A stretch of DNA of 64,000 nucleotides from a virus. The stretch is taken from the IMG/VR virus record IMGVR_UViG_3300037349_000099, positions 1-64,000 of that record; one strand, written 5' to 3'. A model generated the notes under the pieces. That model saw only the letters and a list, made by a program, of their open reading frames with translations. It did not search any database and was not told where the DNA came from. Shown piece by piece: positions 1 through 64,000 of this stretch. The position numbers and the translations under genes are program-made. The first letter of the stretch is position 1. Every line of letters begins with the position of its first letter.

Positions 1-36
1 GACGCTGCTTGGGACGCTGCTTGGGACGCTGCTTGG
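1..36 (+). repeat. Three tandem copies of a 12-bp repeat
   Basis: GACGCTGCTTGG occurs three times head to tail and is followed by one degenerate copy at 37-48. It encodes the DAAW repeats of the partial gene. Copy number could vary by slippage. The repeat starts at the window edge, so the array may be longer. Confidence 0.9.
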
Positions 37-102
37 GCCGCTGCTCGGGCGAAACAGCGCGAGATATTTATCTCCTACCTGCAACCATCAACCAACGACT
101 GA
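1..102 (+). CDS. C-terminal end of an Ala/Trp-repeat protein (partial)
   Basis: The window opens inside a reading frame that stops with TGA at 100-102. The 33 visible residues begin with three copies of Asp-Ala-Ala-Trp, then Ala-Ala-Ala-Arg-Ala-Lys-Gln, then a short tail ending QPSTND. Ala/Trp/Arg repeats of this type cap various phage and bacterial proteins of unknown role. The body of the protein is outside the window, so no function is assigned. The ribosome binding site of the next gene lies four bases after the stop, which suggests one transcript. Confidence 0.6.
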   Translation, partial: DAAWDAAWDAAWAAARAKQREIFISYLQPSTND

Positions 103-118
103 TACGGAGGAAACACCA

Positions 119-601
119 ATGGGAATCACAATGACAAACACAATCTTTGCAGTGGTTGACGCGGCGGGCGAATTCAAAAAGAGCGGTCGCTTTGATACGG
201 GCGAGTTTGCTAGCCACCATGAGGCGGAGAGCTTTCGCGCTTCGCTCCCGAACCCCGACGACTACACAGTTCAATCCTTCACCGACGATTCCGACTGCCC
301 CGATTGCGGCGGCATCGGTGCCGACCACCACGCTGGCTGCGACTCCAAGCACCTGACCATCAGCCAGCAGGCCAAGACGATCCTGGCCGACACCGATGAG
401 GCCCTGAGCGTCGAGATCAACCTCGTGGCTCTCACCGCTCTGGCTGCCAGGGAGCTGCTCAACGGCTTCGACTACACGAACCAGGCATGGGTGCGCAATG
501 GCCGGTATGTGCGTTGCGGCCATCCGGCGCCGATGAACTGCGACTGCTACGGCCGCTTGCATCATGGCGAGACTGTGGCGCCCGGTACGGAGGTTCGATG
601 A
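119..601 (+). CDS. Hypothetical protein with CxxC motifs
   Basis: A 160-residue protein not recognised as a known family. GGAGG at 106-110 is well placed for the ATG at 119; a second ATG at 131 is an alternative start. A central CPDCGG motif with later His/Cys (HHAGC) and a C-terminal segment with C-G-H and CDC suggest zinc binding, which is inference. It is the first of a chain of small rightward genes and overlaps the next one by ATGA. Confidence 0.75.
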   Translation: MGITMTNTIFAVVDAAGEFKKSGRFDTGEFASHHEAESFRASLPNPDDYTVQSFTDDSDCPDCGGIGADHHAGCDSKHLTISQQAKTILADTDEALSVEINLVALTALAARELLNGFDYTNQAWVRNGRYVRCGHPAPMNCDCYGRLHHGETVAPGTEVR

Positions 602-726
602 GCCTAGCCATCCCGATAGCCGCTGTCTGCTTTGCGTGGATTCTTGAGCGCTTGAGCTATTTCGTAACACGGCCGCAAGAGCCTGAGCGCATCGCGATGA
701 AAGGAAAAACATCATGCAGCAAGTAA
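598..726 (+). CDS. Small single-span membrane protein
   Basis: A 42-residue product starting MSLAIPIAAVCFAWILE, an N-terminal hydrophobic helix followed by a charged tail. Its ATG overlaps the stop of the upstream gene (ATGA), so translation is probably coupled. It is too short for a family call. The function is unknown. Confidence 0.6.
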   Translation: MSLAIPIAAVCFAWILERLSYFVTRPQEPERIAMKGKTSCSK

Positions 727-926
727 AAGTAGCACCGTCCACGTTTTACGCTTCTGATCCCTGCCCACAGTGCGAGTGCGATCCGTGCGCTTGCGACAAG
801 CTGGTAACCTACTCCTCCCGCGGCACCGACACAGCATTCATCCTCGGGTGCGCTCTGGTCGCGTGCCTGGAAGTGCTTGGGTGCTGGGCCCTGTGCCACC
901 AATTGCAGGTCTGGGGGCTGATGTGA
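714..926 (+). CDS. Small Cys-rich membrane protein
   Basis: A 70-residue product with a Cys cluster (CPQCECDPCAC) near the N terminus and a hydrophobic C-terminal half (residues about 40-65) likely to span the membrane. AAGGA lies upstream of the ATG, and the start overlaps the previous gene by 13 bases. The Cys cluster may bind metal; no function can be given. Confidence 0.6.
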   Translation: MQQVKVAPSTFYASDPCPQCECDPCACDKLVTYSSRGTDTAFILGCALVACLEVLGCWALCHQLQVWGLM

Positions 927-1075
927 GAAGAGAGTCTCAACCCTCGTCGTATCCCTACCGGCGTTTCCTGACCTTGATGGAATGGACAGTGTGCGGCGCC
1001 GGCATCGTGTCTCTCGCGCTGTTCCTGGTCGTAATCGCAATGAAGCTCGGCCTGTTCGACGGGGTTGCGCAATGA
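923..1075 (+). CDS. Small membrane protein, GTG start
   Basis: A 50-residue product starting at a GTG that overlaps the preceding TGA (GTGA). A basic N terminus (RRESQPSSYPYRRF) is followed by one hydrophobic helix (about residues 22-44). Its end overlaps the next ATG by ATGA. The chain of overlaps supports a real gene. The role is unknown. Confidence 0.55.
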   Translation: MRRESQPSSYPYRRFLTLMEWTVCGAGIVSLALFLVVIAMKLGLFDGVAQ

Positions 1076-1308
1076 CCGATTGGACTCCTGATTGGGATCT
1101 GACCTCGATACCCGGCCCGCTTCTCCACTCGGAGACGGGCCGGCGTCGCGGGGCGCTGGCTCATTCGAAACCCAAGGTGATGCGTCCATGTGTGGGCTGC
1201 GGGCTTAACCTTGGGGCCAGAGAGCGGCGCCAGCCGTGCCCTAGGTGCGGAGCACGGCAGCCTAAGCCGGTGAAGAAGGTTCAGAAGCGACGCCGCGCTT
1301 CGAGGTAG
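1072..1308 (+). CDS. Small zinc-ribbon protein
   Basis: A 78-residue protein with two CxxC pairs, CVGC and CPRC, 17 residues apart, and a basic C terminus (KKVQKRRRASR). This is a typical zinc ribbon, possibly nucleic-acid binding. The start is chosen by the ATGA overlap with the preceding gene. It converges with, and overlaps the end of, a leftward gene. Confidence 0.6.
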   Translation: MTDWTPDWDLTSIPGPLLHSETGRRRGALAHSKPKVMRPCVGCGLNLGARERRQPCPRCGARQPKPVKKVQKRRRASR

Positions 1309-1563
1309 GCTTTGATGAACGCGCCCGCAGGGCATCGTGAACGTCCTCGGATCGTCAACCGAACCCTGAACCTCCACCATCGCCCACGCAGGGCAGTCCC
1401 GGCACTCGATCTTGAGGCTGCCGGGACTTTTCTCTTTGGGCAGCTCGACGGTGCAGTGCTCGCCGTTGCAGTGTGTCGTCTCTGCTGGCGGGCGACCGCG
1501 CCAGTCCGTGCGCGTCTTCGCGCCTGGCGGGATCAGGAATAGGAACTTGTCGTGGTGGGTCAT
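1281..1563 (-). CDS. Small Cys-containing protein, apparently frameshifted near its end
   Basis: Read leftward from ATG at 1563, the frame gives MTHHDKFLFLIPPGAK followed by C(x4)C and C(x2)C pairs and the segment VDDPRTFTMPCG, which look coding. In the same frame the product then runs on to 955 through the rightward genes and loses protein character. Skipping one base in the CCC at 1324-1326 gives a natural end, AFIKAYLEARRRF, with TGA at 1281-1283. I therefore place the end there. The frameshift may be a sequencing error, a broken gene or recoding. No family is recognised. Confidence 0.4.
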
Positions 1564-1571
1564 GCGGTGAC

Positions 1572-1775
1572 CTATTGCGGTTGAAAGTCGTCCTTGAGGC
1601 CCACTCCGAGAATCAGCCGGCGCGCCTCGTCGGAGCGGCATTGGCAGAGTTGCCAGCACAACAACGGCGTAAGCAGCCGCCACTGCCTGAAAGTACACAA
1701 GCCAAAACGAAGAGCCCATGCCTCTTTTACCGGCTCACAAGGCCGCCCGCCGGAATGTTTGGGTTTCTCTTCCAT
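1572..1775 (-). CDS. Small hypothetical protein
   Basis: A 67-residue product. AAGGAG lies seven bases before the ATG, which is the main support. The C terminus (DEARRLILGVGLKDDFQPQ) looks protein-like. A second frame over the same DNA, starting at 1719, encodes a hydrophobic helix and runs on into the next gene, so the coding frame here is uncertain. Confidence 0.4.
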   Translation of the reverse strand: MEEKPKHSGGRPCEPVKEAWALRFGLCTFRQWRLLTPLLCWQLCQCRSDEARRLILGVGLKDDFQPQ

Positions 1776-1848
1776 ACAAACTCCTTGAGGTACGCGGTGA
1801 TGAGCGCCAACTGGAGGCGGATTGCGTCGTGGTTCGGGGCGGGCGGGT

Positions 1849-2502
1849 TCATGACCTGAGCCAGCAAGCGTACAGGTCTTTGCGAATCAGCGACGCCAGC
1901 CGCGAGTGATCGCCGATGTTGCGCTCCGTGTCTCCGGTCCAGAAGGCCGGCGAGTCCCGATTGAGCCGGATCAACCCGTCGCGCATCTTCCCGGTATCCC
2001 CGAACAGCCCAAGGGCCTTCACCATCCGCGGCGAGAGCACTGGCGCCGGGATCGGTGGATGCACCTTGCCGATGACCTTGATGCGGTCGCCCAGCGCGAT
2101 GGCTTCGGCGGAGTGGAAATCCCACCTGTCCGGATCTTGCCAGCCCTCTTTGTCTTTCCAGTCCGGCCCGTGTATCGGCATACCGCGCAGGACTGTCGAG
2201 AACTCGTCGTCGAACTCCGCCTGGTCGAGATACGCTTTCAGGTGCGCCACGGACGGGAAGGCTGCTACCTCGCCCTCGGCGCGCTCAAATGCCCCAATCA
2301 ACCTTTCCGTCGAGTACGATTGCAGGTTTTGCGCCCAAATCTCCAGGGTTGCCGGGCTTAGGGCCTTGCCGGTCGCCACCCCGAGGCGCGTGGTCGCCCG
2401 CTTGATCTGGGCCGTCTTCGATTCCCTCGTTGCGAAGAGCTGCGCGTAGGTGAGCATTTGCTTGCTCATCGATGCTGGGCTTAACTCCATTTCCGTTGAC
2501 AT
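1849..2502 (-). CDS. Helicase-loader-like replication protein
   Basis: A 217-residue protein. Residues about 15-80 have the helical pattern of phage helicase loaders: a short helix, then SPATLEIWAQNLQSY, then an Ala-rich helix and FPSVAHLKAYL. Loaders of this class (G39P-like) deliver the replicative helicase; a DnaB gene lies at 16116-17489. GGAGG sits upstream of the ATG at 2502. The first 218 bases lie inside the upstream gene in another frame. The family call is by pattern, not by a strong motif. Confidence 0.6.
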   Translation of the reverse strand: MSTEMELSPASMSKQMLTYAQLFATRESKTAQIKRATTRLGVATGKALSPATLEIWAQNLQSYSTERLIGAFERAEGEVAAFPSVAHLKAYLDQAEFDDEFSTVLRGMPIHGPDWKDKEGWQDPDRWDFHSAEAIALGDRIKVIGKVHPPIPAPVLSPRMVKALGLFGDTGKMRDGLIRLNRDSPAFWTGDTERNIGDHSRLASLIRKDLYACWLRS

Positions 2503-3262
2503 GGTTCTTTCCTCCTGTTTGCATGAATTTTCGATCTTTGAACCAAAACACATTCACAAGCTCGCCGCGGTCGATTGCGGCCTTAGCCCACACGGTCAGT
2601 TGCTTAGTCGCTTCCTGGATGTCGCAGTGTGCGTCCCGAGCAGCGTACCGGATCACCCCTGCGACCAGCTCGACATCTCGGAAGGTGGCAACCATGCCAA
2701 TCTCTTCGAGCAGGTAGGTCGCCGCCATGAGTTCACCCTCGGCCCCGACGGATGGCTTACCACCCTTCACGCTGGATGGAGGTGGCGGGGGAGGGGGGGG
2801 CGGGTCGGGGATTTTTTCTCCCCCTTTTTCTCCTTCTCCATCTCCTTCTGTATGTGTTCTCCTTCTCCCTCTCCCTCTAGGAGGTACATTCTCCTGAGGT
2901 TGTCTGGACTTTTTAGAGTATTCGTCTCTATATTTCAACAAGTTACGATTTGTCACTCGTATTTCATCACCCTCTCGCTCCACGGTCACTAGGCTGTCAC
3001 TACCCGGTCGCTCCCCTGTCACTGCCAATCTCGACAGGGCTGAGAATACGAGTGACCCACGAGTGAACAGCAAGCGAGACCATGTTGAGACCGGGTAGCA
3101 GACCGAACAATTATTGTCAGAATTACCCATCTGGCGGGCGATGATTTCGTTCACGCGCCAGTAGAGTCCGTAACGCGCCAAGCCTTCTATGCCGCCGGGA
3201 CTGACGAGCCTGGCAATCTTCTCGTCGTCGACCGTCTCTGTCATATGCTTAATCCATTTCAT
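2285..3262 (-). CDS. O/DnaD-like phage replication protein
   Basis: A 325-residue protein. The N-terminal domain (residues 1-110) has the winged-helix look of phage replisome organisers (DDEKIARLVSPGG, then YWRVNEIIA). A low-complexity linker (about 130-170) holds RGRGRRR and nine prolines. The C-terminal domain (170-260) is helical and DnaT/DnaD-like. The ATG overlaps the stop of the upstream gene (ATGA). The last 72 codons overlap the loader gene in another frame. Such proteins bind the origin and recruit loader and helicase. The linker DNA is itself unusual and could be the origin. Confidence 0.6.
   Translation of the reverse strand: MKWIKHMTETVDDEKIARLVSPGGIEGLARYGLYWRVNEIIARQMGNSDNNCSVCYPVSTWSRLLFTRGSLVFSALSRLAVTGERPGSDSLVTVEREGDEIRVTNRNLLKYRDEYSKKSRQPQENVPPRGRGRRRTHTEGDGEGEKGGEKIPDPPPPPPPPPSSVKGGKPSVGAEGELMAATYLLEEIGMVATFRDVELVAGVIRYAARDAHCDIQEATKQLTVWAKAAIDRGELVNVFWFKDRKFMQTGGKNHVNGNGVKPSIDEQANAHLRAALRNEGIEDGPDQAGDHAPRGGDRQGPKPGNPGDLGAKPAIVLDGKVDWGI
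2787..2878. other. G-tract and polypyrimidine tract, candidate replication origin
   Basis: On the + strand, four G runs of 5, 8, 3 and 4 bases lie in 2787-2810. They are followed by T-rich and CTCCTTCTCC-type polypyrimidine repeats over 2812-2878, interrupted by TATGTG. G-quadruplex and triplex structures are possible. Lambdoid phages carry the origin inside gene O, and this tract sits in the linker of the O-like gene. Origin function is inference; the tract also simply encodes the Pro-rich and Arg/Gly-rich linker. Confidence 0.35.
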
Positions 3263-4032
3263 GTGAAGCACCCACCAGTGCAGCCGCGATCTGAGAACAT
3301 CGTGTGTTGGAGATCGAAGTCAACCGTGTCCAGTGGCTTGCATGATGGATGCAGCCAAAAGTGCGGGTCGCCCTCGCGCAACTCCCGCTCCACCTGGCAG
3401 GCTTTGGCGAAGTCCTCGGGCCAGTCCTGCTTCATTTCCCGCCACTCGTTGTCGGCAAGGTTCGGACACATCCAGCAGGCGGAGTGGGGTATTGGACCCA
3501 TCCAGCCGGTTGACCGGATAAGTTCGACACAATCCATCCGGCTCATGCGAACTTCAAACACGAGCGGGTAGCGAAGACTAAGCCAGTTGCGATGCTGGTT
3601 CCGAACGCGGCGCAACTCGTCCACGCTGATGCCCAGCCAATTCACCGCCGTCTGGATGCCAAGTGAGCGGAAATATCGCTCGGCGACATCCCGCTTCCAC
3701 TTGCCGGAGCAGAACCCGCTTAATTTGCCCATCTCACCACTCTGCGAAGTGAACCCAGGCAGCAGTATGGTCCCGTTGGCGCTCTTTAACCCTGCGTAGT
3801 CTTCCGAGACGAACGAGGCTACCGGAACGACAACCAACTCGCAGCCGACTTTAGCTATGTGAGGACGGATGAAGTTATCGACGAAGGGCCATGTGGAGGA
3901 TTTCTCCCGGCCAGTGTCGGTCATAAAGCATAAGTCAGGCTTCGGGAGCTTACCCTGCCCGATTAGCACAGCGATGGCGCCGCTTTGTGTGCCGCCGCCG
4001 CAGGACCAGATTTCCGTTCCGATGAGTTTCAC
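3259..4032 (-). CDS. PAPS-reductase-like PP-loop protein
   Basis: About 257 residues from the GTG at 4032. The N terminus has the PP-loop SCGGGTQSGA, as in phage members of the PAPS reductase/adenine nucleotide alpha-hydrolase superfamily, followed by PDLCFMTDTGREKSSTW. Several Cys/His residues in the C-terminal half (CWMC, and CTGGC at the end) could hold metal or act in sulfur chemistry. Family members activate a substrate with ATP; the phage versions have no settled role. It is the first gene of the leftward block and is coupled to the replication protein. A longer frame reaches 4176 but its extra residues look non-coding. Confidence 0.65.
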   Translation of the reverse strand: MKLIGTEIWSCGGGTQSGAIAVLIGQGKLPKPDLCFMTDTGREKSSTWPFVDNFIRPHIAKVGCELVVVPVASFVSEDYAGLKSANGTILLPGFTSQSGEMGKLSGFCSGKWKRDVAERYFRSLGIQTAVNWLGISVDELRRVRNQHRNWLSLRYPLVFEVRMSRMDCVELIRSTGWMGPIPHSACWMCPNLADNEWREMKQDWPEDFAKACQVERELREGDPHFWLHPSCKPLDTVDFDLQHTMFSDRGCTGGCFT

Positions 4033-4056
4033 TTTCCCCCTCAAGGTGAGGCTGGC

Positions 4057-4080
4057 GGGGGATGCTTGAGGACATCCCCC
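4057..4080. promoter_or_regulatory. Palindromic hairpin in the divergent intergenic region
   Basis: GGGGGATG (4057-4064) and CATCCCCC (4073-4080) form a perfect 8-bp stem with an 8-base loop. It lies just upstream of the leftward PP-loop gene. It could be an operator or a leader hairpin. No T run follows on either strand, so it is not a classical terminator. Confidence 0.5.
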
Positions 4081-4158
4081 AGCCACTTCCGGACCCAAGC
4101 CGTCGCCCAGGTCACCACAGTCATCGTCGAGCGCCGCCCGTCTCCGACCGCTTCCCAC

Positions 4159-4186
4159 TTTATACCACATCGCCAAAAGTGTGCAA
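4159..4186 (-). promoter_or_regulatory. Candidate sigma70-type promoter, leftward
   Basis: Read leftward: TTGCAC (4186-4181), a 16-base spacer, then TATAAA (4164-4159). It is correctly placed to drive the leftward replication block starting at 4032. This is a sequence match only. Confidence 0.45.
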
Positions 4187-4217
4187 CATTGCTCAAATAT
4201 CCTTTTTGCTTTTCATG

Positions 4218-4247
4218 TTGCGCTTTGTAATCAACTACGCTTATAGT
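4218..4247 (+). promoter_or_regulatory. Candidate sigma70-type promoter, rightward
   Basis: TTGCGC (4218-4223), an 18-base spacer, then TATAGT (4242-4247), 25 bases before the first rightward start at 4273. It would drive the recombination/replication genes. It is divergent from the leftward promoter within the same 190-base gap, which marks this gap as a probable control region. Confidence 0.5.
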
Positions 4248-4272
4248 GAAGTCGTACCACCGGAGGACCGAA

Positions 4273-4521
4273 ATGCGTAAGACCCCGCCCAAGCCACCAG
4301 AAACCACCAACACCGCAGAGTCTGCAGCCGACGCCACCAGACGCCTCGCCACGGAACTCATCTCCGCACAAGCGCAAATCAAAGCCATGATTGAGTCACA
4401 AGACGACTACACCGAAGAGATTGACGATCTTCGTGGCATAGTTACGCGCGAGTACCACTATCACCGCCTGCGTGCCGAGGAATTGAAGCGCGAACTCAAT
4501 AACTCAGGCATCACAGTTTAA
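4273..4521 (+). CDS. Small coiled-coil protein
   Basis: An 82-residue product with GGAGG at 4262-4266 before the ATG. After a Pro/Thr-rich start, residues about 20-78 are heptad-like (RRLATELISAQAQIKAMIE, then RAEELKRELNNSG), suggesting a coiled coil. It is the first gene after the divergent promoters, a position often held by early regulators. No family is recognised. Confidence 0.65.
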   Translation: MRKTPPKPPETTNTAESAADATRRLATELISAQAQIKAMIESQDDYTEEIDDLRGIVTREYHYHRLRAEELKRELNNSGITV

Positions 4522-4547
4522 CCAGCTTCCCGTCTCGCCGCGGGGAG

Positions 4548-4613
4548 ATGTGCGGGTGTCTACAGGTTGAAGCCTGGACGCAGATTGAGCCGCTCAGGGC
4601 TCGGCCCGCACAT
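4548..4613 (+). ncRNA. Structured leader with a predicted three-way junction
   Basis: ATGTGCGGG (4548-4556) pairs with CCCGCACAT (4605-4613). Inside, GTGTC-TA-CAGG pairs with CCTG-GACGC around TTGAAG, a nine-pair arm with a two-base bulge (it competes with the closing stem for one G). GAGCC pairs with GGCTC around GCTCAG. Three arms closing a junction 26 bases before the next ATG suggest a cis-acting RNA. ATTCAC follows the closing stem, as in other leaders here. It matches no riboswitch class I recognise and is not tRNA-like. Confidence 0.45.
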
Positions 4614-4638
4614 TCACATTTCACCAGGACACACCACA

Positions 4639-5016
4639 ATGCCCAGACCGAGAGACCCAGTGGACGAGGAAGCAGTCAGACAGTGCCACGCAGCCGGCGT
4701 CGGCATCAACGCGATTATGAAGCAGTACAAGCTCGGTTCCGAGCGTGTCCGCGAAATCTGCGGCATCGCGGCGCCGGAGCCCGTCGAGGGCGACACTACC
4801 CCCGAAGCATGGGAGATCACGATCGAAGTGCCAGCCTTGAAACTCGCCGCGGTGATTATGACGATGGATGGCGAGGAGGCTATCGCCTTTCTCCTGAGCA
4901 GCCCACCGAACACTCAGGCCGATGCGGTTGCGTTCTCTTTCCAGCGGCGCATGGACGCCGTGCCCAATGATGGACACATCGAGGAGGTTGAACCCAATGT
5001 CCCGACCGAGACTTAA
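4639..5016 (+). CDS. Small helix-turn-helix-like protein
   Basis: A 125-residue protein from the ATG at 4639 (AGGA upstream). Residues about 9-42 (DEEAVRQCHAAGVGINAI then YKLGSERVREIC) resemble a helix-turn-helix of the resolvase or sigma-like kind. The rest is acidic, with no known motif. It overlaps the next gene by 20 bases and follows a structured leader. A regulatory role is plausible. Confidence 0.6.
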   Translation: MPRPRDPVDEEAVRQCHAAGVGINAIMKQYKLGSERVREICGIAAPEPVEGDTTPEAWEITIEVPALKLAAVIMTMDGEEAIAFLLSSPPNTQADAVAFSFQRRMDAVPNDGHIEEVEPNVPTET

Positions 5017-5170
5017 AACTCCGACCGTCTCTCAGAGCGTGCGCATCCCGATCACCACGCGGGCCGAGTTGGAGACTGAAGCCTTCAAGCGCAAGATGGA
5101 TGTTGGGAGCCTGGTGCGCGAGATCCTCGAAGAGAGGTACAAGAAGGCTGTCCAACTCAATTCATTGTAG
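4997..5170 (+). CDS. Small ribbon-helix-helix-like protein
   Basis: A 57-residue protein with GAGGAGG upstream of the ATG. The pattern SQSVRIPITTRAELETEA (strand then helix) followed by GSLVREILEERYKK (second helix) fits an Arc/MetJ-type ribbon-helix-helix DNA-binding fold. It probably acts as a small repressor or accessory factor for the recombination genes downstream. Confidence 0.6.
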   Translation: MSRPRLKTPTVSQSVRIPITTRAELETEAFKRKMDVGSLVREILEERYKKAVQLNSL

Positions 5171-5216
5171 TTACACACAATAACCGGGAACATCGAAACA
5201 CGGAGGAATCACCGCA

Positions 5217-6380
5217 ATGGGAAACGAACTGGCAATCAACCCCAAAACAATCTATGCCGAGATCCAGAAATTCAAGCCCGAGATTGAGCGGGCACTACCT
5301 CGGCACATGACTCCTGACCGGATGGCGCGCATTGCGCTCACTCAACTCCGGGTAAACCCCAAACTGTTTGACTGCTCCTTCGAGTCCTTCATGGGTTCGA
5401 TCATGGCCGCCGCGCAGCTTGGCCTTGAGCCAGGCGTCAACGGCCAGTGCTACCTGGTGCCCTATGCTGGCGTATGCACATTGGTACCGGGCTGGAAAGG
5501 CCTGATGGACTTGGTGTCGCGCGCGGGCCGGTCTTCGGCATGGACTGGCGTGGTAAGGCCGGGAGACTTTTTCGAGTACCGTCTTGGGTCCAATCCCAAG
5601 TTGGAGCATGAGCCGGGCGACGACGACGAAGGAAACTTCACCCACATCTACGCAGTTGGCTGGGTCAAGGAAGCGCAGTGGCCGATCATCGAAGTCTGGA
5701 GCCGGTCAAAAGTCGAGAAGCACCTGCGGCAGTACAACAAGGTCGGCGACCGGCACTACGCTAAGCAGAACGAGAACAACCTCGAGATGTACGGCCGCAA
5801 GGTGGCGCTGCTCCAGGTCATCAAGTACCTGCCGTCGTCTGTGGAGTTGCGCGACGCGGCGGAGTTGGACAATTCAGCAGGTGAGGGTAAGCAGAACTTG
5901 ACGATCGATATGGCGCTCGGCGGCGACCTGGCTGGCGGTGGTCCATCTCCAGACTGGGCCGAGGCCGAGGGGATCATGCAGAAACTGAACTGGGACGATT
6001 CCAAGCGCAATATGTTTCGGCAGAACTACACCGGGAAGATCACTGACGGTCTGGCCTACCTCAAGAGTGAGCAGCAGCGGGCCAGCCGGGGGACGCAGGG
6101 GCAGCCGGCGACCGAGAAGGCTCCCGCGCCAGCAGCCGCCAGCGCGCCGCCCCAGGGCCAGCAGGAACAGCCGGCACAGCAGCAGGCGACCACGCGCAGG
6201 CGCGGAGGGAACCGGCAGCAGGAAGCGCCACCGGCAAACCCTACTCCAGAGCAGGTCGCCGACCATCTGGCAACAAACCCCGAGAACCAACAATCCTCCA
6301 CGGAAGAAACAAGCGCGACTACTGGCCCTATTGACGGGCTGTTCTCTAAGGAAGAACCAAAAGGCAAGGACTGGTTTTAA
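5217..6380 (+). CDS. recT: RecT-family single-strand annealing protein
   Basis: A 387-residue protein matching RecT, which coats single-stranded DNA and anneals complementary strands. The conserved core is residues about 10-230: FMGSIMAAAQLGLEPG, then YLVPY, VPGWKGLMDL, and the NNLEMYGRKVALLQVIKYLP segment. The C-terminal 130 residues are a Gln/Ala/Pro-rich tail with a short acidic end (LFSKEEPKGKDWF) that may contact partners. GGAGG lies at 5203-5207. A PD-(D/E)XK nuclease two genes downstream is the likely exonuclease partner. Confidence 0.93.
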   Translation: MGNELAINPKTIYAEIQKFKPEIERALPRHMTPDRMARIALTQLRVNPKLFDCSFESFMGSIMAAAQLGLEPGVNGQCYLVPYAGVCTLVPGWKGLMDLVSRAGRSSAWTGVVRPGDFFEYRLGSNPKLEHEPGDDDEGNFTHIYAVGWVKEAQWPIIEVWSRSKVEKHLRQYNKVGDRHYAKQNENNLEMYGRKVALLQVIKYLPSSVELRDAAELDNSAGEGKQNLTIDMALGGDLAGGGPSPDWAEAEGIMQKLNWDDSKRNMFRQNYTGKITDGLAYLKSEQQRASRGTQGQPATEKAPAPAAASAPPQGQQEQPAQQQATTRRRGGNRQQEAPPANPTPEQVADHLATNPENQQSSTEETSATTGPIDGLFSKEEPKGKDWF

Positions 6381-6398
6381 GCAAGACGGCAGATGTTT

Positions 6399-6483
6399 TG
6401 CCGAGCCCGCTGTTCCGGTAATTATGTGCTCCATGTGGCGTGGACGCAGTTACGGGGCGCGCGCAGCGGGCTCGGCAGCACAT
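6399..6483 (+). ncRNA. Long hairpin leader with possible pseudoknot
   Basis: TGCCGAGCCCGCTG (6399-6412) pairs perfectly with CAGCGGGCTCGGCA (6464-6477), 14 bp. Inside, CCG-G-TAA pairs with TTACGG, and TGCTCCA pairs with TGGA-C-GCA around TGTGGCG. ATGTGC (6424-6429) in the loop is complementary to GCACAT (6478-6483) right after the main stem, so a pseudoknot is possible, though it competes in part with the inner arm. ATTCAC and GGAGG of the next gene follow. It looks like a cis-regulatory RNA, with recT upstream and a hypothetical gene downstream. Confidence 0.55.
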
Positions 6484-6502
6484 TCACCACGGAGGCAACA
6501 CC

Positions 6503-6931
6503 ATGGCAGACAATCCCACTTTCCAGATTCCACGAGATGTAATCGAGCCGATCCTACAGGCTCACGTTTCAGCCGCAGTCGCCCAAGCCTTCGGCGCACA
6601 GAATTTCTTGATCGAAAAGTTCATCAATGAAATAGTGACCCGCCGCGTGAAGGAGGACGGCAACCCCCCTTCCTATAGTTCCGACAAGACGGTTCCTTGG
6701 CTTGATTGGGCGGTTGGCAGTGTCATCACCAAGGTGATCAAGGAGCAGATTACCGCCGAGGTCGAGAAGCACAAGGAAGAAATGTCCATGCTCATCTGCA
6801 AGGAACTCCAGAAGAAAAACTCGCCACTCATCAAACAGCTTGCGCTGGGCATGGTGGGAGCCTTTGCGAACCAGGAGACCCTCAAGTATCGCTTTGAAGT
6901 TAAGGTCGCTGGGATCGAAGCGAGATATTAG
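6503..6931 (+). CDS. Hypothetical protein in the recombination cluster
   Basis: A 142-residue protein with GGAGG at 6491-6495. It is mostly helical, with amphipathic stretches (KVIKEQITAEVEKHKEEM) and no motif I can name. It lies between recT and the nuclease gene, preceded by a long hairpin and followed by two more hairpins, so its expression may be set separately from its neighbours. Confidence 0.7.
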   Translation: MADNPTFQIPRDVIEPILQAHVSAAVAQAFGAQNFLIEKFINEIVTRRVKEDGNPPSYSSDKTVPWLDWAVGSVITKVIKEQITAEVEKHKEEMSMLICKELQKKNSPLIKQLALGMVGAFANQETLKYRFEVKVAGIEARY

Positions 6932-6940
6932 TTTAACCAG

Positions 6941-6968
6941 TTTGGCGGTGCCCTCCGTCGCCGCCAAA
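6941..6968 (+). promoter_or_regulatory. Intergenic hairpin
   Basis: TTTGGCGG (6941-6948) and CCGCCAAA (6961-6968) form an 8-bp stem with a 12-base loop directly after a gene stop. No T run follows, so this may be an RNA-stability or processing element rather than a terminator. Confidence 0.5.
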
Positions 6969-6970
6969 GA

Positions 6971-7043
6971 CCCCTGCCGCCGTTCAAGCTACGACAGAAA
7001 TCGCAAAGCGAAAGTAAGTCGTGAAAGCGGGAAGCGGCAGGGG
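6971..7043 (+). ncRNA. Structured leader with nested stems
   Basis: CCCCTGCCGC (6971-6980) pairs with GCGGCAGGGG (7034-7043). Inside, ACGAC pairs with GTCGT, and within that TCGC pairs with GCGA around AAA. ATTCAAG follows the outer stem, then GGGAGG of the next gene. The layout matches the other leaders in this operon: outer GC-rich stem, ATTCA, ribosome binding site. Confidence 0.45.
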
Positions 7044-7065
7044 ATTCAAGATTCGGGAGGACGCT

Positions 7066-7242
7066 TTGATTCAATGCCCCTCATGTCACGGACTCGGCCT
7101 GTTGAAGAGGAGTGGTCCTCACACCTACATGCCAACGGTCAACGTGATCTACACGCGGCGCTGCATCAACTGTGGTGGCACGGGGAAGGTTCCCGACACC
7201 GCGATCGACAACAAGCAACGAGCAGCAGGAGACACCGAATGA
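7066..7242 (+). CDS. Small DnaJ-type zinc-finger protein
   Basis: A 58-residue product from TTG at 7066, chosen because GGGAGG (7055-7060) sits five bases upstream; a GTG at 7021 is in frame but lies inside the RNA stem. It has CPSCHGLG and CINCGGTG, two CxxCxGxG-like motifs as in the zinc domain of DnaJ. It overlaps the nuclease gene by ATGA. Probably a small metal-binding accessory protein. Confidence 0.6.
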   Translation: MIQCPSCHGLGLLKRSGPHTYMPTVNVIYTRRCINCGGTGKVPDTAIDNKQRAAGDTE

Positions 7243-8513
7243 CGCAACTCGTAAAGATTCGCCCCGCCCCGCCCTTATCGCAGTCCCTGGTGAAAACCTT
7301 GGGCTGCCCAAGGAGCTACAAGGCTATCGTGATCGATGGCCTCAAGCCTCCCCCGTCCGGCCCCAGCGACCGCGGCACAGAGGTCCACGAGGTCGCCGCC
7401 GCATATACCGACCACTGCGTAGCCAACAAGGTTCCCGGCGACTGGACCGCCTTCGACCGCATCGCCGCATTGGTTGGCGCCGAGGCCTTCGCCATCCTCG
7501 AAGGTGTCCGAGACAACTACGTTGTGGACTTCGAGCACGTTGTCGGCACGGAGATTTGGTTCTGCCTGAATGAAGACTTTCGACCCATGCAGATCCCGAG
7601 GGAGTCCGACAACTGGACCCGCGAGCAGAAGGAAACTTGGGCGGCGAACCACGGAATCGCTTATCAGGGAACCATCGACATTGGTCTGCTGGATGGCAAC
7701 GCAGGATTCATCGACGATTGGAAGTCTTCGATCAGGCCATTCGACGCGCCAGACGAGCAGAGCGATGAGTACGCCGTCGCCTGGTTCATGCTCAACCCGT
7801 TCATTGAATCTGTCACCTTCCGGTTCCGCTTCGTCCGGTACCGCAACTGCGAGCGCACCGCCGAATACACCCGCGCGGATCTTCCACGGCTGATGTCAGC
7901 ATTGGAGCACTGGCGCGCCAAGCAATTGGCCATCCACGAGCACCCCGAGCGCGCCGAGGCGATCCCGTCCAAGCAATGCCTCTACTGCCCGCTACTGAAT
8001 CAAGGTTGCCCCATTGACCCCGCCGTGAACCCCTACGCCGGCCGTGATCCGCTCCAGTGGACTAAGAGGCTCGTGTACCTCACCCGCGCGATGAAGCAGG
8101 CCAAGGAGATTCTCAAGGAGGCTCTTGAGGCGACTGGCGAGCCCATCGAGTATGTTGATGGCACAGGCGAGCGGTACTTCTTCGGCAAGAAGGCGACCGA
8201 GAGCGAAGTCTTTCCGCTGTTTGAAATGGACGCCAACCGCAAGGTGGTGATTCGTGACGACCAGGGGCAACCGAGGATGCCGATTGTCGATGCTCTCGCA
8301 GACTGGTTCGGCGTGGCTCCCGACGATGCCCCTCTCTTCAAGGGAATCAACATCTCCAGCACTGGCCTGAAAGCACCGTTGAAGGCTGGCAAGCGCGCCA
8401 TCATCCACCAGGCCGTCATGGATAACACGCGGAAGGTCACGAAGGTGAAGCTGGCACTGCACCAGCCGGACGACGACCCTGACGATGAGCAAAGGGAACG
8501 GGAAGGCGAATAA
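7239..8513 (+). CDS. PD-(D/E)XK exonuclease with probable Fe-S cluster
   Basis: A 424-residue protein of the RecB/Cas4-like nuclease family. RGTEVHEVAA near residue 48 carries the conserved His. GTIDIGLLD near residue 145 and FIDDWKS near 158 give the D...D-x-K active site. CLYCPLLNQGC near residue 246 suggests the C-terminal cysteines of an iron-sulfur cluster. In phages such nucleases resect DNA ends for RecT annealing. The ATG is coupled to the upstream zinc protein. Confidence 0.82.
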   Translation: MTQLVKIRPAPPLSQSLVKTLGCPRSYKAIVIDGLKPPPSGPSDRGTEVHEVAAAYTDHCVANKVPGDWTAFDRIAALVGAEAFAILEGVRDNYVVDFEHVVGTEIWFCLNEDFRPMQIPRESDNWTREQKETWAANHGIAYQGTIDIGLLDGNAGFIDDWKSSIRPFDAPDEQSDEYAVAWFMLNPFIESVTFRFRFVRYRNCERTAEYTRADLPRLMSALEHWRAKQLAIHEHPERAEAIPSKQCLYCPLLNQGCPIDPAVNPYAGRDPLQWTKRLVYLTRAMKQAKEILKEALEATGEPIEYVDGTGERYFFGKKATESEVFPLFEMDANRKVVIRDDQGQPRMPIVDALADWFGVAPDDAPLFKGINISSTGLKAPLKAGKRAIIHQAVMDNTRKVTKVKLALHQPDDDPDDEQREREGE

Positions 8514-8515
8514 AT

Positions 8516-8565
8516 TGCGGAAGTCTTGCTACAATGGGGGAGCCGGATGTTTCCGCACCCGGCTC
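8516..8565 (+). ncRNA. Leader hairpin with pseudoknot potential
   Basis: GAGCCGG (8540-8546) pairs with CCGGCTC (8559-8565). Its loop contains TTCCGCA (8551-8557), complementary to the upstream TGCGGAA (8516-8522), so a 7+7 bp pseudoknot can form. ATTCAC follows the stem, and GGAGG of the HNH gene lies at 8582-8586. The arrangement matches the leaders at 4548 and 6399. Confidence 0.5.
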
Positions 8566-8592
8566 ATTCACAGCCGCCATAGGAGGGCAGCC

Positions 8593-9108
8593 ATGACACC
8601 CCACGAGCCAAATTATCGCACGATTCCGTTGACACGCGGCATGTGCGCCGTAGTGGACGCTAAAAACTTTGAAGATCTCAATAAATGGAAGTGGTTCGCG
8701 CTAAAGGCCGTAAAGCGCGGGCGTGTCCATTTCTACGCCGCGCGCAGTACCTGCCACGCAATAAATGGGCCTGGCACGGTGTTGATGCATCGTCACATTC
8801 TAGGGCTCCAGAAAGGTGATCGGCGGCAAGGTGACCATAGGGAACCCGCATTGACCCTCGTTAACGTCGAGGGAAATCTACGAATCGCTACGTCCTCTCA
8901 AAATGCAGCTAACTCTGGGGTGCGCAAGAGCAACCTATGTGGGATCAAGGGCGTAGGTTTCTATAAGCCGACTGGTAAATGGAGAGCGATGATCGCCCCA
9001 CAGGGGAAGGGTATAAATCTGGGATACTTTGCTACTCCCGAACTTGCTCAGGAGGCTTACCGCAAGGCAGCAGAGAAGTATTTTGGCGAATTTTCACGCA
9101 CCAAATAA
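8593..9108 (+). CDS. HNH homing-endonuclease-like protein with AP2 domain
   Basis: A 171-residue protein. Residues 5-60 have the strand-rich start of HNH homing enzymes (IPLTRGMCAVVDAKNFEDL, then WKWFALK). HRHILGL and NVEGNLRIATSSQNAAN supply the HNH core. Residues 110-171 (GIKGVGFYKPTGKWRAMI, then YFATPELAQEAYRKAA) fit an AP2 DNA-binding domain. Such free-standing enzymes are mobile and insert between phage genes. GGAGG precedes the ATG. Confidence 0.85.
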   Translation: MTPHEPNYRTIPLTRGMCAVVDAKNFEDLNKWKWFALKAVKRGRVHFYAARSTCHAINGPGTVLMHRHILGLQKGDRRQGDHREPALTLVNVEGNLRIATSSQNAANSGVRKSNLCGIKGVGFYKPTGKWRAMIAPQGKGINLGYFATPELAQEAYRKAAEKYFGEFSRTK

Positions 9109-9117
9109 AGGAGAATC

Positions 9118-9813
9118 ATGGGAAAGCAAGCAAGGAAGTTAAGTGATTTCTTTGGAGCTCGCCGCCGTTCAGCAACCTTGCTGTCGTCGCAGCTCCTTCG
9201 CAGCAAAGGGAAAGAGCGCCGGATGAAACTCTCCGTCACTATGCCCCTGAGCAACACCGATGTTCTGGGCATCCCTATCCAGTTTCAGAACCAGCTCAAC
9301 GTGATGGAAAAGCAGGACGCGGCAACCAACCGGGCCAGCATCGACGTGGAGTTTGACTCGATGGGCGTCCGTATCTTCTCAACCGCCGCTAACGTCGAGC
9401 CCGTCGTTTCCATCAATGGCGCACTGCTCCACAAGTTTGCGATGGTGGCCGATGGGGTTGGCGACAAGCGCGCTGTGTCGCTGGACTTCCTGATCTACTT
9501 GCCGGCGACTCCCGAACTCCGCGCGTGGGAGTGGGATACGATTCATTCCGAATTCTTCCTCGAAGCCGTCAAGGCGCAAGGCTCTCTGGACCTGAGCGGA
9601 GAGGCGGAAGATGAGGACAATGACGAGGAGAGCAACGGACCTGTGCTGACCCAGCCGCCGCCAGGCAAGCGCGTGGTTGTCGTGCCGCCTGCGGCCAAGA
9701 GCGGACCAAAGCAGTTGGCGGGGTTCCACGCCAGCGAGGGCCAGCCGGAGAAGCACGCGCACATCGAGCCGCCAGCGACGACCAGGCGCAAGCCGGGCAG
9801 CAGGTTCAACTAG
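9118..9813 (+). CDS. Hypothetical DNA-metabolism-cluster protein
   Basis: A 231-residue frame with AAAGGAG before the ATG at 9118. The first 35 residues are basic and unlike the rest; MKLSVTMPLSNTDVLGIPI, starting at 9223, looks like a more natural N terminus. DNA at about 9155-9195 can fold (GGAGCT/AGCTCC, CAGCAA/TTGCTG), so the true start could be 9223. The middle is a mixed alpha/beta domain and the C terminus is acidic then basic and disordered. No family is recognised. Confidence 0.65.
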   Translation: MGKQARKLSDFFGARRRSATLLSSQLLRSKGKERRMKLSVTMPLSNTDVLGIPIQFQNQLNVMEKQDAATNRASIDVEFDSMGVRIFSTAANVEPVVSINGALLHKFAMVADGVGDKRAVSLDFLIYLPATPELRAWEWDTIHSEFFLEAVKAQGSLDLSGEAEDEDNDEESNGPVLTQPPPGKRVVVVPPAAKSGPKQLAGFHASEGQPEKHAHIEPPATTRRKPGSRFN

Positions 9814-9816
9814 GCC

Positions 9817-10044
9817 ATGCCGCTACGCGGGAAGTCGCCAGCCAAAGTCGGGTACTTCACCGGGCCGCTTCCCGTGCTCAACATACGCTGCGAGTGGTGC
9901 AAGAACTTATTCCCATGGTGTCCGGGGACAATCCTTGAAATGAGGGCTATGAAGAGGACGTGCTCGAATCAATGCAAAGCCCGATTGCATAGCTGGAAGA
10001 GGCAGAGGAGTTGGAATGATCTACGAAAACCACGAGCAGATTGA
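9817..10044 (+). CDS. Small zinc-finger protein
   Basis: A 75-residue basic protein with CEWCKNLF then CSNQC, the FCS-like spacing of a single treble-clef zinc finger. It starts four bases after the previous stop and overlaps the next gene by 29 bases. DNA or RNA binding is likely from the basic C terminus. Confidence 0.6.
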   Translation: MPLRGKSPAKVGYFTGPLPVLNIRCEWCKNLFPWCPGTILEMRAMKRTCSNQCKARLHSWKRQRSWNDLRKPRAD

Positions 10045-10366
10045 CGAAGACTTCAAGGTCTCCGTTCAAATCGTCCACCCATTCACCGCCTACCCGACGT
10101 GCCCCAAGTGCAATGGGAGCCTCGGGGCGCACGTCCCAATCCTGCGCCGCATCATGGCCGCATGGGGCCGCGCTGCGCAGGGACTGGCGTATTGCAGGGG
10201 CAGCCAGAACTCTCAGGTGCATGTGCCCACCATGAATCTCCTGAACGGTCAGATGGGCGTCTCGCCGGTCAACGTGCCGTGCTTCGGCATCTTCGAGGAG
10301 CACCTGCACGTCACCTGCGCGAAGTGCCAGTTCCAATGGCTGATGAACTGTAAAGGAGGGAAGTAG
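10016..10366 (+). CDS. Zinc-ribbon-like hypothetical protein
   Basis: A 116-residue protein with an N-terminal CPKC and a C-terminal CAKCQFQW, enough for one zinc site. GGAG precedes the ATG. Not recognised beyond this. It is one of several small zinc proteins in this operon. Confidence 0.65.
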   Translation: MIYENHEQIDEDFKVSVQIVHPFTAYPTCPKCNGSLGAHVPILRRIMAAWGRAAQGLAYCRGSQNSQVHVPTMNLLNGQMGVSPVNVPCFGIFEEHLHVTCAKCQFQWLMNCKGGK

Positions 10367-10368
10367 CG

Positions 10369-10980
10369 ATGCTGACAAGATTTCCGCTCTGCTGGCCGGA
10401 TGGTTGGCGCAGGACTCCCACCCATCAACAAAGGGATGCGCGATTCAAGCGCGATAAGCGATGGCTGACAATCTCCGATGGCGTTGGCCGCGTGATGACG
10501 GAATTGGAGAAGATGAACATTAGCTACCAAGACGTCATCATCTCCACCAACGTCCGCACTCGGCTGGACGGTCTACCGCGCTCTGGTGAACCTGAACCAT
10601 CAGACAAGGGCGTCGCCGTCTACTGGCGCAAGGGCCGCGATGGGCAGATGCAGTGCATGGCCATCGACATCTACACGCTTGTTGCGGACAACCTTGGGGC
10701 CGTTGCGGCCACACTGGAGGCCATGCGGGCCATCGAGCGCCACGGCGGAGCCCAGGTGCAGGAGCGGACATTCCGGGGCTTTGCTGCCCTGCCGGAGAAG
10801 ACCGGCCGCCACTGGACCGAGATTTTAGGCACCACCGAAAACGCCAACCGCCAACATATCGAGGACCAGTATCGGATGCTGGCGAAGAAAGCGCACCCGG
10901 ACACTCCAACCGGCAGCCATGAAGCCATGGCCGAACTCAACCGCGCCCGCGAGGAAGCACTGAAAGAAGTCTCAGGTTGA
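10369..10980 (+). CDS. J-domain (DnaJ-like) protein
   Basis: A 203-residue protein with GGAGG upstream. The C-terminal 55 residues form a J-domain: YRMLAKKAHPDTP with the HPD tripeptide near residue 176, followed by helix III (EAMAELNRAREEALKE). J-domains recruit host DnaK. The N-terminal 140 residues form a separate domain found in phage proteins of this kind (SDKGVAVYWRKGRDGQ). It may remodel replication or recombination complexes, as lambda does through host DnaJ/DnaK. Confidence 0.8.
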   Translation: MLTRFPLCWPDGWRRTPTHQQRDARFKRDKRWLTISDGVGRVMTELEKMNISYQDVIISTNVRTRLDGLPRSGEPEPSDKGVAVYWRKGRDGQMQCMAIDIYTLVADNLGAVAATLEAMRAIERHGGAQVQERTFRGFAALPEKTGRHWTEILGTTENANRQHIEDQYRMLAKKAHPDTPTGSHEAMAELNRAREEALKEVSG

Positions 10981-11150
10981 TCTGCCCATACTGCCATGAA
11001 CCGATGGCCCGGTCGGACGCGGCGCATATACTGCGTTGCCGGATCGAATACGAACAGAAACTCAACATGAACCAAACGGAGGAAACACCACAATGCGAAT
11101 CACGAAAGCCCACATTGAAAACATCCGGTCCCACAAGGACACAACCATAG
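10977..11150 (+). CDS. Very small zinc-finger protein, TTG start
   Basis: A 57-residue frame starting at a TTG that overlaps the preceding TGA. The first 30 residues look real: ICPYCHEPM followed by AHILRC gives a C2HC finger. The remainder overlaps the start of the SMC-like gene by 58 bases and is less convincing. Confidence 0.4.
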   Translation: MICPYCHEPMARSDAAHILRCRIEYEQKLNMNQTEETPQCESRKPTLKTSGPTRTQP

Positions 11151-13003
11151 AATTCAACCGCATCAACATTGTCTCGGCGATAAACCACGCCGGCAAGAGC
11201 AGCCTGCAGAACGCCATCCAGTTCGCCTTCACCGGCGGGTGCGACGTGACCGAAGGCACCAAGGAACGCAAGCAGACGGACCTGCTGAGGTTCAACGAAG
11301 AACTGGGCGCAATCGAGTTGCTACTCGACCTGGACGGCGTTCCCGTCGAACTCCGCGCATCGCTCTCCGCCCGCTCTGGCCTCAACGTCACCCGGCGCAA
11401 CCCGGCAGACAAGAGCTGGAGCCCTGTCGCACTGGCTGAGGATATGAAGGCCGACAAGGAAGTCCTCGCGTGCCTCTGCGATAACAACTACTTCATCCAG
11501 AGCAGCCCGGCTGACCAGAAGAAGCTCCTGGCCGCCATCATCCTGCCGTCCACCTACGCATGGCCGGAGAACATCAAGTCCGACCTGCACAACTCGCGCA
11601 TCACTCCGGACTGGAACAGCACGCCTTTCAGCATTATCGAGTTCGCCTATGACAAGGCTTTCAAGGCCCGCACGGAGGTCAACCGCTCAATCAAGGACTG
11701 GCGCGCCCCCCAGGATTCCGGCAAGTACGACGGTCCACCAATCGACGAGGTACGGGCTACGCTCAACCAGCGGCAGAACGAGCGCACATCTGTAGCGGTC
11801 GAGAAGAACGAACTCGCCAACGCCATCGCCACCGCCGAGCACAAGAAGACCAACTTTCTGCAGAAGGCGAATGAGGCGCAGGCGAAGATCGTCAACGAGC
11901 AGAAGGAGCGCGAGACGGTCGCCGCGGCTGCTTTGTCCAAGGCTGCCATCAAGAAGTTGGAGAGCGAGGCCGCGGGCGCAGAGAGGGCTGCTCAGTTGGA
12001 GTCCGACATCCTCACCCGGTCAACCGCTGTCGCCGCGTACAAGCGCCAACTGGAGGCAGTGCAGACGCTGGGCAAGACCCCCAAATGCCCAACCTGCTTT
12101 CAAGCCATCACGGAAGACGTGATCGACGCCATTGGCGTACCCATCCTTGAGACCATTGCGAAGCTCACCGAGCAACAAGGATCCGCCCAGGACGAGCGTA
12201 GGGGTATGGGCGATCCCGCCGGCGCGCAGCGGAAACTCGATGCAGCCAAGACGGTGGAGCAAGACCTCCAGCGCATCGACAAGCGGATCGCGGATCTCGA
12301 GCGCCAGGTCAAGAGCGCAACCGAGGAAGCCGAGAAGATCAACCCCGACGTACTGCCGAAGCCTGAGTCTCTCAACGAGAAGTTGGCCGACCTCGACGGG
12401 CGCATCCAGCGCGGCACCGGATTTCTCGAAGCAGCCAACCGGGCCGATGCTCTCAAGGCCGATGCGGAGAAGGCGAACAAGGCCAAGGCGCTGCTCGATG
12501 CGGAACTCGCCCGGCTGGAGCGGCTGGTTGCCTTTTTTGGACCGAAGGGCGTGAAGGCGGAACTGATTGCCCAGCACATCGGGAGCTTTGAACAGCGGAT
12601 CAACGTGGCTCTGGCCAAGTGGGGCTATGAGTGCGCACTGTCGATCGAACCCTGGAGTTTCGTTGTCAAGCGCTTGGGCAGCCGGTACGCGGCGCAACTC
12701 CATCAACTCTCTCGCTCGGAGAAGATGCGGTTTGCCAATGCGTTCTCCGTGGCACTGGCCGTGGTGTCCGGATGGAACTTCGTGATCCTCGACGACTCCG
12801 AGACCATCATCGGCGATGACTCCGTGGCGCTGCTGAGGCTGGTCTACGAGTCCGAACTGGACCAGGCAATCATCCTCATGGCGACCGTGGACGAGCGCGT
12901 GTCCCACAAGCCGGGGACGTGCTTTGTTGCCCTCGACGAGTCCATGGAAGCAGAAATCAGCACAACCCACGTCAGGATGCTGGCGTCGACACCGGTAGCG
13001 TGA
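11093..13003 (+). CDS. Rad50/SMC-like ATPase with zinc hook
   Basis: A 636-residue protein starting at the ATG at 11093 (GGAGG at 11078-11082). It has a Walker A-like NHAGKSS near residue 36 (the first Gly of the usual motif is Asn), two long coiled-coil arms, a CPTC zinc hook near residue 331, a signature-like LSRSEKM near 539 and Walker B FVILDDSE near 563. The layout is that of Rad50/SbcC or phage gp46-like ATPases that hold DNA ends and control a nuclease. No separate gp47/SbcD-type nuclease is visible, so it may work with the PD-(D/E)XK enzyme. Confidence 0.88.
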   Translation: MRITKAHIENIRSHKDTTIEFNRINIVSAINHAGKSSLQNAIQFAFTGGCDVTEGTKERKQTDLLRFNEELGAIELLLDLDGVPVELRASLSARSGLNVTRRNPADKSWSPVALAEDMKADKEVLACLCDNNYFIQSSPADQKKLLAAIILPSTYAWPENIKSDLHNSRITPDWNSTPFSIIEFAYDKAFKARTEVNRSIKDWRAPQDSGKYDGPPIDEVRATLNQRQNERTSVAVEKNELANAIATAEHKKTNFLQKANEAQAKIVNEQKERETVAAAALSKAAIKKLESEAAGAERAAQLESDILTRSTAVAAYKRQLEAVQTLGKTPKCPTCFQAITEDVIDAIGVPILETIAKLTEQQGSAQDERRGMGDPAGAQRKLDAAKTVEQDLQRIDKRIADLERQVKSATEEAEKINPDVLPKPESLNEKLADLDGRIQRGTGFLEAANRADALKADAEKANKAKALLDAELARLERLVAFFGPKGVKAELIAQHIGSFEQRINVALAKWGYECALSIEPWSFVVKRLGSRYAAQLHQLSRSEKMRFANAFSVALAVVSGWNFVILDDSETIIGDDSVALLRLVYESELDQAIILMATVDERVSHKPGTCFVALDESMEAEISTTHVRMLASTPVA

Positions 13004-13006
13004 GCC

Positions 13007-13432
13007 ATGGCGTTACTCAACTTCAAAGAGCAGTTCGTTGAACCTATTCGGAGCGGACGGAAGCACCACACTATTCGCTCCACGCGGAGGATTCCCGTCA
13101 AGGCCGGGGATAACCTCTATCTCTACACCGGGCTTCGGCACAAGGGAGCATTTCGTATCTTGCCGGAGCCGGTCGTCTGCACGAAGACCTACTCGATTCA
13201 GATACATATTGTCTTCATTGCATCGGCCTGCCAACTCAAAGACGAGGTTGTCGTGTTGGACGGTCAGAAATTGGAACAATCAGAGATGGAAGCCTTGGCG
13301 CAAGCCGACGGTTTCTCTGATTGGAACCAAATGCGGTGGTTCTGGATCAAGGCTCACGGCAAAGCAAAACGTGCCAATGGGTACAGGTATTCAATCGTCG
13401 AATTTAACGGCCAGATCATCCACTGGAGGTAG
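13007..13432 (+). CDS. ASCH-domain protein
   Basis: A 141-residue protein matching phage ASCH proteins: LLNFKEQFVEPIRSGRKHHT, IR, then VKAGDNLYLYTGLRHKGAFR. ASCH is a PUA-related beta-barrel thought to bind RNA or modified nucleosides. It is separated from the SMC-like gene by three bases, so it is co-translated. The biochemical role is not established. Confidence 0.8.
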   Translation: MALLNFKEQFVEPIRSGRKHHTIRSTRRIPVKAGDNLYLYTGLRHKGAFRILPEPVVCTKTYSIQIHIVFIASACQLKDEVVVLDGQKLEQSEMEALAQADGFSDWNQMRWFWIKAHGKAKRANGYRYSIVEFNGQIIHWR

Positions 13433-13434
13433 CC

Positions 13435-13503
13435 ATGCCAATCCGCCCTGAAAACCGCGCGCTCTACCCGAAGGACTGGCCTGCAATGACGCGCGCGCCG
13501 TGA
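13435..13503 (+). pseudogene. Truncated copy of the HNH-like gene at 13829
   Basis: GGAGG and an ATG start the peptide MPIRPENRALYPKDWPA, nearly identical to the first 17 residues of the gene at 13829 (MPIRPENRSLYPKDWPA). After this the match is lost and the frame stops at 13501-13503. It is a partial duplicate cut off by a deletion or recombination, possibly still translated as a 22-residue peptide. Confidence 0.65.
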
Positions 13504-13589
13504 TTGCCGAATCGGAATCCTGCATTGAGGAGTACGAGGCGGATATTCGCATTTGGAAGAAGGCGCTAGAAGAGTTCGACCGAGACTGA
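13500..13589 (+). pseudogene. C-terminal remnant of a second gene
   Basis: The frame running into TGA at 13587-13589 reads AVIAESESCIEEYEADIRIW then KKALEEFDRD, a good helical C terminus, and can be traced back a few codons (NDAR) to the truncation point near 13486. Its own N terminus is missing. A GTG at 13500 could still start it. Together with the preceding fragment it marks a deletion junction between two genes. Confidence 0.45.
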
Positions 13590-13603
13590 TGAGGATGGGA
13601 AGT

Positions 13604-13819
13604 ATGGAACGCTGGTATCAGCAGTTGTACGCGAGATTCGTATTTTGGCTGGCGCGTAAATCTTGGCGAGCTTGTGTTCACGGAGAGAACATCGTTCTTA
13701 ACCGGGCGGGGCCATATCCGGTGTGTGCTCTATGCCTTGAAGAACTCATGCATGAGTGGTCCGAAACAGAGCGCGATGAATACTATCGTCGGCTCATCTC
13801 GCTCCTGGAAAAGAGCTAG
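13604..13819 (+). CDS. Small hypothetical protein
   Basis: A 71-residue product beginning MERWYQQLYARFVFWLARK, an aromatic amphipathic helix, with CALC later and an acidic/basic helical end. An upstream ATG at 13589 is also in frame; 13604 is preferred because GAGG lies about nine bases before it. Function unknown. Confidence 0.55.
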   Translation: MERWYQQLYARFVFWLARKSWRACVHGENIVLNRAGPYPVCALCLEELMHEWSETERDEYYRRLISLLEKS

Positions 13820-13828
13820 CGTAATACC

Positions 13829-14191
13829 ATGCCTATACGCCCAGAAAATCGCTCTCTGTACCCGAAGGACTGGCCTGCAATCAGCAAGCGTATCCGATTT
13901 GAGCGGGCGCAAAGTCAGTGCGAATGGGTAGACGCATGGGATCAGGAAGACGACTCTCCAGACATTGAGCGGCGCTGCCAAGCCAAACACGGGGAGCGGC
14001 ATCCAATCACGGGTTCTAAGGTGATTCTCACGGTAATGCACCTCGACCATGATCCAACCAACTGCGCAGACGGCAACCTGAAAGCCGCCTGCCAGTGGCA
14101 TCACAACATGTACGACCGCGAGCACCGCAACGGCACCAGGCAGAAGACGATGCGGGCCCGGAAGAATACGCTGGAGATGTTTGAAGCATGA
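13829..14191 (+). CDS. HNH-like nuclease protein
   Basis: A 120-residue protein with a likely HNH core: VMHLDHDPTNCADGNLKAAC followed by QWHHNMYDREHR. The His-Asp-His and terminal HHN fit a metal-binding beta-beta-alpha nuclease. Its first 17 residues recur in a truncated copy upstream. It overlaps the next gene, which is also HNH-like, by ATGA. Confidence 0.7.
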   Translation: MPIRPENRSLYPKDWPAISKRIRFERAQSQCEWVDAWDQEDDSPDIERRCQAKHGERHPITGSKVILTVMHLDHDPTNCADGNLKAACQWHHNMYDREHRNGTRQKTMRARKNTLEMFEA

Positions 14192-14736
14192 AAAGCTCAA
14201 TCAAGGCCGGAACTCTCTTCCCCAAGGAAGCGCATAAGTCGTGGATGGAAATCACCGGTAGCCGCTACCGGAATATGTGCGAGCGGTTGAAGAAGAAGGG
14301 ACTCCCGGCGCCGTCATTCAACCTGTACGAGTTCCGGCGAGACATTCTCTCGGTCCAAGGCGGAAACGACGACGGGCCGATACAGTGCCGGTACTGTAAT
14401 CGCTGGTTTACACTGGCGGAGTGCGACGTTGACCACGGTACGCCACTCGGCCGCGGTGGATCTTCGGGACTCGACAATCTCGATTACCCATGCGCCCAGG
14501 ACAACGACCGCAAAGGGGAACTGACCGTGGCCGAGTACACGGCTCTGCTGGCGTACCTGAACACGGTTCACCCTCTGGCCCGGCAGGATGTGTTGTCGCG
14601 GCTGGAGAAATCGAATAAGCTGGCTGCGGCAGCCAACCGGACACGGATGCTGATGGCCAGGTTAGCGGCGGCCGAGGGTAAGAGCAAGCCCAGGCAGCGC
14701 GCCGTCGAGGAAGATGATCCTTTGGGGAAGTTCTAG
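14188..14736 (+). CDS. HNH endonuclease-like protein
   Basis: A 182-residue protein. CRYCNRWF starts a zinc-supported HNH; DVDHGTPLGRGGSSGLDN gives the catalytic His and Asn, and PCAQDNDRKG completes the motif. The C terminus is helical and basic. It is coupled to the upstream HNH gene, so the two may form one nuclease system. Confidence 0.75.
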   Translation: MKSSIKAGTLFPKEAHKSWMEITGSRYRNMCERLKKKGLPAPSFNLYEFRRDILSVQGGNDDGPIQCRYCNRWFTLAECDVDHGTPLGRGGSSGLDNLDYPCAQDNDRKGELTVAEYTALLAYLNTVHPLARQDVLSRLEKSNKLAAAANRTRMLMARLAAAEGKSKPRQRAVEEDDPLGKF

Positions 14737-14778
14737 CGTGTTTGCTTGCGGCACCGGGCGGGTGAAGGAGGAGTTTAG

Positions 14779-15084
14779 ATGGGTTTCGTTCCGATAATCG
14801 CAGCACAAGCAGCAATCAACGCCACTTATGCGAGTCGCCATAGTCGCCATAGTGGACCTTTCCAGATCAGCAACCAGGCATCACGCTGGTTCAGGTACTC
14901 GCAGGTCAGTGGCACTGGCTGGTTTCGCTGGCGCACAGGATTTACTAACACATCACAACTAGCGCCAACGGCGCGGAGGAGAACGATGTCGGAGTATTGG
15001 AATGGGTTCAGCGTGGGTGCGGTGAGTGGGTTCTTTGTCGGGCTCTTCCTCGCAATAGGCATGTTTCTACTATTTGGCCGGTAG
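14779..15084 (+). CDS. Hypothetical protein ending in a membrane helix
   Basis: A 101-residue frame with a strong GGAGGAG before the ATG. The N-terminal part is low in known motifs and includes a 9-bp direct repeat (AGTCGCCAT twice at about 14832-14849). The last 32 residues are a membrane helix that also has its own start at 14986. Whether the long form is made is uncertain. Confidence 0.45.
   Translation: MGFVPIIAAQAAINATYASRHSRHSGPFQISNQASRWFRYSQVSGTGWFRWRTGFTNTSQLAPTARRRTMSEYWNGFSVGAVSGFFVGLFLAIGMFLLFGR
14986..15084 (+). CDS. Very small membrane protein (internal start)
   Basis: MSEYWNGFSVGAVSGFFVG followed by a hydrophobic stretch, 32 residues in all, with its own GGAGGAG directly upstream. 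It is in frame with the longer ORF at 14779. A dual-start arrangement, or only this short gene, is possible. Confidence 0.45.
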   Translation: MSEYWNGFSVGAVSGFFVGLFLAIGMFLLFGR

Positions 15085-15123
15085 CCTCCACCGCACAGCG
15101 GGCCGGGAGCAGAAAGGACGCAA

Positions 15124-15513
15124 ATGAACCAGCAGGAGCAGGAAGCATACGTAAGAGCGCGGTGGAAGAGGGCTGAATTATACGAAGGACTTATCGGTGA
15201 GGATGAGTATGAGTACGGGTGGCGTGTTCTTATTGTGGGCGTAGGTCGTATGAAGGCGTGTGACACAGAAGCCGCCGCATGGCAAGCCGCCTACGAGTGG
15301 ACGGCTGCCCGCGAGGAAGAGATACGGCAACTGAGAGCGGAGATAGAGGCATTGCAGATCAATTCCTATGCTGGGTCCGATAAGTTCGAATCTTCTATTG
15401 GCGAAGGGCTGAATGTTGCTAGAAGGACTATCCATCATTGCCGCTTATCACGCACTCTCGACCGTCTCCAGCAAGCCCTGGAAGATCTGACGAAAGGAAT
15501 GGTGCAGCCATGA
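15124..15513 (+). CDS. Hypothetical protein with coiled coil
   Basis: A 129-residue protein with AAAGGA before the ATG. The middle (EWTAAREEEIRQLRAEIEAL) is a short coiled coil. Not recognised. It overlaps the following gene by ATGA. Confidence 0.65.
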   Translation: MNQQEQEAYVRARWKRAELYEGLIGEDEYEYGWRVLIVGVGRMKACDTEAAAWQAAYEWTAAREEEIRQLRAEIEALQINSYAGSDKFESSIGEGLNVARRTIHHCRLSRTLDRLQQALEDLTKGMVQP

Positions 15514-15818
15514 GCGAGATACCGCGATACGACACGCTCAACGATGTCGAATTTCGCAGCAAAGATGGCCCTTACTACATGGTCGCCGACGCCGACGCCA
15601 AACTCGCCACACTCGCCAATGAGCTTTTGGCCGCGAACATGGCGTGGGCCAACAAGTGTGAAGAGAACGCCGCCCTCACCGCCAAGTTGGCCGAATCGCG
15701 GGCCGCTCTCAAGGATGCCGAATCGAAGGCGCTTACACCTTGCCCAGACTGCGGCTGGATAGCCGGTGAACGCACAGTTTTATTAGACATGGAGGATAAT
15801 TCTGAAAATGCTGACTGA
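15510..15818 (+). CDS. Hypothetical coiled-coil protein with CxxC
   Basis: A 102-residue protein from the ATG overlapping the previous stop. Residues 25-75 form an Ala/Leu-rich coiled coil and the end carries CPDCGW. Phages often carry such small helical proteins; no function is known. Confidence 0.6.
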   Translation: MSEIPRYDTLNDVEFRSKDGPYYMVADADAKLATLANELLAANMAWANKCEENAALTAKLAESRAALKDAESKALTPCPDCGWIAGERTVLLDMEDNSENAD

Positions 15819-16119
15819 CGAGCGTTTGACATCGATTGCCGAGAGCGAACTATGCGAGGAGCACCTTGATGACGTGCCTTGCGGCGTGTGTGACGGGATA
15901 CTCGCAGCGCGTGAGTGCTTGGCATTGCGGGCGCGCGTGAAGCGAATGGAAGCGCCGGTGAGCCGCCATGACGACCACGCACGCATTCTCCAGAGATATT
16001 TCCTAACGGGGGGACGGCAGTACCGCTACACCAATCTAGACGCGAATGATTTGTGGGTGCTAATAAATGAGTTTGTCGCCGCCCGCGCACACGAGCCACA
16101 GAAGGAGAACGCGAATTGA
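15808..16119 (+). CDS. Hypothetical Cys-containing protein
   Basis: A 103-residue protein overlapping its upstream neighbour by 11 bases. CGVCDG and a nearby ELCEEH could bind zinc. It is directly upstream of and coupled to the DnaB helicase gene. Not recognised. Confidence 0.6.
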   Translation: MLTDERLTSIAESELCEEHLDDVPCGVCDGILAARECLALRARVKRMEAPVSRHDDHARILQRYFLTGGRQYRYTNLDANDLWVLINEFVAARAHEPQKENAN

Positions 16120-17489
16120 ACGAGATACCCGACCTGAGGTTAGACCAAGGTTTGCCGGCAGACATCACCGCCGAGCGAGTAATCCTTGGGAGCATTTTAT
16201 TGGACAACTCCGCTTTTGCTGAAGCCTCCGAAAAGCTCGACTCGGACGACTTTAGCCTTGATTCCCATCGCCGCATTTTCCTGCGCATGTCGGAGTTGAT
16301 GGGCAAGCAGCGCGCCGTAGATATTGTGACGCTGGCGCACGAACTCGGGCGACACAAGGAAGTGGAGTCAGTTGGCGGGGTTGCCTACCTGGCCAGTCTC
16401 ACGGAGGGACTTCCGCGGCGGCCGGTGATTGGTGAGTACATCCGAATTATTAAGGACAAGAGCCTGCTGCGCAAACTTATGGGCATCAGTTCCAGAGCCA
16501 TTGCCCGAGCCGCAGACCAGGGAGAGACGGCCCTTGAAGTTCTCGGCTCGGAACTGGAACAGCTCCAGCAGATCGCCGAGCAGGGCATCTCGTCCCCGCT
16601 CCAGAGCTTCGGCGCGTTCGTCGAGAAGCAGTATCCCTCTATCGATGCGGTGTTCAAGCACTCGGCGCGGTCCCAGGGATTGCCTAGTGGCCTAAAGGAG
16701 CTTGACCTCTTGACCTGTGGCTTCCAACGGAAAGAGTTGATCGTCGTGGCGGCCAGGCCCGCCATGGGGAAGACAGCCGCCGGCCTAAAGTTCTGCGCTC
16801 ACGCATCCATCGACCTCGACCAAACATCGGCGCTGTTCTCGATGGAGATGCGCAAGGAAGCAATTCTTCACCGACTGGTATCCATGCGCAGCACAGTGAC
16901 GCTGAATGACATCCGCGAAGGCCGTTGGACCGACACGAACAAGCGGTACGCGCTGGACGCCATGGGAGAGATTGTAGACGCCCCGCTCTACATCGACGAC
17001 CAGCCGGGGCAGTCCGTCCAGAAGATCAAGGCCAAGGCCGCAAGGTTGAAGTCTCAGACCGGGCATCTTGATTTGATTGTCATTGACCAGTTGAACTACA
17101 TCGCGCTCCCGGTGGACTCGAAGAAATACGGCAACCGGAGCCAGGATCTAGGCTTCATCACGCGCGGGCTTAAAGGCATAGCCGTGGAGTTGGATGTGCC
17201 GGTGGTGGTCCTGCATCAGTTGAGCCGGGCCAATGAGAAGCGGGACGATCGGGAGCCGCGCCTAAGTGATCTGAGAGACTCGGGCGAGATTGAGCAGGAT
17301 AGCGACGTGGTGATCTTTCCCCACCGTCCGAGTTACTATGACACCAAGGCCGACGATAAAGAGAAATTGAAGGCGGTCATGATTCTGAGCAAGCAGCGCC
17401 AGGGGCCCACTGGCCGGGCCGAGTGTGAGTATGTGGCCGAGAATACGCTGTTCAGGAACGTGGAGGTCAAGGCGAGCTTATGGACATAG
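16116..17489 (+). CDS. dnaB: DnaB-type replicative DNA helicase
   Basis: A 457-residue protein with a TTG start overlapping the preceding TGA. The N-terminal domain begins with the conserved AERVILGSILLDN pattern. The RecA-like domain has Walker A AARPAMGKTA near residue 212, SMEM after strand 2, Walker B DLIVIDQLNYI, a Gln-containing VVVLHQLSRANEKR motif, and RLSDLRDSGEIEQDSDVV. It unwinds DNA at the phage fork. The loader and O-like proteins of the leftward block are likely partners. Confidence 0.95.
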   Translation: MNEIPDLRLDQGLPADITAERVILGSILLDNSAFAEASEKLDSDDFSLDSHRRIFLRMSELMGKQRAVDIVTLAHELGRHKEVESVGGVAYLASLTEGLPRRPVIGEYIRIIKDKSLLRKLMGISSRAIARAADQGETALEVLGSELEQLQQIAEQGISSPLQSFGAFVEKQYPSIDAVFKHSARSQGLPSGLKELDLLTCGFQRKELIVVAARPAMGKTAAGLKFCAHASIDLDQTSALFSMEMRKEAILHRLVSMRSTVTLNDIREGRWTDTNKRYALDAMGEIVDAPLYIDDQPGQSVQKIKAKAARLKSQTGHLDLIVIDQLNYIALPVDSKKYGNRSQDLGFITRGLKGIAVELDVPVVVLHQLSRANEKRDDREPRLSDLRDSGEIEQDSDVVIFPHRPSYYDTKADDKEKLKAVMILSKQRQGPTGRAECEYVAENTLFRNVEVKASLWT

Positions 17490-17920
17490 TGAAGTGGTTG
17501 GAGCGCCGAGTGTGGCCGTGGTCCGAACTCCGCAGGCTGCGGAACTGGAAGGAAAGTATGCTCGAAGTCGAGCGCGGCTGGGATGAGCAACTGGTCGCGC
17601 GCGAACTTGACATCGAGTGGGGAGCGAAGATCCGGCCGCAGATACGGACGAAGATTCACGGTCTCAAGTCGCGCCTCTACTTCGCAGAGAGACAGGTTGC
17701 GATCCGCGAGTCTCTCCACGAGCAGCAATGGCTGATGGAGGCCGCGAGGTTTGCCGGGGTGGACTTCGGGTGGATTGACGGGCAGGTTCAGGACGGGCTG
17801 CTGTCGCACAACGGAGAGCTTCAGTGCGCGAGGGAGTGCTACCGGCGCGGCATGGGCTATCGGGAGTTTCCGGAGTTTCTGAGGATGTATCGGGGCAGGG
17901 AAGGGAGGATGTGCCGATGA
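17480..17920 (+). CDS. Hypothetical protein
   Basis: A 146-residue, charged and Trp-rich protein (DIVKWLERRVWPWSELRRL) overlapping the helicase end by 10 bases. The first half is helical. Not recognised. Confidence 0.65.
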   Translation: MDIVKWLERRVWPWSELRRLRNWKESMLEVERGWDEQLVARELDIEWGAKIRPQIRTKIHGLKSRLYFAERQVAIRESLHEQQWLMEAARFAGVDFGWIDGQVQDGLLSHNGELQCARECYRRGMGYREFPEFLRMYRGREGRMCR

Positions 17921-18174
17921 ACAAGTGGAAGCGCAGAATCGCAACGGCGTGGAAGGTTCTGACGGGCAAGCAATGCCTGTTGACCGATGCGGCGACGAAG
18001 GTCGTCTATGTGCAGAGAGACGGGCCGAACGGCAAGATCGTGCAGTTGGTCCCATGGCGCGATCAGATACTGGCGCTGGACAACAATGGGAGCATCCTGC
18101 TGATTCATACAGGCTACGACAACTTAGACCCGATGATACAACTGTGGATGCATGAGCCGAGGGTGAGCCGATGA
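17917..18174 (+). CDS. Small hypothetical protein
   Basis: An 85-residue product starting MNKWKRRIATAWKVLTGKQC, a basic amphipathic helix, followed by beta-strands (TKVVYVQRDG, GSILLIHTG). It starts by ATGA overlap and ends by ATGA overlap with the next gene. Function unknown. Confidence 0.6.
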   Translation: MNKWKRRIATAWKVLTGKQCLLTDAATKVVYVQRDGPNGKIVQLVPWRDQILALDNNGSILLIHTGYDNLDPMIQLWMHEPRVSR

Positions 18175-18350
18175 GACAGCGATGGAATTGCTGGTTCGGA
18201 AAGACGTACAGCCGTACTCGCTGGTGGAGCATCAACCTCTGGCCTGCGGTCCAATTCGACTGGATTTGCGGTAATGAGTCATTCCACATCGAAGCTAAGT
18301 GGCTGCTGTGGGAGTTCAAACTTAACACTTTTTGGAAGAGGGAGCCATGA
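18171..18350 (+). CDS. Small Trp-rich protein
   Basis: A 59-residue protein with nine Trp, for example NCWFGKTYSRTRWWSINLWP and then WLLWEFKLNTFW. The pattern is that of a small conserved phage protein family without known function. It is flanked by ATGA overlaps on both sides, which supports it as a real gene despite its size. Confidence 0.65.
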   Translation: MRQRWNCWFGKTYSRTRWWSINLWPAVQFDWICGNESFHIEAKWLLWEFKLNTFWKREP

Positions 18351-18661
18351 GCATCTTCGATCAGAGTGTAGACCGCGACTACTACCTCCAGCACATGAAA
18401 GACACGATGGACTGGATCGAGCGCAAGATGCGCGAGGCCGAGGAGGCTGCGGCCAAAGACCCGACTCTGCGAAAGACTGGCTACGACGTGGGAATCTACG
18501 TCGAGGGGCGCTGGCTCAAGCAGTTGATAGCCGAGTGCGTGGCCAAACACCAGATGCTTGAGGCGATGCAGCGCAGGATAGCGGAGACGGCTGCCGCCGG
18601 GCTGGCCATGATGCCTCAGCAGATTTTCTACTCCGAGCCCAAAAAGGATGGCAAGTCTTGA
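18347..18661 (+). CDS. Hypothetical helical protein
   Basis: A 104-residue, mostly alpha-helical protein (MKDTMDWIERKMREAEEAAA, then GYDVGIYVEGRW). It starts by ATGA overlap and ends overlapping the TTG of the next gene. Not recognised. Confidence 0.65.
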   Translation: MSIFDQSVDRDYYLQHMKDTMDWIERKMREAEEAAAKDPTLRKTGYDVGIYVEGRWLKQLIAECVAKHQMLEAMQRRIAETAAAGLAMMPQQIFYSEPKKDGKS

Positions 18662-19074
18662 AGCGCACCCGCGTCCGCCAATACGTCGAGCGCCTGACCG
18701 GCTGGCACTATGCCGATGGGGCGTGGATCAGGCAGCAGCCGTTCATCTGCTTCTCACAGGAAATCGACATCGAGGAACTCAAGCGGCGCTACCCAGACCT
18801 GCCACAGTACGACATCCGCACGCCACCGATGCCGCCTGGCGCGATCGGTCAGAAGCTCTGCATCTACGCACCGCTCGAAGTGGAGGTTGACCCAGCCGAA
18901 GAAGTGAAGAAGCCATCTAAGGCGGAAATAGAGGAATTTACCGACCAGTATTCGGATTTCCTCCGATCACTTCCTAAGATGTCCGTCAAGTCGCTCGTCT
19001 CCCGCATCAGACGTGACACTGAGGCATTCTTCAATAAAAAAGCGCCTCGACAAGATGGCCGAGCTGATGGATGA
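18658..19074 (+). CDS. Hypothetical protein, probable C-terminal frameshift at A6
   Basis: A 138-residue frame from TTG (TTGA overlap). The body looks coding but the last residues (APRQDGRADG) do not. The alternative frame after the six As at 19036-19041 reads KKRLDKMAELMDDYWRGRK and stops at 19094-19096, overlapping the next ATG by ATGA as elsewhere in this operon. Removing one A restores it. The cause may be a sequencing error, a real indel or +1 slippage. No family is recognised. Confidence 0.6.
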   Translation: MKRTRVRQYVERLTGWHYADGAWIRQQPFICFSQEIDIEELKRRYPDLPQYDIRTPPMPPGAIGQKLCIYAPLEVEVDPAEEVKKPSKAEIEEFTDQYSDFLRSLPKMSVKSLVSRIRRDTEAFFNKKAPRQDGRADG

Positions 19075-19092
19075 TTACTGGAGGGGAAGGAA

Positions 19093-19542
19093 ATGACCAA
19101 CGGAATTGTGTCACTCATAATCAACGGCCAAATGATGTTCAAACTGATCACCGACCATGACGGGCAGGCAGCGGGGGACGTTGCCGCGCGCATCCGTGCC
19201 ATGATTTCCCACAACGAGATGCCGACGGCGGCCAGCCTGCGGAGTGCAGCCATAGAGGAAGGCTTCGGCGCGGAGGATACGCTGATCATCGTGGAGCGTG
19301 GCCCGTGGGATGGCGCAACGGACCTGATTATCCATGCACCCTCGGAGATGGAGTGCGACTGGAACGAAGGAGAGAGCACCCGCTACCGGGATACCTTCGA
19401 CGTTCCGCAGTTCAATCCGCGCTGGAAGTTCGGGACTGCGCCGTATGTCGAGGTAGTGGAGTTGTGGGTGATTACATCCGCCGCCCCACTCGCCCCCGAC
19501 CCAGCCGCGCCGGCTCTTCCGCAGTCCGAACCTCTTGGCTGA
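19093..19542 (+). CDS. Hypothetical protein, last rightward gene
   Basis: A 149-residue protein, GGAGGGGAAGG before the ATG. Mixed alpha/beta, with WDGATDLIIHAPSEMECDW in the middle. Its 3' end overlaps the 3' end of the leftward large terminase gene by 71 bases, marking the convergence of the two transcription units. Confidence 0.6.
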   Translation: MTNGIVSLIINGQMMFKLITDHDGQAAGDVAARIRAMISHNEMPTAASLRSAAIEEGFGAEDTLIIVERGPWDGATDLIIHAPSEMECDWNEGESTRYRDTFDVPQFNPRWKFGTAPYVEVVELWVITSAAPLAPDPAAPALPQSEPLG

Positions 19543-21160
19543 GCTGGACTCTGTATATATTGAGGCTATGGCTGTCGAGTCCGGACTCCTGCATCGCCCG
19601 TAACTTCTCCTCGTTCTCCACCGCCTTGGGCTTCTTGCCGGGTTCCAGTTTGCTCTTGAGCGCATACCTGAAGGCGTCCGCGGTATCCATTTCGATGCGC
19701 GCCGTGGACTCATCCGTCTTCAAAACGTCGCTCAGGTCTTTCGGGTTGCGCATCAGCAGCGGGATCGAACTGATAAGTGCCGGGCAGTTGGCCGAGATGA
19801 GGATTACCTGGTCGTTCCGCTGGCCCTTGCGCTTGGTAGCCAGGAACAGCCGGGACATCAGCGACCAGCCGCCGGAGCGGTCATTGTCGGCCTGCCGGGG
19901 GTACGGCATCCCTGCCTCACTGAGAATCTCGCCCTGTATCTGCGCGATGGTGTTCTGGCTGCTCTTTTTGCCGAAGGCGTCGGGTGAAAGGAAGAAGTCT
20001 GACATCTGCTCGCGCTCGCGCTGCGGGGTTCTCTCGACGATCTGCGCGGCTACGTCCTGCTCGTCAAACTCGCCGGAGACATACTTGGCAGCATCGGCTT
20101 GCCTGTTCGTCTCGCCGCCCGCGATGTACTCCCGGTAGACGACGATCACTCTCAGGGTCAGCCGCACGTCCCAGTCAATGTATTTCTTCGCCTCCGCCGG
20201 CGACATCTCTCCATGGGCCATCCAGTAGGTTGGGCAGAAGTGTCCGCGTGCCCAGTCCTGCGCCAGCCACCGCTCCCACCACGGCTTGACCATCTCATCG
20301 ACCGTCTCGGGAGAAATGACCGTCGAGTTGCGGTCGAATGACTTGGCGAAGAACGCCCCTTCCAGTACATCCCACGAGCCGTAGAAGTCGCGCTTGACCA
20401 GCGCATCATCCTGGCTCATCAGGTCGCGCCCGTACTGGGAGCGGGTAGCGCAGTATTCGATGCGCTTCTTCTCTGGCCACGAATAGTAGTCTTCTGCTGT
20501 CAATCCATCCGCTTCGAGCGCCGGCCGCGACCACTCCACATTGTCATAGGGAAAGAAGTGGACGAACGTAAACTGCCGTGGGTCTTCGCGCTCGTTGTAC
20601 TCAAGGTCGTGGAACTTCTTCCGCATGAAGTCGATGCCCACCCCGCCCATATTGAAGAACAGCCAGAGCTTGCACGTGCCCTCGGGAACGCCGGGCCAGC
20701 GGACGGCTTGCTTGATTTCGCGGAGTTCCTCCTCAGTGAACTGCTCGGCCTGGTCGATGGCGATGTCGAAGTAGTTGGCGGAGCGGAACCGGCGGATTAC
20801 GTCTTTCAGCGTCTCAGCGTAAGTGAACTTGATGACGGATGGCGGTCCCTCTCGAAATGGAAGGGAGATGGTGCGCTCTCCCTTGTGGTATCCGGCTTCA
20901 AGCTGCGGCCAGGTCCGAATGATGGGCAGTTCGTGGTAGTCGCGCACCTGGTCCGAGTTGCGCATCACGATGGCGCCGATGGTGCCGGGGTGCATAAGAC
21001 GACGGGCCAGCATAACACGATGGATGCAGCCGGACTTGGCCCCGCCGCGACCGCCGCCGCCGCCCACCCAGGTTGCAGTCCCTTCCTCGATCTTGTCGAG
21101 AATCTCACCCTGCTTTGGTTGTAAAGAAATATAAGGGTTAAATACTGGAGTAGAGTCCAT
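19472..21160 (-). CDS. terL: Terminase large subunit
   Basis: A 562-residue packaging motor protein. Walker A is GGGGGRGGAKSG at residues 33-44 and Walker B FDIAIDQAEQ near residue 130. The C-terminal RNase H-like nuclease domain begins around AQDWARGHFCP (residue about 290) and includes SPDAFGKKSS. It cuts and pumps phage DNA into the prohead through the portal. AAAGG precedes the ATG; the same frame stays open about 100 bases upstream. It is the last gene of the leftward late region, far from the portal gene. Confidence 0.92.
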   Translation of the reverse strand: MDSTPVFNPYISLQPKQGEILDKIEEGTATWVGGGGGRGGAKSGCIHRVMLARRLMHPGTIGAIVMRNSDQVRDYHELPIIRTWPQLEAGYHKGERTISLPFREGPPSVIKFTYAETLKDVIRRFRSANYFDIAIDQAEQFTEEELREIKQAVRWPGVPEGTCKLWLFFNMGGVGIDFMRKKFHDLEYNEREDPRQFTFVHFFPYDNVEWSRPALEADGLTAEDYYSWPEKKRIEYCATRSQYGRDLMSQDDALVKRDFYGSWDVLEGAFFAKSFDRNSTVISPETVDEMVKPWWERWLAQDWARGHFCPTYWMAHGEMSPAEAKKYIDWDVRLTLRVIVVYREYIAGGETNRQADAAKYVSGEFDEQDVAAQIVERTPQREREQMSDFFLSPDAFGKKSSQNTIAQIQGEILSEAGMPYPRQADNDRSGGWSLMSRLFLATKRKGQRNDQVILISANCPALISSIPLLMRNPKDLSDVLKTDESTARIEMDTADAFRYALKSKLEPGKKPKAVENEEKLRAMQESGLDSHSLNIYRVQLSQEVRTAEEPARLGRGRVGRRM

Positions 21161-21260
21161 TTTCGGGCCTTTCGGTGTTACTGTATCGAGGTTATCGAAT
21201 GTGCCGAGCGTGCCACTTGGCGACAGAGATGCGGCGATATTGGAGACTTCATCCAGTCGG

Positions 21261-21896
21261 TCATTGATCCCCTTCCTTCTTTGTGCCCATGCGAATCAAC
21301 TGAAAAGCCATAGGCGCGCCATTAGCCCCGGTGTTCTCCACCTTCTCCTTGAGCATCCCGAACCGCTTGTAGGCGGTACTGAGCATTGTGGCTTTGACCG
21401 CCGCCGGCGTCTCCGTGCTGTCCAGCAGAGCAACCGTGTGGGAGTCGAGCAAGTCCTCGGTCAGTCCGCGAGCCCGCGCCCTGATTTCCGCCTTGGCTTG
21501 CTCTATCTGCTCGAGCTTCGCATCGATGATTGCGCGCACGGACGGCTTGCGCCAGTAGCCCGCGAGAATCGCAGGCTCAAGACCAACGACCCGCGCTACC
21601 TTGGTTACCGTCACTGTATGGTCGCGCGCTGGGAGATCGAGCCAGCACTCGATGGCCAGTTGAACCTTGGCGGGCAGGTGCAGAGCGCTGTTAACTATCA
21701 TGTTCGCCACAACCGTTGGCGTCGGCATTCCAGCGGCGGCTCTGGCCGCCTCGGCTGTAACCCTCTCCTCGGTTGCCTGATCGTCTTGGAGTTTCTGTTC
21801 TTTGGCTGCGTTTATCTCCGCCCGCGTCCTGCGGGGCTTACCCAGCGGGGTCAGTCTGCGCGGTGCTGCCTCTCCCGGCTTGCGTCCATTCGGCAT
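21261..21896 (-). CDS. terS: Probable terminase small subunit
   Basis: A 211-residue protein directly upstream of the large subunit. A basic N terminus (GKPRRTRAEINAAKEQKLQD) is followed by a helix-turn-helix region (TVTKVARVVGLEPAILAGYW) and a helical oligomerisation region. This order fits a small terminase that recognises packaging DNA. The assignment rests on position and the HTH pattern. Confidence 0.65.
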   Translation of the reverse strand: MPNGRKPGEAAPRRLTPLGKPRRTRAEINAAKEQKLQDDQATEERVTAEAARAAAGMPTPTVVANMIVNSALHLPAKVQLAIECWLDLPARDHTVTVTKVARVVGLEPAILAGYWRKPSVRAIIDAKLEQIEQAKAEIRARARGLTEDLLDSHTVALLDSTETPAAVKATMLSTAYKRFGMLKEKVENTGANGAPMAFQLIRMGTKKEGDQ

Positions 21897-21914
21897 TTCG
21901 GTCCTCTTGTGGTT

Positions 21915-22244
21915 CTATGATGGTGCCTCTACTAAATGCGGAAGAAGGCTATGAATGGTAAAAGACTTCGTTGCCTCATGGCTGGCATCATCGACCATTT
22001 GCTGCGTCGTCGGCACCTCAATAATTGCGCCGGTCCAGCCAAGCGTGAACAGTGTGTCTCCGACGCGAAGAATGTTTCCTGGATCCCAAAGAAAAACTCG
22101 ATCTCCGTCCATCTTGAGACTTGCCACCTGACCTATCTCCGAACCGGTATTTGCGTTTGGCGATGGCCATGGGCGCATTACCTTAAAGACGTTGCCGCTG
22201 AAAGTTAAAAGGCCCTCTGCTTCCGTAAAAACTTTATCGGTCAT
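21915..22244 (-). CDS. Hypothetical beta-rich protein
   Basis: A 109-residue protein with GGAG before the ATG. Repeated strands (GLLTFSGNVFKVMRPW, DRVFLWDPGNILRVGDTLFT, WTGAIIEVP) suggest a small beta-barrel. It lies between the giant polyvalent gene and the small terminase. Function unknown. Confidence 0.65.
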   Translation of the reverse strand: MTDKVFTEAEGLLTFSGNVFKVMRPWPSPNANTGSEIGQVASLKMDGDRVFLWDPGNILRVGDTLFTLGWTGAIIEVPTTQQMVDDASHEATKSFTIHSLLPHLVEAPS

Positions 22245-22265
22245 CTCGGTGCTCCTTGCTCCTAT

Positions 22266-25200
22266 TTATACCACCGGACCTACTGCCGGACCTTTGAATT
22301 TAGGCTTCGGATTCAAAGCGTCCGAGTAGGCTTTCTTCATCGTCACCTTTTGCTCCGCACTCATGTCGCTGTCGTCGTCAATAGTTCTCGCCTTGTGCCC
22401 AATCACCGGCCTGAGTTGTTTCTGCTCGTCCGGTGTGGCAGCAAGGTAGACGTTCAGCGCCTGCTCGTGATGCAGATCCCGCGTGGCTGCGACGATGGGC
22501 TGCACTCTAGCCTGAAACCTTGCTTTAGCCAGGTCGCTCTCGTCCAAGATGTCAGCCGTCTTATAGGCGTCGATCACCTTCTGATCGAACCCGGGCTTGC
22601 CTGTAGCTTTGGCTCGGTACATATCTTCGACAACATGCTTGGCATTGCGGCGGTCGGCCTCTCGCTGCGTCCTGGTGCCCGGCGTGTAGTTGGCGCGCTC
22701 GTAGTCCCGCGCCATGTTGACAGCCTTCGAGTTCTGGATGAAGGCGGGAGCTTGGTTGAAGCCGAAGAAACTCTCGGCAACTGGAGCCGGGTTATGGATG
22801 GCGGTCTGGATCATGGACCATGCGTTGTCTTGTGCGCCTCTCTCTTCGAGGAGATGGGCTGCTCCTGTGGCTGAGAACGGCAACTCCTGCTTTGCTGACC
22901 ACCCTGCGAACTCTTCGGCCTGCTTGGGCGCTGAGTCGTCCGTGTGCCGTATCTCGGTGCGGTAAAAGTCTTGGTTGTTGATCGCTTGACCGATGACACT
23001 CCAGAGCGGCGCAATCTTGTTGATGACCGTCTGTTCCGGATGCTTGACGAAACTCACGATCTGGTCCGGGTATCCCGCGATGGAGTGCATGATACCGTGT
23101 GAGTCCTCGATGTAGAGGTAGTGCAGTGGGTCTTTGGGAAGATGCCCCGTGCAGAGAAACGTGCCCGCCGCTCCCAGGATCGCCGTGCAGAGGAACGAAC
23201 TGAGGGCAAATGACATCCTCGGGGTGATCCTCGCCTCTTTCCCATGGCCGGTGGCGACAAGACCGGCAGCCTTCGCGGTGTCCACGATGGCTCCGCCGTA
23301 GATTCTCACGTCGCCATTGGTGTATCCAACCGCCCTGAATGTCAACTGCAGCGCATCTTTCAGCCCGCGAGGCCAGAAGCGATTCTCGTAAACGATCTGC
23401 CCGAACCTGTCGTCCACGGCGTCCCATGCCTCCTGCATACGCTCGCGGAGTTTTTCGGGTGTCCAGTTCTTTTTCTGCGCCTCTTCTAAAAGGTTGTGAG
23501 CCATCAGGTAGAAGGCTCCAATCTTCATCTTCGGCACCCAGAATTCAAGGACAGGCCACACGCCGGCTTGAAGCAGTGCGCCCGGCAGGGACTTCGCCTT
23601 ATCCCAATTGGTGCCGCTGTTCCACGCATTGATTGCCTTCCGAATCGGACTCAACTCCAGAGTAGATGGAGCAAGCCTTCCGCCCGATCGCGCAATCCAG
23701 TCGGCCTCCTTCTCCATCTCCGGGTAGGTGCCGGGCTTCATATACTCGCGGGTTGCCTTCCATCCGTTCTTGATGGTCCGTACCAGAGACGGCAGGAGGG
23801 CGATTCCGGCCAGAGCGTTGCCAGCGGCCTTGACGGGCTTGCCCTGGAAGAGCTGCTCGACACCCAGGGAAACATCAGATGCCGCCGCGTTGACGGTCGT
23901 AACCGTCGCGTGGAAGGCTGAGATGCCCAACTGCATAGCGTTGAGGTTATTGTTAGCCCAGCGCAGCGCGTCGAATATCGCAGACCGGCCCGCGAGTCCC
24001 TTGGACACGAAGTTGTTGAACACCTTGGCTGCATCAGCCGGGGCCCAGTAGTGGCCGGTGATGACCAGAGCTTTGCCGCTGGCATCTTCTAAGTCTTCGA
24101 TGGCAATGCTGGGGATGGGACGCTTGCCGCCCATGTAAGTCTTGTCGTAAGTCGCGCCCTCAACCTTCTGATCGTCGATCGTGGTGGCGCGGCGCCATAC
24201 TGTGCCGATCTTGTCGTCGATTTTGTCCCAGCCTTCCGGCGCTTGCGTTCCGGCTCTGACAAACTTGGCTGTCCCCGAGTCCTTAATCACCTTCAATAAC
24301 TGGTGCGCCATGATGAATTGGTCCATCTCGTAAATCTTCATCAGTGCGCCGCGGACAGGGTTCCATGTTGCCGGGGTGAGCCCGATGTCGATGCCGTCGC
24401 GCGTGGTGGGGATCTTCCGCTGCTTCCTGAATGACGCCTTGCCTTCTAGTGGGCGCTTGCCGACGCCCATGAACTTCTTAATCGTCTTGCGGGCTAGACT
24501 GGGGCGCTCCCACCAGTGGGCGAAGTAGTTGTCGATCCAGTCATTGATTGGACCAAAGCCCATGGCGTCGATGTAGTCCTTGCGCTCCTGATACGCCTTC
24601 TCAAGTATCCCGGCCAACTGCTGATCCTTCACACTGAGGTCGGCCACTGTCTTGCCGCCAACATGCTCCACAGCATCGGCAAAGGCTAGAAAGTCAGCCC
24701 TGGGGCGCTTGTCCCATGCGTTCGACTCCTGCTCCAGCGCAGCCAGCGCGCGGGCCATGCGGCGGTCCATCTGGCCACGCTCCTCGCGCATGATAGCTTG
24801 CTGAGTCTTTCCGGGCGTGGGACCGTCGCCAGCCCACTGGTAGATGCCGCCAGCCATGCCGGGGAATAGTTGGTTGACAACTGCGGGGTTGAGGAAGCCG
24901 AAGGCGGAGAGGGTGCCGGAGTCGGGGAGGTTGGCGCCACGACCGCCCTGCAGGAACTTCTTGGCCGTGTCTTTCGGGCTGGAAGGTTCCGGACCATCCT
25001 CTACGTCGTCGCCCTCTTCCTCTTGTTCCTCTGCCGGCTCAGGCTCTGCGCTGGTATCGACCTCTGCTGCGGTCTCTTCCTTGTCCGCCTGCGAACCAGA
25101 GTTGACGTTGCCCAGACCGAGGCGCTTCTCAACCTCATCAAGATCGGCGCGGACCTTCTCCAGTTCCTTCTGCTCGGGGAACTCCTCGCGATCGGCGAGC

Positions 25201-28200
25201 TTCTGGAATTGGGGCTTGTCCTCTTCGTTGGCCGCAATCGACTTGACTTCGCGCGCAATATGCTTCGGGATGCTGCGCATATTGGCTTCAATGGAGCGCA
25301 CGAGCGACTCCATCGTGTACTGAGGCGCGCGGTTGTTGTGGAAGTAACTGCTGGATTCCTCGAACTCCAGGTCATAAGAGACGGAGGGAACGTCTATCCA
25401 GTGGGTCCCGTCCTTGCCGATGACATTAGGGTCATGCTCCTTGATGGTTCCCGTCGGATCAACCGATACCTCGACCCCGTTTACCTTCATATAGAAGCGA
25501 ACCCCGGGTATGGCCATCGCTTCGATGTACTCGCCCGCCGATTTGCGATCGGTGAACTTCTTGCCGTCAACCTCCATTGTGAAGCCGTCGCCGTCCGGTC
25601 CCTTGGCCTTGTCGATGGCTGCCTGGGCCAACTCCATGCGAATAACGGCGCGCTTTGAGCTGGCTATGCTGCTATCGATGCTGCGCACTCTGGAGTGCGC
25701 ATCCCGCTTCGATGCCTCAAACCCGCGCTCCACGGTCTGCAACTGCGCCAGCTTCATTTCGAGGTCGTACTTGAGCTTGATGTCGGGATTGCCCGACGCG
25801 GCAACCTTCATCTCCTCCAGCGACATAACCATATCCGCGGCTGCATCGGTAATCGTGCGGCTGGCAGAACGTCCGGAAAGAATCTGCGAGAGGAACTCGG
25901 CTTTCGATTGCAATGTTTGAGCCATGTACGCGTCGAAACTGCGCTCGGTCAGGTAGTTGTAGATCCGCACCGACTTGTTCATGTTCCCTTGGCGCAGGAT
26001 GCGACCCTCGCGCTGGGTGAGGTCGCCAGGCCTCCAGGTAAGGTCGATGTGATGGAGAGCTTTGAGGCGCTGCTGTGCGTTCGTACCTGCGCCCATGCGC
26101 TGCGTTGACCCCAGCAGGATACGGACGTCGCCAGCGTTCACCCGTTCAAACAAGGCTTGGCGTTTCGCCCTGGTGTTGTAGTCCCCGATGATGGCGATTT
26201 CCTCGGGCTTGACCCCGCCGTCGATCAACTTCTGCCGCATGTCTTTGTATAGGTTGAGGAGTTCGTTGTCCTTGTCGTCCGTCGCCCGGTACATATCGAG
26301 GAAGACCATTTGCGTGAGTTTATCTTCCTCGCCCGCACGGTGTTCCTTGAGGATTTGGCGGACGGCAACATTGATCTTCGAATCAACCTCGTCCTTGATT
26401 GCAGCGTCCAGCAGGCGCAGGTCTGTGGCAGCCTTCCGGCCCTCGCTCGTGACCTTGAGCATGTTGTCTTCGTCGGGGCGCACACTACCGCTCCGGATGG
26501 CCTCCGCGCGCTGCATCAGGTCTTTGACAACCTCGTCGAGCTTCTCGGAGCCTGGGACCGTGATTACGATGGGCTTGCCACCTTCAAGCTCTGGCCGCTT
26601 TAGATTCAGGTCGGCCGCCGTCTTCACATCGGCAAAGGCGCGGAACATGCGCATCAACTCTGGCACGTTCTGGAAGCGAGCAAACTTGGACCGGGCCTTG
26701 AAGCTGCGCCCGTCTGCCGAGAGTTCCATCGCCGTGATGACGCTGCCGAAGTTGGCCGCCCAGTCGTCGAAGTATTTGATTCCGGCGCGCTCCAGCACGT
26801 CTGGCGCAACATACTTCATCATCGTGTAGAGTTCGGCCATCGTGTTCTGTACGGGTGTTCCTGTGGCGAAGAAGACGCCGCGGCCGTTGTTTACTTCCTG
26901 CAGGTACTGGAGTTTGGCCAGAAGACGGAAGGACCGTTTCGAGTTCGCCTGCTGCAATCCGGCAATGCGCTGCATCTTCGTGAAGTATTTGAGGTTCTTG
27001 TACTCGTGCGCCTCGTCGATAAACAGGGCATCCACGCCGGTATCGTCGAACCCGATGGCCTTGTCGGCCTTGAGGTCGGAGAGTTCCTTCAACCTTTCCT
27101 TGAACTGGAGACGGGACTTCACCAACTGCTTGACCGTTTGGCTCTTGCGCTTCTGCTTGTCCGACGCTGCTTTCGCTTCGGCCTGTTCAATGGTCAATCC
27201 TGCGTAATCCGGGTCGTCGGCAATCGCGCCGCGCAGCGCATCGTCCAGTTGATCTATCTCGCCCTGGATCGTCTTCTTCTGGCGCTCGGGCGAGATGTCC
27301 ATGAGGTTGAACTGGGAGTGGGGCAGGATGATGCAGTCGTAGTCGCCGGTCGCAATCTGGCTCATAATGCGCTGGCGGTTCTTCGAGTCGAAGTCTTTCT
27401 CGGTCGGCACAAGGATGTTCGCACCGGGGTAGAGAAAGAGAAACTCTTTGCGGAACTGGTCGACGATATGGTTGGGCACGGCGATCATTGGCTTCTTGAA
27501 GACGCCAGTGCGCCGGCCTTCCATAACCGCAGCGACCATTTCGAACGTCTTTCCAGCGCCAACCTCGTGCGCAAGCAGCGCGCGCCCGTCCTGAATCATG
27601 CGCCAGATGGCATTGACCTGGTGGGGTTCGAGCTTGATTTCCGGGTTCATGCCCGGGAAGGTGAGGAAACTGCCGTCGTACTCCTGCTCGGCCAGGTTGT
27701 TGAAAGCGTAGTTGTACGCCTTTTCCAGTGGCTCTTTCCAGTCCTTCGAGTTCAGTGCCCACTTCTGGAACTCCTGCCGGATACGCTCCTGCATGGCGCG
27801 GGCATTGGTGGTCTCATCGGCATTGAGTATCTGCTTCTTATCTACGATGTCGTAGATCGTGGTCTGCTTGAGATTTAGCGCGTCTTGCAACAGGTCCGCA
27901 CCATGGATGCGCTGGGTAGCCCACTGGTTCGTGTTCTCCGGTGTGCGGGAGTTGTCGAGTTCCACGCTCCACGTTCCATCTGTGTATGTGAATGTGCCAT
28001 CGCTCTTGAATGTGTCTTTGGCGAACTGCTCCAGGGCTGGGATGGGAATCCACGTTCCACCGAGCCGAACAGAAATGCTGGTCGCCGGATCGTCGGTGAT
28101 GTGGAGGAATGCAGGCTGCACCTTTTCCAGTGCATCGACGTTGGCCTGGTACTCTTTGTTGCCCTGGGCGACCGCTGCTTTGGCGTCGTCGAGTTTGGTC

Positions 28201-31200
28201 CGGACATAGCCAGAAAGGTACTTCTCGCGGGTTTGGTACTCGCCACTGATCGGGTCACGGAACAGCACACCAGCATCTATCAGGCTCTGCGCAGCCTCCT
28301 TGGGCGTCTTGCCCTGGAGTTGCGCCATGAGGTCAACGTCGGGGTAGCCGCGCTCGGCAAGGACTTGCTGCAGAGCTTCGCCGGGGTCTTGAGAGATGGA
28401 CGTGAGGGACTGCCGGGGGTAGATGGTGCGCTTGCGGAAGATGTCGGCGGGTGTCGATTCCTTCTTTGCCCGGTCGTAGTTCTCCAAGGCCAGCAGGCGA
28501 GGATAGTGCGGATCTTCATTGAAGATGCGGTTAGCCGTTGAGTTGACCAGCCCGTACTGCTTGACGAACGAGTTGTACTGCTTTTCGAGTTGCGCGCGGG
28601 AGTGGGCAATCTGCTTGTTCGATGCCTCATCGTCAGGCAGTGTCTTCATTTCGTAGAGCAACCGATTCATCGTCTCCCGCAACTTAACCATCGCCTTGAT
28701 GCGCGAGGTTTTCGGGATGCTCTTGATCTTCCCCTTGTCCATGGCCGCCGGCGGATAGACAAGTTTCCCCTCCCGCCGCTGTTTGAGGATGCCCTTGTCG
28801 TCCACAACGTACTGATATTCCTGCACGTTGTCCTCAGCGTAGACGGCCTCGGTCTCTGCCTGGTTGGCGCCGGTCGGCTTCGGTGCCGTCTTGACGATGT
28901 TCTTGGGGATGCGGTCGAGGGCTTCTTTCAACAGGTCGGCGATTGGCCGCTCTGGTTTCTTCAAGGCGAATCGCTGGTTGCCGCGCATCTTTTTCGACGA
29001 TACTGCGGTTCCAAGCATATTTTCTGGGTGCGCCAGATAATACTCGTTGAATGGATGCTCGTGCATTTTTCCCGGCTCCTGCTCAAGCGGGAACTTTGTA
29101 GGCACTGCTTTCATCCACGACTCGCCGCCGGGTTCCTCGCCTGGAAGCCGCTTGCGCAGGATGATGAGGTCGGTCGTTACGTCCGTGCCGGCGTTCGCCT
29201 TGAACGCGGAGGATGGAAGGCGGAAGGCGGAAACAAGGTCGGCCTGTCCTGCCAGGGCCTCACGAATGGCGGAACTCTGCCGGTCCATGGTGCCCGTCGA
29301 AGTGATGAAAGCGACCAGCCCGCCGGGTTTCACCTTGTCCATGGACTTCACGAAAAAGTAATCGTGGAGCATGGCATTGAGTTTGGGATAGTTGCGGTCG
29401 TAGACGTTGACTTCGAAGAATGGGACGTTGGAGATGGCGAGGTCCATCTCGTTGTTGGGCAGGATCAGGTCTTCGAATGGCTTATTGAATATCTGCGCCT
29501 CGGGGTAGAGGAGCTTAGAGATTCCAGCCGAGACCGTATCTTTGTCGTTTCCAACCGCCTGCACCTTGGAGCGGATCTCGGGCGGCATCATGCCCAGGAA
29601 GTTGCCCACTCCCATGGCTGGCTCAAGCACGTTGCCGGACTTGAAGCCCATCTTCTTCACTGCATCCCACATGAACCGGACCAGCTCGGGAGATGTGTAG
29701 TGAGCGTTGATGGTCGAGTCTTCGGCTTCCTTGTACTCGTCTGGCGTCAGGAGTTCCCTGAGCCGCTTGTTGGCCGCTCTCCACCGTTCGCGCTCACGCT
29801 TGTACTCGGGGGTCTCTGTGGCCTTGTTTTTCCAGTAGCGGGCCTGATAGTCGTAGCCGCCTTCGGGGCTGTAGTCCTCGGGCGATTCTTCTTCGCGGGA
29901 CTGTTTGAGGTACTCCTCATTGAACACGCGCGAGAGCGCACCCCAGCCGACGTAATTGGCGAGCTTAGTCTTTTCGTCGTCTGTGGCTTTGCGGGGGTTC
30001 TGCTGGATGTCGCGGAGAATCTCAAGGGCTGCCATGTTGCCATCGAGCTTGGCGAGAGGACCGCCGGATATGGCCCAGTCCTCGGGATGCTCGTACCAGT
30101 CCTTGTTGCGCCTAGGGGTCGGCTTGCGGGATTCCTTCTCCGCTTCCTCTATTACTGGTCCTGCCGGGGAAAGATCAATTCCCTCATCGCTTCCCGCCCC
30201 TGGTCCGGGTTGTGGCCGGCCGCTTCGTACTCTTGGAGCACCCGGACGCACGACAGGGCCGTGTTCTTTATCGCCTTCTGGAGATAGTTCTGATTTATCA
30301 GTTCCCTCACGAACGCTTTCCGGTGCTGGCGCCACTCCCGCTCTATCTCGGCCTCCAGTATCGGCAGCCGGGCGTCCTCCTCCGGTTTCACTTCGACTCG
30401 TGGGCTCATGGGGTGCCTCCGTGCTGGGTTTAGTTTCCTCCTTCTCCACAGATTTTTCAACAGGCTTCTCGACTCGACCCGCGCTGCTGATCCTCATGCC
30501 GGGATACTTCTCGGCCAGCAACTGCTCGGCATGGCGTCGGTTCTCGGCCTCGATCTGGACCGTCTTCGGGTGCGGATCGCCAGCGTACTTCGAGACTTCG
30601 GCCTCGTAGGTGTGCATTTCCGGCTTCGCACCTAGCGGGCTCGTCCCGGCCATTGGCGCTACCTGGGGAGTCGGAGGCTTGTAGAAGGAGCGTGCGGGCT
30701 TCGCGGCACTGACCTTCCGTCCTGCTTCAACGTAAAGTTTGTTTGCCTCTGAGCGTGGAATGTCCAACTGCTTCGCAATCTCGTCCACGACCCCGCCAGG
30801 ATTGAACCTCTCCATGTCCGGGTTTGCTTTGATTATTGCGGCAGCCTGAGAAACTTTGTCTTCTACTTCTTCTTTCCCTTCCCCACCGCCTTGCTGACCC
30901 AGTGGCTTTTCTTCGCCGGCGGCATGGGCATCTGCTGCTGGCTTCCGCTCATCGGCGGCGCCTGCGGGTTTGGCTCCGGCATTGGAGCCTGCTGGTTTTT
31001 CTTCTTGCGGAACATCGACGCTCCGCTGACTCGCTGTTTCTGCATCGGCATTTGGTTTGCCGCTGATCCCAGGTTTTGCTGCATTGTTGTTATTCCCTTC
31101 CGGCTGCGGTTCAGCCAATAGCTTGCCTGTGTTGCGCTCGACCGGCACAGCCCTGTCGTCGTACAGGGATACCATGTGCGGGTCCTTCACATCAGTCACG

Positions 31201-34007
31201 TCCAGGCGCTTGCCGACGTGCTTCTCGGTCCAGTCCTGAATCGCCTTCTTGACCTTGCCGTCCTTGTCGTCGGCCACGCGCGCGGTCAGGATCTTGACGT
31301 TGTTCCCCTCGGCCAGCCACTTCTTGATGCGGTCGACCATCGGCTGAATCGGTTCGCCTATGACGGTTGGACCCTTGAAGCCGTCGTAGTGGGCCAGCGT
31401 CCCGTCGAGGTCCACGCCGATCCACTTGTCGCCCTTGGCTTCGGGCTGGGCTGATTCGGCAGGCTTTGAGCCACCCTCTTCCACCTTGCCCGCAACTGGC
31501 TGATTCTGCGCGGGTGGGGACTGGACTGATTCTTGGAATAGTTTGCGCTCCGCTTCCGCGACCGCCGTTCCCCATGCTTCGGTGTCGTCGGGATTCAGTC
31601 CACGGCTCAGGAGGTCGCTCTTGATCTTGCGATACTCCTCTGGGGTAATCTCTCGCTCCGCCTTCTTCTCTTCTGGCTTCAAACGCTCAAATGGCGCTGC
31701 TGGCCATGCGCGCCCGTCGTCGGTCTTGACCCCAGCAACCTTGCGCTTCGGATCAACGTGCGTCACAGTGCCCGGCTTCTTGCCGTCCATCAGAACGCGG
31801 TCGCCCTTCTTCGGGGTGAAGGGGGTTTCCTGTTTTGGCACATCATTTGAGGCGTCGGGCGTGGTAGATGAGTTGCGCTGGTTGAAGGACTCCATCGCGG
31901 CATCGTGCGCAGCCTTGACTAAGCTCGCGTACTGGCGATGCTGGTCCATCTTCCCAGCGATCCTTGCGCGCTCCCCTTTTTCGTAGTCGGGATGCGTCAG
32001 GTCATTGACCGCCGCAATCTCTTTCGGCACCACCTGGAGTTCCGCCGAGTTCCCGTCCGGCGTCTTGACCTGGAACGTGTGCGACCGGAAGCCGTAAGGG
32101 TCGGACCCCTTCTCAAAGTTGTCCTGCTCGCGCACGACCTGAAAGCTGTCCTTGATCTTCTGCGCTACCTGATCGCGCGCCGCTGGTGAGTCCACGACGA
32201 TCCGGCCGCCGAGGTAGTCGGGAATGGTTTCCGCCGGCTGCTTCTCCTGGTCCAGCTTCTCGGCCAGGTCCGCCGGAGCCTTCTTCTCGCGGATGCCCTC
32301 AACTTTTGCGCCCGGTATGCCTTGGACCGTCGCATTGGCCTGCCGCTCCAGCCACGGAGCCTGGGCCTGCGCCGCCTTCTGCAAGGTGGCAGGGTTATCC
32401 GTCGATTGCAGGATCTGGCGTCCGGTGTCGGGTTCGTGCTTGCCGATGGGCTGTGGCTGGTTCGTCGCCTGCGCTGTGGCTGGCTGGAGAGGCTTGGGGG
32501 CATCCTTGGGTGGTACGGGGCGCGCGGGGACGGACGCCATGATTGCCGCGGCGAGCGCCTTGGCGTCGGATGGCTTCGGCGTGCTGCCTTTGTCCGGTGC
32601 AACCTGGGCGGGTTCGGGCGAGAGAGGTTTGCCAGAGAGCGCATCGGCCGCCGTGGCAAGGTTGGCCTGCTGGGGCGTGTTGGGCGCTTTCCCGGTCTGG
32701 GTGTTACGCACTGCCTCATCGAGTAGAGAGGATACAGCAGCATGCGCGTCGGCTGCGCGGTTGGCTCCCTCCATATCGCCGCTCTCGTGAGCGCGCCGAC
32801 CCGTCTCGTCGATTGCGTTCAAGAGAGCTTGGTTTTCGGCTGGCGTCTGGCTTGTCACCTTTCCGCGATGGTCGGCAACTATCTGATCCAGGAGTGATTG
32901 TTCTGCGTTCTGCGCCTGTGGGACCGGGGGTTGTTCCGGTACCGGCTTGGGACCGGCGTGGATGGTGGTCCCTTGCTCGCTCTCCGGGCCTTGTAGGGTA
33001 TCGAAGATGTCGGCGGCGGTCGGGGTAGGCGGCTTTGGCGTCGGCGTCGGCGCGACAGTTTCGGGAACTTCTGGTGCTCCGAGTGGCTTGCCGCTGAGGG
33101 CGTCGGATGCGGATTGAAGATTGGGAGGGGGAGATTGAGGTGTTGGCGCTGGACTCGGTGCAACCTGCTCAGGTACAGGCGGCGCGGCGGGCGGCTGGTT
33201 GGCGTTGATGCCTTTGCCTGCGCGGACAATCTCATCGGTGGCGGCAAGGTTATCGAGGTTGGGTGTCATTGTCGGCCCGGCTGGGCGTGGACTTGTGGGC
33301 GGAGGCTGGCCGCGCAGTTCGGCGGCACGGGCATTGCGTAGCCCCTCCCAACCTCCCAAGTCACGCGCTCCGAGCAACGCCGCAGCAGCTTGTGGCGCTC
33401 CAACCGTTACGGCTGCGAGTGCATCGCTTTCGTTGCCTGCTCCCTCTCCGGGGTTGGCATTTTGGATGAAGCGACCGGCAACCGGCACGGCTTGGATAGC
33501 ATGAGCGATGCTGGAGTATGGGTCTCCGCCCCTATAGGCGTCTACCGCTTTTCCTGCCTCCCCAGTCGCCCGCATGAACTCGCCACCGACTCCCTCCGCA
33601 ACCTGCACGGCGGGACCGCCAAGAGCTTCGGCGGCATTCCTGAACGGATGCCCCTCGAGGTCTTCTATTCTCTGATCCCGCATCAGATTGGACTCTGCCA
33701 CCGTGGCAGGGAGTCCAAGGTTGTGAGCCACCTTACCGATGTAGCTAGGTTCCGACTGGTTCGCTACAGCCTGCTCCGCTGGCGAAAGCGGCAACTGCTT
33801 GTTGTTCGGGACTGGCACACCTGGCCGGTTCTCAATGTCCTGCTGATATTGACTCTGCGGCTGCGCGGGAGCCTGCGCTCGCTGTACGGGCGCTGCCTTC
33901 GCTGGCGCTGGACCTTGCAGGCTATAACCGGGAGGCGGAGGAGGAGGGTCGGAATCTTGGAGGTCATATCCCGCTGGAGGAGGAGGAATCGTTGCGGCTG
34001 AGCCCAC
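22266..34007 (-). CDS. Giant polyvalent protein: RelA/SpoT-like, HAD, N6-methylase and SNF2-type helicase regions
   Basis: A 3913-residue protein (GTG start, GAGG upstream), by far the largest here. Residues 1-540 are Pro/Ala-rich. About 550-700 is RelA/SpoT-like (DYLGGRIVV, PYGFRSHTFQV, AELQV). About 855-960 is HAD-like (VDLDGTLAHYDG, KILTARV). Around 1450-1540 is a DNA N6-methylase (NVLEPAMGVGNF, ISNVPF). About 2130-2700 is an SNF2-type helicase (HEVGAGKT, FIDEAHEYKN, QREGRILRQGN). The final 1000 residues are helical, like other large polyvalent proteins. Phage P1 DarB also joins methylase and helicase and is packaged in the head to block restriction. Its place among virion genes suggests injection with the DNA. 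Confidence 0.9.
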   Translation of the reverse strand: MGSAATIPPPPAGYDLQDSDPPPPPPGYSLQGPAPAKAAPVQRAQAPAQPQSQYQQDIENRPGVPVPNNKQLPLSPAEQAVANQSEPSYIGKVAHNLGLPATVAESNLMRDQRIEDLEGHPFRNAAEALGGPAVQVAEGVGGEFMRATGEAGKAVDAYRGGDPYSSIAHAIQAVPVAGRFIQNANPGEGAGNESDALAAVTVGAPQAAAALLGARDLGGWEGLRNARAAELRGQPPPTSPRPAGPTMTPNLDNLAATDEIVRAGKGINANQPPAAPPVPEQVAPSPAPTPQSPPPNLQSASDALSGKPLGAPEVPETVAPTPTPKPPTPTAADIFDTLQGPESEQGTTIHAGPKPVPEQPPVPQAQNAEQSLLDQIVADHRGKVTSQTPAENQALLNAIDETGRRAHESGDMEGANRAADAHAAVSSLLDEAVRNTQTGKAPNTPQQANLATAADALSGKPLSPEPAQVAPDKGSTPKPSDAKALAAAIMASVPARPVPPKDAPKPLQPATAQATNQPQPIGKHEPDTGRQILQSTDNPATLQKAAQAQAPWLERQANATVQGIPGAKVEGIREKKAPADLAEKLDQEKQPAETIPDYLGGRIVVDSPAARDQVAQKIKDSFQVVREQDNFEKGSDPYGFRSHTFQVKTPDGNSAELQVVPKEIAAVNDLTHPDYEKGERARIAGKMDQHRQYASLVKAAHDAAMESFNQRNSSTTPDASNDVPKQETPFTPKKGDRVLMDGKKPGTVTHVDPKRKVAGVKTDDGRAWPAAPFERLKPEEKKAEREITPEEYRKIKSDLLSRGLNPDDTEAWGTAVAEAERKLFQESVQSPPAQNQPVAGKVEEGGSKPAESAQPEAKGDKWIGVDLDGTLAHYDGFKGPTVIGEPIQPMVDRIKKWLAEGNNVKILTARVADDKDGKVKKAIQDWTEKHVGKRLDVTDVKDPHMVSLYDDRAVPVERNTGKLLAEPQPEGNNNNAAKPGISGKPNADAETASQRSVDVPQEEKPAGSNAGAKPAGAADERKPAADAHAAGEEKPLGQQGGGEGKEEVEDKVSQAAAIIKANPDMERFNPGGVVDEIAKQLDIPRSEANKLYVEAGRKVSAAKPARSFYKPPTPQVAPMAGTSPLGAKPEMHTYEAEVSKYAGDPHPKTVQIEAENRRHAEQLLAEKYPGMRISSAGRVEKPVEKSVEKEETKPSTEAPHEPTSRSETGGGRPAADTGGRDRAGVAPAPESVREGTDKSELSPEGDKEHGPVVRPGAPRVRSGRPQPGPGAGSDEGIDLSPAGPVIEEAEKESRKPTPRRNKDWYEHPEDWAISGGPLAKLDGNMAALEILRDIQQNPRKATDDEKTKLANYVGWGALSRVFNEEYLKQSREEESPEDYSPEGGYDYQARYWKNKATETPEYKRERERWRAANKRLRELLTPDEYKEAEDSTINAHYTSPELVRFMWDAVKKMGFKSGNVLEPAMGVGNFLGMMPPEIRSKVQAVGNDKDTVSAGISKLLYPEAQIFNKPFEDLILPNNEMDLAISNVPFFEVNVYDRNYPKLNAMLHDYFFVKSMDKVKPGGLVAFITSTGTMDRQSSAIREALAGQADLVSAFRLPSSAFKANAGTDVTTDLIILRKRLPGEEPGGESWMKAVPTKFPLEQEPGKMHEHPFNEYYLAHPENMLGTAVSSKKMRGNQRFALKKPERPIADLLKEALDRIPKNIVKTAPKPTGANQAETEAVYAEDNVQEYQYVVDDKGILKQRREGKLVYPPAAMDKGKIKSIPKTSRIKAMVKLRETMNRLLYEMKTLPDDEASNKQIAHSRAQLEKQYNSFVKQYGLVNSTANRIFNEDPHYPRLLALENYDRAKKESTPADIFRKRTIYPRQSLTSISQDPGEALQQVLAERGYPDVDLMAQLQGKTPKEAAQSLIDAGVLFRDPISGEYQTREKYLSGYVRTKLDDAKAAVAQGNKEYQANVDALEKVQPAFLHITDDPATSISVRLGGTWIPIPALEQFAKDTFKSDGTFTYTDGTWSVELDNSRTPENTNQWATQRIHGADLLQDALNLKQTTIYDIVDKKQILNADETTNARAMQERIRQEFQKWALNSKDWKEPLEKAYNYAFNNLAEQEYDGSFLTFPGMNPEIKLEPHQVNAIWRMIQDGRALLAHEVGAGKTFEMVAAVMEGRRTGVFKKPMIAVPNHIVDQFRKEFLFLYPGANILVPTEKDFDSKNRQRIMSQIATGDYDCIILPHSQFNLMDISPERQKKTIQGEIDQLDDALRGAIADDPDYAGLTIEQAEAKAASDKQKRKSQTVKQLVKSRLQFKERLKELSDLKADKAIGFDDTGVDALFIDEAHEYKNLKYFTKMQRIAGLQQANSKRSFRLLAKLQYLQEVNNGRGVFFATGTPVQNTMAELYTMMKYVAPDVLERAGIKYFDDWAANFGSVITAMELSADGRSFKARSKFARFQNVPELMRMFRAFADVKTAADLNLKRPELEGGKPIVITVPGSEKLDEVVKDLMQRAEAIRSGSVRPDEDNMLKVTSEGRKAATDLRLLDAAIKDEVDSKINVAVRQILKEHRAGEEDKLTQMVFLDMYRATDDKDNELLNLYKDMRQKLIDGGVKPEEIAIIGDYNTRAKRQALFERVNAGDVRILLGSTQRMGAGTNAQQRLKALHHIDLTWRPGDLTQREGRILRQGNMNKSVRIYNYLTERSFDAYMAQTLQSKAEFLSQILSGRSASRTITDAAADMVMSLEEMKVAASGNPDIKLKYDLEMKLAQLQTVERGFEASKRDAHSRVRSIDSSIASSKRAVIRMELAQAAIDKAKGPDGDGFTMEVDGKKFTDRKSAGEYIEAMAIPGVRFYMKVNGVEVSVDPTGTIKEHDPNVIGKDGTHWIDVPSVSYDLEFEESSSYFHNNRAPQYTMESLVRSIEANMRSIPKHIAREVKSIAANEEDKPQFQKLADREEFPEQKELEKVRADLDEVEKRLGLGNVNSGSQADKEETAAEVDTSAEPEPAEEQEEEGDDVEDGPEPSSPKDTAKKFLQGGRGANLPDSGTLSAFGFLNPAVVNQLFPGMAGGIYQWAGDGPTPGKTQQAIMREERGQMDRRMARALAALEQESNAWDKRPRADFLAFADAVEHVGGKTVADLSVKDQQLAGILEKAYQERKDYIDAMGFGPINDWIDNYFAHWWERPSLARKTIKKFMGVGKRPLEGKASFRKQRKIPTTRDGIDIGLTPATWNPVRGALMKIYEMDQFIMAHQLLKVIKDSGTAKFVRAGTQAPEGWDKIDDKIGTVWRRATTIDDQKVEGATYDKTYMGGKRPIPSIAIEDLEDASGKALVITGHYWAPADAAKVFNNFVSKGLAGRSAIFDALRWANNNLNAMQLGISAFHATVTTVNAAASDVSLGVEQLFQGKPVKAAGNALAGIALLPSLVRTIKNGWKATREYMKPGTYPEMEKEADWIARSGGRLAPSTLELSPIRKAINAWNSGTNWDKAKSLPGALLQAGVWPVLEFWVPKMKIGAFYLMAHNLLEEAQKKNWTPEKLRERMQEAWDAVDDRFGQIVYENRFWPRGLKDALQLTFRAVGYTNGDVRIYGGAIVDTAKAAGLVATGHGKEARITPRMSFALSSFLCTAILGAAGTFLCTGHLPKDPLHYLYIEDSHGIMHSIAGYPDQIVSFVKHPEQTVINKIAPLWSVIGQAINNQDFYRTEIRHTDDSAPKQAEEFAGWSAKQELPFSATGAAHLLEERGAQDNAWSMIQTAIHNPAPVAESFFGFNQAPAFIQNSKAVNMARDYERANYTPGTRTQREADRRNAKHVVEDMYRAKATGKPGFDQKVIDAYKTADILDESDLAKARFQARVQPIVAATRDLHHEQALNVYLAATPDEQKQLRPVIGHKARTIDDDSDMSAEQKVTMKKAYSDALNPKPKFKGPAVGPVV

Positions 34008-35543
34008 TTACTTTACCTCATTGCCTGTCTGCGGATCGCGCCATGCGCCGCCGCGGTAAACAACGCTTCCCTTGGGTCCGGTCGCCACATGCTCGCCAGG
34101 TGTGGCTGGGCCTGCGAAACTCTGCGGCGCATTGGCCTTCGCTGCGGGGGCTGCTGGCGCCGCCGGACTCGCCGCGGACTGTGCTGTCGCCGATGGGAGT
34201 AGGTGACTGACCGCGCTACCGTCTTTCCTTCGCCAGACAAGGTTTTCATCCACTGTCAGCGGGTCAACTGTCTGACCGCGCCGCGTGAGTTCGTCCTCGT
34301 AGGCGTCCTGTGTCGCTTGCATATCCGTCTGGGCTGCCTTGATTGCATCAGGGTCGTTTGGAGCCTTATTCAGCGCATCCTGCGCTTTGGTAACGGCCTT
34401 GTCCTTTGCCCTCGCCGCCGCATCTATTGCTCCCCGCGTCTCTTTGTCCTGGGCAATCGAGGTTCGCTTATCGAGGCGCTGGTCGGCGCGATCTGCCGCT
34501 ACTCCTGCGCTATCGTCCTTGAGTTGCTGATAGAGTTTCACTGCCTTTCCGAGCAAAACCTTCTTGGCGGGATCGGTCTCCATACTGAACTTCATCGCCA
34601 GAGCAACAGGATTCGACGGCAGTTTGTCGCCGGACTGGTCTGCGAGTTGCTGCTTGATCTGCTCAAGTTGCTGGTTGTAATCGGCCTTCTGGTTGGCAGT
34701 TTGCTCGGCGACCTCATCCTTAGCGACATTTCCGAAAGCTGTCCCCATCCCGCGCGCCTCTGAGCCAATATCCTTTTGGCGGTCGCTTTCGGCCTTATAG
34801 TTGGACAGGTTGCGGTCTTCCTGCTGCTGGATGACTGCGGCCTGGCCTTGGCGCGCCGCTTCCGCGGCCTGGTAGTTAGAGTTCGGAGCGTTGATGGGAG
34901 CGTTGCCCATGCGCTTGGGGAAGATGGCCCGGAGTATCTTAGTGCCAGTTCCCGGCTTGTAAAGTTCCGAGGGGTTGATAGTCTCTCCGGTCTCCGGGTC
35001 CACTGCGGAGGTCAGAACCTTGCCTGTCTGCGGGTCACGGTAGGGGATTGGCGCGGCAAGAGCTTGTCGCCGTTGCTCAAGTGGGGCGTTCTGAGCACTT
35101 GGCCCTGGGGTGTTTTGAAGAGCCGCGGAGGACTGGGCCGCCCGCCCTGCCGCATCAAGTGCTCCCTGTTGCGCCTGACTGAATCTTTGGTACCCGTCAT
35201 TCGCCCATGACTTTGGCGCTCCCCTTGCGGCTGGCCCATTGCCAGATGGAGTAACGGCGTTGGGAGTCGCCGCTGGCTTCGGTTGCGCCGGTGGAGGCGT
35301 CTGGATAGCCTGTCCGTTCGCCTGCGCGCCTGCGCGTATCGCCTGTGCCGCGTTCGAGGCTGGCGCTTGGGGCATCGCGCCAGATGTCGGCTGCGCGGGT
35401 GCCTGTACGCGCTGTGGGGCGTTTGCTGCCGCCAACTGTGCGCCCTTATCGCCACTCCCATCAGCGGGCGGATTGAGCAGGTTGCTAAGGAGTGCGCCTA
35501 GTTTTTCGTCGTCGGACTGGTACATGGGGCCTTCATCGGCCAT
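34008..35543 (-). CDS. Probable internal virion protein, Ala/Gln/Pro-rich
   Basis: A 511-residue protein abutting the giant gene. The N-terminal 140 residues are disordered (Ala/Pro/Gln). A long helical region with Gln-rich coiled coils (ADYNQQLEQIKQQLADQSGD, then RADQRLDKRTSIAQDKE) follows, then an Ala/Pro tail ending GAWRDPQTGNEVK. RDPQTGKVLTSAVDPETGET near residue 170 is a short repeat-like motif also echoed at the end. It is probably a core or ejection protein co-packaged with the polyvalent protein; this is inferred from position and composition. Confidence 0.55.
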   Translation of the reverse strand: MADEGPMYQSDDEKLGALLSNLLNPPADGSGDKGAQLAAANAPQRVQAPAQPTSGAMPQAPASNAAQAIRAGAQANGQAIQTPPPAQPKPAATPNAVTPSGNGPAARGAPKSWANDGYQRFSQAQQGALDAAGRAAQSSAALQNTPGPSAQNAPLEQRRQALAAPIPYRDPQTGKVLTSAVDPETGETINPSELYKPGTGTKILRAIFPKRMGNAPINAPNSNYQAAEAARQGQAAVIQQQEDRNLSNYKAESDRQKDIGSEARGMGTAFGNVAKDEVAEQTANQKADYNQQLEQIKQQLADQSGDKLPSNPVALAMKFSMETDPAKKVLLGKAVKLYQQLKDDSAGVAADRADQRLDKRTSIAQDKETRGAIDAAARAKDKAVTKAQDALNKAPNDPDAIKAAQTDMQATQDAYEDELTRRGQTVDPLTVDENLVWRRKDGSAVSHLLPSATAQSAASPAAPAAPAAKANAPQSFAGPATPGEHVATGPKGSVVYRGGAWRDPQTGNEVK

Positions 35544-35554
35544 AGCGCACTCTC

Positions 35555-36142
35555 CTAACCAATGTTGGCATTTTCTTCATCCTCTGCGCCGTGAGTGGCC
35601 GCAGTGGCAGCCGCCTGATTCCAGATATTCGCCGCCGGATCAGTGATTGCCGCCGACTTCGCCATGACATCGAGTGAGGAATTAGCCTCTCCGCCCATGT
35701 TCTTGGCCATCTGGGAAGCGAACTGCGCAGGGAACTCGGTTGCCTGAAGCACGTTTTTGTTGTAGCCCGCGCCCGCCCCGATGCGCTCCTGGTTCGCCTG
35801 AGCCTCTTCGCCGGAGATGTCGCGCGTACCCTGCTGCGTCATAGCCTCGGTTGCGGCGACTCCGCCCGCAGAGTTCCCGCCGGTCCTGAGCGCCTGCCCC
35901 TGGAGCATGTTCCCCGCCGCACGCGCCTTCGCGTCTGCCGTGTTGGCGACAATCTGGTTTGTCGTCGTCTGGAACTGCCCACCCTGCCCGTAGGGATTGC
36001 TCGCCGCATATTTTGAAAGTTGGCTCTCATAGTCGCCCTCGGCGTTCTGGGCCTGAGCGTAGGAGTTCTGGGCATCGTTGTAATAGCCAGCGTTCTGATC
36101 CGCCGATGTCTTGTCCGTTCTTTCAACTGCTTCACGTCCCAT
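35555..36142 (-). CDS. Probable virion protein, Ala/Gln/Asn-rich
   Basis: A 195-residue, mostly helical protein rich in Ala, Gln, Asn and Gly (NEQ-rich repeats such as QNAGYYNDAQNSYAQAQNAE). Composition and position resemble internal core proteins of podoviruses. No motif gives a specific function. Confidence 0.55.
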   Translation of the reverse strand: MGREAVERTDKTSADQNAGYYNDAQNSYAQAQNAEGDYESQLSKYAASNPYGQGGQFQTTTNQIVANTADAKARAAGNMLQGQALRTGGNSAGGVAATEAMTQQGTRDISGEEAQANQERIGAGAGYNKNVLQATEFPAQFASQMAKNMGGEANSSLDVMAKSAAITDPAANIWNQAAATAATHGAEDEENANIG

Positions 36143-36154
36143 TTTCCTACCCCC

Positions 36155-36577
36155 TCAAATCTCTCTAAAGAAACTGGCAAAGCGTGTGTCGGTGCGTCTG
36201 AATCCGGCTTCTTTCATCGCGCCCTTGACCTGCTTGACGATCTTTCGCGTTACCAGACACCTGATCCAATTGAAGCCCATTGCGCGCAATGTGTAGAGAA
36301 CTCCCGGCGCGCAATCCCCTACCGTCAAAGTGACCCTTGGACTGCACCCGACCAGCATCATCTCCACGCCTTTGGACTCGAAGATGACTCCGCCAAAAAC
36401 TTCATTCCCGCGCTCGATCACATAGGCCAGAGGAATGTTGTCCACCTGCCTGCCGTCCTCGTCGAAGATATTGGGCAGCGGGTAGCTCGTCCCGTCGCGC
36501 TCATTCTGTTCGTGGATCTTGCGCAACAAGAGCGGGATGTCTTTGGGTTGCGCCAGCCGGAGGGTTGTCTTGCTCAC
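36155..36577 (-). CDS. GNAT-like protein
   Basis: A 140-residue protein from a GTG overlapping the preceding stop (GTGA). RLAQPKDIPLLLRKIHEQNE and VIERGNEVFGGVIFES match the start and central strands of GNAT acetyltransferases; the acetyl-CoA loop is poorly conserved. GNAT-like proteins occur in podovirus virion clusters with unclear roles, so catalysis is uncertain. Confidence 0.5.
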   Translation of the reverse strand: MSKTTLRLAQPKDIPLLLRKIHEQNERDGTSYPLPNIFDEDGRQVDNIPLAYVIERGNEVFGGVIFESKGVEMMLVGCSPRVTLTVGDCAPGVLYTLRAMGFNWIRCLVTRKIVKQVKGAMKEAGFRRTDTRFASFFREI

Positions 36578-36852
36578 TTTCCCGCCTTCAAAATCGGTAC
36601 GTTGTGTTTTCTTGCATGGGCTGCGGTCTGTGCGTGGCTCGCTTCGAGGGCTTCTATTTCCTTTTTCAAGATGGCCTTCATGTCGAGGTCGCCTGTATTC
36701 GTCTTGGGCGAGGCATGGCCGCACAGGGCACACGAATCGTGGCCCACGTAGACCGCGATGTGGTGCTCCGCGCCGCTAATGGGTTCATGCAGCACGATGT
36801 AGTGCCGCCCCAGCGACAGATCGACGTGCTGCTCTTTTACCTGCCAAGCCAT
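36574..36852 (-). CDS. Small hypothetical protein with CxxC
   Basis: A 92-residue protein from ATG at 36852, overlapping the upstream gene by 16 bases. HHIAVYVGHDSCALCGHA suggests a single metal-binding motif; the C-terminal half is a charged helix (MKAILKKEIEALEASHA). Function unknown. Confidence 0.55.
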   Translation of the reverse strand: MAWQVKEQHVDLSLGRHYIVLHEPISGAEHHIAVYVGHDSCALCGHASPKTNTGDLDMKAILKKEIEALEASHAQTAAHARKHNVPILKAGK

Positions 36853-37262
36853 AGCACCGCCCATAGAATCTTGCATCCGTAGTGAATCGCCTGGTCCTGC
36901 GTCGAGTTGATCCATCCCTCACACTTCGCAAAATCTGTAAAGAAATGGATAACCAACTCTGCCAAACCCATGGCGACAGACCCGGTTATGAGATAGACCA
37001 TCGCGCAGTGGATCATCGAGTGGGCAAATAGTGCTCGCATCCAATGCTCGCCGACACTCTTGTGCCGGTTCTTGGCATCACTCAGGAACTGCCCTTGCAA
37101 TGGGAAGTCACAAAGCGCATGCCCGGCAAAGAGCAGAATAAGCGTCGCCAGCAGTGACCCCTTCCCCAGCGACAAACACGGTGCCTGTACCAGTCTAGGG
37201 ACGAATCCCAACAAGCCATTTGCATGACACGATCCGAAGATCATCAGGGGCCCACCGATCAT
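36837..37262 (-). CDS. DUF3307-like membrane protein
   Basis: A 141-residue membrane protein. The segment LLFAGHALCDFPLQGQFLSD, followed by AHSMIHCAMVYLITGS and GLAELVIHFFTDF, matches DUF3307-type integral membrane proteins with His/Asp pairs in helices. The start at 37262 overlaps the stop of the preceding gene (ATGA). The role in the phage is unknown. Confidence 0.65.
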   Translation of the reverse strand: MIGGPLMIFGSCHANGLLGFVPRLVQAPCLSLGKGSLLATLILLFAGHALCDFPLQGQFLSDAKNRHKSVGEHWMRALFAHSMIHCAMVYLITGSVAMGLAELVIHFFTDFAKCEGWINSTQDQAIHYGCKILWAVLWLGR

Positions 37263-38068
37263 ATCGCTGTCAACCTCGCACCATTCCCGCCGCTATTCCC
37301 GCCGCCGCCCGGCACCCCGTTCACAAGAGCCTGTCCGACCGGCTCCCACTTGTCATTCATCGCTCCGGCAATCGTCGAACTCAACTGGAAGTGCTTGCCG
37401 TCAAAAGCAACAACCTGAGACTGTGAATAGTTGGTGTTCAGGATCGTCGCCGATGGCCGCGTTACCTGCTTTGAACCGCGCCCAGCCACATACCCACTGT
37501 AGGGGCCGTTCGACCCGTAGACCTGAATCTGCGGAACCTGCCCCGGTGCGCCCTGGCCGACCACGTTGGCGAAGTTCCAGTTATTCAGAGCCATGCCGGG
37601 TTCGGAGGCCGCGCTCGACTGCAACCCGGCATTGACTGCCGTCTGCTGGATCAGTTGGTGAGTATTCCACGTGGAACCGTCGTAGCTCGACCGGATACGC
37701 ACGAAAGGCGCTTGCCCTGGCGCTGGGATGCTCACGGTATTGTTGGCCGATACGGGCAGCACCGTGACGCCCTGCGAGAAGTTCTTGACCGGCGAAGTGC
37801 TGACCTCGTGGTAGATCGTCGCCTTGGCAGCCTGCGCGGGATTGGTGATGGTGAGGCTGATGGTGCCGTTTGCGCCCGCCGCGGTCGCCGTCGCTGGCGG
37901 TGGGGGTGTGCTACCCGCCTTCTGGACTCCACTGGTCGGATTGAGCCAGTTGGTTCCGGTGACTTGATTATGCAGCTCGTGCTGGTCGTTGAAAGCGAGA
38001 AGCAGACGGCGCAGGTCTTCTTTGTTGCCTGAGACAGCCGACTCGATGAGACTGCGGGTTTCGCTCAT
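37259..38068 (-). CDS. Probable virion protein, beta-rich
   Basis: A 269-residue protein. A short helical N terminus is followed by Pro/Ala linker and a fibronectin/Ig-like region (NGTISLTITNPAQAAKATIY), then a Gly/Ser/Asn-rich domain. It directly follows the large appendage gene in transcription order. Possibly a tail or capsid-surface component; the exact role is not known. Confidence 0.55.
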   Translation of the reverse strand: MSETRSLIESAVSGNKEDLRRLLLAFNDQHELHNQVTGTNWLNPTSGVQKAGSTPPPPATATAAGANGTISLTITNPAQAAKATIYHEVSTSPVKNFSQGVTVLPVSANNTVSIPAPGQAPFVRIRSSYDGSTWNTHQLIQQTAVNAGLQSSAASEPGMALNNWNFANVVGQGAPGQVPQIQVYGSNGPYSGYVAGRGSKQVTRPSATILNTNYSQSQVVAFDGKHFQLSSTIAGAMNDKWEPVGQALVNGVPGGGGNSGGNGARLTAI

Positions 38069-38071
38069 CCA

Positions 38072-41000
38072 TTAGCCTCCCATCTCTGACTCGTCCCGAG
38101 CCTGGTACATCGGGATCGAGTACATGGCAAGCCATTTCAATTCAAACCACGAGTCCGCGACGCGCCCGTTGTTGAACTCCATCCTCCACCGCTCATTGAT
38201 CTTGCTCGGCACCATCCGGCTCAGGCCCTCGCTTTCGAGGATGTTCAGGTCAATGGGCCGGCACGGAAGAATCAAGCCCTTGATAGCGTTCCCTGTCGCA
38301 TCGACCGTGTTGGTTAACATCTGGCGACCGCCAATGAAATACGGATACAGCGTGCCGTTGCCGCGGGCATTCAAGGTGAATCCCTCGATCTTGCTCAGGG
38401 CCATCGTGGTTTCAGGGCACACAGTCTGGTAGCGGCAGTCGATTCCCGCCCCGTTATCGTTGAACTGCCCAGGGGTCACATTCTGGACCGTCCCATCGGC
38501 CGCACTGGACCCGTAGCAGAACTGCGACGTGAAGTAGCCAGAGTCGAGGAACGGAATCCCCACCTGGCCCTGCGCGAACGGCTCTGTGATCGGCAACGCC
38601 CTTTCCAGCCGCTCGCAGATGAAGCCCTGAACGTCATTGATCGAGAACTTGCGCACGTCCGCGATCGCAATCTCTTTGGCCGAGAACGTCGAGAAGTGGA
38701 CCGGCTGTGCCCATCCCTCAAGGTAATTGAGGACAATCTCCTGATTGGGTACGGTCGAGTTGCCGACAGGCGCAAGGATATGGACCTCGTGCCGCTCCTG
38801 GTCGATTTTGCAGCAGATGGTGTTTGCCGCACTCCAGTTGATCGTCTTCCAGAAGTAGGGGATTTCCTTCGTCACAAGCTCTGGGCTGGTTTCCTCGTAC
38901 TTGTAGATCCCACTGCGGTGGACAAAGATCATAAAGTCGCCGCAGGCATCGAACGCCCGAGGCCCGCACGGACCCCGCTCGCTCCACCGCTTCGTCGCCG
39001 TCCAGGACTGGGGATTGTTCGGGTTGGCTGTAAAGGTGAAGCCAGACCGCTCCCTGAGCCCGTAGACGGTGCCGCGGTACTCGATGGTGCCCCAAGCTCT
39101 CTCCCCATCGTCAGAGCCAACCGAGATGTAACTCAGGTCCGCATAATAACTCTCGGGGTCGCCGGCAAGCGAAACCCACCAGCCGGAGTAGTACCCAGGC
39201 ACTCCAGCCTGGAAGATGCGATCGACACTTGGGCAATAGGTGCAATGCACCGCCTGGTTCGGCCAGATCACATCCAGCCGGTCAGTTACGTCATTAGAAC
39301 CGTCCAGATACTCGTCTGTGAAGTTGAAGACGCCGCTGGTGGTCGCATTGTCCTGAAAGACGGTAGCCGACTGGTTGATGGTGTCGGAAAGAAACGTCTG
39401 AGGATAAACGAAGTTCTGCGCTGGGTATTGGAGGTTGACGTCGCCAATCCACCAGAAGGGACCAGCGTTCGACCCGTCGGCCACCGAAAAGGCCACGATG
39501 CGGGCGAGGGTATAGGCCGGTCCGGTCGCCACCTTGAAGATGCCGAGTTCCCATCCGTCTTCATCGACGGCGTATTGAATAACCGAATTGGCAGTGAACC
39601 CCGAGACGGTGTAATTCTGGTTCATGTACATCAGCGCCGCGTAGCGATAGCCCTGGGTGCCATTTATGCCGCCCGTCGCTGTGTCGGCCACGATGGCGCC
39701 GCCCGGTCCCGTTCCGTTTACCGTCGGGGGATTTGGGCCAGTGGCTGATTCCAAGATGAAAGGCTGGGCGGCGGGCTGGTAGAAGCCGACGAGCGCAAAG
39801 GCCGTCGACGGAGGGGCTGGCGTCCCTGTCGGCACATCCGCCTCATAGATGCCAACTGAGGCGATGGTGTAAAGGGCGTTGTTATTGTCGTCCTCGGGCA
39901 CCGCAACAGTCACCAGGACCGCATCATTGCCATTCGTATTGATGATCGAGTTGACTGGTCCGAGAGTCGTTTCTCCCAGCGCATTTGTGTAGGTCTGCGC
40001 GACGTAGACATCTCGGCCGGCCGGGAAACTGCCAGCGGGCAGAGTAGCGGTGTTGGCCAGCGGTGGATTGACCCCCGATGCCGCGGCGGTGATGGTCGGC
40101 GTCGCGCCAAGAGCGTAACTGCCATAGAGTTGGTACTGGTCCGTTGCGGGTACCTGGGATCCCTCGGCAACGTCAATCTCGTAGATGTTGACGCCAGTCA
40201 CGGTGGGCCCGTAGTTCGATGCCAGCGCCACCGTGGCGCCTTGGGTCGCTCCGGTCGTAGTGATATTCGCTGTTGCGCCCGCCGTCGTCTCTCCCGCAGC
40301 ATTCGTGAGGGTCAGGAGGACGTAGATGGTCCTGTTCGCGCCAAAAGTGCCAACTCCAAGCGATAGGCCAGGCGCATTGGGCGGAGCCACGAGGCTTCCG
40401 GCTTGGATGCGCTGGATTTGAACTTCAGTATCTGGGGTAGGCAACTGACCGGGAACTACGCGCGCCGTGCAGAGAGATGGCGGGGCGACTCCGGAAGGCG
40501 GGGCAGTGCAACTGTAGATAGTATTCAGAGCGACCGGAGCGTTATTGGAAAGCTCGTAGCTCGAGATAGAGGGGGCCGCAGCATTGTGCGCCACACTGGC
40601 CGCATAGATGTTCGCACCGGTGGGGACATACGACGGTCCAAGTTCCTGAAACCAGCTCGGCATCGAGGCCAGCGGCGGAATCGTGACCAGCACAATCGAT
40701 GAGCCGGCAATCGTAGTCACGAAAGCGGGGGGAGAGGGCAAAGTCTCCCCCATCGAGTTGACCAGCGTAACAACGATGTAAACGTCGAGGCCTGTGTCCC
40801 AGGAGCCGCCAGAGGACTGGAGAGCCAGCACTGGCTTGGCGGGCGGTGGCACTCGGTTGGCCATGACGGCCGTGTATTCCTGCCACTGGGCAGTGTTGTC
40901 GTAAAACGTGCCGCTGTCGGCCAGCGAATAGAAAGGAGGCTGCGCGCCAGTGACGCCCGCAGTGATGCAGCGATAGGTGTGCCCGTTTCCGCTCGGCGTG

Positions 41001-41542
41001 TTCGGTGTCATCATCTCGCCGACAAGGACTGGAGTGTTGGCAACCCAGTTCCAGCCGAACGGTTTCATTCCGTAAGGCCACACGTTTTTGGTCAGCGGAT
41101 CGATGACCGCCATGCCCGAAAGCGGGAGATTCAGGTCAGAGAAAGCGGCGTAGACCTTGTTGTAGGCCTGGACCGCTACCATCTGGGCATTATTGGGAGG
41201 GGTAAAACTGGAGTTGTAGCCGAACTCGGTCATCTGTCCTGAACCGACCGGGCTCTCATACTGAAGAGCGCCGAGCATGTCAAAGATGATCGGAAGTTGG
41301 AAGAAGTTCTCTGTCACCGTCTCGGGGGTATAGAGGGCACCAATTAAGCCTGTGATGGGGCTTTTGTTGATGCCGCTCATGGTGGTCGAGATTCCGTCCC
41401 TTGTTCGAACGGAGGTCAGAGAGTCAAAGCAGCAGTTACGAACTAAAGCGGACAGACCGGTCGGGATATTGGTCCAGTCATCCTGATCCATGTACCCCAG
41501 GAATCGAGAAATAATACCTAGCTGTCCGCTGAAGTTGGCCAC
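38072..41542 (-). CDS. Large tail/appendage protein with Ig-like repeats
   Basis: An 1156-residue beta-rich protein. Residues 1-230 and 640-1156 look like a structural tail protein with WGTIEYRGTVYGLRERSGFT and similar strands. Between about 245 and 620 lie three tandem modules with the pattern D(V)Y(I/V)xxT-xN-x-x-GET, ending in a NIYExDV-like strand (starts near 249, 401 and 509), typical of Ig/FN3-like repeats. It may form the tail tube or an adsorption appendage of a short-tailed phage. The assignment is by position and fold pattern. Confidence 0.65.
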   Translation of the reverse strand: MANFSGQLGIISRFLGYMDQDDWTNIPTGLSALVRNCCFDSLTSVRTRDGISTTMSGINKSPITGLIGALYTPETVTENFFQLPIIFDMLGALQYESPVGSGQMTEFGYNSSFTPPNNAQMVAVQAYNKVYAAFSDLNLPLSGMAVIDPLTKNVWPYGMKPFGWNWVANTPVLVGEMMTPNTPSGNGHTYRCITAGVTGAQPPFYSLADSGTFYDNTAQWQEYTAVMANRVPPPAKPVLALQSSGGSWDTGLDVYIVVTLVNSMGETLPSPPAFVTTIAGSSIVLVTIPPLASMPSWFQELGPSYVPTGANIYAASVAHNAAAPSISSYELSNNAPVALNTIYSCTAPPSGVAPPSLCTARVVPGQLPTPDTEVQIQRIQAGSLVAPPNAPGLSLGVGTFGANRTIYVLLTLTNAAGETTAGATANITTTGATQGATVALASNYGPTVTGVNIYEIDVAEGSQVPATDQYQLYGSYALGATPTITAAASGVNPPLANTATLPAGSFPAGRDVYVAQTYTNALGETTLGPVNSIINTNGNDAVLVTVAVPEDDNNNALYTIASVGIYEADVPTGTPAPPSTAFALVGFYQPAAQPFILESATGPNPPTVNGTGPGGAIVADTATGGINGTQGYRYAALMYMNQNYTVSGFTANSVIQYAVDEDGWELGIFKVATGPAYTLARIVAFSVADGSNAGPFWWIGDVNLQYPAQNFVYPQTFLSDTINQSATVFQDNATTSGVFNFTDEYLDGSNDVTDRLDVIWPNQAVHCTYCPSVDRIFQAGVPGYYSGWWVSLAGDPESYYADLSYISVGSDDGERAWGTIEYRGTVYGLRERSGFTFTANPNNPQSWTATKRWSERGPCGPRAFDACGDFMIFVHRSGIYKYEETSPELVTKEIPYFWKTINWSAANTICCKIDQERHEVHILAPVGNSTVPNQEIVLNYLEGWAQPVHFSTFSAKEIAIADVRKFSINDVQGFICERLERALPITEPFAQGQVGIPFLDSGYFTSQFCYGSSAADGTVQNVTPGQFNDNGAGIDCRYQTVCPETTMALSKIEGFTLNARGNGTLYPYFIGGRQMLTNTVDATGNAIKGLILPCRPIDLNILESEGLSRMVPSKINERWRMEFNNGRVADSWFELKWLAMYSIPMYQARDESEMGG

Positions 41543-41571
41543 GAGGCTCCACTATTCGTTTGCTGCTTTGG

Positions 41572-41934
41572 TTAGAACGGCACTTCGACAACGATGGACT
41601 GGTTGAGGATGCCAGCCGGATAAGCGCCTGCGCCCAACTCAACTCCGCCGGTTGCGATCTGGACCTTGAAGTTGCCGAGCGTCGTCCCAGGCACCACCTG
41701 AGCCGAATAGAGCGCATAGGCCCCTGTGAAGTTCTGCGAGAAGACGGCCACGCCTTCCTTCGGTACATCCTGGGGGTATCCAAGGATGCCCTTGCCGTTC
41801 GGATCTTTGAATGCGGATGGATTGAGGTTGAGGGTGTCGCCGCCAGTGGCGTAGATGCCGGTAAACACGAGCTGCAAGAAGAGCCGGTCCGGCACTCCAG
41901 CGGGCGAATATTTGACTACATTTTCTGTGAGCAT
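41572..41934 (-). CDS. Small beta-rich virion protein
   Basis: A 120-residue protein with many short strands (RLFLQLVFTGIYATGGDTL, AYALYSAQVVPGTTLGNFKV, QSIVVEVPF) and almost no helix. The size and position between adaptor and appendage genes would suit a capsid decoration or tail accessory protein. No family match is claimed. Confidence 0.55.
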   Translation of the reverse strand: MLTENVVKYSPAGVPDRLFLQLVFTGIYATGGDTLNLNPSAFKDPNGKGILGYPQDVPKEGVAVFSQNFTGAYALYSAQVVPGTTLGNFKVQIATGGVELGAGAYPAGILNQSIVVEVPF

Positions 41935-41967
41935 CGGAATTCTCCTTGAGTAAGTTGATGGTTGAGG

Positions 41968-42684
41968 TTAGTTGCCGCCGTAACCACGACGACCACCGCC
42001 GCGGCTTCCATTCATGCGCCCCACGCGCGAACTTGTTCCCTGCTGCTGCCTTACCAACATGGCTGAAACGTCGTCGAGTGTGTCTTTTCCCTGCTGGCCG
42101 TAGTTCGACACATAGTTCGCGTTGCCGCGTTCCGCCCCGACCAGTGCAGCCGTCATATACCCGAGCGCCACTCCCATCAACGGATGGAGTTGAATTAGGT
42201 CCGTGTCTTTGACCAGCGCCGGCGGCCGGAACTCGCCGCGGATGCGAATATCAAAGGCGTACCCCAAAGCCGTGATGTAGACGATGTAGCTGCGCCACTC
42301 CCAGCAGAAGCGCCCAGTCCAGTAATTCGTAGGCTGGCCTGCCGCGTAGTTGCTGGAGTTGGGCAGGATGTCTCTCCGGGTTCCCATGACGTAACTGGTT
42401 TCAGGGAGCCCGGTGCCCTTTACCTCAATGTCGAGAGGGTTGACCAGACCATCGAACGGCTGGCCCTTCTTCTGGAGTTCGGCCAGTGAGCTGGTGCCGA
42501 GCGCCACGTTGGTTGCAACTTGCAGTTGGGTGATGAAAGGGGAGCATGTGCCTTCGAGATAGTTGAGGGCCTGTTTGTACGCCGTGTTGATGAGCGGCAT
42601 GACATAGCTGTCGGTAATGAAGTCCCCGTCTGGGTCTCCACAGAGCGACCTGACCTGCGCCTTCACATCTAAAACAGAATCCAT
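41968..42684 (-). CDS. Probable head-tail adaptor
   Basis: A 238-residue protein. The start VLDVKAQVRSLCGDPDGDFI, then PLINTAYKQALNYLE, is the helical pattern of podovirus head-tail adaptors that bind the portal ring (P22 gp4/adaptor type). The C terminus is Gly/Arg-rich. Located downstream of portal and capsid in transcription order. Confidence 0.6.
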   Translation of the reverse strand: MDSVLDVKAQVRSLCGDPDGDFITDSYVMPLINTAYKQALNYLEGTCSPFITQLQVATNVALGTSSLAELQKKGQPFDGLVNPLDIEVKGTGLPETSYVMGTRRDILPNSSNYAAGQPTNYWTGRFCWEWRSYIVYITALGYAFDIRIRGEFRPPALVKDTDLIQLHPLMGVALGYMTAALVGAERGNANYVSNYGQQGKDTLDDVSAMLVRQQQGTSSRVGRMNGSRGGGRRGYGGN

Positions 42685-42699
42685 GCTCCCCTTCCCGGT

Positions 42700-43704
42700 T
42701 TACAGCCCTTCGCGCATCGCCTTGCGCTTGGCTTCGATCTTGCGGATTTCGACCCACTCAGTTGCAGAGCAGCGATCAAGCGACGGATGAGCGATTGGAA
42801 TTTCAGCCGCCTTGTATGCTTCAAATGGGTTGTAGGGGCGCTGGCACTTGTGGCAGAAGTATGCGTCCACGCGCTTCTTCGATTCTCCGCAGCCCTCGCA
42901 CGTTACAGCGTTCTCGTGCTGCATCGTGACCCATGGCGCCGGCGTCTGCCTCCAGCCCATATCCAGCTCGTACTGATGCCAGATGCGGTGAACCGTCGTG
43001 ATGTTCCCGCGCTGGTCCTCCTGGTCCCAGAAGGACTGCGCCTGCTGAGTGCTGGTTGCACAGAAGGACTTTTGCAGGTCCAGCGTCTGCGCGAGGGCCG
43101 AATCAAAATCGGTAACTTCTGTCAGATATTCACACCAGCCATTCGGCAGTTGCAGTTTCTGCGGAACCTTGATGCTCGCTTTCTTTGAGGTCGTCGGGAG
43201 ATGGCGTCGGTCTCCCTCAAAGGCCAGAATCCCGCCCATGCCGGATGAGTTCGGCGTGCCGGTGGTGTAGGACGCGAGGAAGTGGTGCGCTATCTCCACC
43301 TGCTTGCAGGCGCGCGGCTCGTAGACGCCATATTCCCGGTCGCCCTGGACCATGACATCCTTGATGCGCGAGAAGATGATCGGCTCTTTGATCGGCACCA
43401 CAACGGCTTTGTAGGTGCGGCCGGCGTACTTGAAAGTGGCGATGTCGTCTTCGAGCACGTGAGGGTCATTGATCGAGCGGACCTTGAGGTTGATTCCGCC
43501 GTCGAGACTTCCGGCTACCGGGTTGAACCAGAGAATCGTTGCCGGCTGTGCCTGGCCGGTGGCTTTGAGCGAGGCCAGCAGGGACTCTCTCTCGATCCTG
43601 AGAGCCTGCATGGACCGGCCTTCGACGGCAGCTTGCGCTTTCATGTAGTCGCGGATGTGGGGATTGTCGTTCGGGTTTACTTGTGCGAAATTCGGTGATC
43701 CCAT
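42700..43704 (-). CDS. Hypothetical virion-cluster protein with zinc ribbon
   Basis: A 334-residue protein. CEGCGESKKRVDAYFCHKCQ near residue 270 is a two-CxxC zinc ribbon; the rest is mixed. FKYAGRTYKAVVVPIKEP suggests a beta domain in the middle. It lies between the adaptor and a second hypothetical gene, so a head-completion role is possible but not shown. Confidence 0.6.
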   Translation of the reverse strand: MGSPNFAQVNPNDNPHIRDYMKAQAAVEGRSMQALRIERESLLASLKATGQAQPATILWFNPVAGSLDGGINLKVRSINDPHVLEDDIATFKYAGRTYKAVVVPIKEPIIFSRIKDVMVQGDREYGVYEPRACKQVEIAHHFLASYTTGTPNSSGMGGILAFEGDRRHLPTTSKKASIKVPQKLQLPNGWCEYLTEVTDFDSALAQTLDLQKSFCATSTQQAQSFWDQEDQRGNITTVHRIWHQYELDMGWRQTPAPWVTMQHENAVTCEGCGESKKRVDAYFCHKCQRPYNPFEAYKAAEIPIAHPSLDRCSATEWVEIRKIEAKRKAMREGL

Positions 43705-43739
43705 GGTTCTCTTCTCCTTCTGTGTGTCGGTCCTGCGGG

Positions 43740-44441
43740 TTATGCGTCGTGAACCGCGCCAAGGTGCTCGGTCATTCCAGCCTGCGCGGTGAGTTGGTTG
43801 CGGAACCGCTGCGCTTCGAGCGATGTGCTCTTGAGCACCGGAACCAGTTCGTTCTTGCGTCGGTCGTTGAGGTCGGCGACGAGTTTGGCCTTCGCCTCCT
43901 TACGGGCATACTCCTCATCCCGCATGACCTGGCGGAAGTAGGCGTCGTGGTTGGTTGGCTGTTTGCGCATGTCCTCTTCGTACATGGCAATCGAATTTTC
44001 GAGGTCACCTAATGCGGGAATCTTGTCGAACGGGCCGTTCATCAGGAAATATCGTCCGCGCTCGGGATAGGGTTCGCACAATAACCGGCTGCCATTCTCT
44101 GACTTTTCGGACGCCCACTGTTCCCGTGTGCCCCAGGTTGAGGCCGGAAACCACTTTTCGAGAATCCAGCCGTCTGCGCAGTTGTACCGCGGAACTTCGA
44201 GGATTCCAGAGGTCACCGAGGAATGGACGGTGCTTTCAAATACCTTGCCGCCGGTCCCGATTGTGACAATGGACTGCTCCCCATCGCCCATATTGCGGAG
44301 GATGCCGCCGCGCTTGACGATGCAGTGCTGCGCCAGCACGACGCGCCACATGGGCTCGCCGTAGGGGTTCTTGCCCCCAATGCGCGCAATAGCTGCCTGT
44401 AGGGACTTTGGTGCGTCGTTCGTTGGATCGATGATGCTCAT
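43740..44441 (-). CDS. Hypothetical virion-cluster protein
   Basis: A 233-residue protein directly downstream of the capsid gene. WRVVLAQHCIVKRGGILRNM and NGPFDKIPALGDLENSIAMY are its most regular segments; the C terminus is helical and charged. Not recognised. Confidence 0.6.
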   Translation of the reverse strand: MSIIDPTNDAPKSLQAAIARIGGKNPYGEPMWRVVLAQHCIVKRGGILRNMGDGEQSIVTIGTGGKVFESTVHSSVTSGILEVPRYNCADGWILEKWFPASTWGTREQWASEKSENGSRLLCEPYPERGRYFLMNGPFDKIPALGDLENSIAMYEEDMRKQPTNHDAYFRQVMRDEEYARKEAKAKLVADLNDRRKNELVPVLKSTSLEAQRFRNQLTAQAGMTEHLGAVHDA

Positions 44442-44467
44442 GCGTAATCACCCTGCTTTTATGCACG

Positions 44468-44499
44468 AAGGGGCTTCCAGACGCATCCAGAGGCCCCTT
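44468..44499 (-). terminator. Hairpin after the capsid gene
   Basis: AAGGGGC (44468-44474) pairs with GCCCCTT (44493-44499) around an 18-base loop. It lies between the capsid gene and the next leftward gene. On the leftward transcript only two Ts follow, so it is more likely an attenuating or RNA-protecting hairpin than a full terminator. Such elements help express capsid in excess. Confidence 0.4.
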
Positions 44500-44520
44500 T
44501 TATGCAGTTGTTATGCGTTT

Positions 44521-45813
44521 CTAGTTGCTCAGGATGGCCTGAACGCCCAGGTTGTAGATCGCACCGTTGGCTACCGGCAGCGAGCTGTAGTAGTTGAATG
44601 AATCCCGATACATCGCATCCGCCTCGGAAACCCACAGCCCGCCGGAGTTGCGCTGCCAGAAGATTTCAGACCCACCGAAGGGAATGAACATCTGCGACTT
44701 GGGGTACCGGACGCGCTTCATGGTCGCCTTGTCGATCCAGCGCAGGGTGTCGGTGCGGCACATCGAATCCTCAACGACTTCGAGGCCGGCCAGCATCCAG
44801 TTTGCGAAGGGGTTGGTCGCCACATCGTAGCTGTCGGGGAGTTTCCCGTTGCCCGCGGTGTAGAGAGTCTTCGCAAAGCCGAGGATCTGCGCAGAGACGC
44901 GCTGGGCCGGGTGAGCGTACCAGACGTTCCGCTTGCGCTGTGTGAAGCGCTTGACGCCAAGGGACTGCTTCATGCGCGCCATGAACGCCTCGACCATGCC
45001 CAGGGTCAGATATGCGCCGTTGGCGTTGTAGGTGGGAGCCTGGACGTAGGGGTTGGAGCGGGCGATTCCGCAATACTCCAGAGCTGAGGAGCCGGAGATG
45101 ATGTAATCCAGCCCGTTCACGCCGATGGGGTTTCCGGTCGAGAGGCCCGTCGGGATGAAGTAATAGCCCGCCGCCGTTCCAGCCGGAGCCGCATCCACCG
45201 TCGCGGTATCGATCGTGCCCACGCCGCCATTCTGGAGGCTCAGGACATTCACATTGCCGATGACGTTGAAGTTGGCATCGGTGATCTGATAGTAGCCGTT
45301 GCGGTCCAGCAGGCGGCCACCGAAGGGCGGAGTCACCAGCGGAATGTTGTTGCCGCCGGCATAGGTCGCGTTGACCTGGGCCAAGATGCCGTTGTTGTAG
45401 CCCTGGATGTAGGCGTTGCGGGTGTGGGCGGTCTTCTCCTTGACATCCGAAATCATCAACGAGATCCAGTTGTCGACCACCACGTCACGGCCACCAGAGG
45501 CGATGCGTTTGGAGAGGTCAGTTGCGGAGATGACGTCGAGAATCGTCAGAGGAGCAACGATCATCTGGTCAACCTGGCTGGCCTGCCCTTGGGGATAGGT
45601 GCCGCCGTCATCCTGGATGTACGAGACGGTGCCGCCGACTTCAGTCCGGATGGGGTGGCGATACTGTTGGAGACCGATTTCCTCGGTCGGTGCGGCGGAG
45701 AACAAAGTGTCTCCTGCCATGTCGAGATTCTCCGACAACTGCACGTCGGAGTTCACTTTCTGAAGCATCCAAGACGTTTGCTGGGATGCGGCGCCGAGAT
45801 TCTGCTGGGGCAT
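44521..45813 (-). CDS. Major capsid protein
   Basis: A 430-residue protein with the features of a podovirus HK97-fold capsid: an N-terminal arm (PQQNLGAASQQTSWMLQKVN), QVDQMIVAPLTILDVISATD, then a long alpha region (LGMVEAFMARMKQSLGVKRF) and a C-terminal beta region (YPKSQMFIPFGGSEIFWQ). It directly follows the scaffold gene in transcription order. AAGGA lies upstream of the ATG. A 225-base leader without genes precedes it. Confidence 0.85.
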   Translation of the reverse strand: MPQQNLGAASQQTSWMLQKVNSDVQLSENLDMAGDTLFSAAPTEEIGLQQYRHPIRTEVGGTVSYIQDDGGTYPQGQASQVDQMIVAPLTILDVISATDLSKRIASGGRDVVVDNWISLMISDVKEKTAHTRNAYIQGYNNGILAQVNATYAGGNNIPLVTPPFGGRLLDRNGYYQITDANFNVIGNVNVLSLQNGGVGTIDTATVDAAPAGTAAGYYFIPTGLSTGNPIGVNGLDYIISGSSALEYCGIARSNPYVQAPTYNANGAYLTLGMVEAFMARMKQSLGVKRFTQRKRNVWYAHPAQRVSAQILGFAKTLYTAGNGKLPDSYDVATNPFANWMLAGLEVVEDSMCRTDTLRWIDKATMKRVRYPKSQMFIPFGGSEIFWQRNSGGLWVSEADAMYRDSFNYYSSLPVANGAIYNLGVQAILSN

Positions 45814-46039
45814 GATGTCCCATTCCTTTTCTCACCGTCCCTCTTTCGTTGACGGCTGGGGTTGTTGGGCACTGCTTGGCGTCGCGCTTCTGCCGGTCTT
45901 TGATCTGCCGGGAGCGGTTTAAGTCTTTCCGTTTAGTGCTTCGGCTGCTCTGTTTAGCGATTCATCCGTTTTGCCCTGCGCCTCCGGGTAGGCGTTTACA
46001 CCGGTGGACCGGGATGAGTTGCTTAATCGAGAGAGCCGA
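45814..46039 (-). promoter_or_regulatory. Gene-free leader upstream of the capsid gene
   Basis: A 226-base gap between scaffold and capsid genes. No complete ORF with a start is seen: one frame over about 45920-46020 looks partly protein-like but has no start codon. The gap may hold a promoter or 5' UTR for high capsid expression; no convincing -35/-10 pair was found. Confidence 0.3.
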
Positions 46040-47716
46040 CTAGGACCGCAACATCTCGTCTTTTCTCATCAACGCTTTGGCTGTCCGTTCGCGCTGGTCT
46101 GCGTCGGGGAAGTTTTGGTCGACCCACTCATAGGCTTGCTTCATCGCATCCTGCGGAGTGAGTGATTTGGGCGTTCCGGCACTGCCGCCTGCCCGCGGCT
46201 CGCGCTCGGCAACCTTCTCACGAATGGCTGACTTACCCTGCCGTTTTTCACGGTCGGCAATCTCTGTCCGCTGAATTTCGCGGAACTGTTTATCGAAGAT
46301 GGCCGGCAGGTGCTCATCGATCAGCCGGTTGGCGAAGTCTACCCGGGCCGCTTCGGCTTCCGGGGATGGCGGCCGGTTGCGCAGCATTGCCGCCTGGTCG
46401 CGGATATAGGCCACGCCGCCGATGATCTTGCCGGTTGCGCGGTCCCTGCGGCCGTAAGTAGCTTCCTCGAACTTGTCGAGCAAACCCTTGGCAAAAACGC
46501 TGATGCCTGTTGCCGGGTCTTTCGCGTCGAGGACGTAACTTGGAATGAACGCGCCCACCTTCTCGCGCTCGTCGATCATGGCCTTGAGTCGCTTGCCTAC
46601 CGAACCACCCACCTTTGTGGCTACTGCGGTTTCGTAGGTTGCGCGCTCCGCCTTCTTCTGTTCGGCGGTCTGGGCTTTGGCCTTTCCGCCGAGTGCCTCC
46701 TCGCGGGCTGCAATCTCCGCATCCTTGGCCGCGTAGTAGGCCTTGGCTTCGGGACTGAGACCGCTCAGGTCGGGCTTCTTCTCGCCGCTGGCCGCACCCT
46801 TCTTCCAGTCCTGAATGAACTTGAAAGCCTGGAGAGCCATGTCGGCTTCCTCGCGGGCTTCCTCGGTACGGAACTGGCCGGCGGCCAACTGCGCTTCTAG
46901 GTCGCTGATTTCTACGCCGTGGTAGGAATCCACTATGTAGTCATTGAGCATCTGAAAGTCTTCGCCGTAGGTCGGCTTGCCGCCTGCGTCGAGAACAGGC
47001 TTGCCGTCCTTGTCCTTGACCATGAACTCATCTGCGAACTGGGAGAAGGCATCAGGGAAGCTATCGGGATTGTCCACTGCTTCAAGAAACCCTGTTCGAA
47101 GACTGACCACGGTGTTGGCGGCATCGGCGGCATACTTGGCCGATTCGGGGTTTGGGAAGATTTCGAGGATCGGTGCGGCCTTTGCGCTCATCCTGGACAT
47201 CGCGAACAGGGCGTTCTTGACCTCCGGGCTGGCATCCATCGCCGCTTGGAGTTCAGGACTCTTGGCGATTAGAGCGTTGAGAGCCTCTGGCGTGACCGCC
47301 TCAACAAGTTCCTCTGCGACGGCAGGTTTTTCCTCGGCAGGCTTATCTGCTTCCGCTTCGGCCGGCTTCTCAACAACTGCCGCCGGATCAACTGCCGCTG
47401 CTTCTCCATCGGGTGCTGCTCCCTCCTCCTGTGCGCGCTCCCAGGCGTTGTGGGCATCGAGGAAGCTAACGATGTCGCCTTCAAAGTCAGACTGCTTGGG
47501 CTCTGTGCCCTTGGCTGCGGGTGCGGCCGGAGAGAGTGTGTCGCCGGGGGCTGCTGCTCCGGCTACTGGCGGGGTGCCTGCGCCGCCCGCTGGGGCTTCT
47601 ACGGCTGGGGTGGACGTTGAGGCAGGCGTTGCGGGTACTGAGGCTGCTGGTGCTGCCGCTGGTGCGGCGGCGGGGGCTGCGGCTGGCGGTGCTGCTACTG
47701 CGGTTCCTTCGGGCAT
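46040..47716 (-). CDS. Scaffolding protein
   Basis: A 558-residue, Ala/Glu/Lys-rich protein with an Ala/Pro-rich N terminus and long helices with few aromatics, for example AKAYYAAKDAEIAAREEALG. Composition, length and position just upstream of the capsid gene fit an internal scaffold that shapes the prohead and leaves it. The FDKQFREIQRTEIADREKRQ segment near the C terminus is basic and could contact capsid. Confidence 0.75.
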   Translation of the reverse strand: MPEGTAVAAPPAAAPAAAPAAAPAASVPATPASTSTPAVEAPAGGAGTPPVAGAAAPGDTLSPAAPAAKGTEPKQSDFEGDIVSFLDAHNAWERAQEEGAAPDGEAAAVDPAAVVEKPAEAEADKPAEEKPAVAEELVEAVTPEALNALIAKSPELQAAMDASPEVKNALFAMSRMSAKAAPILEIFPNPESAKYAADAANTVVSLRTGFLEAVDNPDSFPDAFSQFADEFMVKDKDGKPVLDAGGKPTYGEDFQMLNDYIVDSYHGVEISDLEAQLAAGQFRTEEAREEADMALQAFKFIQDWKKGAASGEKKPDLSGLSPEAKAYYAAKDAEIAAREEALGGKAKAQTAEQKKAERATYETAVATKVGGSVGKRLKAMIDEREKVGAFIPSYVLDAKDPATGISVFAKGLLDKFEEATYGRRDRATGKIIGGVAYIRDQAAMLRNRPPSPEAEAARVDFANRLIDEHLPAIFDKQFREIQRTEIADREKRQGKSAIREKVAEREPRAGGSAGTPKSLTPQDAMKQAYEWVDQNFPDADQRERTAKALMRKDEMLRS

Positions 47717-47766
47717 GCGGTTCTCCTTGTTTCATTCCTGCTGGGTGGTTCGGTGTTGCGGGCAGC

Positions 47767-47794
47767 AAAAAGGCCCACCCGGTTGGGTGAGCCT
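47767..47794 (-). terminator. Rho-independent terminator (leftward)
   Basis: Read leftward: AGGCTCACCC-AACC-GGGTGGGCCT followed by T5 (47771-47767). The stem has nine pairs with one mismatch and a four-base loop. It sits after the gene at 47850 and before the scaffold gene, so it separates the portal unit from the scaffold/capsid unit, probably with partial read-through. Confidence 0.7.
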
Positions 47795-47849
47795 AGTCGC
47801 TAAATGAGTGAGGGTCCGGTTTGAGCACTGTTAGGAGGCTTGGACCCTT

Positions 47850-48521
47850 CTAACCGGGGAGCGGATTATCCGATGTGGTTCCTGGTTCGGAATCCAAAGT
47901 TGTCTCTGCAGTCAGAGCCTCCGTCGGGGAAGCAACGCTCTCTGGGGGTAACTTCGCAATCGCAGACGTATCGGGGCCAGCTCCAAGGTCCGAGGTCTCG
48001 GAGGACTGCTCCGCAAAATCTGCACTTTGTGTACTTTGCGTAGGGTCCGCGGTCGTCTCCGGCGCGGCCTCCTTTGCGGCAGTCGCATCCGCGATGCCCT
48101 GCAACTGCTTGTCGATGCCCTCGGTCGTGGTCGCCAGTTCGGTCTTGACGCCTTCCAACTCGGCTTCGAGGTCCGCAATCTTCTGGCGGTGCGTCTTGAT
48201 GAGCGTGGCCTGCTGCTCGATGATCGCGGCGGCGGCCTTGAGGTTCGGGCTGGGCTCGTCCGATGTCGGCTCCTGCGGGGGCATCGGCTCAGGCAAATCC
48301 TTCCACCCGAACTTCTTCCCATCGGTCAGCGGGGTTACGAAGTCTTTCTTGATAGCCGCGTCAACGCTCTGGCCGCCCATGGCCGTGGCCTCATGCGCCG
48401 GGTCAAGGTAGAAAACCACAAGATGCTCGCTGTCGGCCTGCGGGACCGACTGCACCACAAGCGCATTGACCTGTGCATCGCCAAGCGCCAACAAAACTAC
48501 ACTGCCGTATTTCTTCGCCAT
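47850..48521 (-). CDS. Hypothetical virion-cluster protein with coiled coil
   Basis: A 223-residue protein. The N-terminal 70 residues are beta-rich (KYGSVVLLALGDAQVNALVV); residues 90-140 form a coiled coil (IIEQQATLIKTHRQKIADLE); the rest is Ser/Thr/Glu-rich and disordered. Located between portal and scaffold. Possibly a portal- or scaffold-associated protein. Confidence 0.6.
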   Translation of the reverse strand: MAKKYGSVVLLALGDAQVNALVVQSVPQADSEHLVVFYLDPAHEATAMGGQSVDAAIKKDFVTPLTDGKKFGWKDLPEPMPPQEPTSDEPSPNLKAAAAIIEQQATLIKTHRQKIADLEAELEGVKTELATTTEGIDKQLQGIADATAAKEAAPETTADPTQSTQSADFAEQSSETSDLGAGPDTSAIAKLPPESVASPTEALTAETTLDSEPGTTSDNPLPG

Positions 48522-48527
48522 TCTGTC

Positions 48528-51077
48528 CTACTTTCCTTCGGCCTGAGCCAGTTTAGAAGCCATTTCCAAGATTTTTCCCCCGGCTGTCACCTGGGCCGCT
48601 TCCGACCCATTCTGCCCCAGCGGCGGCAGATGGCTGATCCTTTGCAAATTAGACACCTCATCAGCCGCATCCTGCAACAACAATTTCTTTGCCGCTTCCA
48701 TTGTCGGATCCGGCGGAGGCGGAGGCGGCGCGCCAGCCATCTTGACCTGGAGGCTTCTTTGCGCTTCCGCTGCGGCCTCGCCTGCTTCCATCTGGACGGC
48801 CATCGCGTAATAAGCCTTGGTCCGCTCCCATCCACCTGGGTTCGACTTCTTGTAATCACCATTCTCCTGCCAGTAGAGGCGCATCGTATCGCGCAGTGTC
48901 GGGAAGTCCTCGACCTCCTGCTCTGGCATAATCGGCAACTGATTGACCTGCTGGCCGCTCTGTGGGTCGATTACCGCGATGTAGTTGTTCTCCATGAGCG
49001 TGTTGATCGCCTGGAGCGTGCGCGATCGCTGCGCAGCTTTGGGAAGTACAGCTCCCGGCGGCCCAAGGATGGAAATGGCCATCTCCTGATTCGGAACACA
49101 CTCCATCATCTCGGTTGCTATCGGATTGCCTTCACCGGCCATCTTGACGAAGTTGCTCAGCGTGTCGCGTACCTGCTCAGGAGTCTGCGGAAGGCCCTGG
49201 TCGATGTCCTGATAGACCTTGATGTGGCCCTGCATCTTGTTCCAGTTCACATAGTTGTTCCGGAACTCAGAGCCGTTGGACTGAATCACATCCCAGATTT
49301 CTCCAACTGCGCCGGCCTTCATCAGATTCTGGAGGCACTCAAGGGCGTTCTGGGCGGCTGTGGCGTGTTCGCTCTTGACTCCTTTCCAGTAGATGTTGAG
49401 CCGACTCAGAGCGGTGTTCAGCGACTGCTCCTGGCCTGATGCTGTCTCGATGCCCTTCTGTCCGCCGCCGCCAAAGGTCTGAGGCGTCACTCCTGAGATG
49501 GTCTCGGCCATCTGAATCAGCATCGGCGGGTAATTGAAGACCTGGGGGTCAAGCTCAAACTTGAACTGCATGATGGCGTCTTGGATCGGCTTATCAATCC
49601 CAGCGCCCTTCGTCTGGATACCATTCAGCACGCCAGGCGACATTACCCGGCCCGCCATCTCGCGCCGGTCGATCTTGCTGGCGTCGTAGATCGTCATGCC
49701 CGCGGCGCACCGCTCGATCCAGTCGTCGATCAGGTCCATCACATCATTCAGCCGGATGTTGAATGGAACAACCAGGTCAGCAATCGACTCGGGGTACATG
49801 CCGACGTTCTCATGGAGAACGCAAGCTGACCACTCTTTTGGGAGATTAGCCTTCCGCACATCCGCGACCACTGTGCCGATGAGCGTTACCTTGGCGCCGT
49901 CTGGAAAGTTCTCGTGCATCCATGCGGCGAACGTTTCATCTCCGCAACGGCCGTAGGAGCTTGGCTGCATCCAGTTTTGGCTGAGAGTCGGCTTTTCGTT
50001 CTGGCTATCGGTCGTGTAGCCCCAGCCCATCGATGTGACTTCACTACGGCGTAGCTTCTCAAAAGAGGCATTGGGCGTGGTGGCTAGCTCGGCGCCATCG
50101 GTGATCTGCTTGAAGATCGCCGGATAAGTCAGGCGCAGAGCGCCAATATCGATTTCCTGATCGAAACTCAATGTGGGCGTATGCTCGATGCACTGGGCCA
50201 TCGGATCAACGTCGATTTCCATTGGCCCGTGGACGCTCCACTTGACCATTGCTTTGGGAACACGTTTCTGGCCGACAATGCCAGTCTCCTGGGTCGCCTC
50301 AGCCCCATACCATGATTCTGGTCCCAGCGGAGCCCCGCAAGTGGGGCAACTCTTTGCCTGGCCAGCAGGAAATTGTGCAGCCGGCGTATCGGTCCCGCAC
50401 TTGTAACAGTGGTAGCGGTCGGGCTTCTGGACTGGGATGGGGCCGAAGATGTCCTCATTGTCCCAGCCCGCCCAGTCGCCGTCGAGAACCGCGCGCGTGT
50501 GCTTGAAGTAGACGCCATAGAGATAGAGGTTGTTGCTCTCGGACAAGAGAATCTTGTCGCTCTTATTCATCCGCTCGATGATCGAGATTGCTTCCTGCGA
50601 TGCCTTGGCTGTGGTCACGTCCGCCAGCACTTCAGCATTCTCCGGCTTCACGATGACGCTTGGCACTTCGCCGGCAATCACCGACGAGAAGCCGCCCTCA
50701 AGCATTTGAGTGATGTTGTTGCCGTACTTTTCTAAATAAGTATCCTCGGCCTCAGCTTTGCCATTCTGCCGGTTCCAGGCGAGCACATCGACATAGGTGT
50801 TGCCGCTGGGATCGTACTCGATGAGCTGGCTTCCGCGAAACATCAGGACATTGCGGGTCCAGCGGGGGAAGTGAAGGAGGCGATTCGGAGCCCAGCCGGT
50901 GCGGTAGGTCGTGATGGTCTCGACCATCTTCTCTTTGTAGCCTTTAGGGAACTGGAGTTCCTGCTCTTGTTGTTCGGGAGTCTCCAGTTGGGGATTGTCC
51001 GGCCCGTGGGCGAGGTCCGCGCCCCCTTGCTGTGGTGGCATTGAATTTTGTCCCATCGTCACAGCGGGTGAGGCCAT
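48528..51077 (-). CDS. Portal protein with zinc-ribbon insertion
   Basis: An 849-residue protein of the large podovirus portal type. Recognisable segments are LLHFPRWTRNVLMFRGSQLI near the N terminus and the helical SLNTALSRLNIYWKGVKSEH region (about residue 570). An inserted zinc ribbon, CYKCGTD...KSCPTCGAPL, lies near residue 225-255. The C terminus has a Pro-rich stretch and an Ala-rich helix (barrel-like). The portal ring is the DNA channel and docking site for the terminase motor. Confidence 0.85.
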   Translation of the reverse strand: MASPAVTMGQNSMPPQQGGADLAHGPDNPQLETPEQQEQELQFPKGYKEKMVETITTYRTGWAPNRLLHFPRWTRNVLMFRGSQLIEYDPSGNTYVDVLAWNRQNGKAEAEDTYLEKYGNNITQMLEGGFSSVIAGEVPSVIVKPENAEVLADVTTAKASQEAISIIERMNKSDKILLSESNNLYLYGVYFKHTRAVLDGDWAGWDNEDIFGPIPVQKPDRYHCYKCGTDTPAAQFPAGQAKSCPTCGAPLGPESWYGAEATQETGIVGQKRVPKAMVKWSVHGPMEIDVDPMAQCIEHTPTLSFDQEIDIGALRLTYPAIFKQITDGAELATTPNASFEKLRRSEVTSMGWGYTTDSQNEKPTLSQNWMQPSSYGRCGDETFAAWMHENFPDGAKVTLIGTVVADVRKANLPKEWSACVLHENVGMYPESIADLVVPFNIRLNDVMDLIDDWIERCAAGMTIYDASKIDRREMAGRVMSPGVLNGIQTKGAGIDKPIQDAIMQFKFELDPQVFNYPPMLIQMAETISGVTPQTFGGGGQKGIETASGQEQSLNTALSRLNIYWKGVKSEHATAAQNALECLQNLMKAGAVGEIWDVIQSNGSEFRNNYVNWNKMQGHIKVYQDIDQGLPQTPEQVRDTLSNFVKMAGEGNPIATEMMECVPNQEMAISILGPPGAVLPKAAQRSRTLQAINTLMENNYIAVIDPQSGQQVNQLPIMPEQEVEDFPTLRDTMRLYWQENGDYKKSNPGGWERTKAYYAMAVQMEAGEAAAEAQRSLQVKMAGAPPPPPPDPTMEAAKKLLLQDAADEVSNLQRISHLPPLGQNGSEAAQVTAGGKILEMASKLAQAEGK

Positions 51078-51080
51078 TGG

Positions 51081-51356
51081 CTACTTGCTCCCCTTGTTGG
51101 CTTGTTGCTCTTTCCAGCGCGTCTCAGCGCGTTCGCGGAACTCTCGGCGCAGATCGGCGCCTAACTTGCGATGAGCCTTCTGCGGTTCAATCGGCTTTTC
51201 GTTTGGATCCGCGATCGGCGGAGCCGCGGTGATTTGCTTGTTCAGATCGAGCAACTCAGCATTGACGCTCAGTAATTCCTCGATGCGCTGCTCCCGATCC
51301 AGCAGCCGCTCCTCGGCTAGTTCCAACCGCAAGCGGGATACCCAGGGCCATCTCAT
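51081..51356 (-). CDS. Small coiled-coil protein
   Basis: A 91-residue protein from the ATG at 51356, overlapping the preceding stop by one base (TGATG). LELAEERLLDREQRIEELLS is a clear heptad coil, followed by a Lys/Arg-rich tail. Possibly a small virion accessory protein. Confidence 0.6.
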   Translation of the reverse strand: MRWPWVSRLRLELAEERLLDREQRIEELLSVNAELLDLNKQITAAPPIADPNEKPIEPQKAHRKLGADLRREFRERAETRWKEQQANKGSK

Positions 51357-51556
51357 CAGAGTTCCTTGAACTTTCCGCGAATGTGCTTGTTGTAAAACTC
51401 GCCTTTGCTCGATGCGGCTTGAAATGCCTCCCATACCGACCCCGGAACGCCCAGGTGGACAATCCTCTTGCCCTGATTGGTCGTCACGGTCAGCAGCCCG
51501 CCGGAGAAGTCGATGCTGGCCACCCATGAGCTATCAACTTGGATTGGGTTTGCCAT
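51356..51556 (-). CDS. KTSC-domain protein
   Basis: A 66-residue protein with the KTSC pattern: SSWVASIDFSGGLLTVTTNQ, then VPGSVWEAFQAASSKGEFYN and KHIRGKF. KTSC domains are found alone in phages and next to lysyl-tRNA synthetase-like proteins; the role is unclear. It starts three bases after the neighbouring gene. Confidence 0.7.
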   Translation of the reverse strand: MANPIQVDSSWVASIDFSGGLLTVTTNQGKRIVHLGVPGSVWEAFQAASSKGEFYNKHIRGKFKEL

Positions 51557-51559
51557 GGC

Positions 51560-52006
51560 TTAGAAATACTCCACCAGTTCGATTGTGGTGCCTGTGCCGG
51601 TTAGCGAACTGACGTAGAAGAGCAGCGTTGCCGTCGTAGGTCCAATCGCGGCAGACTGAGTGTTCCCAGCTCCACCGATCGCATCTCCACATGGTCCATG
51701 CTCGGAAATGTGGTGCCAATTTTCAAAGAATGGAAACTCGCCAGGCTCATTCGTAGTCGAGTACGCCGGCCGCTGGAAGATGGTCGTGAATCCAGTGGCG
51801 CTGCCGTCATTGGGGATCTTGACCTGGAATCCCTCAGCAGACGCGGCAGCTCCGGCTTTTGTCACGATGCTCTCTTGGAACCGCCATGCGCGCACAGGGC
51901 CAGTTGCGTAGACGGGAATGAAAGCTGGATTAGCACCATCGCCGGGAATGTCAATTAGTCGGCGGGTCAGATTTGGACTGCCTGGAATCGGTGGAATAGC
52001 TGGCAT
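51560..52006 (-). CDS. Hypothetical beta-rich virion protein
   Basis: A 148-residue protein from ATG at 52006, with GGAG upstream. Strand-rich (AFIPVYATGPVRAWRFQESI, ATLLFYVSSLTGTGTTIELV) and Gly/Pro-containing. It lies between the endolysin and the small virion genes; a structural role is possible. Confidence 0.6.
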   Translation of the reverse strand: MPAIPPIPGSPNLTRRLIDIPGDGANPAFIPVYATGPVRAWRFQESIVTKAGAAASAEGFQVKIPNDGSATGFTTIFQRPAYSTTNEPGEFPFFENWHHISEHGPCGDAIGGAGNTQSAAIGPTTATLLFYVSSLTGTGTTIELVEYF

Positions 52007-52060
52007 GTGACTCCTTTGCTGAACGTCGTTTGAAAGGCCGGAAGAGTTCACTTGAAACAC

Positions 52061-52086
52061 TAAAGGGCGCTCGGTTAAGAACGCCC
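52061..52086 (-). terminator. Candidate terminator after the endolysin gene
   Basis: Read leftward: GGGCG (52086-52082), a 12-base loop, CGCCC (52069-52065), then TTTAGTGTTT. A short stem with a T-rich tail between the endolysin and the next gene. A weak to moderate intrinsic terminator. Confidence 0.45.
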
Positions 52087-52130
52087 CTCAATGGCTCTGG
52101 CGATTCTCCGCGGCCTCCTTTCGGGATGAT

Positions 52131-52643
52131 TTAAGCCTGCGCCCTCGCCAGCCACTCCGCGAGGTATGGCTCGTCTGCCGGGTTCACAACGACAATTTGC
52201 CGGTAGCGTGCGCAGCGCCCCTTGATGAACGTGGCGACCAATGCGACCTGATCTACGCTGTTGGCCGCTGTGGCTGTCTTCGGTCCCCACAGGCCATCCT
52301 CTGCGATAAACGGAGCCACCTTGCGGACCACGTTGACGGACTCCTGTAGGAGCTTAATCGCAACCCCAGAGCCCTCGTTTACGCCGCAGTCGAAGACGCG
52401 CTTCTGGATCTCGATGCCAAGCTGCGCCAGCCATTGATTCCAGAAGCATCTCCGGTAGAACGCAGCTACGGCGGCCGGACGCTCGGCTTGGGGAAGCGCG
52501 GCGATCCGGGCGAAATCTTCCGGCCATTCTTCCGAGTTGATGCCGGACAAGACTTGGCCTTTATTGTCGGATGTCACAGCATAGGCAAGACGTGGGTCTT
52601 CCCACTGCATCGTCCACGCTAGGCATCTAAGGAAATCGTCCAT
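52131..52643 (-). CDS. Endolysin, GH108/PG-binding-3-like
   Basis: A 170-residue protein. The C-terminal half has FDCGVNEGSGVAIKLLQESV and EDGLWGPKT, as in the peptidoglycan-binding domain of the GH108 (ZliS-like) lysozyme family. The N-terminal half (FLRCLAWTMQWEDPRLAY, then VLSGINSEEWPEDFARI) aligns with the catalytic region but the usual EGGY is replaced by WEDPR; the Glu is kept. It would cut the glycan strands at lysis. A holin candidate lies upstream. Confidence 0.75.
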   Translation of the reverse strand: MDDFLRCLAWTMQWEDPRLAYAVTSDNKGQVLSGINSEEWPEDFARIAALPQAERPAAVAAFYRRCFWNQWLAQLGIEIQKRVFDCGVNEGSGVAIKLLQESVNVVRKVAPFIAEDGLWGPKTATAANSVDQVALVATFIKGRCARYRQIVVVNPADEPYLAEWLARAQA

Positions 52644-52665
52644 TGTTGCCTCGATGTGCTTTGCG

Positions 52666-52740
52666 CGGGGCGGGCCGGATTTGAACCAGCGACCTTCCCG
52701 TTACTGACAGGATGCTCTAAGCAGGCTGAGCTACCGCCTC
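52666..52740 (-). tRNA. tRNA, Asp-like scaffold with altered anticodon arm
   Basis: A full cloverleaf, read leftward. Acceptor GAGGCGG/CCGCCCC (one A-C mismatch at position 2), TA, D stem GCTC/GAGC, A26, anticodon stem TCCTG/CGGGA with loop TCAGTAA, variable loop AGGTC, T arm GCTGG-TTCAAAT-CCGGC, G73. No CCA is encoded. Read this way the anticodon is AGT with C33, which is abnormal. Overall it resembles tRNA-Asp (GGGGCGGTAGCTCAG type, TGTCA near the anticodon, G73), so it may be a degenerate or modified tRNA-Asp. Confidence 0.7.
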
Positions 52741-52764
52741 CGCGCAAACTTGTTTACAGCGTGC

Positions 52765-52827
52765 TTTGCGCGGGCCGGCAGTAAACATCTGCAAGATTAA
52801 AGAAGGCCGTACCTTCTCCCGCGCAAA
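52765..52827 (-). ncRNA. Structured RNA cassette sharing flanks with the tRNA
   Basis: Read leftward: TTTGCGCGGG pairs with CCCGCGCAAA (10 bp). Inside, AGAAGG pairs with CCTTCT around TACGG, and GCAG with CTGC around ATGTTTA. This is a compact three-arm RNA of 63 bases. Its outer stems and flanks (GTAAACAAG, GCAC) are nearly the same as those around the tRNA next to it. It is not a normal tRNA: T loop and anticodon arm are missing. Confidence 0.5.
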
Positions 52828-52833
52828 CCTTGT

Positions 52834-53196
52834 TTACGCCGCCGTGGCCGCTGCCCCTGGGGTTGGTGATGCAGCCGCCGGAATGGCGTTCAGGCCGGCC
52901 ACTACGCCGTTGATGACGGCAGTCAATTGAGTTGGCGTGTACTGCGGGAACTGAGCGGCTACGGCCTGAACCACAAGTGCCAGTTTTTGCGCTCCAGTGC
53001 CGTTCTGTTGCCCCGCTGCAATCGCGACGGCCTCTGCCTTCGTCACTTCCGCCAGAACCGCGTTGTAGAGGATTCCGATTCCGGGAGCGAGCGCGTCCAC
53101 GAACGGCTCGGCTTCGGTTGCAACGGTGATTGCGCCGCCAAAGAAACGTTTGAGGCCATTTCCAATATCGCTGAGAATTGAAGTGAAACTCGCCAT
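52834..53196 (-). CDS. Small Ala-rich membrane-active protein
   Basis: A 120-residue protein. SDIGNGLKRFFGGAITVA, then ALAPGIGILYNAVLAEVTKA, and a C-terminal Ala/Pro-rich end suggest one or two hydrophobic helices. Located between endolysin and holin candidate, so it may aid lysis; this is inference. Confidence 0.55.
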   Translation of the reverse strand: MASFTSILSDIGNGLKRFFGGAITVATEAEPFVDALAPGIGILYNAVLAEVTKAEAVAIAAGQQNGTGAQKLALVVQAVAAQFPQYTPTQLTAVINGVVAGLNAIPAAASPTPGAAATAA

Positions 53197-53219
53197 GCTT
53201 TGAGCCTCCTCTGGCTCGG

Positions 53220-53555
53220 TTACGGTTTGGTAGGGTTTGCAGCAACCGCCCTCGGATCGACAGGCTCAAGCTGCGCGGGAACTTCCACTTTCGTTGTGGA
53301 CGGCGGGAAGGCGGCCAGAACGGTGGGATTTTGGGGGGTAAGGTTTAGGTGGTATACGCTGGCGGTAGCAACCATCGCGGCACCAATCACAGTCGCAATC
53401 CAGTAGTGTCGAGATTCGTTAAACACTCCGGTTGACACAAAAGACTGCGCCTGAGCATAGAGGGTCGTTCCTAGCGCGGTGCTGAACGCCACAAACCAAG
53501 GATTGTTGTGAAGTTTCAGCCAAAGTTTGGATATAAAGTTCACCGTGCCCTCCAT
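53220..53555 (-). CDS. Holin candidate
   Basis: A 111-residue protein from ATG at 53555. Two hydrophobic segments are present: WFVAFSTALGTTLYAQAQSF (about 20-39) and YWIATVIGAAMVATASVYHL (about 52-71), followed by a soluble Pro/Val-rich tail. Size, two spans and closeness to the endolysin fit a class II-type holin. A CCGCTT/AAGCGG hairpin lies just upstream of the start. No family motif confirms it. Confidence 0.45.
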   Translation of the reverse strand: MEGTVNFISKLWLKLHNNPWFVAFSTALGTTLYAQAQSFVSTGVFNESRHYWIATVIGAAMVATASVYHLNLTPQNPTVLAAFPPSTTKVEVPAQLEPVDPRAVAANPTKP

Positions 53556-53677
53556 GTTACCCGCTTCGCAAGCGGCTTGCAGTACGCGCAAGGTATCAAC
53601 CCTGCGCTGCTCATGTAGTGGCCGCGCCCGAAGCACTCAGGACAGCCGAAAAGCCAAATTTGGATGCGGCGGATCAT
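53540..53677 (-). CDS. Very small zinc-binding protein
   Basis: A 45-residue protein overlapping the previous stop by ATGA and the next start by 16 bases. MIRRIQIWLFGCPECFGRGH then LIPCAYCKPLAKR gives two CxxC motifs, a DnaJ-like zinc site. The overlaps on both sides support translation. Confidence 0.55.
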   Translation of the reverse strand: MIRRIQIWLFGCPECFGRGHYMSSAGLIPCAYCKPLAKRVTWRAR

Positions 53678-53982
53678 GTGCTCTCGACCGCAGGCTCAAT
53701 CTCCTGCTTGGTGACCGAACGAGCGTTTAGCGCCACCAAAATCACATGATCGTTCTTCACGTGAATCGGACAGCGAAGCGTCCAGTGAACGTCCTCCCCC
53801 TTCGGCGGATCGTCCGGGAATATCTGCATCGGCGTAGTCACGCCCACCTTAGCGCAAAAGCTGCATGTCGCCGGAATCCATGGCTGGTGCCTGATTGAAT
53901 CAACGAATTGGGGTGGCGTGGTCAAATGCGCGTCCTCCAGTGTGACGGGTAGCGGACGGAAGAGAATGTCCCCTCTGGCCAA
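53674..53982 (-). CDS. Hypothetical protein with Cys pairs
   Basis: A 102-residue protein from TTG at 53982. WIPATCSFCAKVGVTTPMQI and TLRCPIH supply three Cys and one His for a metal site; other segments are strand-like (HVILVALNARSV). Starts inside the upstream Pro-rich gene in another frame. Function unknown. Confidence 0.55.
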   Translation of the reverse strand: MARGDILFRPLPVTLEDAHLTTPPQFVDSIRHQPWIPATCSFCAKVGVTTPMQIFPDDPPKGEDVHWTLRCPIHVKNDHVILVALNARSVTKQEIEPAVEST

Positions 53983-54059
53983 TGGCAGGCGGGAATCTTC
54001 GGCGGCGGGTTAGGCTGACCCGGTGGCGGAATGGGTGGTACGGGTGGCTGCGATCCCAT
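53922..54059 (-). CDS. Very small Pro-rich protein
   Basis: A 45-residue protein beginning MGSQPPVPPIPPPGQPNPPP, with AGGAG upstream of the ATG. The C-terminal half overlaps the following gene in a different frame and is less convincing. Could be a short linker-like peptide. Confidence 0.4.
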   Translation of the reverse strand: MGSQPPVPPIPPPGQPNPPPKIPACHWPEGTFSSVRYPSHWRTRI

Positions 54060-54068
54060 GATGGACTC

Positions 54069-54470
54069 CTAGTGCGCCGGCATTTCAGTGCCGCCAACGT
54101 TCTGCTGAGACGATATTACTCCCATCGCAGGAGGTTCTGCGAAGGTTTTGCGCTGAGTCTGCCCTGGGGTGGGAGGTGGTGCTGGTGATGGTGATGGGGG
54201 GGCGGGCAGATAAATCACCTGCGGCGCCTTGCTCTCGATCCGCCAACTCATAATCGCAAGGCCAAGAATGATGACTGCATTGAGAACGAGTCCCAACTTC
54301 TTCGAGAAGTCTATTTGCGTCATAAACGTGTTAAAGCGCGGCACGATGCCCTCCGTTCCGTCTTGTTCGTTGCCCATCAGCAGATCTTCATGGCGCTGTA
54401 GAGAGCTTTGCACGACAGCCATCACCGCGTCCGGCTTGTTTTCATTCCATTGAATCCAGGCCACATGCAC
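54069..54470 (-). CDS. Small single-span membrane protein
   Basis: A 133-residue protein (GTG start). A soluble N terminus (about 60 residues) is followed by FSKKLGLVLNAVIILGLAIM (span), then a Pro-rich, probably periplasmic tail (PAPPSPSPAPPPTPGQTQRK). In the lysis region this type resembles a spanin or holin partner, but no lipobox is seen. Confidence 0.55.
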   Translation of the reverse strand: MHVAWIQWNENKPDAVMAVVQSSLQRHEDLLMGNEQDGTEGIVPRFNTFMTQIDFSKKLGLVLNAVIILGLAIMSWRIESKAPQVIYLPAPPSPSPAPPPTPGQTQRKTFAEPPAMGVISSQQNVGGTEMPAH

Positions 54471-54528
54471 TCTCCATTTGGTTCTACCGCCAGCCTTGCG
54501 GCTTGCCCTATTACTGGCCGGGCGGGTG

Positions 54529-57500
54529 CTACGGAATCAATGTTACATCGTACCCAATCAATCCGCAGTAATCTGTCGCCACTGAATTTTGCATCGAAAA
54601 GTTGATGTAGTACTGGGTCGTTCCGGTGTTGAATGCTTCAAAGGTGGTCAAACCTCCCTCGCCGGTATTCGTGGCCGCGAGATAGCCGGTAAGCTGCTGT
54701 GCGCTTACCGAATTCTCGTTGCGAACCGCTCCTAGAAAATGAGAAGGAGTATGGGCCACCACGTTATATCCCGCACCGATATTCTTAGATGGACCGCTAC
54801 CGGCAATACCAGTAGAACTCGCACTGAAGTAGACACGCGGATTGCAGGTTCCCGTGTTGACTCCAGATGCGGTCGTGGTGATGGTTACCGTCCCTGAGCA
54901 GGTCGCGCCGCTGCCGCTTGTACAGGTGGCCGAAGTAGGAGGGGCAGTGCAACTGTTACCTGCCGTGTTTACAACTGCGGAGCTAAATACACCACTGGCC
55001 AGCGTCACCGTTCCGGTCGAACTGGTGCAACCGTTATTGAATCCGGAAAGCGTTACTGTGCCGGTGCCAGCGATAGACCCGCCGCTGATGGCTGTAATAG
55101 AGACGAGCCAGCCGCAAGTGGAGAAAGGAGTCTGGTAGCCATCGCAGGCATCGAACCAAGCATCAATTTTTGCTGTGCTGGTTGCCGCCAGGGTGCCGGA
55201 AGGTATCGTACATGTCGTACCTGATATTTGCGTTTCTGCGGTGCCTCCCGTGTTCGTCCCCAGTCCGTAATACTTGCACAGCGCCGTCACTCCCCCGCCG
55301 CTTGTTACCAGTGCCGCCGGCGTACCCAAGTCCTGAATCTGGCCGCCCGTGCCCGTCATCCCGGCCACATCTCCGCTCACTGCGGTAGTCGGCCCAGTAG
55401 TGAGTCCAGCCCCCGATCCTGCCAGCGCCTTGCTGCTTGTTGCCGTGGTCGCTGATCCAGCGATAAGGGCTTGCCCAGATGTAGCGCCGGAGATGCCTGT
55501 GCTACCACTGCTGCATCCCCCCGCCGTCCAGGCTCCAGCCGAACCTACCATGCAATCTCCATCCACCTCCGCAACCCCTGCTGGGGTATTGGTTCCGTTG
55601 CTGATCACAGCATCCCCGGACGTAGGCCAGGTTGTTCCAGGAACCGAAGAAGTGCAAGCCCAGAAGGATGAGATTACGGAAAACAGGTGAATCGTCGTGA
55701 TCGCGCTTGCACCTGTGTTAGTAGGAGCGCAGTTTGCTGTATTCTGCGGCGGGTTAGCGAACGTGAATGTGCAATTGGTAGCGGGACATTGAACAAACGT
55801 AATGTTCATGTCTTGATTCGCAGGCGCCGGCAGGGTCATGGTGACGTTTCCTGCCATCGTAAAACTGAGATTCTTTACTAATGGTGCTGTCACGCTGCCG
55901 CTCACCGCATTGCCAATGTAGTACTGTTCGTCTCCAGTGTACCCGCTGACAAACCACCCATATCCTTGCGAGTCATTGACAAGGTGGATGCTTCCCGCCA
56001 CCGAAGAAAAACTGATGGGAATCGTGCTGCTCGTAGATACACTCCATGTAAACCCCGAGTTATTTCTAACATCGAGGTCGATGAAGGGGACGCTCCCGAT
56101 TCCCGCCGTAGGAACAACAAAAGTTGTGTTTCCAGTTAGCCCGCAGTGTTGGAACATATAGGATGCGTTCAAATTGATGGTCCCCGTGCACGCTCCCGAC
56201 GTGCCAAGTGCAATGCTCTGTGGAGTCCAGTTGTAAGCGTAGTTTGTAGGCATGGCGGACTCAATAAACAAGGGCGCTGTAGCTGTTCCAGCGTTCGCAA
56301 CCCACGTTACAGAACCCCCCTCGTATGGCTGCAAACTGAGCCAAAGTGGATCGTAGGCACCAAGGGAATCTCCCACGAATGAGTTAGTACTCAACGTCAC
56401 ATTGTGAGGGGAGCCGCCTTGGAAGTAGTTAAAAGTGAGCCGCTGTCCCGGAAGGATGTTGATCGGCTCCAGCGTAAACGGGAAATAAATCTCCGCTGTG
56501 ATTGTGGTGCAAACGCTCATATCTACGCGAATGATGTTTCCAGTCGGCAGTTGTGTGTTTTCAACCAAGTTGCACACATTCGGCGCAATTTGATAAAGCT
56601 GAGTGCTTCCCGATGTCTGCTGTACCACCTGCGCGGTTGGGGCCAGGTTCTTAGCAATGGGGTCGTTCGCCAGCATCCACGCATACACTTGCTGGGCCAC
56701 ATAAGTAAGGCCGTTGCTTTGTAGTCCCGGAGCCACCACCTGATTGGACCCAAGGTGCAGAGGATCGGTGCCAAGGTAGTGCGCTCCGATTGCATGAGTC
56801 GCGGCGGTGCTCCCGTTGTACCCGCGAATGCACCCTGTCACGTTATCTCCTGACGTTGCGGTGACAGCGATATTTTCAGAATCTATCAGCATCTTCACGC
56901 CATTGCCGATGCCCGCTGGCGAAACCGTTACCGTGAAGGTGCAGGAGGTCGTGTCGGACATGGTAGTAGTCAACGCGCCCTGACCGTCACCGGCTCGCAG
57001 CGAAGTAGGCGGCGTATCGTTATTGAAGTCGATCACATCGGCAGGGATGGCCGGGTTGTATTGCTCCACCAAAGCATGACGAATGTCAAAGTAGTTGTTT
57101 GGATAAGCCGCCTGAAGGGCAGCATTCATGGCGATAACTTCGTTGTATCCAGTGGTCGTGGGGATTTCATACGAGGAGTTAATTTCCGCGAGAACCAGAA
57201 AACGTTTTGGGCTGGGCAGCGCAGCGATCACCGCGGCATAATCCGCAAGGCATTGGGTCGTGCTTACTAGATTATTTCGGCAAAGCCATAACACATTGAA
57301 CCCATTCGCTACATTGGGTGGCAGTACTGAAAGCCACGCATTTCCAGATGGCACTACCACTGGCGAAGCCGGATAGGTCTGCGGCGTACAGACGTTGCTT
57401 GCAGCCGCCGAGAGCGTGTAAGTCACTCCCGAAACTACCGTCGTAATCAGCACACCCTGCGATGAAATCGCCCCCGGCTCAAAGCCAGTTTGGAAAGGGC

Positions 57501-58437
57501 AAGTGACGGTTCCGCTGGTTGGAATGGTGAAGCCCGTGGCAAAGGTCTGCTCACTCTGCCCCGCATAAGCGTTATAGCAGCGCACAGCCTCCTGAGAACT
57601 CGTCTGTCCGCCCACGCCTCCGTTCGTTACCGTATTTCCCAGCAGAAGCGCGAGCTGGTTTGGGAAAGAGACAAACGTATAATCTTCCCCGCCGGCCGTC
57701 AAACTATTGCCACACGCATACGCAGTTCCCACCGCGGTCAACGGAGCCGTGGTCACCACAGCGTTGCCAAACGTGCCGGTGCCGGTGCAGGTGATGTTTC
57801 CTACCGCGCTCGCTACGCACCCGGTTGGTAGATAGCCGCCGGTAGCCACATAAGCACTGCCGTTCCAGGTGTAAACAACTGCACTCGCAGTGCGCTCATC
57901 GAAGATCGAAACGGATGCGTTTCCTGCCGCTGCGGTAATCATCCCCGTAGTGCCGCCAAGCAACGCCCAGTCGGGGCTAAGAACGACCGTATAAACAGTG
58001 GTGCCAGCCCAGTTGATAGCTTCCTGGAGTCCTGCCGTCGCCGAAGCGTAGTGGTAAGTCGTGTGGGGATTGACCGGCGCGATAGTAATAGCGCAGCTCC
58101 CCATGTTGCCTGGTGCCGGTTGGGTGATCGTCACCGCGGTTGGTGTAACAATCTCTGTCGCCGAGGGGTTCCCGGTATCAACAATGGTGATTGGAGTGCC
58201 GACCTTAAAGGCCAGGAAGGTCACTCCAACCGTGTTCGCGTAGCAGTATGAGGGCGAGTTCCATGAATAAGTCCCAAGATTCCCCTGCGGAACCTGCCAT
58301 TGTCCGAAGTTAGAGGCATATAGCAGGCCGGCAAAGTTTCCTTCCGTCGTTCTGGCCAGTGGAGGCGTAACTGGCGGAGTCTGAGCGAACGATGCAGCGC
58401 AGCCCAACATCAGCAACCAGCAAAATAGCTTCTTCAT
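54529..58437 (-). CDS. Exported fibre-like protein with SGNH hydrolase region
   Basis: A 1302-residue protein beginning with a Sec signal peptide, MKKLFCWLLMLGCAASFAQ, cleavage likely after SFA. Residues 30-200 form a domain shared with the neighbouring exported protein (ASNFGQWQ, GTYSWN, EIVTPTAVT, GLQEAINWA). Around residues 230-580 is an SGNH/GDSL-like hydrolase region: YACGNSLTAGG near the start and DPLHLGSNQVVAPG at the end, where Asp and His of the triad sit. The remainder is Gly/Thr/Ser-rich, fibre-like. It may de-acetylate or cleave surface glycans; the Sec export is unusual for a phage. Confidence 0.75.
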   Translation of the reverse strand: MKKLFCWLLMLGCAASFAQTPPVTPPLARTTEGNFAGLLYASNFGQWQVPQGNLGTYSWNSPSYCYANTVGVTFLAFKVGTPITIVDTGNPSATEIVTPTAVTITQPAPGNMGSCAITIAPVNPHTTYHYASATAGLQEAINWAGTTVYTVVLSPDWALLGGTTGMITAAAGNASVSIFDERTASAVVYTWNGSAYVATGGYLPTGCVASAVGNITCTGTGTFGNAVVTTAPLTAVGTAYACGNSLTAGGEDYTFVSFPNQLALLLGNTVTNGGVGGQTSSQEAVRCYNAYAGQSEQTFATGFTIPTSGTVTCPFQTGFEPGAISSQGVLITTVVSGVTYTLSAAASNVCTPQTYPASPVVVPSGNAWLSVLPPNVANGFNVLWLCRNNLVSTTQCLADYAAVIAALPSPKRFLVLAEINSSYEIPTTTGYNEVIAMNAALQAAYPNNYFDIRHALVEQYNPAIPADVIDFNNDTPPTSLRAGDGQGALTTTMSDTTSCTFTVTVSPAGIGNGVKMLIDSENIAVTATSGDNVTGCIRGYNGSTAATHAIGAHYLGTDPLHLGSNQVVAPGLQSNGLTYVAQQVYAWMLANDPIAKNLAPTAQVVQQTSGSTQLYQIAPNVCNLVENTQLPTGNIIRVDMSVCTTITAEIYFPFTLEPINILPGQRLTFNYFQGGSPHNVTLSTNSFVGDSLGAYDPLWLSLQPYEGGSVTWVANAGTATAPLFIESAMPTNYAYNWTPQSIALGTSGACTGTINLNASYMFQHCGLTGNTTFVVPTAGIGSVPFIDLDVRNNSGFTWSVSTSSTIPISFSSVAGSIHLVNDSQGYGWFVSGYTGDEQYYIGNAVSGSVTAPLVKNLSFTMAGNVTMTLPAPANQDMNITFVQCPATNCTFTFANPPQNTANCAPTNTGASAITTIHLFSVISSFWACTSSVPGTTWPTSGDAVISNGTNTPAGVAEVDGDCMVGSAGAWTAGGCSSGSTGISGATSGQALIAGSATTATSSKALAGSGAGLTTGPTTAVSGDVAGMTGTGGQIQDLGTPAALVTSGGGVTALCKYYGLGTNTGGTAETQISGTTCTIPSGTLAATSTAKIDAWFDACDGYQTPFSTCGWLVSITAISGGSIAGTGTVTLSGFNNGCTSSTGTVTLASGVFSSAVVNTAGNSCTAPPTSATCTSGSGATCSGTVTITTTASGVNTGTCNPRVYFSASSTGIAGSGPSKNIGAGYNVVAHTPSHFLGAVRNENSVSAQQLTGYLAATNTGEGGLTTFEAFNTGTTQYYINFSMQNSVATDYCGLIGYDVTLIP

Positions 58438-58473
58438 TGTCGCGGGATCCTCCAGAACGAAAACAGAAAGAGC

Positions 58474-58512
58474 ACAGGCGGCCCAACCCCGGCAAAAGGG
58501 CCGAACCGCCTG
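58474..58512 (-). terminator. Candidate terminator between exported-protein genes
   Basis: Read leftward: CAGGC (58512-58508) with GCCTG (58478-58474), and inside them GGCCC with GGGCC around TTTTGCCGGGGTT; TGCTCTTTCTGTTTTC follows. A strong GC-rich stem with a T-rich tail. Lies between the two exported fibre-like genes. Confidence 0.45.
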
Positions 58513-58534
58513 CTTTACTCCCCTCGTAAGGGAC

Positions 58535-60166
58535 TTAGTTGCTGGGATAGATGGACAACTGCCTGATCTGGCCAGCCGTGATTCCGGTCGTAGTCGGAGT
58601 CAAGGTGATGGCAATTTGATCTTGCTTGGTCAGATCGAGGGTCGAGGACACGGCGTAGATGTTGTCCTGAGTCACTGAAGCAACAGCGGTGCCAGCCAGG
58701 CCGTAACCTACCCAGCCATGTACCTCAAGGGTGCCGGATGTGCCGGTTGCCGCGGTGGTGATGGTGACGCAGCCATTGAAGGGAACAGTGGCCGAGCCAG
58801 TGGTTGTGCCCGAGACCACACTGAATGGGGTGATGGTTGTCACGCCAGGAATCGAGGAGATGGTTCCCTTGATCGTCAAGGTGCCAGTCGTGGCGTTGGT
58901 AACCGCATTGCCGTTGAAGCAGGCCTCCAGCGACCGGCCGAGGACGTTGAGATAGCCAGCGGGGATGTTCACGAGCGCCAAGGTACCGGTGGCTGTGCTG
59001 GCCACGGTGCCAAGAGCGGTAAACGGAGGCCATGAACCAGATGAGCCAGTGAGCCGCGGGTAAGCGGTGCCGATGGCGGGTTCAGTCGCTGTGCCGGTCA
59101 CAACGGCCGTGATAGTGACCGATGCGCCGATGGGGCAGACAGTGGCAGGCGGGAATACCGACTGGTTCGCAATCGTGGCTGTCGAGGAGCAAGTCGGGGT
59201 GTAGAGAATCCCTGAACCAGCAGCGCCGCTCGCCGCTGTCATGTAAATGCGCCATCCAACCGCCCCGGTTGCCGCTGCTGGGCTTGTGACCGTGATGGTG
59301 TTGGTCGCGGTGCCGGATCCAGTTGCGATAGTTGCACTGGATGCCGAATCGGTCGAAATCAGCGTCTCACCGCCGGATGCGTCAACGTAAGTTGCGGCCA
59401 AGCGATAGGTAGAGCTGGCCGGAATCGTGCCGCCTGTGGTTGCCGTAGTGATGATTCCGTTGGTTGTCGAGGATGTCGAGAGCGCAGTTGGCGCGCTGAT
59501 GAGGGTGTAGCTCGACACCTTGGCATTGGGGAAAGCCGTGGTTGTGCCAGAGCCGGAGTAACCTGTGCCGTTGTAGGTATAGAAGGTGAACGGCTGAGTC
59601 GTATTGTCAATCACCACCGCATTGGCATTGCCGGTCAGCGCCGCAAGGATGCTCGCCGGAGTAGTCGGGCTGGGAAGCGCATTGGCCAGCGCGTACCAGT
59701 TGCGATCAATCCAGATCATCGTCTTGTATGGCGCTGTGGAGCTGACCGAGTTCACCGCCTCCTGGAGCCCGCCGGTGCCCGACGTGACATAGAACCCGTA
59801 GTGGGTATTGGCGAGAGACGCCGCGAATCCGCAGGATGCATTGGTGTTCGTCACCGATGAGGGGGTCACAATCTCATTGAGGGCCGGGTTGACCTGATCG
59901 ATGACCTCAACCGGCTCAGTGGTGGCGAAGGCAAAGAACTGCGGAGCCGTGCCGACGGCGCCAATCTGGCAGATTGAGCCGGGGTTCCAGGAATAGGTGC
60001 CTGACGTCTGGCTGTGAATGCTGTACTGGCCGAAGTCGGAAGCGAATAGCCAGCGTTGGAGGTAGGATTGACCCTGCTGCGCATCCGCCACTGGGGCCGC
60101 GCACAAGGCGACCATAGCGACGAGCGCGACTACGACGAAACCCGAAGCAGATTTGATTGAGCGCAT
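58535..60166 (-). CDS. Exported fibre-like protein
   Basis: A 543-residue protein with a Sec signal peptide (FVVVALVAMVALCAAPVADA, probable cleavage ADA). Residues 35-210 match the N-terminal domain of the next exported protein (ASDFGQYS, GTYSWN, EIVTPSSVTNT, GLQEAVNSV, YTYNGTGY). An Ig-like module starts near residue 250 (YRLAATYVDASGGETL, then GWRIYMTAAS). The rest is Gly/Thr/Ser-rich beta. No phage tail motif for attachment is seen. Confidence 0.7.
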   Translation of the reverse strand: MRSIKSASGFVVVALVAMVALCAAPVADAQQGQSYLQRWLFASDFGQYSIHSQTSGTYSWNPGSICQIGAVGTAPQFFAFATTEPVEVIDQVNPALNEIVTPSSVTNTNASCGFAASLANTHYGFYVTSGTGGLQEAVNSVSSTAPYKTMIWIDRNWYALANALPSPTTPASILAALTGNANAVVIDNTTQPFTFYTYNGTGYSGSGTTTAFPNAKVSSYTLISAPTALSTSSTTNGIITTATTGGTIPASSTYRLAATYVDASGGETLISTDSASSATIATGSGTATNTITVTSPAAATGAVGWRIYMTAASGAAGSGILYTPTCSSTATIANQSVFPPATVCPIGASVTITAVVTGTATEPAIGTAYPRLTGSSGSWPPFTALGTVASTATGTLALVNIPAGYLNVLGRSLEACFNGNAVTNATTGTLTIKGTISSIPGVTTITPFSVVSGTTTGSATVPFNGCVTITTAATGTSGTLEVHGWVGYGLAGTAVASVTQDNIYAVSSTLDLTKQDQIAITLTPTTTGITAGQIRQLSIYPSN

Positions 60167-60214
60167 GGTGACGATTCTCCTTGGAATGGGTTAGATGTTG
60201 AGTTGTGGACCCCG

Positions 60215-60739
60215 CTACCAGCTAATTGTGACCTGGGAGGGAGACGTGAGAGCCATGGTGAAACCAGTCGTGCCACCGCCGCCGAGGAACTCGCGGAACT
60301 CAAGCGTGTTGAGATTGGTGACGCCGGTGCAATGTGGGGTGGGGTAGGTGTAGCTAACTGCGCTACCGACGCTTCCGCTGCCAATGGCAATTGCGTTCCA
60401 GGTGCTGCCACCATCGCAGCTCACTTGGACTTGTCCTGTTCCGCCGCCCGAGGTTCCGCCGATGGTCATGCTGGCGTCATGCGTCGAATTGAACGCCAGC
60501 GTGCCGGAAACTACCTGCGAACTAGGTGAAATCGTCCCCGACGTGTAGGAACAGGTCATTCCCGAGCAGGTGATCGTGCCAAGGGCGGTGAGTGAGAAGG
60601 TCGATGTGCTGGTGCTGGTGCCGCTGCTCGTGGTCCTTCCTGTGGCGCCGACGGCTTGAGCATAGGCCGCATCGGCGCAGCCATGCCCCGTGGCCGCCAG
60701 TACGAGGCTGGCCAGGATGATGAGAAGCCGTCTCGTCAT
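60215..60739 (-). CDS. Exported beta-rich protein
   Basis: A 174-residue protein with a signal peptide (MTRRLLIILASLVLAATG, then DAAYAQA). The mature part is Ser/Thr/Gly-rich with beta strands, including TFSLTALGTITCSGMTCSYT with a possible disulfide pair. Similar in composition to the larger exported proteins. Function unknown. Confidence 0.65.
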   Translation of the reverse strand: MTRRLLIILASLVLAATGHGCADAAYAQAVGATGRTTSSGTSTSTSTFSLTALGTITCSGMTCSYTSGTISPSSQVVSGTLAFNSTHDASMTIGGTSGGGTGQVQVSCDGGSTWNAIAIGSGSVGSAVSYTYPTPHCTGVTNLNTLEFREFLGGGGTTGFTMALTSPSQVTISW

Positions 60740-61014
60740 CAGTTGCCACCCAAGGGATAGCTGCCACCATCTGGGTCGTATCGATTGCCGATCAACCCGG
60801 TCCGCTCGCTTTTCCCTCCGCCAATTTGCCCTATTGATTTGGCTGGAACGTTCAATTTGCGCTTGGCGATAATCTTGCGCGCTCTCCGGATGGAGATGAA
60901 ATTACGCCACCCCTGTTGAGTCGTCAAAGATAAGAGCAGCCAAATAAAGTTGTGCAGTTTTGTTTCTTTGAACCATAGCCACTCCTCCCAAGCCAGCCGC
61001 AGCCTCTCGCGCAT
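60739..61014 (-). CDS. Small basic membrane-associated protein
   Basis: A 91-residue protein with a Trp-rich N terminus (RLRLAWEEWLWFKETKLHNF), one hydrophobic stretch (IWLLLSLTTQQGW) and a basic Gly-rich tail. It lies between two exported-protein genes, touching both. Could be a small membrane partner for export or anchoring; this is inference. Confidence 0.55.
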   Translation of the reverse strand: MRERLRLAWEEWLWFKETKLHNFIWLLLSLTTQQGWRNFISIRRARKIIAKRKLNVPAKSIGQIGGGKSERTGLIGNRYDPDGGSYPLGGN

Positions 61015-62337
61015 TTAGTTGACCCCCACATTGAGAACAATGGCCGTCGGGGTGATGCTGCCCGAGGTCTGATTGCAAATGGCCCAGTCGACCGTGTTGG
61101 GCGACGCATCCGGCCACAACTCCACGACCAGACCGCCATTCGCGCCCCAGCCCGTTGCCGCGACCGGGCTAGTGGCAAAGGCCGTCGAGAACGTAGATGT
61201 CGATGTAACACCTGCCAGGGTTGCCGTGCTGGTCGATGAGCAGGTGTTGGCCGTGATCAGCGTCGCGGGCAGGGAGAGTTGAACCTTGGGGATGGCCAGA
61301 CCGACGTTCGTGCGCGTGTGGCTCGAGTCGTCCACCGCCGTTAATGGCGCGAGGAAGTTGAGAATCGGCTCCTGGGCGACCGCGGATCCAGCCGCCTGCA
61401 CGGTCTGGTAGTGGTTTCCGCACAAGATCGGCGTGTCGTAGTACGATCCATCCGACCCGAGGCAGTATCCAGCCGTGCCCCCAGAGCCGTTGATCTTGTA
61501 TCCGCCCGCCGTCATCCAGTAGGAGCCGAGGCTCAACACGCCGGAGATGGACTGATTTGTGTGATTGAGCGGAGATGCGAGGATCGGAACCGGGTAGGTG
61601 ACGACGCCGTGGTAGTACGGCAGGCCATTGGAGAGATTGATGGTCGTGTTCGGTCCGAGCAACTGCCAGACCATTGGGTAGCCCGGCTGGGTGTTGCCGT
61701 TGGGATCCGTGATTGAGACGGTGTAACCGGTGCCGACCGGCCAGATGGCGTCATTGGCGACCTCTTTGCAGATCGTGTTGTTCGACACAGGGACGGCCGC
61801 GCCCGTGACCAGAGGGATGGACTGGGTGTAGACGCCATTGCCTACGACCGAGCCCTGCAACGTCTCAGCGCCGGATGTGGTCGAGATGTAGACATTGTAG
61901 CCAGTCACGCCGGCCGGGAGTCCTCCAGCCGGCAGAGCAACCTGCAGATTGCCCTGGGCTGTGAGCTGCGCCGTGGTCTCAGGAGAAACCAGCGTGACCG
62001 TGCCGGTCGATGTATACCAGGCGTAGACGACGAAGTAGTTGCCGGCTGACAGGGTGCCGCCTGAGTAGGCCGCTGTGTTGGTCGTACCGGTGAGCGGGTT
62101 GGTGATGCCTACAACTGAGCCGTCGACGCTGGTGGCGCAATAGGTCTGGGTGTTGACAACAACTCCCGACCCGCCTATAAAACCCCACTGTGTTGGCGTG
62201 AAACTGATCGTGTAGTTCGATGTTGGAAGGCCGTTCGAGGATTGGAGAGTGCCGGTAAGGGTCGCGTACTGGGCGTAGGCGCACTCGGCTAAGACAGCCA
62301 TCAACATCCAGACCAGCCCTATCAGCCACTTTTTCAC
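61015..62337 (-). CDS. Exported fibre-like protein with Ig-like module
   Basis: A 440-residue protein with a Sec signal peptide (KKWLIGLVWMLMAVLAECAY). An Ig-like module starts near residue 99 (NYFVVYAWYTSTGTVTLVSP, then VTGYNVYISTTSG), the same type as in the 1156-residue appendage protein and the gene at 58535. A Gly/Ser-rich domain follows with YYDTPILCGNHYQTVQAAGS. Fibre or adhesin role is inferred. Confidence 0.7.
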   Translation of the reverse strand: MKKWLIGLVWMLMAVLAECAYAQYATLTGTLQSSNGLPTSNYTISFTPTQWGFIGGSGVVVNTQTYCATSVDGSVVGITNPLTGTTNTAAYSGGTLSAGNYFVVYAWYTSTGTVTLVSPETTAQLTAQGNLQVALPAGGLPAGVTGYNVYISTTSGAETLQGSVVGNGVYTQSIPLVTGAAVPVSNNTICKEVANDAIWPVGTGYTVSITDPNGNTQPGYPMVWQLLGPNTTINLSNGLPYYHGVVTYPVPILASPLNHTNQSISGVLSLGSYWMTAGGYKINGSGGTAGYCLGSDGSYYDTPILCGNHYQTVQAAGSAVAQEPILNFLAPLTAVDDSSHTRTNVGLAIPKVQLSLPATLITANTCSSTSTATLAGVTSTSTFSTAFATSPVAATGWGANGGLVVELWPDASPNTVDWAICNQTSGSITPTAIVLNVGVN

Positions 62338-62404
62338 TGTGGTCTCCTTTGCTCAGAAATTCCCACTCGCCCCTCACTACACTGCACAACAGAAGGAGAT
62401 TCCG

Positions 62405-62563
62405 ATGCTTCCGACACCGAAACCCCCTACCGCTGGTCCCTCAGGCCGAATGACCCAAAGCCCATCGAATACCAAACCGCCCCAACACCCGCACATCAGC
62501 GACAGAACCCTCGCCGAATACCGCAGCAGCTACGGGATGATGACCGGACCCATGCGACGCTGA
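62405..62563 (+). CDS. Small rightward ORF against the late genes
   Basis: A 52-residue product, MLPTPKPPTAGPSGRMTQSP then ISDRTLAEYRSSYGMMTG. AAGGAG lies seven bases before the ATG. It runs opposite to all neighbours and fills a gap with no leftward gene. No promoter was found, so support rests on the ribosome binding site and the empty opposite strand. Confidence 0.45.
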   Translation: MLPTPKPPTAGPSGRMTQSPSNTKPPQHPHISDRTLAEYRSSYGMMTGPMRR

Positions 62564-62564
62564 G

Positions 62565-62948
62565 TTACAGCGTCGCGACCAACTCCTGAGCGGGCTGCTG
62601 TTCCTCGTCCTTGCCAAGCACGATCGACAACCGCGGAGCCTTCACCGGTGTGGCAGCTTGGGCCTGCTCCCGCATGATCTGGGCCGCGATGTCCTGCTCC
62701 CGCTTCACCTGGGCCTCGGCGTGCGCCTTGCGCGCGTCGGCCATAGCAGCCTCTTGCGCCTTGATCTGCGCCTCCTGAACCTGGTTATCCAGCTCCACCT
62801 TGCGGTGCTCGACCATCCCGCGCAGCATGTTCATCACGATGGCGTGGGTGTGCAGGGGGAGCTTCTCAAGCTCCAGGTGCATCTTCTTGGCGATGCCGAA
62901 AATCACTTCGCTCGGCGGTGCTGCGGGCTGCGCTGCGGTGCTGCTCAT
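62565..62948 (-). CDS. Small coiled-coil protein
   Basis: A 127-residue protein from ATG at 62948 (AAGGAG upstream). Residues 30-95 are a long coiled coil (EHRKVELDNQVQEAQIKAQE, then AQVKREQDIAAQIMREQAQA). Begins with an Ala/Pro-rich stretch. Function unknown; overlaps the upstream gene's stop. Confidence 0.65.
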   Translation of the reverse strand: MSSTAAQPAAPPSEVIFGIAKKMHLELEKLPLHTHAIVMNMLRGMVEHRKVELDNQVQEAQIKAQEAAMADARKAHAEAQVKREQDIAAQIMREQAQAATPVKAPRLSIVLGKDEEQQPAQELVATL

Positions 62949-63094
62949 AGGTGGTTCTCCTTCGGCTTGCTCTCCAGCTCCGGCTGGTTGAAGTCTTCCA
63001 CGGGCTGGCATTTGGCCGACGCCAGCATGATGTAGAGGATCAAGCCGACGTAGAACACGATCATCGCGAGGCCGAGCCAGCCGTAAACGCTCAT
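62945..63094 (-). CDS. Small single-span membrane protein
   Basis: A 49-residue protein, MSVYGWLGLAMIVFYVGLIL, one membrane helix with a soluble Glu/Pro/Lys tail. Both ends overlap neighbours by ATGA. Function unknown. Confidence 0.6.
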   Translation of the reverse strand: MSVYGWLGLAMIVFYVGLILYIMLASAKCQPVEDFNQPELESKPKENHL

Positions 63095-63408
63095 GCCGTC
63101 GCCCGCCGGACAGGTCCAACAAACGGATACTGCGGGCTCCGATACTCACGCGCCTGGCGCGCAATACAATCATCCTTGAACTGCATACATGGCTCGTGGT
63201 CCATCTCAATCAGCTCCCGCCAAAGCAGGAGATTCAGCGGGTCGCCCTTGATCCTGACCGGCGGTTGACCCTGCTTGATGACAGCGAATATCGGGATTTC
63301 GACCATCTCAAAGCAGCCCATACACTCAAGCGCACCGAGCCGCTCATGATGGTAAAGCAGGCTTTTTACCGGGTTTTCCGCCGTGCTACGGGTCGTCCGA
63401 GTGTCCAT
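63091..63408 (-). CDS. Hypothetical protein with CxxC
   Basis: A 105-residue protein with AGGAG upstream. GALECMGCFEMVEIPIFAVI contains a CxxC, and HEPCMQFKDDC two more Cys, so zinc binding is possible. It opens the chain of coupled genes 63408-62565. Not recognised. Confidence 0.6.
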   Translation of the reverse strand: MDTRTTRSTAENPVKSLLYHHERLGALECMGCFEMVEIPIFAVIKQGQPPVRIKGDPLNLLLWRELIEMDHEPCMQFKDDCIARQAREYRSPQYPFVGPVRRATA

Positions 63409-63496
63409 CGGTCGCTCCTGGAGCCTTGTAGAGCCTGTTTTTGATTACAATTACTCGTCGTGGGCCGGTTTGACGCTGCTCTGCTCCAACCAGCCC

Positions 63497-63958
63497 CTAG
63501 CCGCGGGAAGCAGCAGAAACCCCGGCGCCGACCTCTCTCTGTTGGATGCCACGCCGCTCGAGCTGGCTCATGCCGGAGCCAAGGGGGACGAGCTGCATTG
63601 ACCCTCTGACGCCCTTCCAGTGGCGCGGATCGACAAAAGCGGCCACGTTCTGGGCCTTGGCGTCTCCCACCCAGCGCAGCATCCCGAGCTTAACCATCCG
63701 CTCGATCTCCTTGCGCGTGTGGTGCGCGTGTGTGCAGCCTGGACCGAAGCATGGCTGGCTGATTGCATACTCTTCGAGCCATCCTGCATCCCTGGTCGAG
63801 AGCAGGCACACCCGCCGGCGTTGCTTGGCCGCTCCACGGATCCGGCTGTTGAGGCTCTGCTCGGGCTGCTTGCGCTTCTGGCCATCATGCCGGTACACCC
63901 GGCCACGAACATGAGTGATTACACGAAAGCCGGTCGTCACAGTCTCAACGTGAGCCAT
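63497..63958 (-). CDS. Hypothetical protein with winged-helix-like end
   Basis: A 153-residue protein; GGAGG lies three bases before the ATG, which is close. The N terminus is basic (YRHDGQKRKQPEQSLNSRIR). CFGPGCTHAHH then KEIERMVKLGMLRWVGDAKA suggests a Cys/His site and a winged-helix-like segment. Possibly DNA binding. First gene after a strong terminator, so it likely has its own promoter upstream or is reached by read-through. Confidence 0.55.
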   Translation of the reverse strand: MAHVETVTTGFRVITHVRGRVYRHDGQKRKQPEQSLNSRIRGAAKQRRRVCLLSTRDAGWLEEYAISQPCFGPGCTHAHHTRKEIERMVKLGMLRWVGDAKAQNVAAFVDPRHWKGVRGSMQLVPLGSGMSQLERRGIQQREVGAGVSAASRG

Positions 63959-63971
63959 GAGCCTCCAAAGC

Positions 63972-64000
63972 AAAAGGGGAGAAGCCGAAGCTCCTCCCCC
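63972..64000 (-). terminator. Strong rho-independent terminator with UUCG loop (leftward)
   Basis: Read leftward: GGGGAG-GAGC-TTCG-GCTT-CTCCCC then TTTT (63975-63972). One G-T wobble or mismatch interrupts the stem; the loop is the very stable UUCG. It ends a leftward transcript coming from outside the window, just before the gene at 63958. Confidence 0.8.

Follow-up and report, generated by a model that had tools for sequence, protein, structure and literature searches.

Described DarB-like and polyvalent proteins

DarB of phage P1 is located in the head and shields the injected DNA in cis against type I restriction; it is packaged via its N-terminal 30 residues, as tested with a reporter (PMC5512222, PMC9024508). 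A much larger protein of the same build, gp69 of Burkholderia phage JC1, was detected in CsCl virions with 51 unique peptides; mass spectrometry has placed both JC1 gp69 and P1 DarB in virions (PMC9144972, PMC9024508). RelA/SpoT, GGDEF, and 2H domains in polyvalent proteins have been interpreted as ejected effectors by Iyer et al. 2017 (PMC5512222).

The protein considered here is encoded in the virus record IMGVR_UViG_3300037349_000099, of which 64,000 of 66,075 bases (the window) were analysed. Like P1 DarB (2255 aa), it carries an NVPF-type N6-methylase followed by an SNF2 ATPase; P1 DarB differs in that its best matches are PHROGs 1685 and 11801 and in that the scans run here detected neither a Rel, HAD, or 2H domain nor a C-terminal carrier of this kind. 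The Bcep22-like giants (JC1 gp69, 4515 aa; DC1 gp67; PEp14 gp27) share the large size and a methylase-helicase that is 32–36% identical, and the JC1 gp69 gene is preceded by a virion gene of ~500 aa; a gene of 511 aa precedes the window gene. However, their N-termini contain lytic transglycosylase/endolysin and minor-head regions, and their C-termini are unrelated to that of the window protein by profile comparison (hhalign probability 1%), so that a shared C-terminal module was rejected.

The polyvalent class was described in 2017, as were its methylase-SNF2 dyad and the occurrence of RelA/SpoT and 2H domains within it; the proteins of Iyer et al. 2017 share with the window protein a methylase-SWI2/SNF2 pair, which they carry in a module with LPD36, and RelA/SpoT, and GGDEF and 2H were also described. 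The earlier note on this DNA had called the added Rel and HAD regions unusual. The first had thus already been described, whereas the HAD part of the claim stands because Iyer et al. 2017 do not mention HAD (PMC5512222), and the HAD domain appears to be new to the polyvalent repertoire. As far as the literature consulted shows, what is new relative to the described class is that HAD joins the combination, that HAD also occurs in permuted form, that cassettes are naturally swapped at a single locus, that the carrier is unclassified, and that a short motif is duplicated at the N-terminus.

Domain architecture and proposed role

The earlier note had read one frame as a polyvalent protein that combines a RelA/SpoT-like region, a HAD-like DxDGT region, an N6-methylase, and an SNF2-type helicase with HEVGAGKT and DEAH, followed by 1000 helical residues. 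The 3913-residue frame exists and lies on the minus strand (Table 1), and the regions were borne out: the RelA/SpoT-like region by profile matches that are all (p)ppGpp synthetases in the PDB and by an agreeing predicted fold, the HAD-like region by all four motifs and by tblastn and PHROG matches, the methylase and helicase by motifs and profiles that agree, and the helical tract by a model in which ~880 residues are predicted to be mostly helical. Matches to PHROG 10089 and P1 DarB uphold the DarB-like assignment; relatives of the same build are found in virions (PMC9144972, PMC9024508). Several predicted domains that are biochemically unrelated share one polypeptide near late genes, as is characteristic of polyvalent proteins.

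Table 1. Features of the giant gene and its neighbours in the window, in order of position.
Feature	Residues (aa)	Position	Strand	Basis or remark
Terminase large subunit (TerL)		19472..21160	-	PHROG 2, E=6.9e-19
211-aa gene directly downstream, small-terminase position		21261..21896	-	no family match
Giant polyvalent protein gene	3913 aa	22266..34007	-	full-length homologue of 4124 aa in L001
C-terminal carrier module, mostly helical	3032-3913	22269..24914	-	dN/dS 0.11
SWI2/SNF2-type ATPase	2069-2800	25608..27803	-	HEVGAGKT 2147, DEAH 2331, ATGTP 2381, QREGRILRQG 2665
N6-adenine DNA methylase	1430-1640	29088..29720	-	NVPF at 1527
GWGA-motif region matching LPD36 signature GXG[GAS]	1335-1429	29721..30005	-	motif
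Slot: 2H phosphoesterase in L001, L004, L005; short stretch in window	1047-1106	30690..30869	-	
HAD phosphatase-like domain	859-968	31104..31433	-	sequence; D866xD868, T908, K941, D950D951
Small Tudor/KOW-like beta-barrel	729-781	31665..31823	-	predicted model, weak evidence
RelA/SpoT-like domain (small alarmone synthetase fold)	535-720	31848..32405	-	profile and predicted fold
N-terminal Pro/Ala-rich region, probably disordered	1-538	32394..34007	-	composition; fast evolving
Duplicated N-terminal motif (PPPPAGYDLQ / PPPPPGYSLQ)	8-31	33915..33986	-	candidate packaging/docking tag
511-aa gene directly upstream		34008..35543	-	syntenic; no family match

We infer, with a probability of about 0.7, that this is a modular polyvalent ejection protein that would be packaged, ejected, and protective of the DNA, with Rel and HAD domains acting on host nucleotides. 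It would be loaded into the head during assembly via the N-terminal tag and/or the C-terminal helical carrier, and would enter the cell together with the DNA. The SNF2 motor would then travel on the incoming DNA, and the methylase would meanwhile modify or occlude the sites of type I restriction, as P1 DarB does. Host nucleotides would be the immediate target of the two other domains, with the Rel-like domain making and the HAD domain trimming phosphorylated nucleotides, which would have the effect of damping host transcription and translation or blunting nucleotide-based defence; the 2H phosphoesterase of sister phages could have the same nucleotide-acting role.

This reading is based on the DarB-family core and the virion packaging of JC1 gp69 and P1 DarB; on an alarmone-synthetase fold that retains D597, R602, and E656, and complete HAD motifs; on the location of the gene immediately ahead of the terminase, in a conserved neighbourhood, and on its low dN/dS; and on a C-terminal module common to polyvalent proteins with PBECR nucleases or a RadC/SNF2 build. 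A nucleotide-signalling role is favoured over a purely structural one because the 2H, GGDEF, and histidine phosphatase domains that occur as companions act on nucleotides or phosphates. Against the reading, the divergence of the neighbouring genes is too great for a virion module to be proven from them, and the Rel domains of three relatives (L004, L058, and L062) look degenerate. If the ejection reading is correct, an alarmone-type enzyme made in advance enters the cell along with an anti-restriction machine, and host shut-down or blunting of defence would begin ahead of any phage gene expression.

Methylase-helicase core

PHROG 10089 ("DarB-like antirestriction") matches aa 1405–2997 (E=0), Pfam matches in the core comprise SNF2, ResIII, and Helicase_C, and BLASTP of the core against P1 DarB gave 30% identity for the methylase (4e-23) and 25% for the helicase (1e-22). 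The helicase Walker A, DEAH, and motif VI (2665) are intact. By homology and domain order, the window protein belongs to the DarB-like methylase-helicase antirestriction family. The G-W-G of the preceding GWGA motif (aa 1354) is invariant in all eight aligned homologues; the likeness of this region to LPD36, for which GXG[GAS] is the described signature (PMC5512222), is one of motif, without a profile match.

With the core as query, tblastn matched 123 phage records, 53 of them with ≥80% coverage, and a search of IMG/VR matched 321 loci. The NVPF motif, which had been noted as an oddity in place of NPPY, is not anomalous and was dismissed as such, since P1 DarB (catalytic loop VVGNVPF) and many relatives carry it (24 of 87 core-bearing ORFs, with NPPF in most of the remaining ones). 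For Pseudomonas phage Itty13 (L006), the real DarB-like ORF of 4112 aa and the deposited CDS features are on opposite strands, which is likely a misannotation.

RelA/SpoT-like and HAD domains

The Pfam RelA_SpoT model matched the window protein with E=1.5e-4 and its homologues in L001, L004, and L013 with E of 4e-5, 7e-5, and 5e-4, respectively, each below the gathering cut-off. A five-homologue profile run against the PDB retrieved exclusively (p)ppGpp synthetases, 19 sequences with a best E of 7.5e-7. As a query for extra Rel-domain relatives, the alignment of five sequences proved too divergent, and degenerate patterns found just two contigs that were already known. AlphaFold2 predicted aa 535–720 as a confident domain (pLDDT mostly 75–90), for which the best Foldseek matches were RelP/SAS1/SAS2 (E 3e-7) and VIA-align superposed 175 residues on SAS1 at 2.8 Å (Z 17.6). 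The region is therefore modelled as a Pol-beta-type RelA/SpoT-homologue synthetase fold, similar to the folds of SAS1/RelQ, SAS2/RelP, Tas1, and CapRel at 16–18% identity. In the same model, the putative beta-barrel that follows scored a VIA Z of about 8 to PHF1 Tudor and Spt5 KOW. Pairing of Rel with the methylase-helicase is rare, since only a handful of the 87 core-bearing ORFs carry a Rel domain (L001, L013, L058, and L062).

The window Rel domain retains R573, K584, D597-x-x-G600-x-R602, S642/H643, E656, and Q658. In contrast to SAS-type enzymes, which have the Ser of RxKxxxS and the Arg of EIQIRT, it is embedded in a phage giant and lacks both this Ser and the RT of ExQIRT, reading ELQVVP where EIQIRT is usual; the product or activity of the domain is therefore uncertain, although catalytic activity is plausible from the residues retained. 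The DxxGxR signature is gone from the Rel domains of L004 (DIAAAK), L058, and L062, which may be inactive.

In the HAD domain, superfamily motifs I–IV (DxDx[TV], T/S, K, DD) are all present, with motif I reading DLDGT, and the domain shares 50–60% identity with stand-alone HADs of many phages by tblastn; a PHROG also matches. A phmmer search against the PDB gave no useful match, and the assignment rests on sequence because the structure model has low confidence in the HAD region. Between the window and L001 the domain is 100% identical, with six synonymous changes and no others.

The altered ELQVVP and RxKxxxS motifs, and the loss of DxxGxR in the three relatives, would also suit a protein that is packaged and anti-restrictive but whose Rel-like and HAD domains have no catalysis left and act as spacers or as decoys that bind nucleotides. 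We regard this as unlikely, given that D, G, R, S/H, and E are retained in both the window and L001, that Rel has a dN/dS of 0.17, and that the HAD domain keeps its four motifs under exclusively synonymous change. It is somewhat less probable again that the Rel-like domain is a payload against competitors or defence triggers rather than a means of host takeover, either as a toxSAS-type toxin or as a CapRel-type tRNA pyrophosphokinase. Fold matches do include the type VI effector Tas1 and CapRel/FaRel, and Apk2 is a known case of an alarmone synthetase fused to MuF in a phage (PMC12691689); however, classical SAS1/SAS2 match best (Z 17.6 vs 14.5), and there is no recognisable adjacent immunity gene.

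In the slot corresponding to the window HAD, the L004 and L013 giants carry HAD domains in which the motif I strand (YVDFDDTL and YVDLDGTL, respectively) sits at the domain end. Restoring the canonical order raised the scores slightly, and in L013 both parts then aligned in one piece; shuffled controls gave background scores near zero. On this sequence comparison the two HADs are circularly permuted, with L013 the best supported.

Exchange of modules between sister phages

As judged from sequence comparison, internal enzyme modules are exchanged at one locus between sister phages while the flanks are kept. The L001 giant encodes Rel, HAD, 2H, methylase-helicase, and carrier; those of L004 and L005 encode Rel (degenerate), permuted HAD, 2H, a 570-aa stretch, and carrier, without methylase-helicase; and that of L013 encodes Rel, 2H, permuted HAD, methylase-helicase, and carrier. 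A histidine phosphatase (L014) or GGDEF (L015) is found together with 2H and methylase-helicase in two further loci. The 2H phosphoesterase is absent from the window giant, and there is no copy elsewhere in the 64-kb window; the linker beside its slot (aa 1106–1129) is common to the window, L001, and L004 (70 bases, 88–90% identity). The window gene is also a mosaic, with its HAD identical to that of L001 and its carrier DNA 92% identical to L004 and 77% to L001. Two mixed alignments for folding were set aside, as partial rows were misplaced. These natural swaps between the same flanks concern whether the methylase-helicase and 2H are present and whether HAD is canonical or permuted, and they offer a comparison of module against defence countered.

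The 2H phosphoesterase of the relatives has weak similarity to the anti-CBASS protein Acb1. The stretch of ~570 aa that replaces the methylase-helicase in L004 and L005 (L004:13622-15331, aa 1272–1841) has no Pfam or PHROGs match, and ~205 aa between 2H and methylase in the L001 giant (aa 1219–1423) have no homologue among the other loci compared.

C-terminal carrier module

In the predicted model (pLDDT 71, pTM 0.68), helices make up most of the final ~880 residues. This module has no Pfam or LPD model: a Pfam scan of 18 members gave no family at a meaningful score, and annotated phage records gave no match. LPD38 (PF18857) was rejected as its identity, with no match in aa 3032–3913 or in 17 relatives; a weak LPD38 match in L093 lies upstream of the module only. 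Prophage-like proteins of Nitrospirae, Geobacteraceae, Syntrophaceae, and other genomes end in the same module at ~30% identity, and the cargo ahead of related modules includes PBECR3 (L093), PBECR2 (L094), and SNF2 with RadC (L104). Its modelled fold resembles the tails of LPD-annotated proteins, and comparison with BFVD gave matches (E to 1e-12) to models that bear the labels large polyvalent protein, ART-PolyVal, RelA/SpoT, and type I methylase. There was no significant fold match in the PDB, which does not prove a new fold. An HExxH zincin-like sequence is inserted mid-module in L080, L099, and L100 and is lacking from the window copy; these inserts fit the idea of Iyer et al. 2017 that polyvalent proteins undergo self-processing (PMC5512222).

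N-terminal region and duplicated motif

Within its first 31 residues the window protein has two copies of the motif PPPP[AP]GY[DS]LQ. Different motifs are duplicated at the N-termini of other members: QKPWESF in Pseudomonas phage 8P, DPYA[AS]IA in L004, and IDWxxGTLT in L065, each twice (motif regions from 9809 on in L004, from 3677 on in L065, and from 5576 on in L070). A duplicated motif was found in 17 of 58 non-redundant family N-termini vs 1.3% of shuffles and of internal stretches, at a self-similarity threshold that was chosen after the data had been seen and with many start codons uncertain. In the DNA available for the same phages, a search of other proteins found no convincing copies of the motifs.

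The duplicated motif may be a packaging tag, which is the obvious hypothesis because the first 30 residues of P1 DarB contain its capsid signal. Should the motif serve for loading, it would show how such proteins of >400 kDa enter heads. We put forward, tentatively and with more doubt than confidence, a standardised delivery in which unrelated giants share a duplicated N-terminal tag and a helical carrier tail that, along with the DNA, bring exchangeable cargo into the host, in this case including an alarmone synthetase and a HAD phosphatase; the tag would vary by phage as it docks to the phage's own head or portal.

Genomic setting

The giant gene starts with GTG at 34007, and its frame is intact over 3913 codons without a stop. 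The GAGG-type ribosome site is inside the last codons of the upstream gene, the stop of which abuts the GTG. A syntenic gene set is present in the independent contigs L001 and L004/L005 (69–95% identity to the window, order kept); the 511-aa upstream gene has 73–79% identity in L001, L004, and L005 and 32% in L013, and the 211-aa downstream gene 83% in L001, L002, L004, and L005. Between the window and L001, dN/dS was 0.14 for the methylase and 0.18 for the helicase, with the Rel domain and C-terminal module at similar values, vs 0.31 for the N-terminal Pro/Ala-rich region and 0.73 for linkers, and the enzyme domains and C-terminal tail are read as being under purifying selection. The giant ORF is judged a genuine coding gene because of the synteny with L001 and L004/L005, the full-length L001 homologue, and a dN/dS of 0.11–0.18.

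The earlier note had placed the gene among virion genes and directly before the terminases. TerL is indeed two genes downstream, with the conserved 211-aa ORF between, but most neighbouring genes in the window match no family (Pfam, PHROGs) and no phage record (tblastn). The proximity to terminase genes, and the fact that packaging of the window protein is deduced from relatives, would be compatible with a protein that is not ejected but acts in the producing cell, for example as a methylase-helicase made late to counter rival phages or to help in packaging. This is improbable, as the same-build JC1 and P1 proteins are virion components and the C-terminal module groups with polyvalent tails, both of which favour ejection. 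An assembly artefact or a chimera of separate genes, suggested by the extreme length and the mosaic similarity to L001 and L004, is for practical purposes ruled out by the full-length 4124-aa homologue of identical domain order in the independent contig L001, by relatives of 3400–5500 aa in dozens of contigs, and by the purifying selection.

Upstream, window positions 41968–62337 (minus strand) contain long ORFs of which nearly none match PHROGs, Pfam, or annotated phages, and the phage is therefore distant from known phages. A single tRNA-Thr gene (anticodon AGT; 52665–52740, minus strand) lies inside the presumed late-gene stretch. The TerL genes of L001 (19914–22835) and L004 (18588–21191) contain an in-frame intein-like insert of ~300 aa (CFVAGTPVW...FFANGILVHNC), whereas the window TerL is uninterrupted by it.
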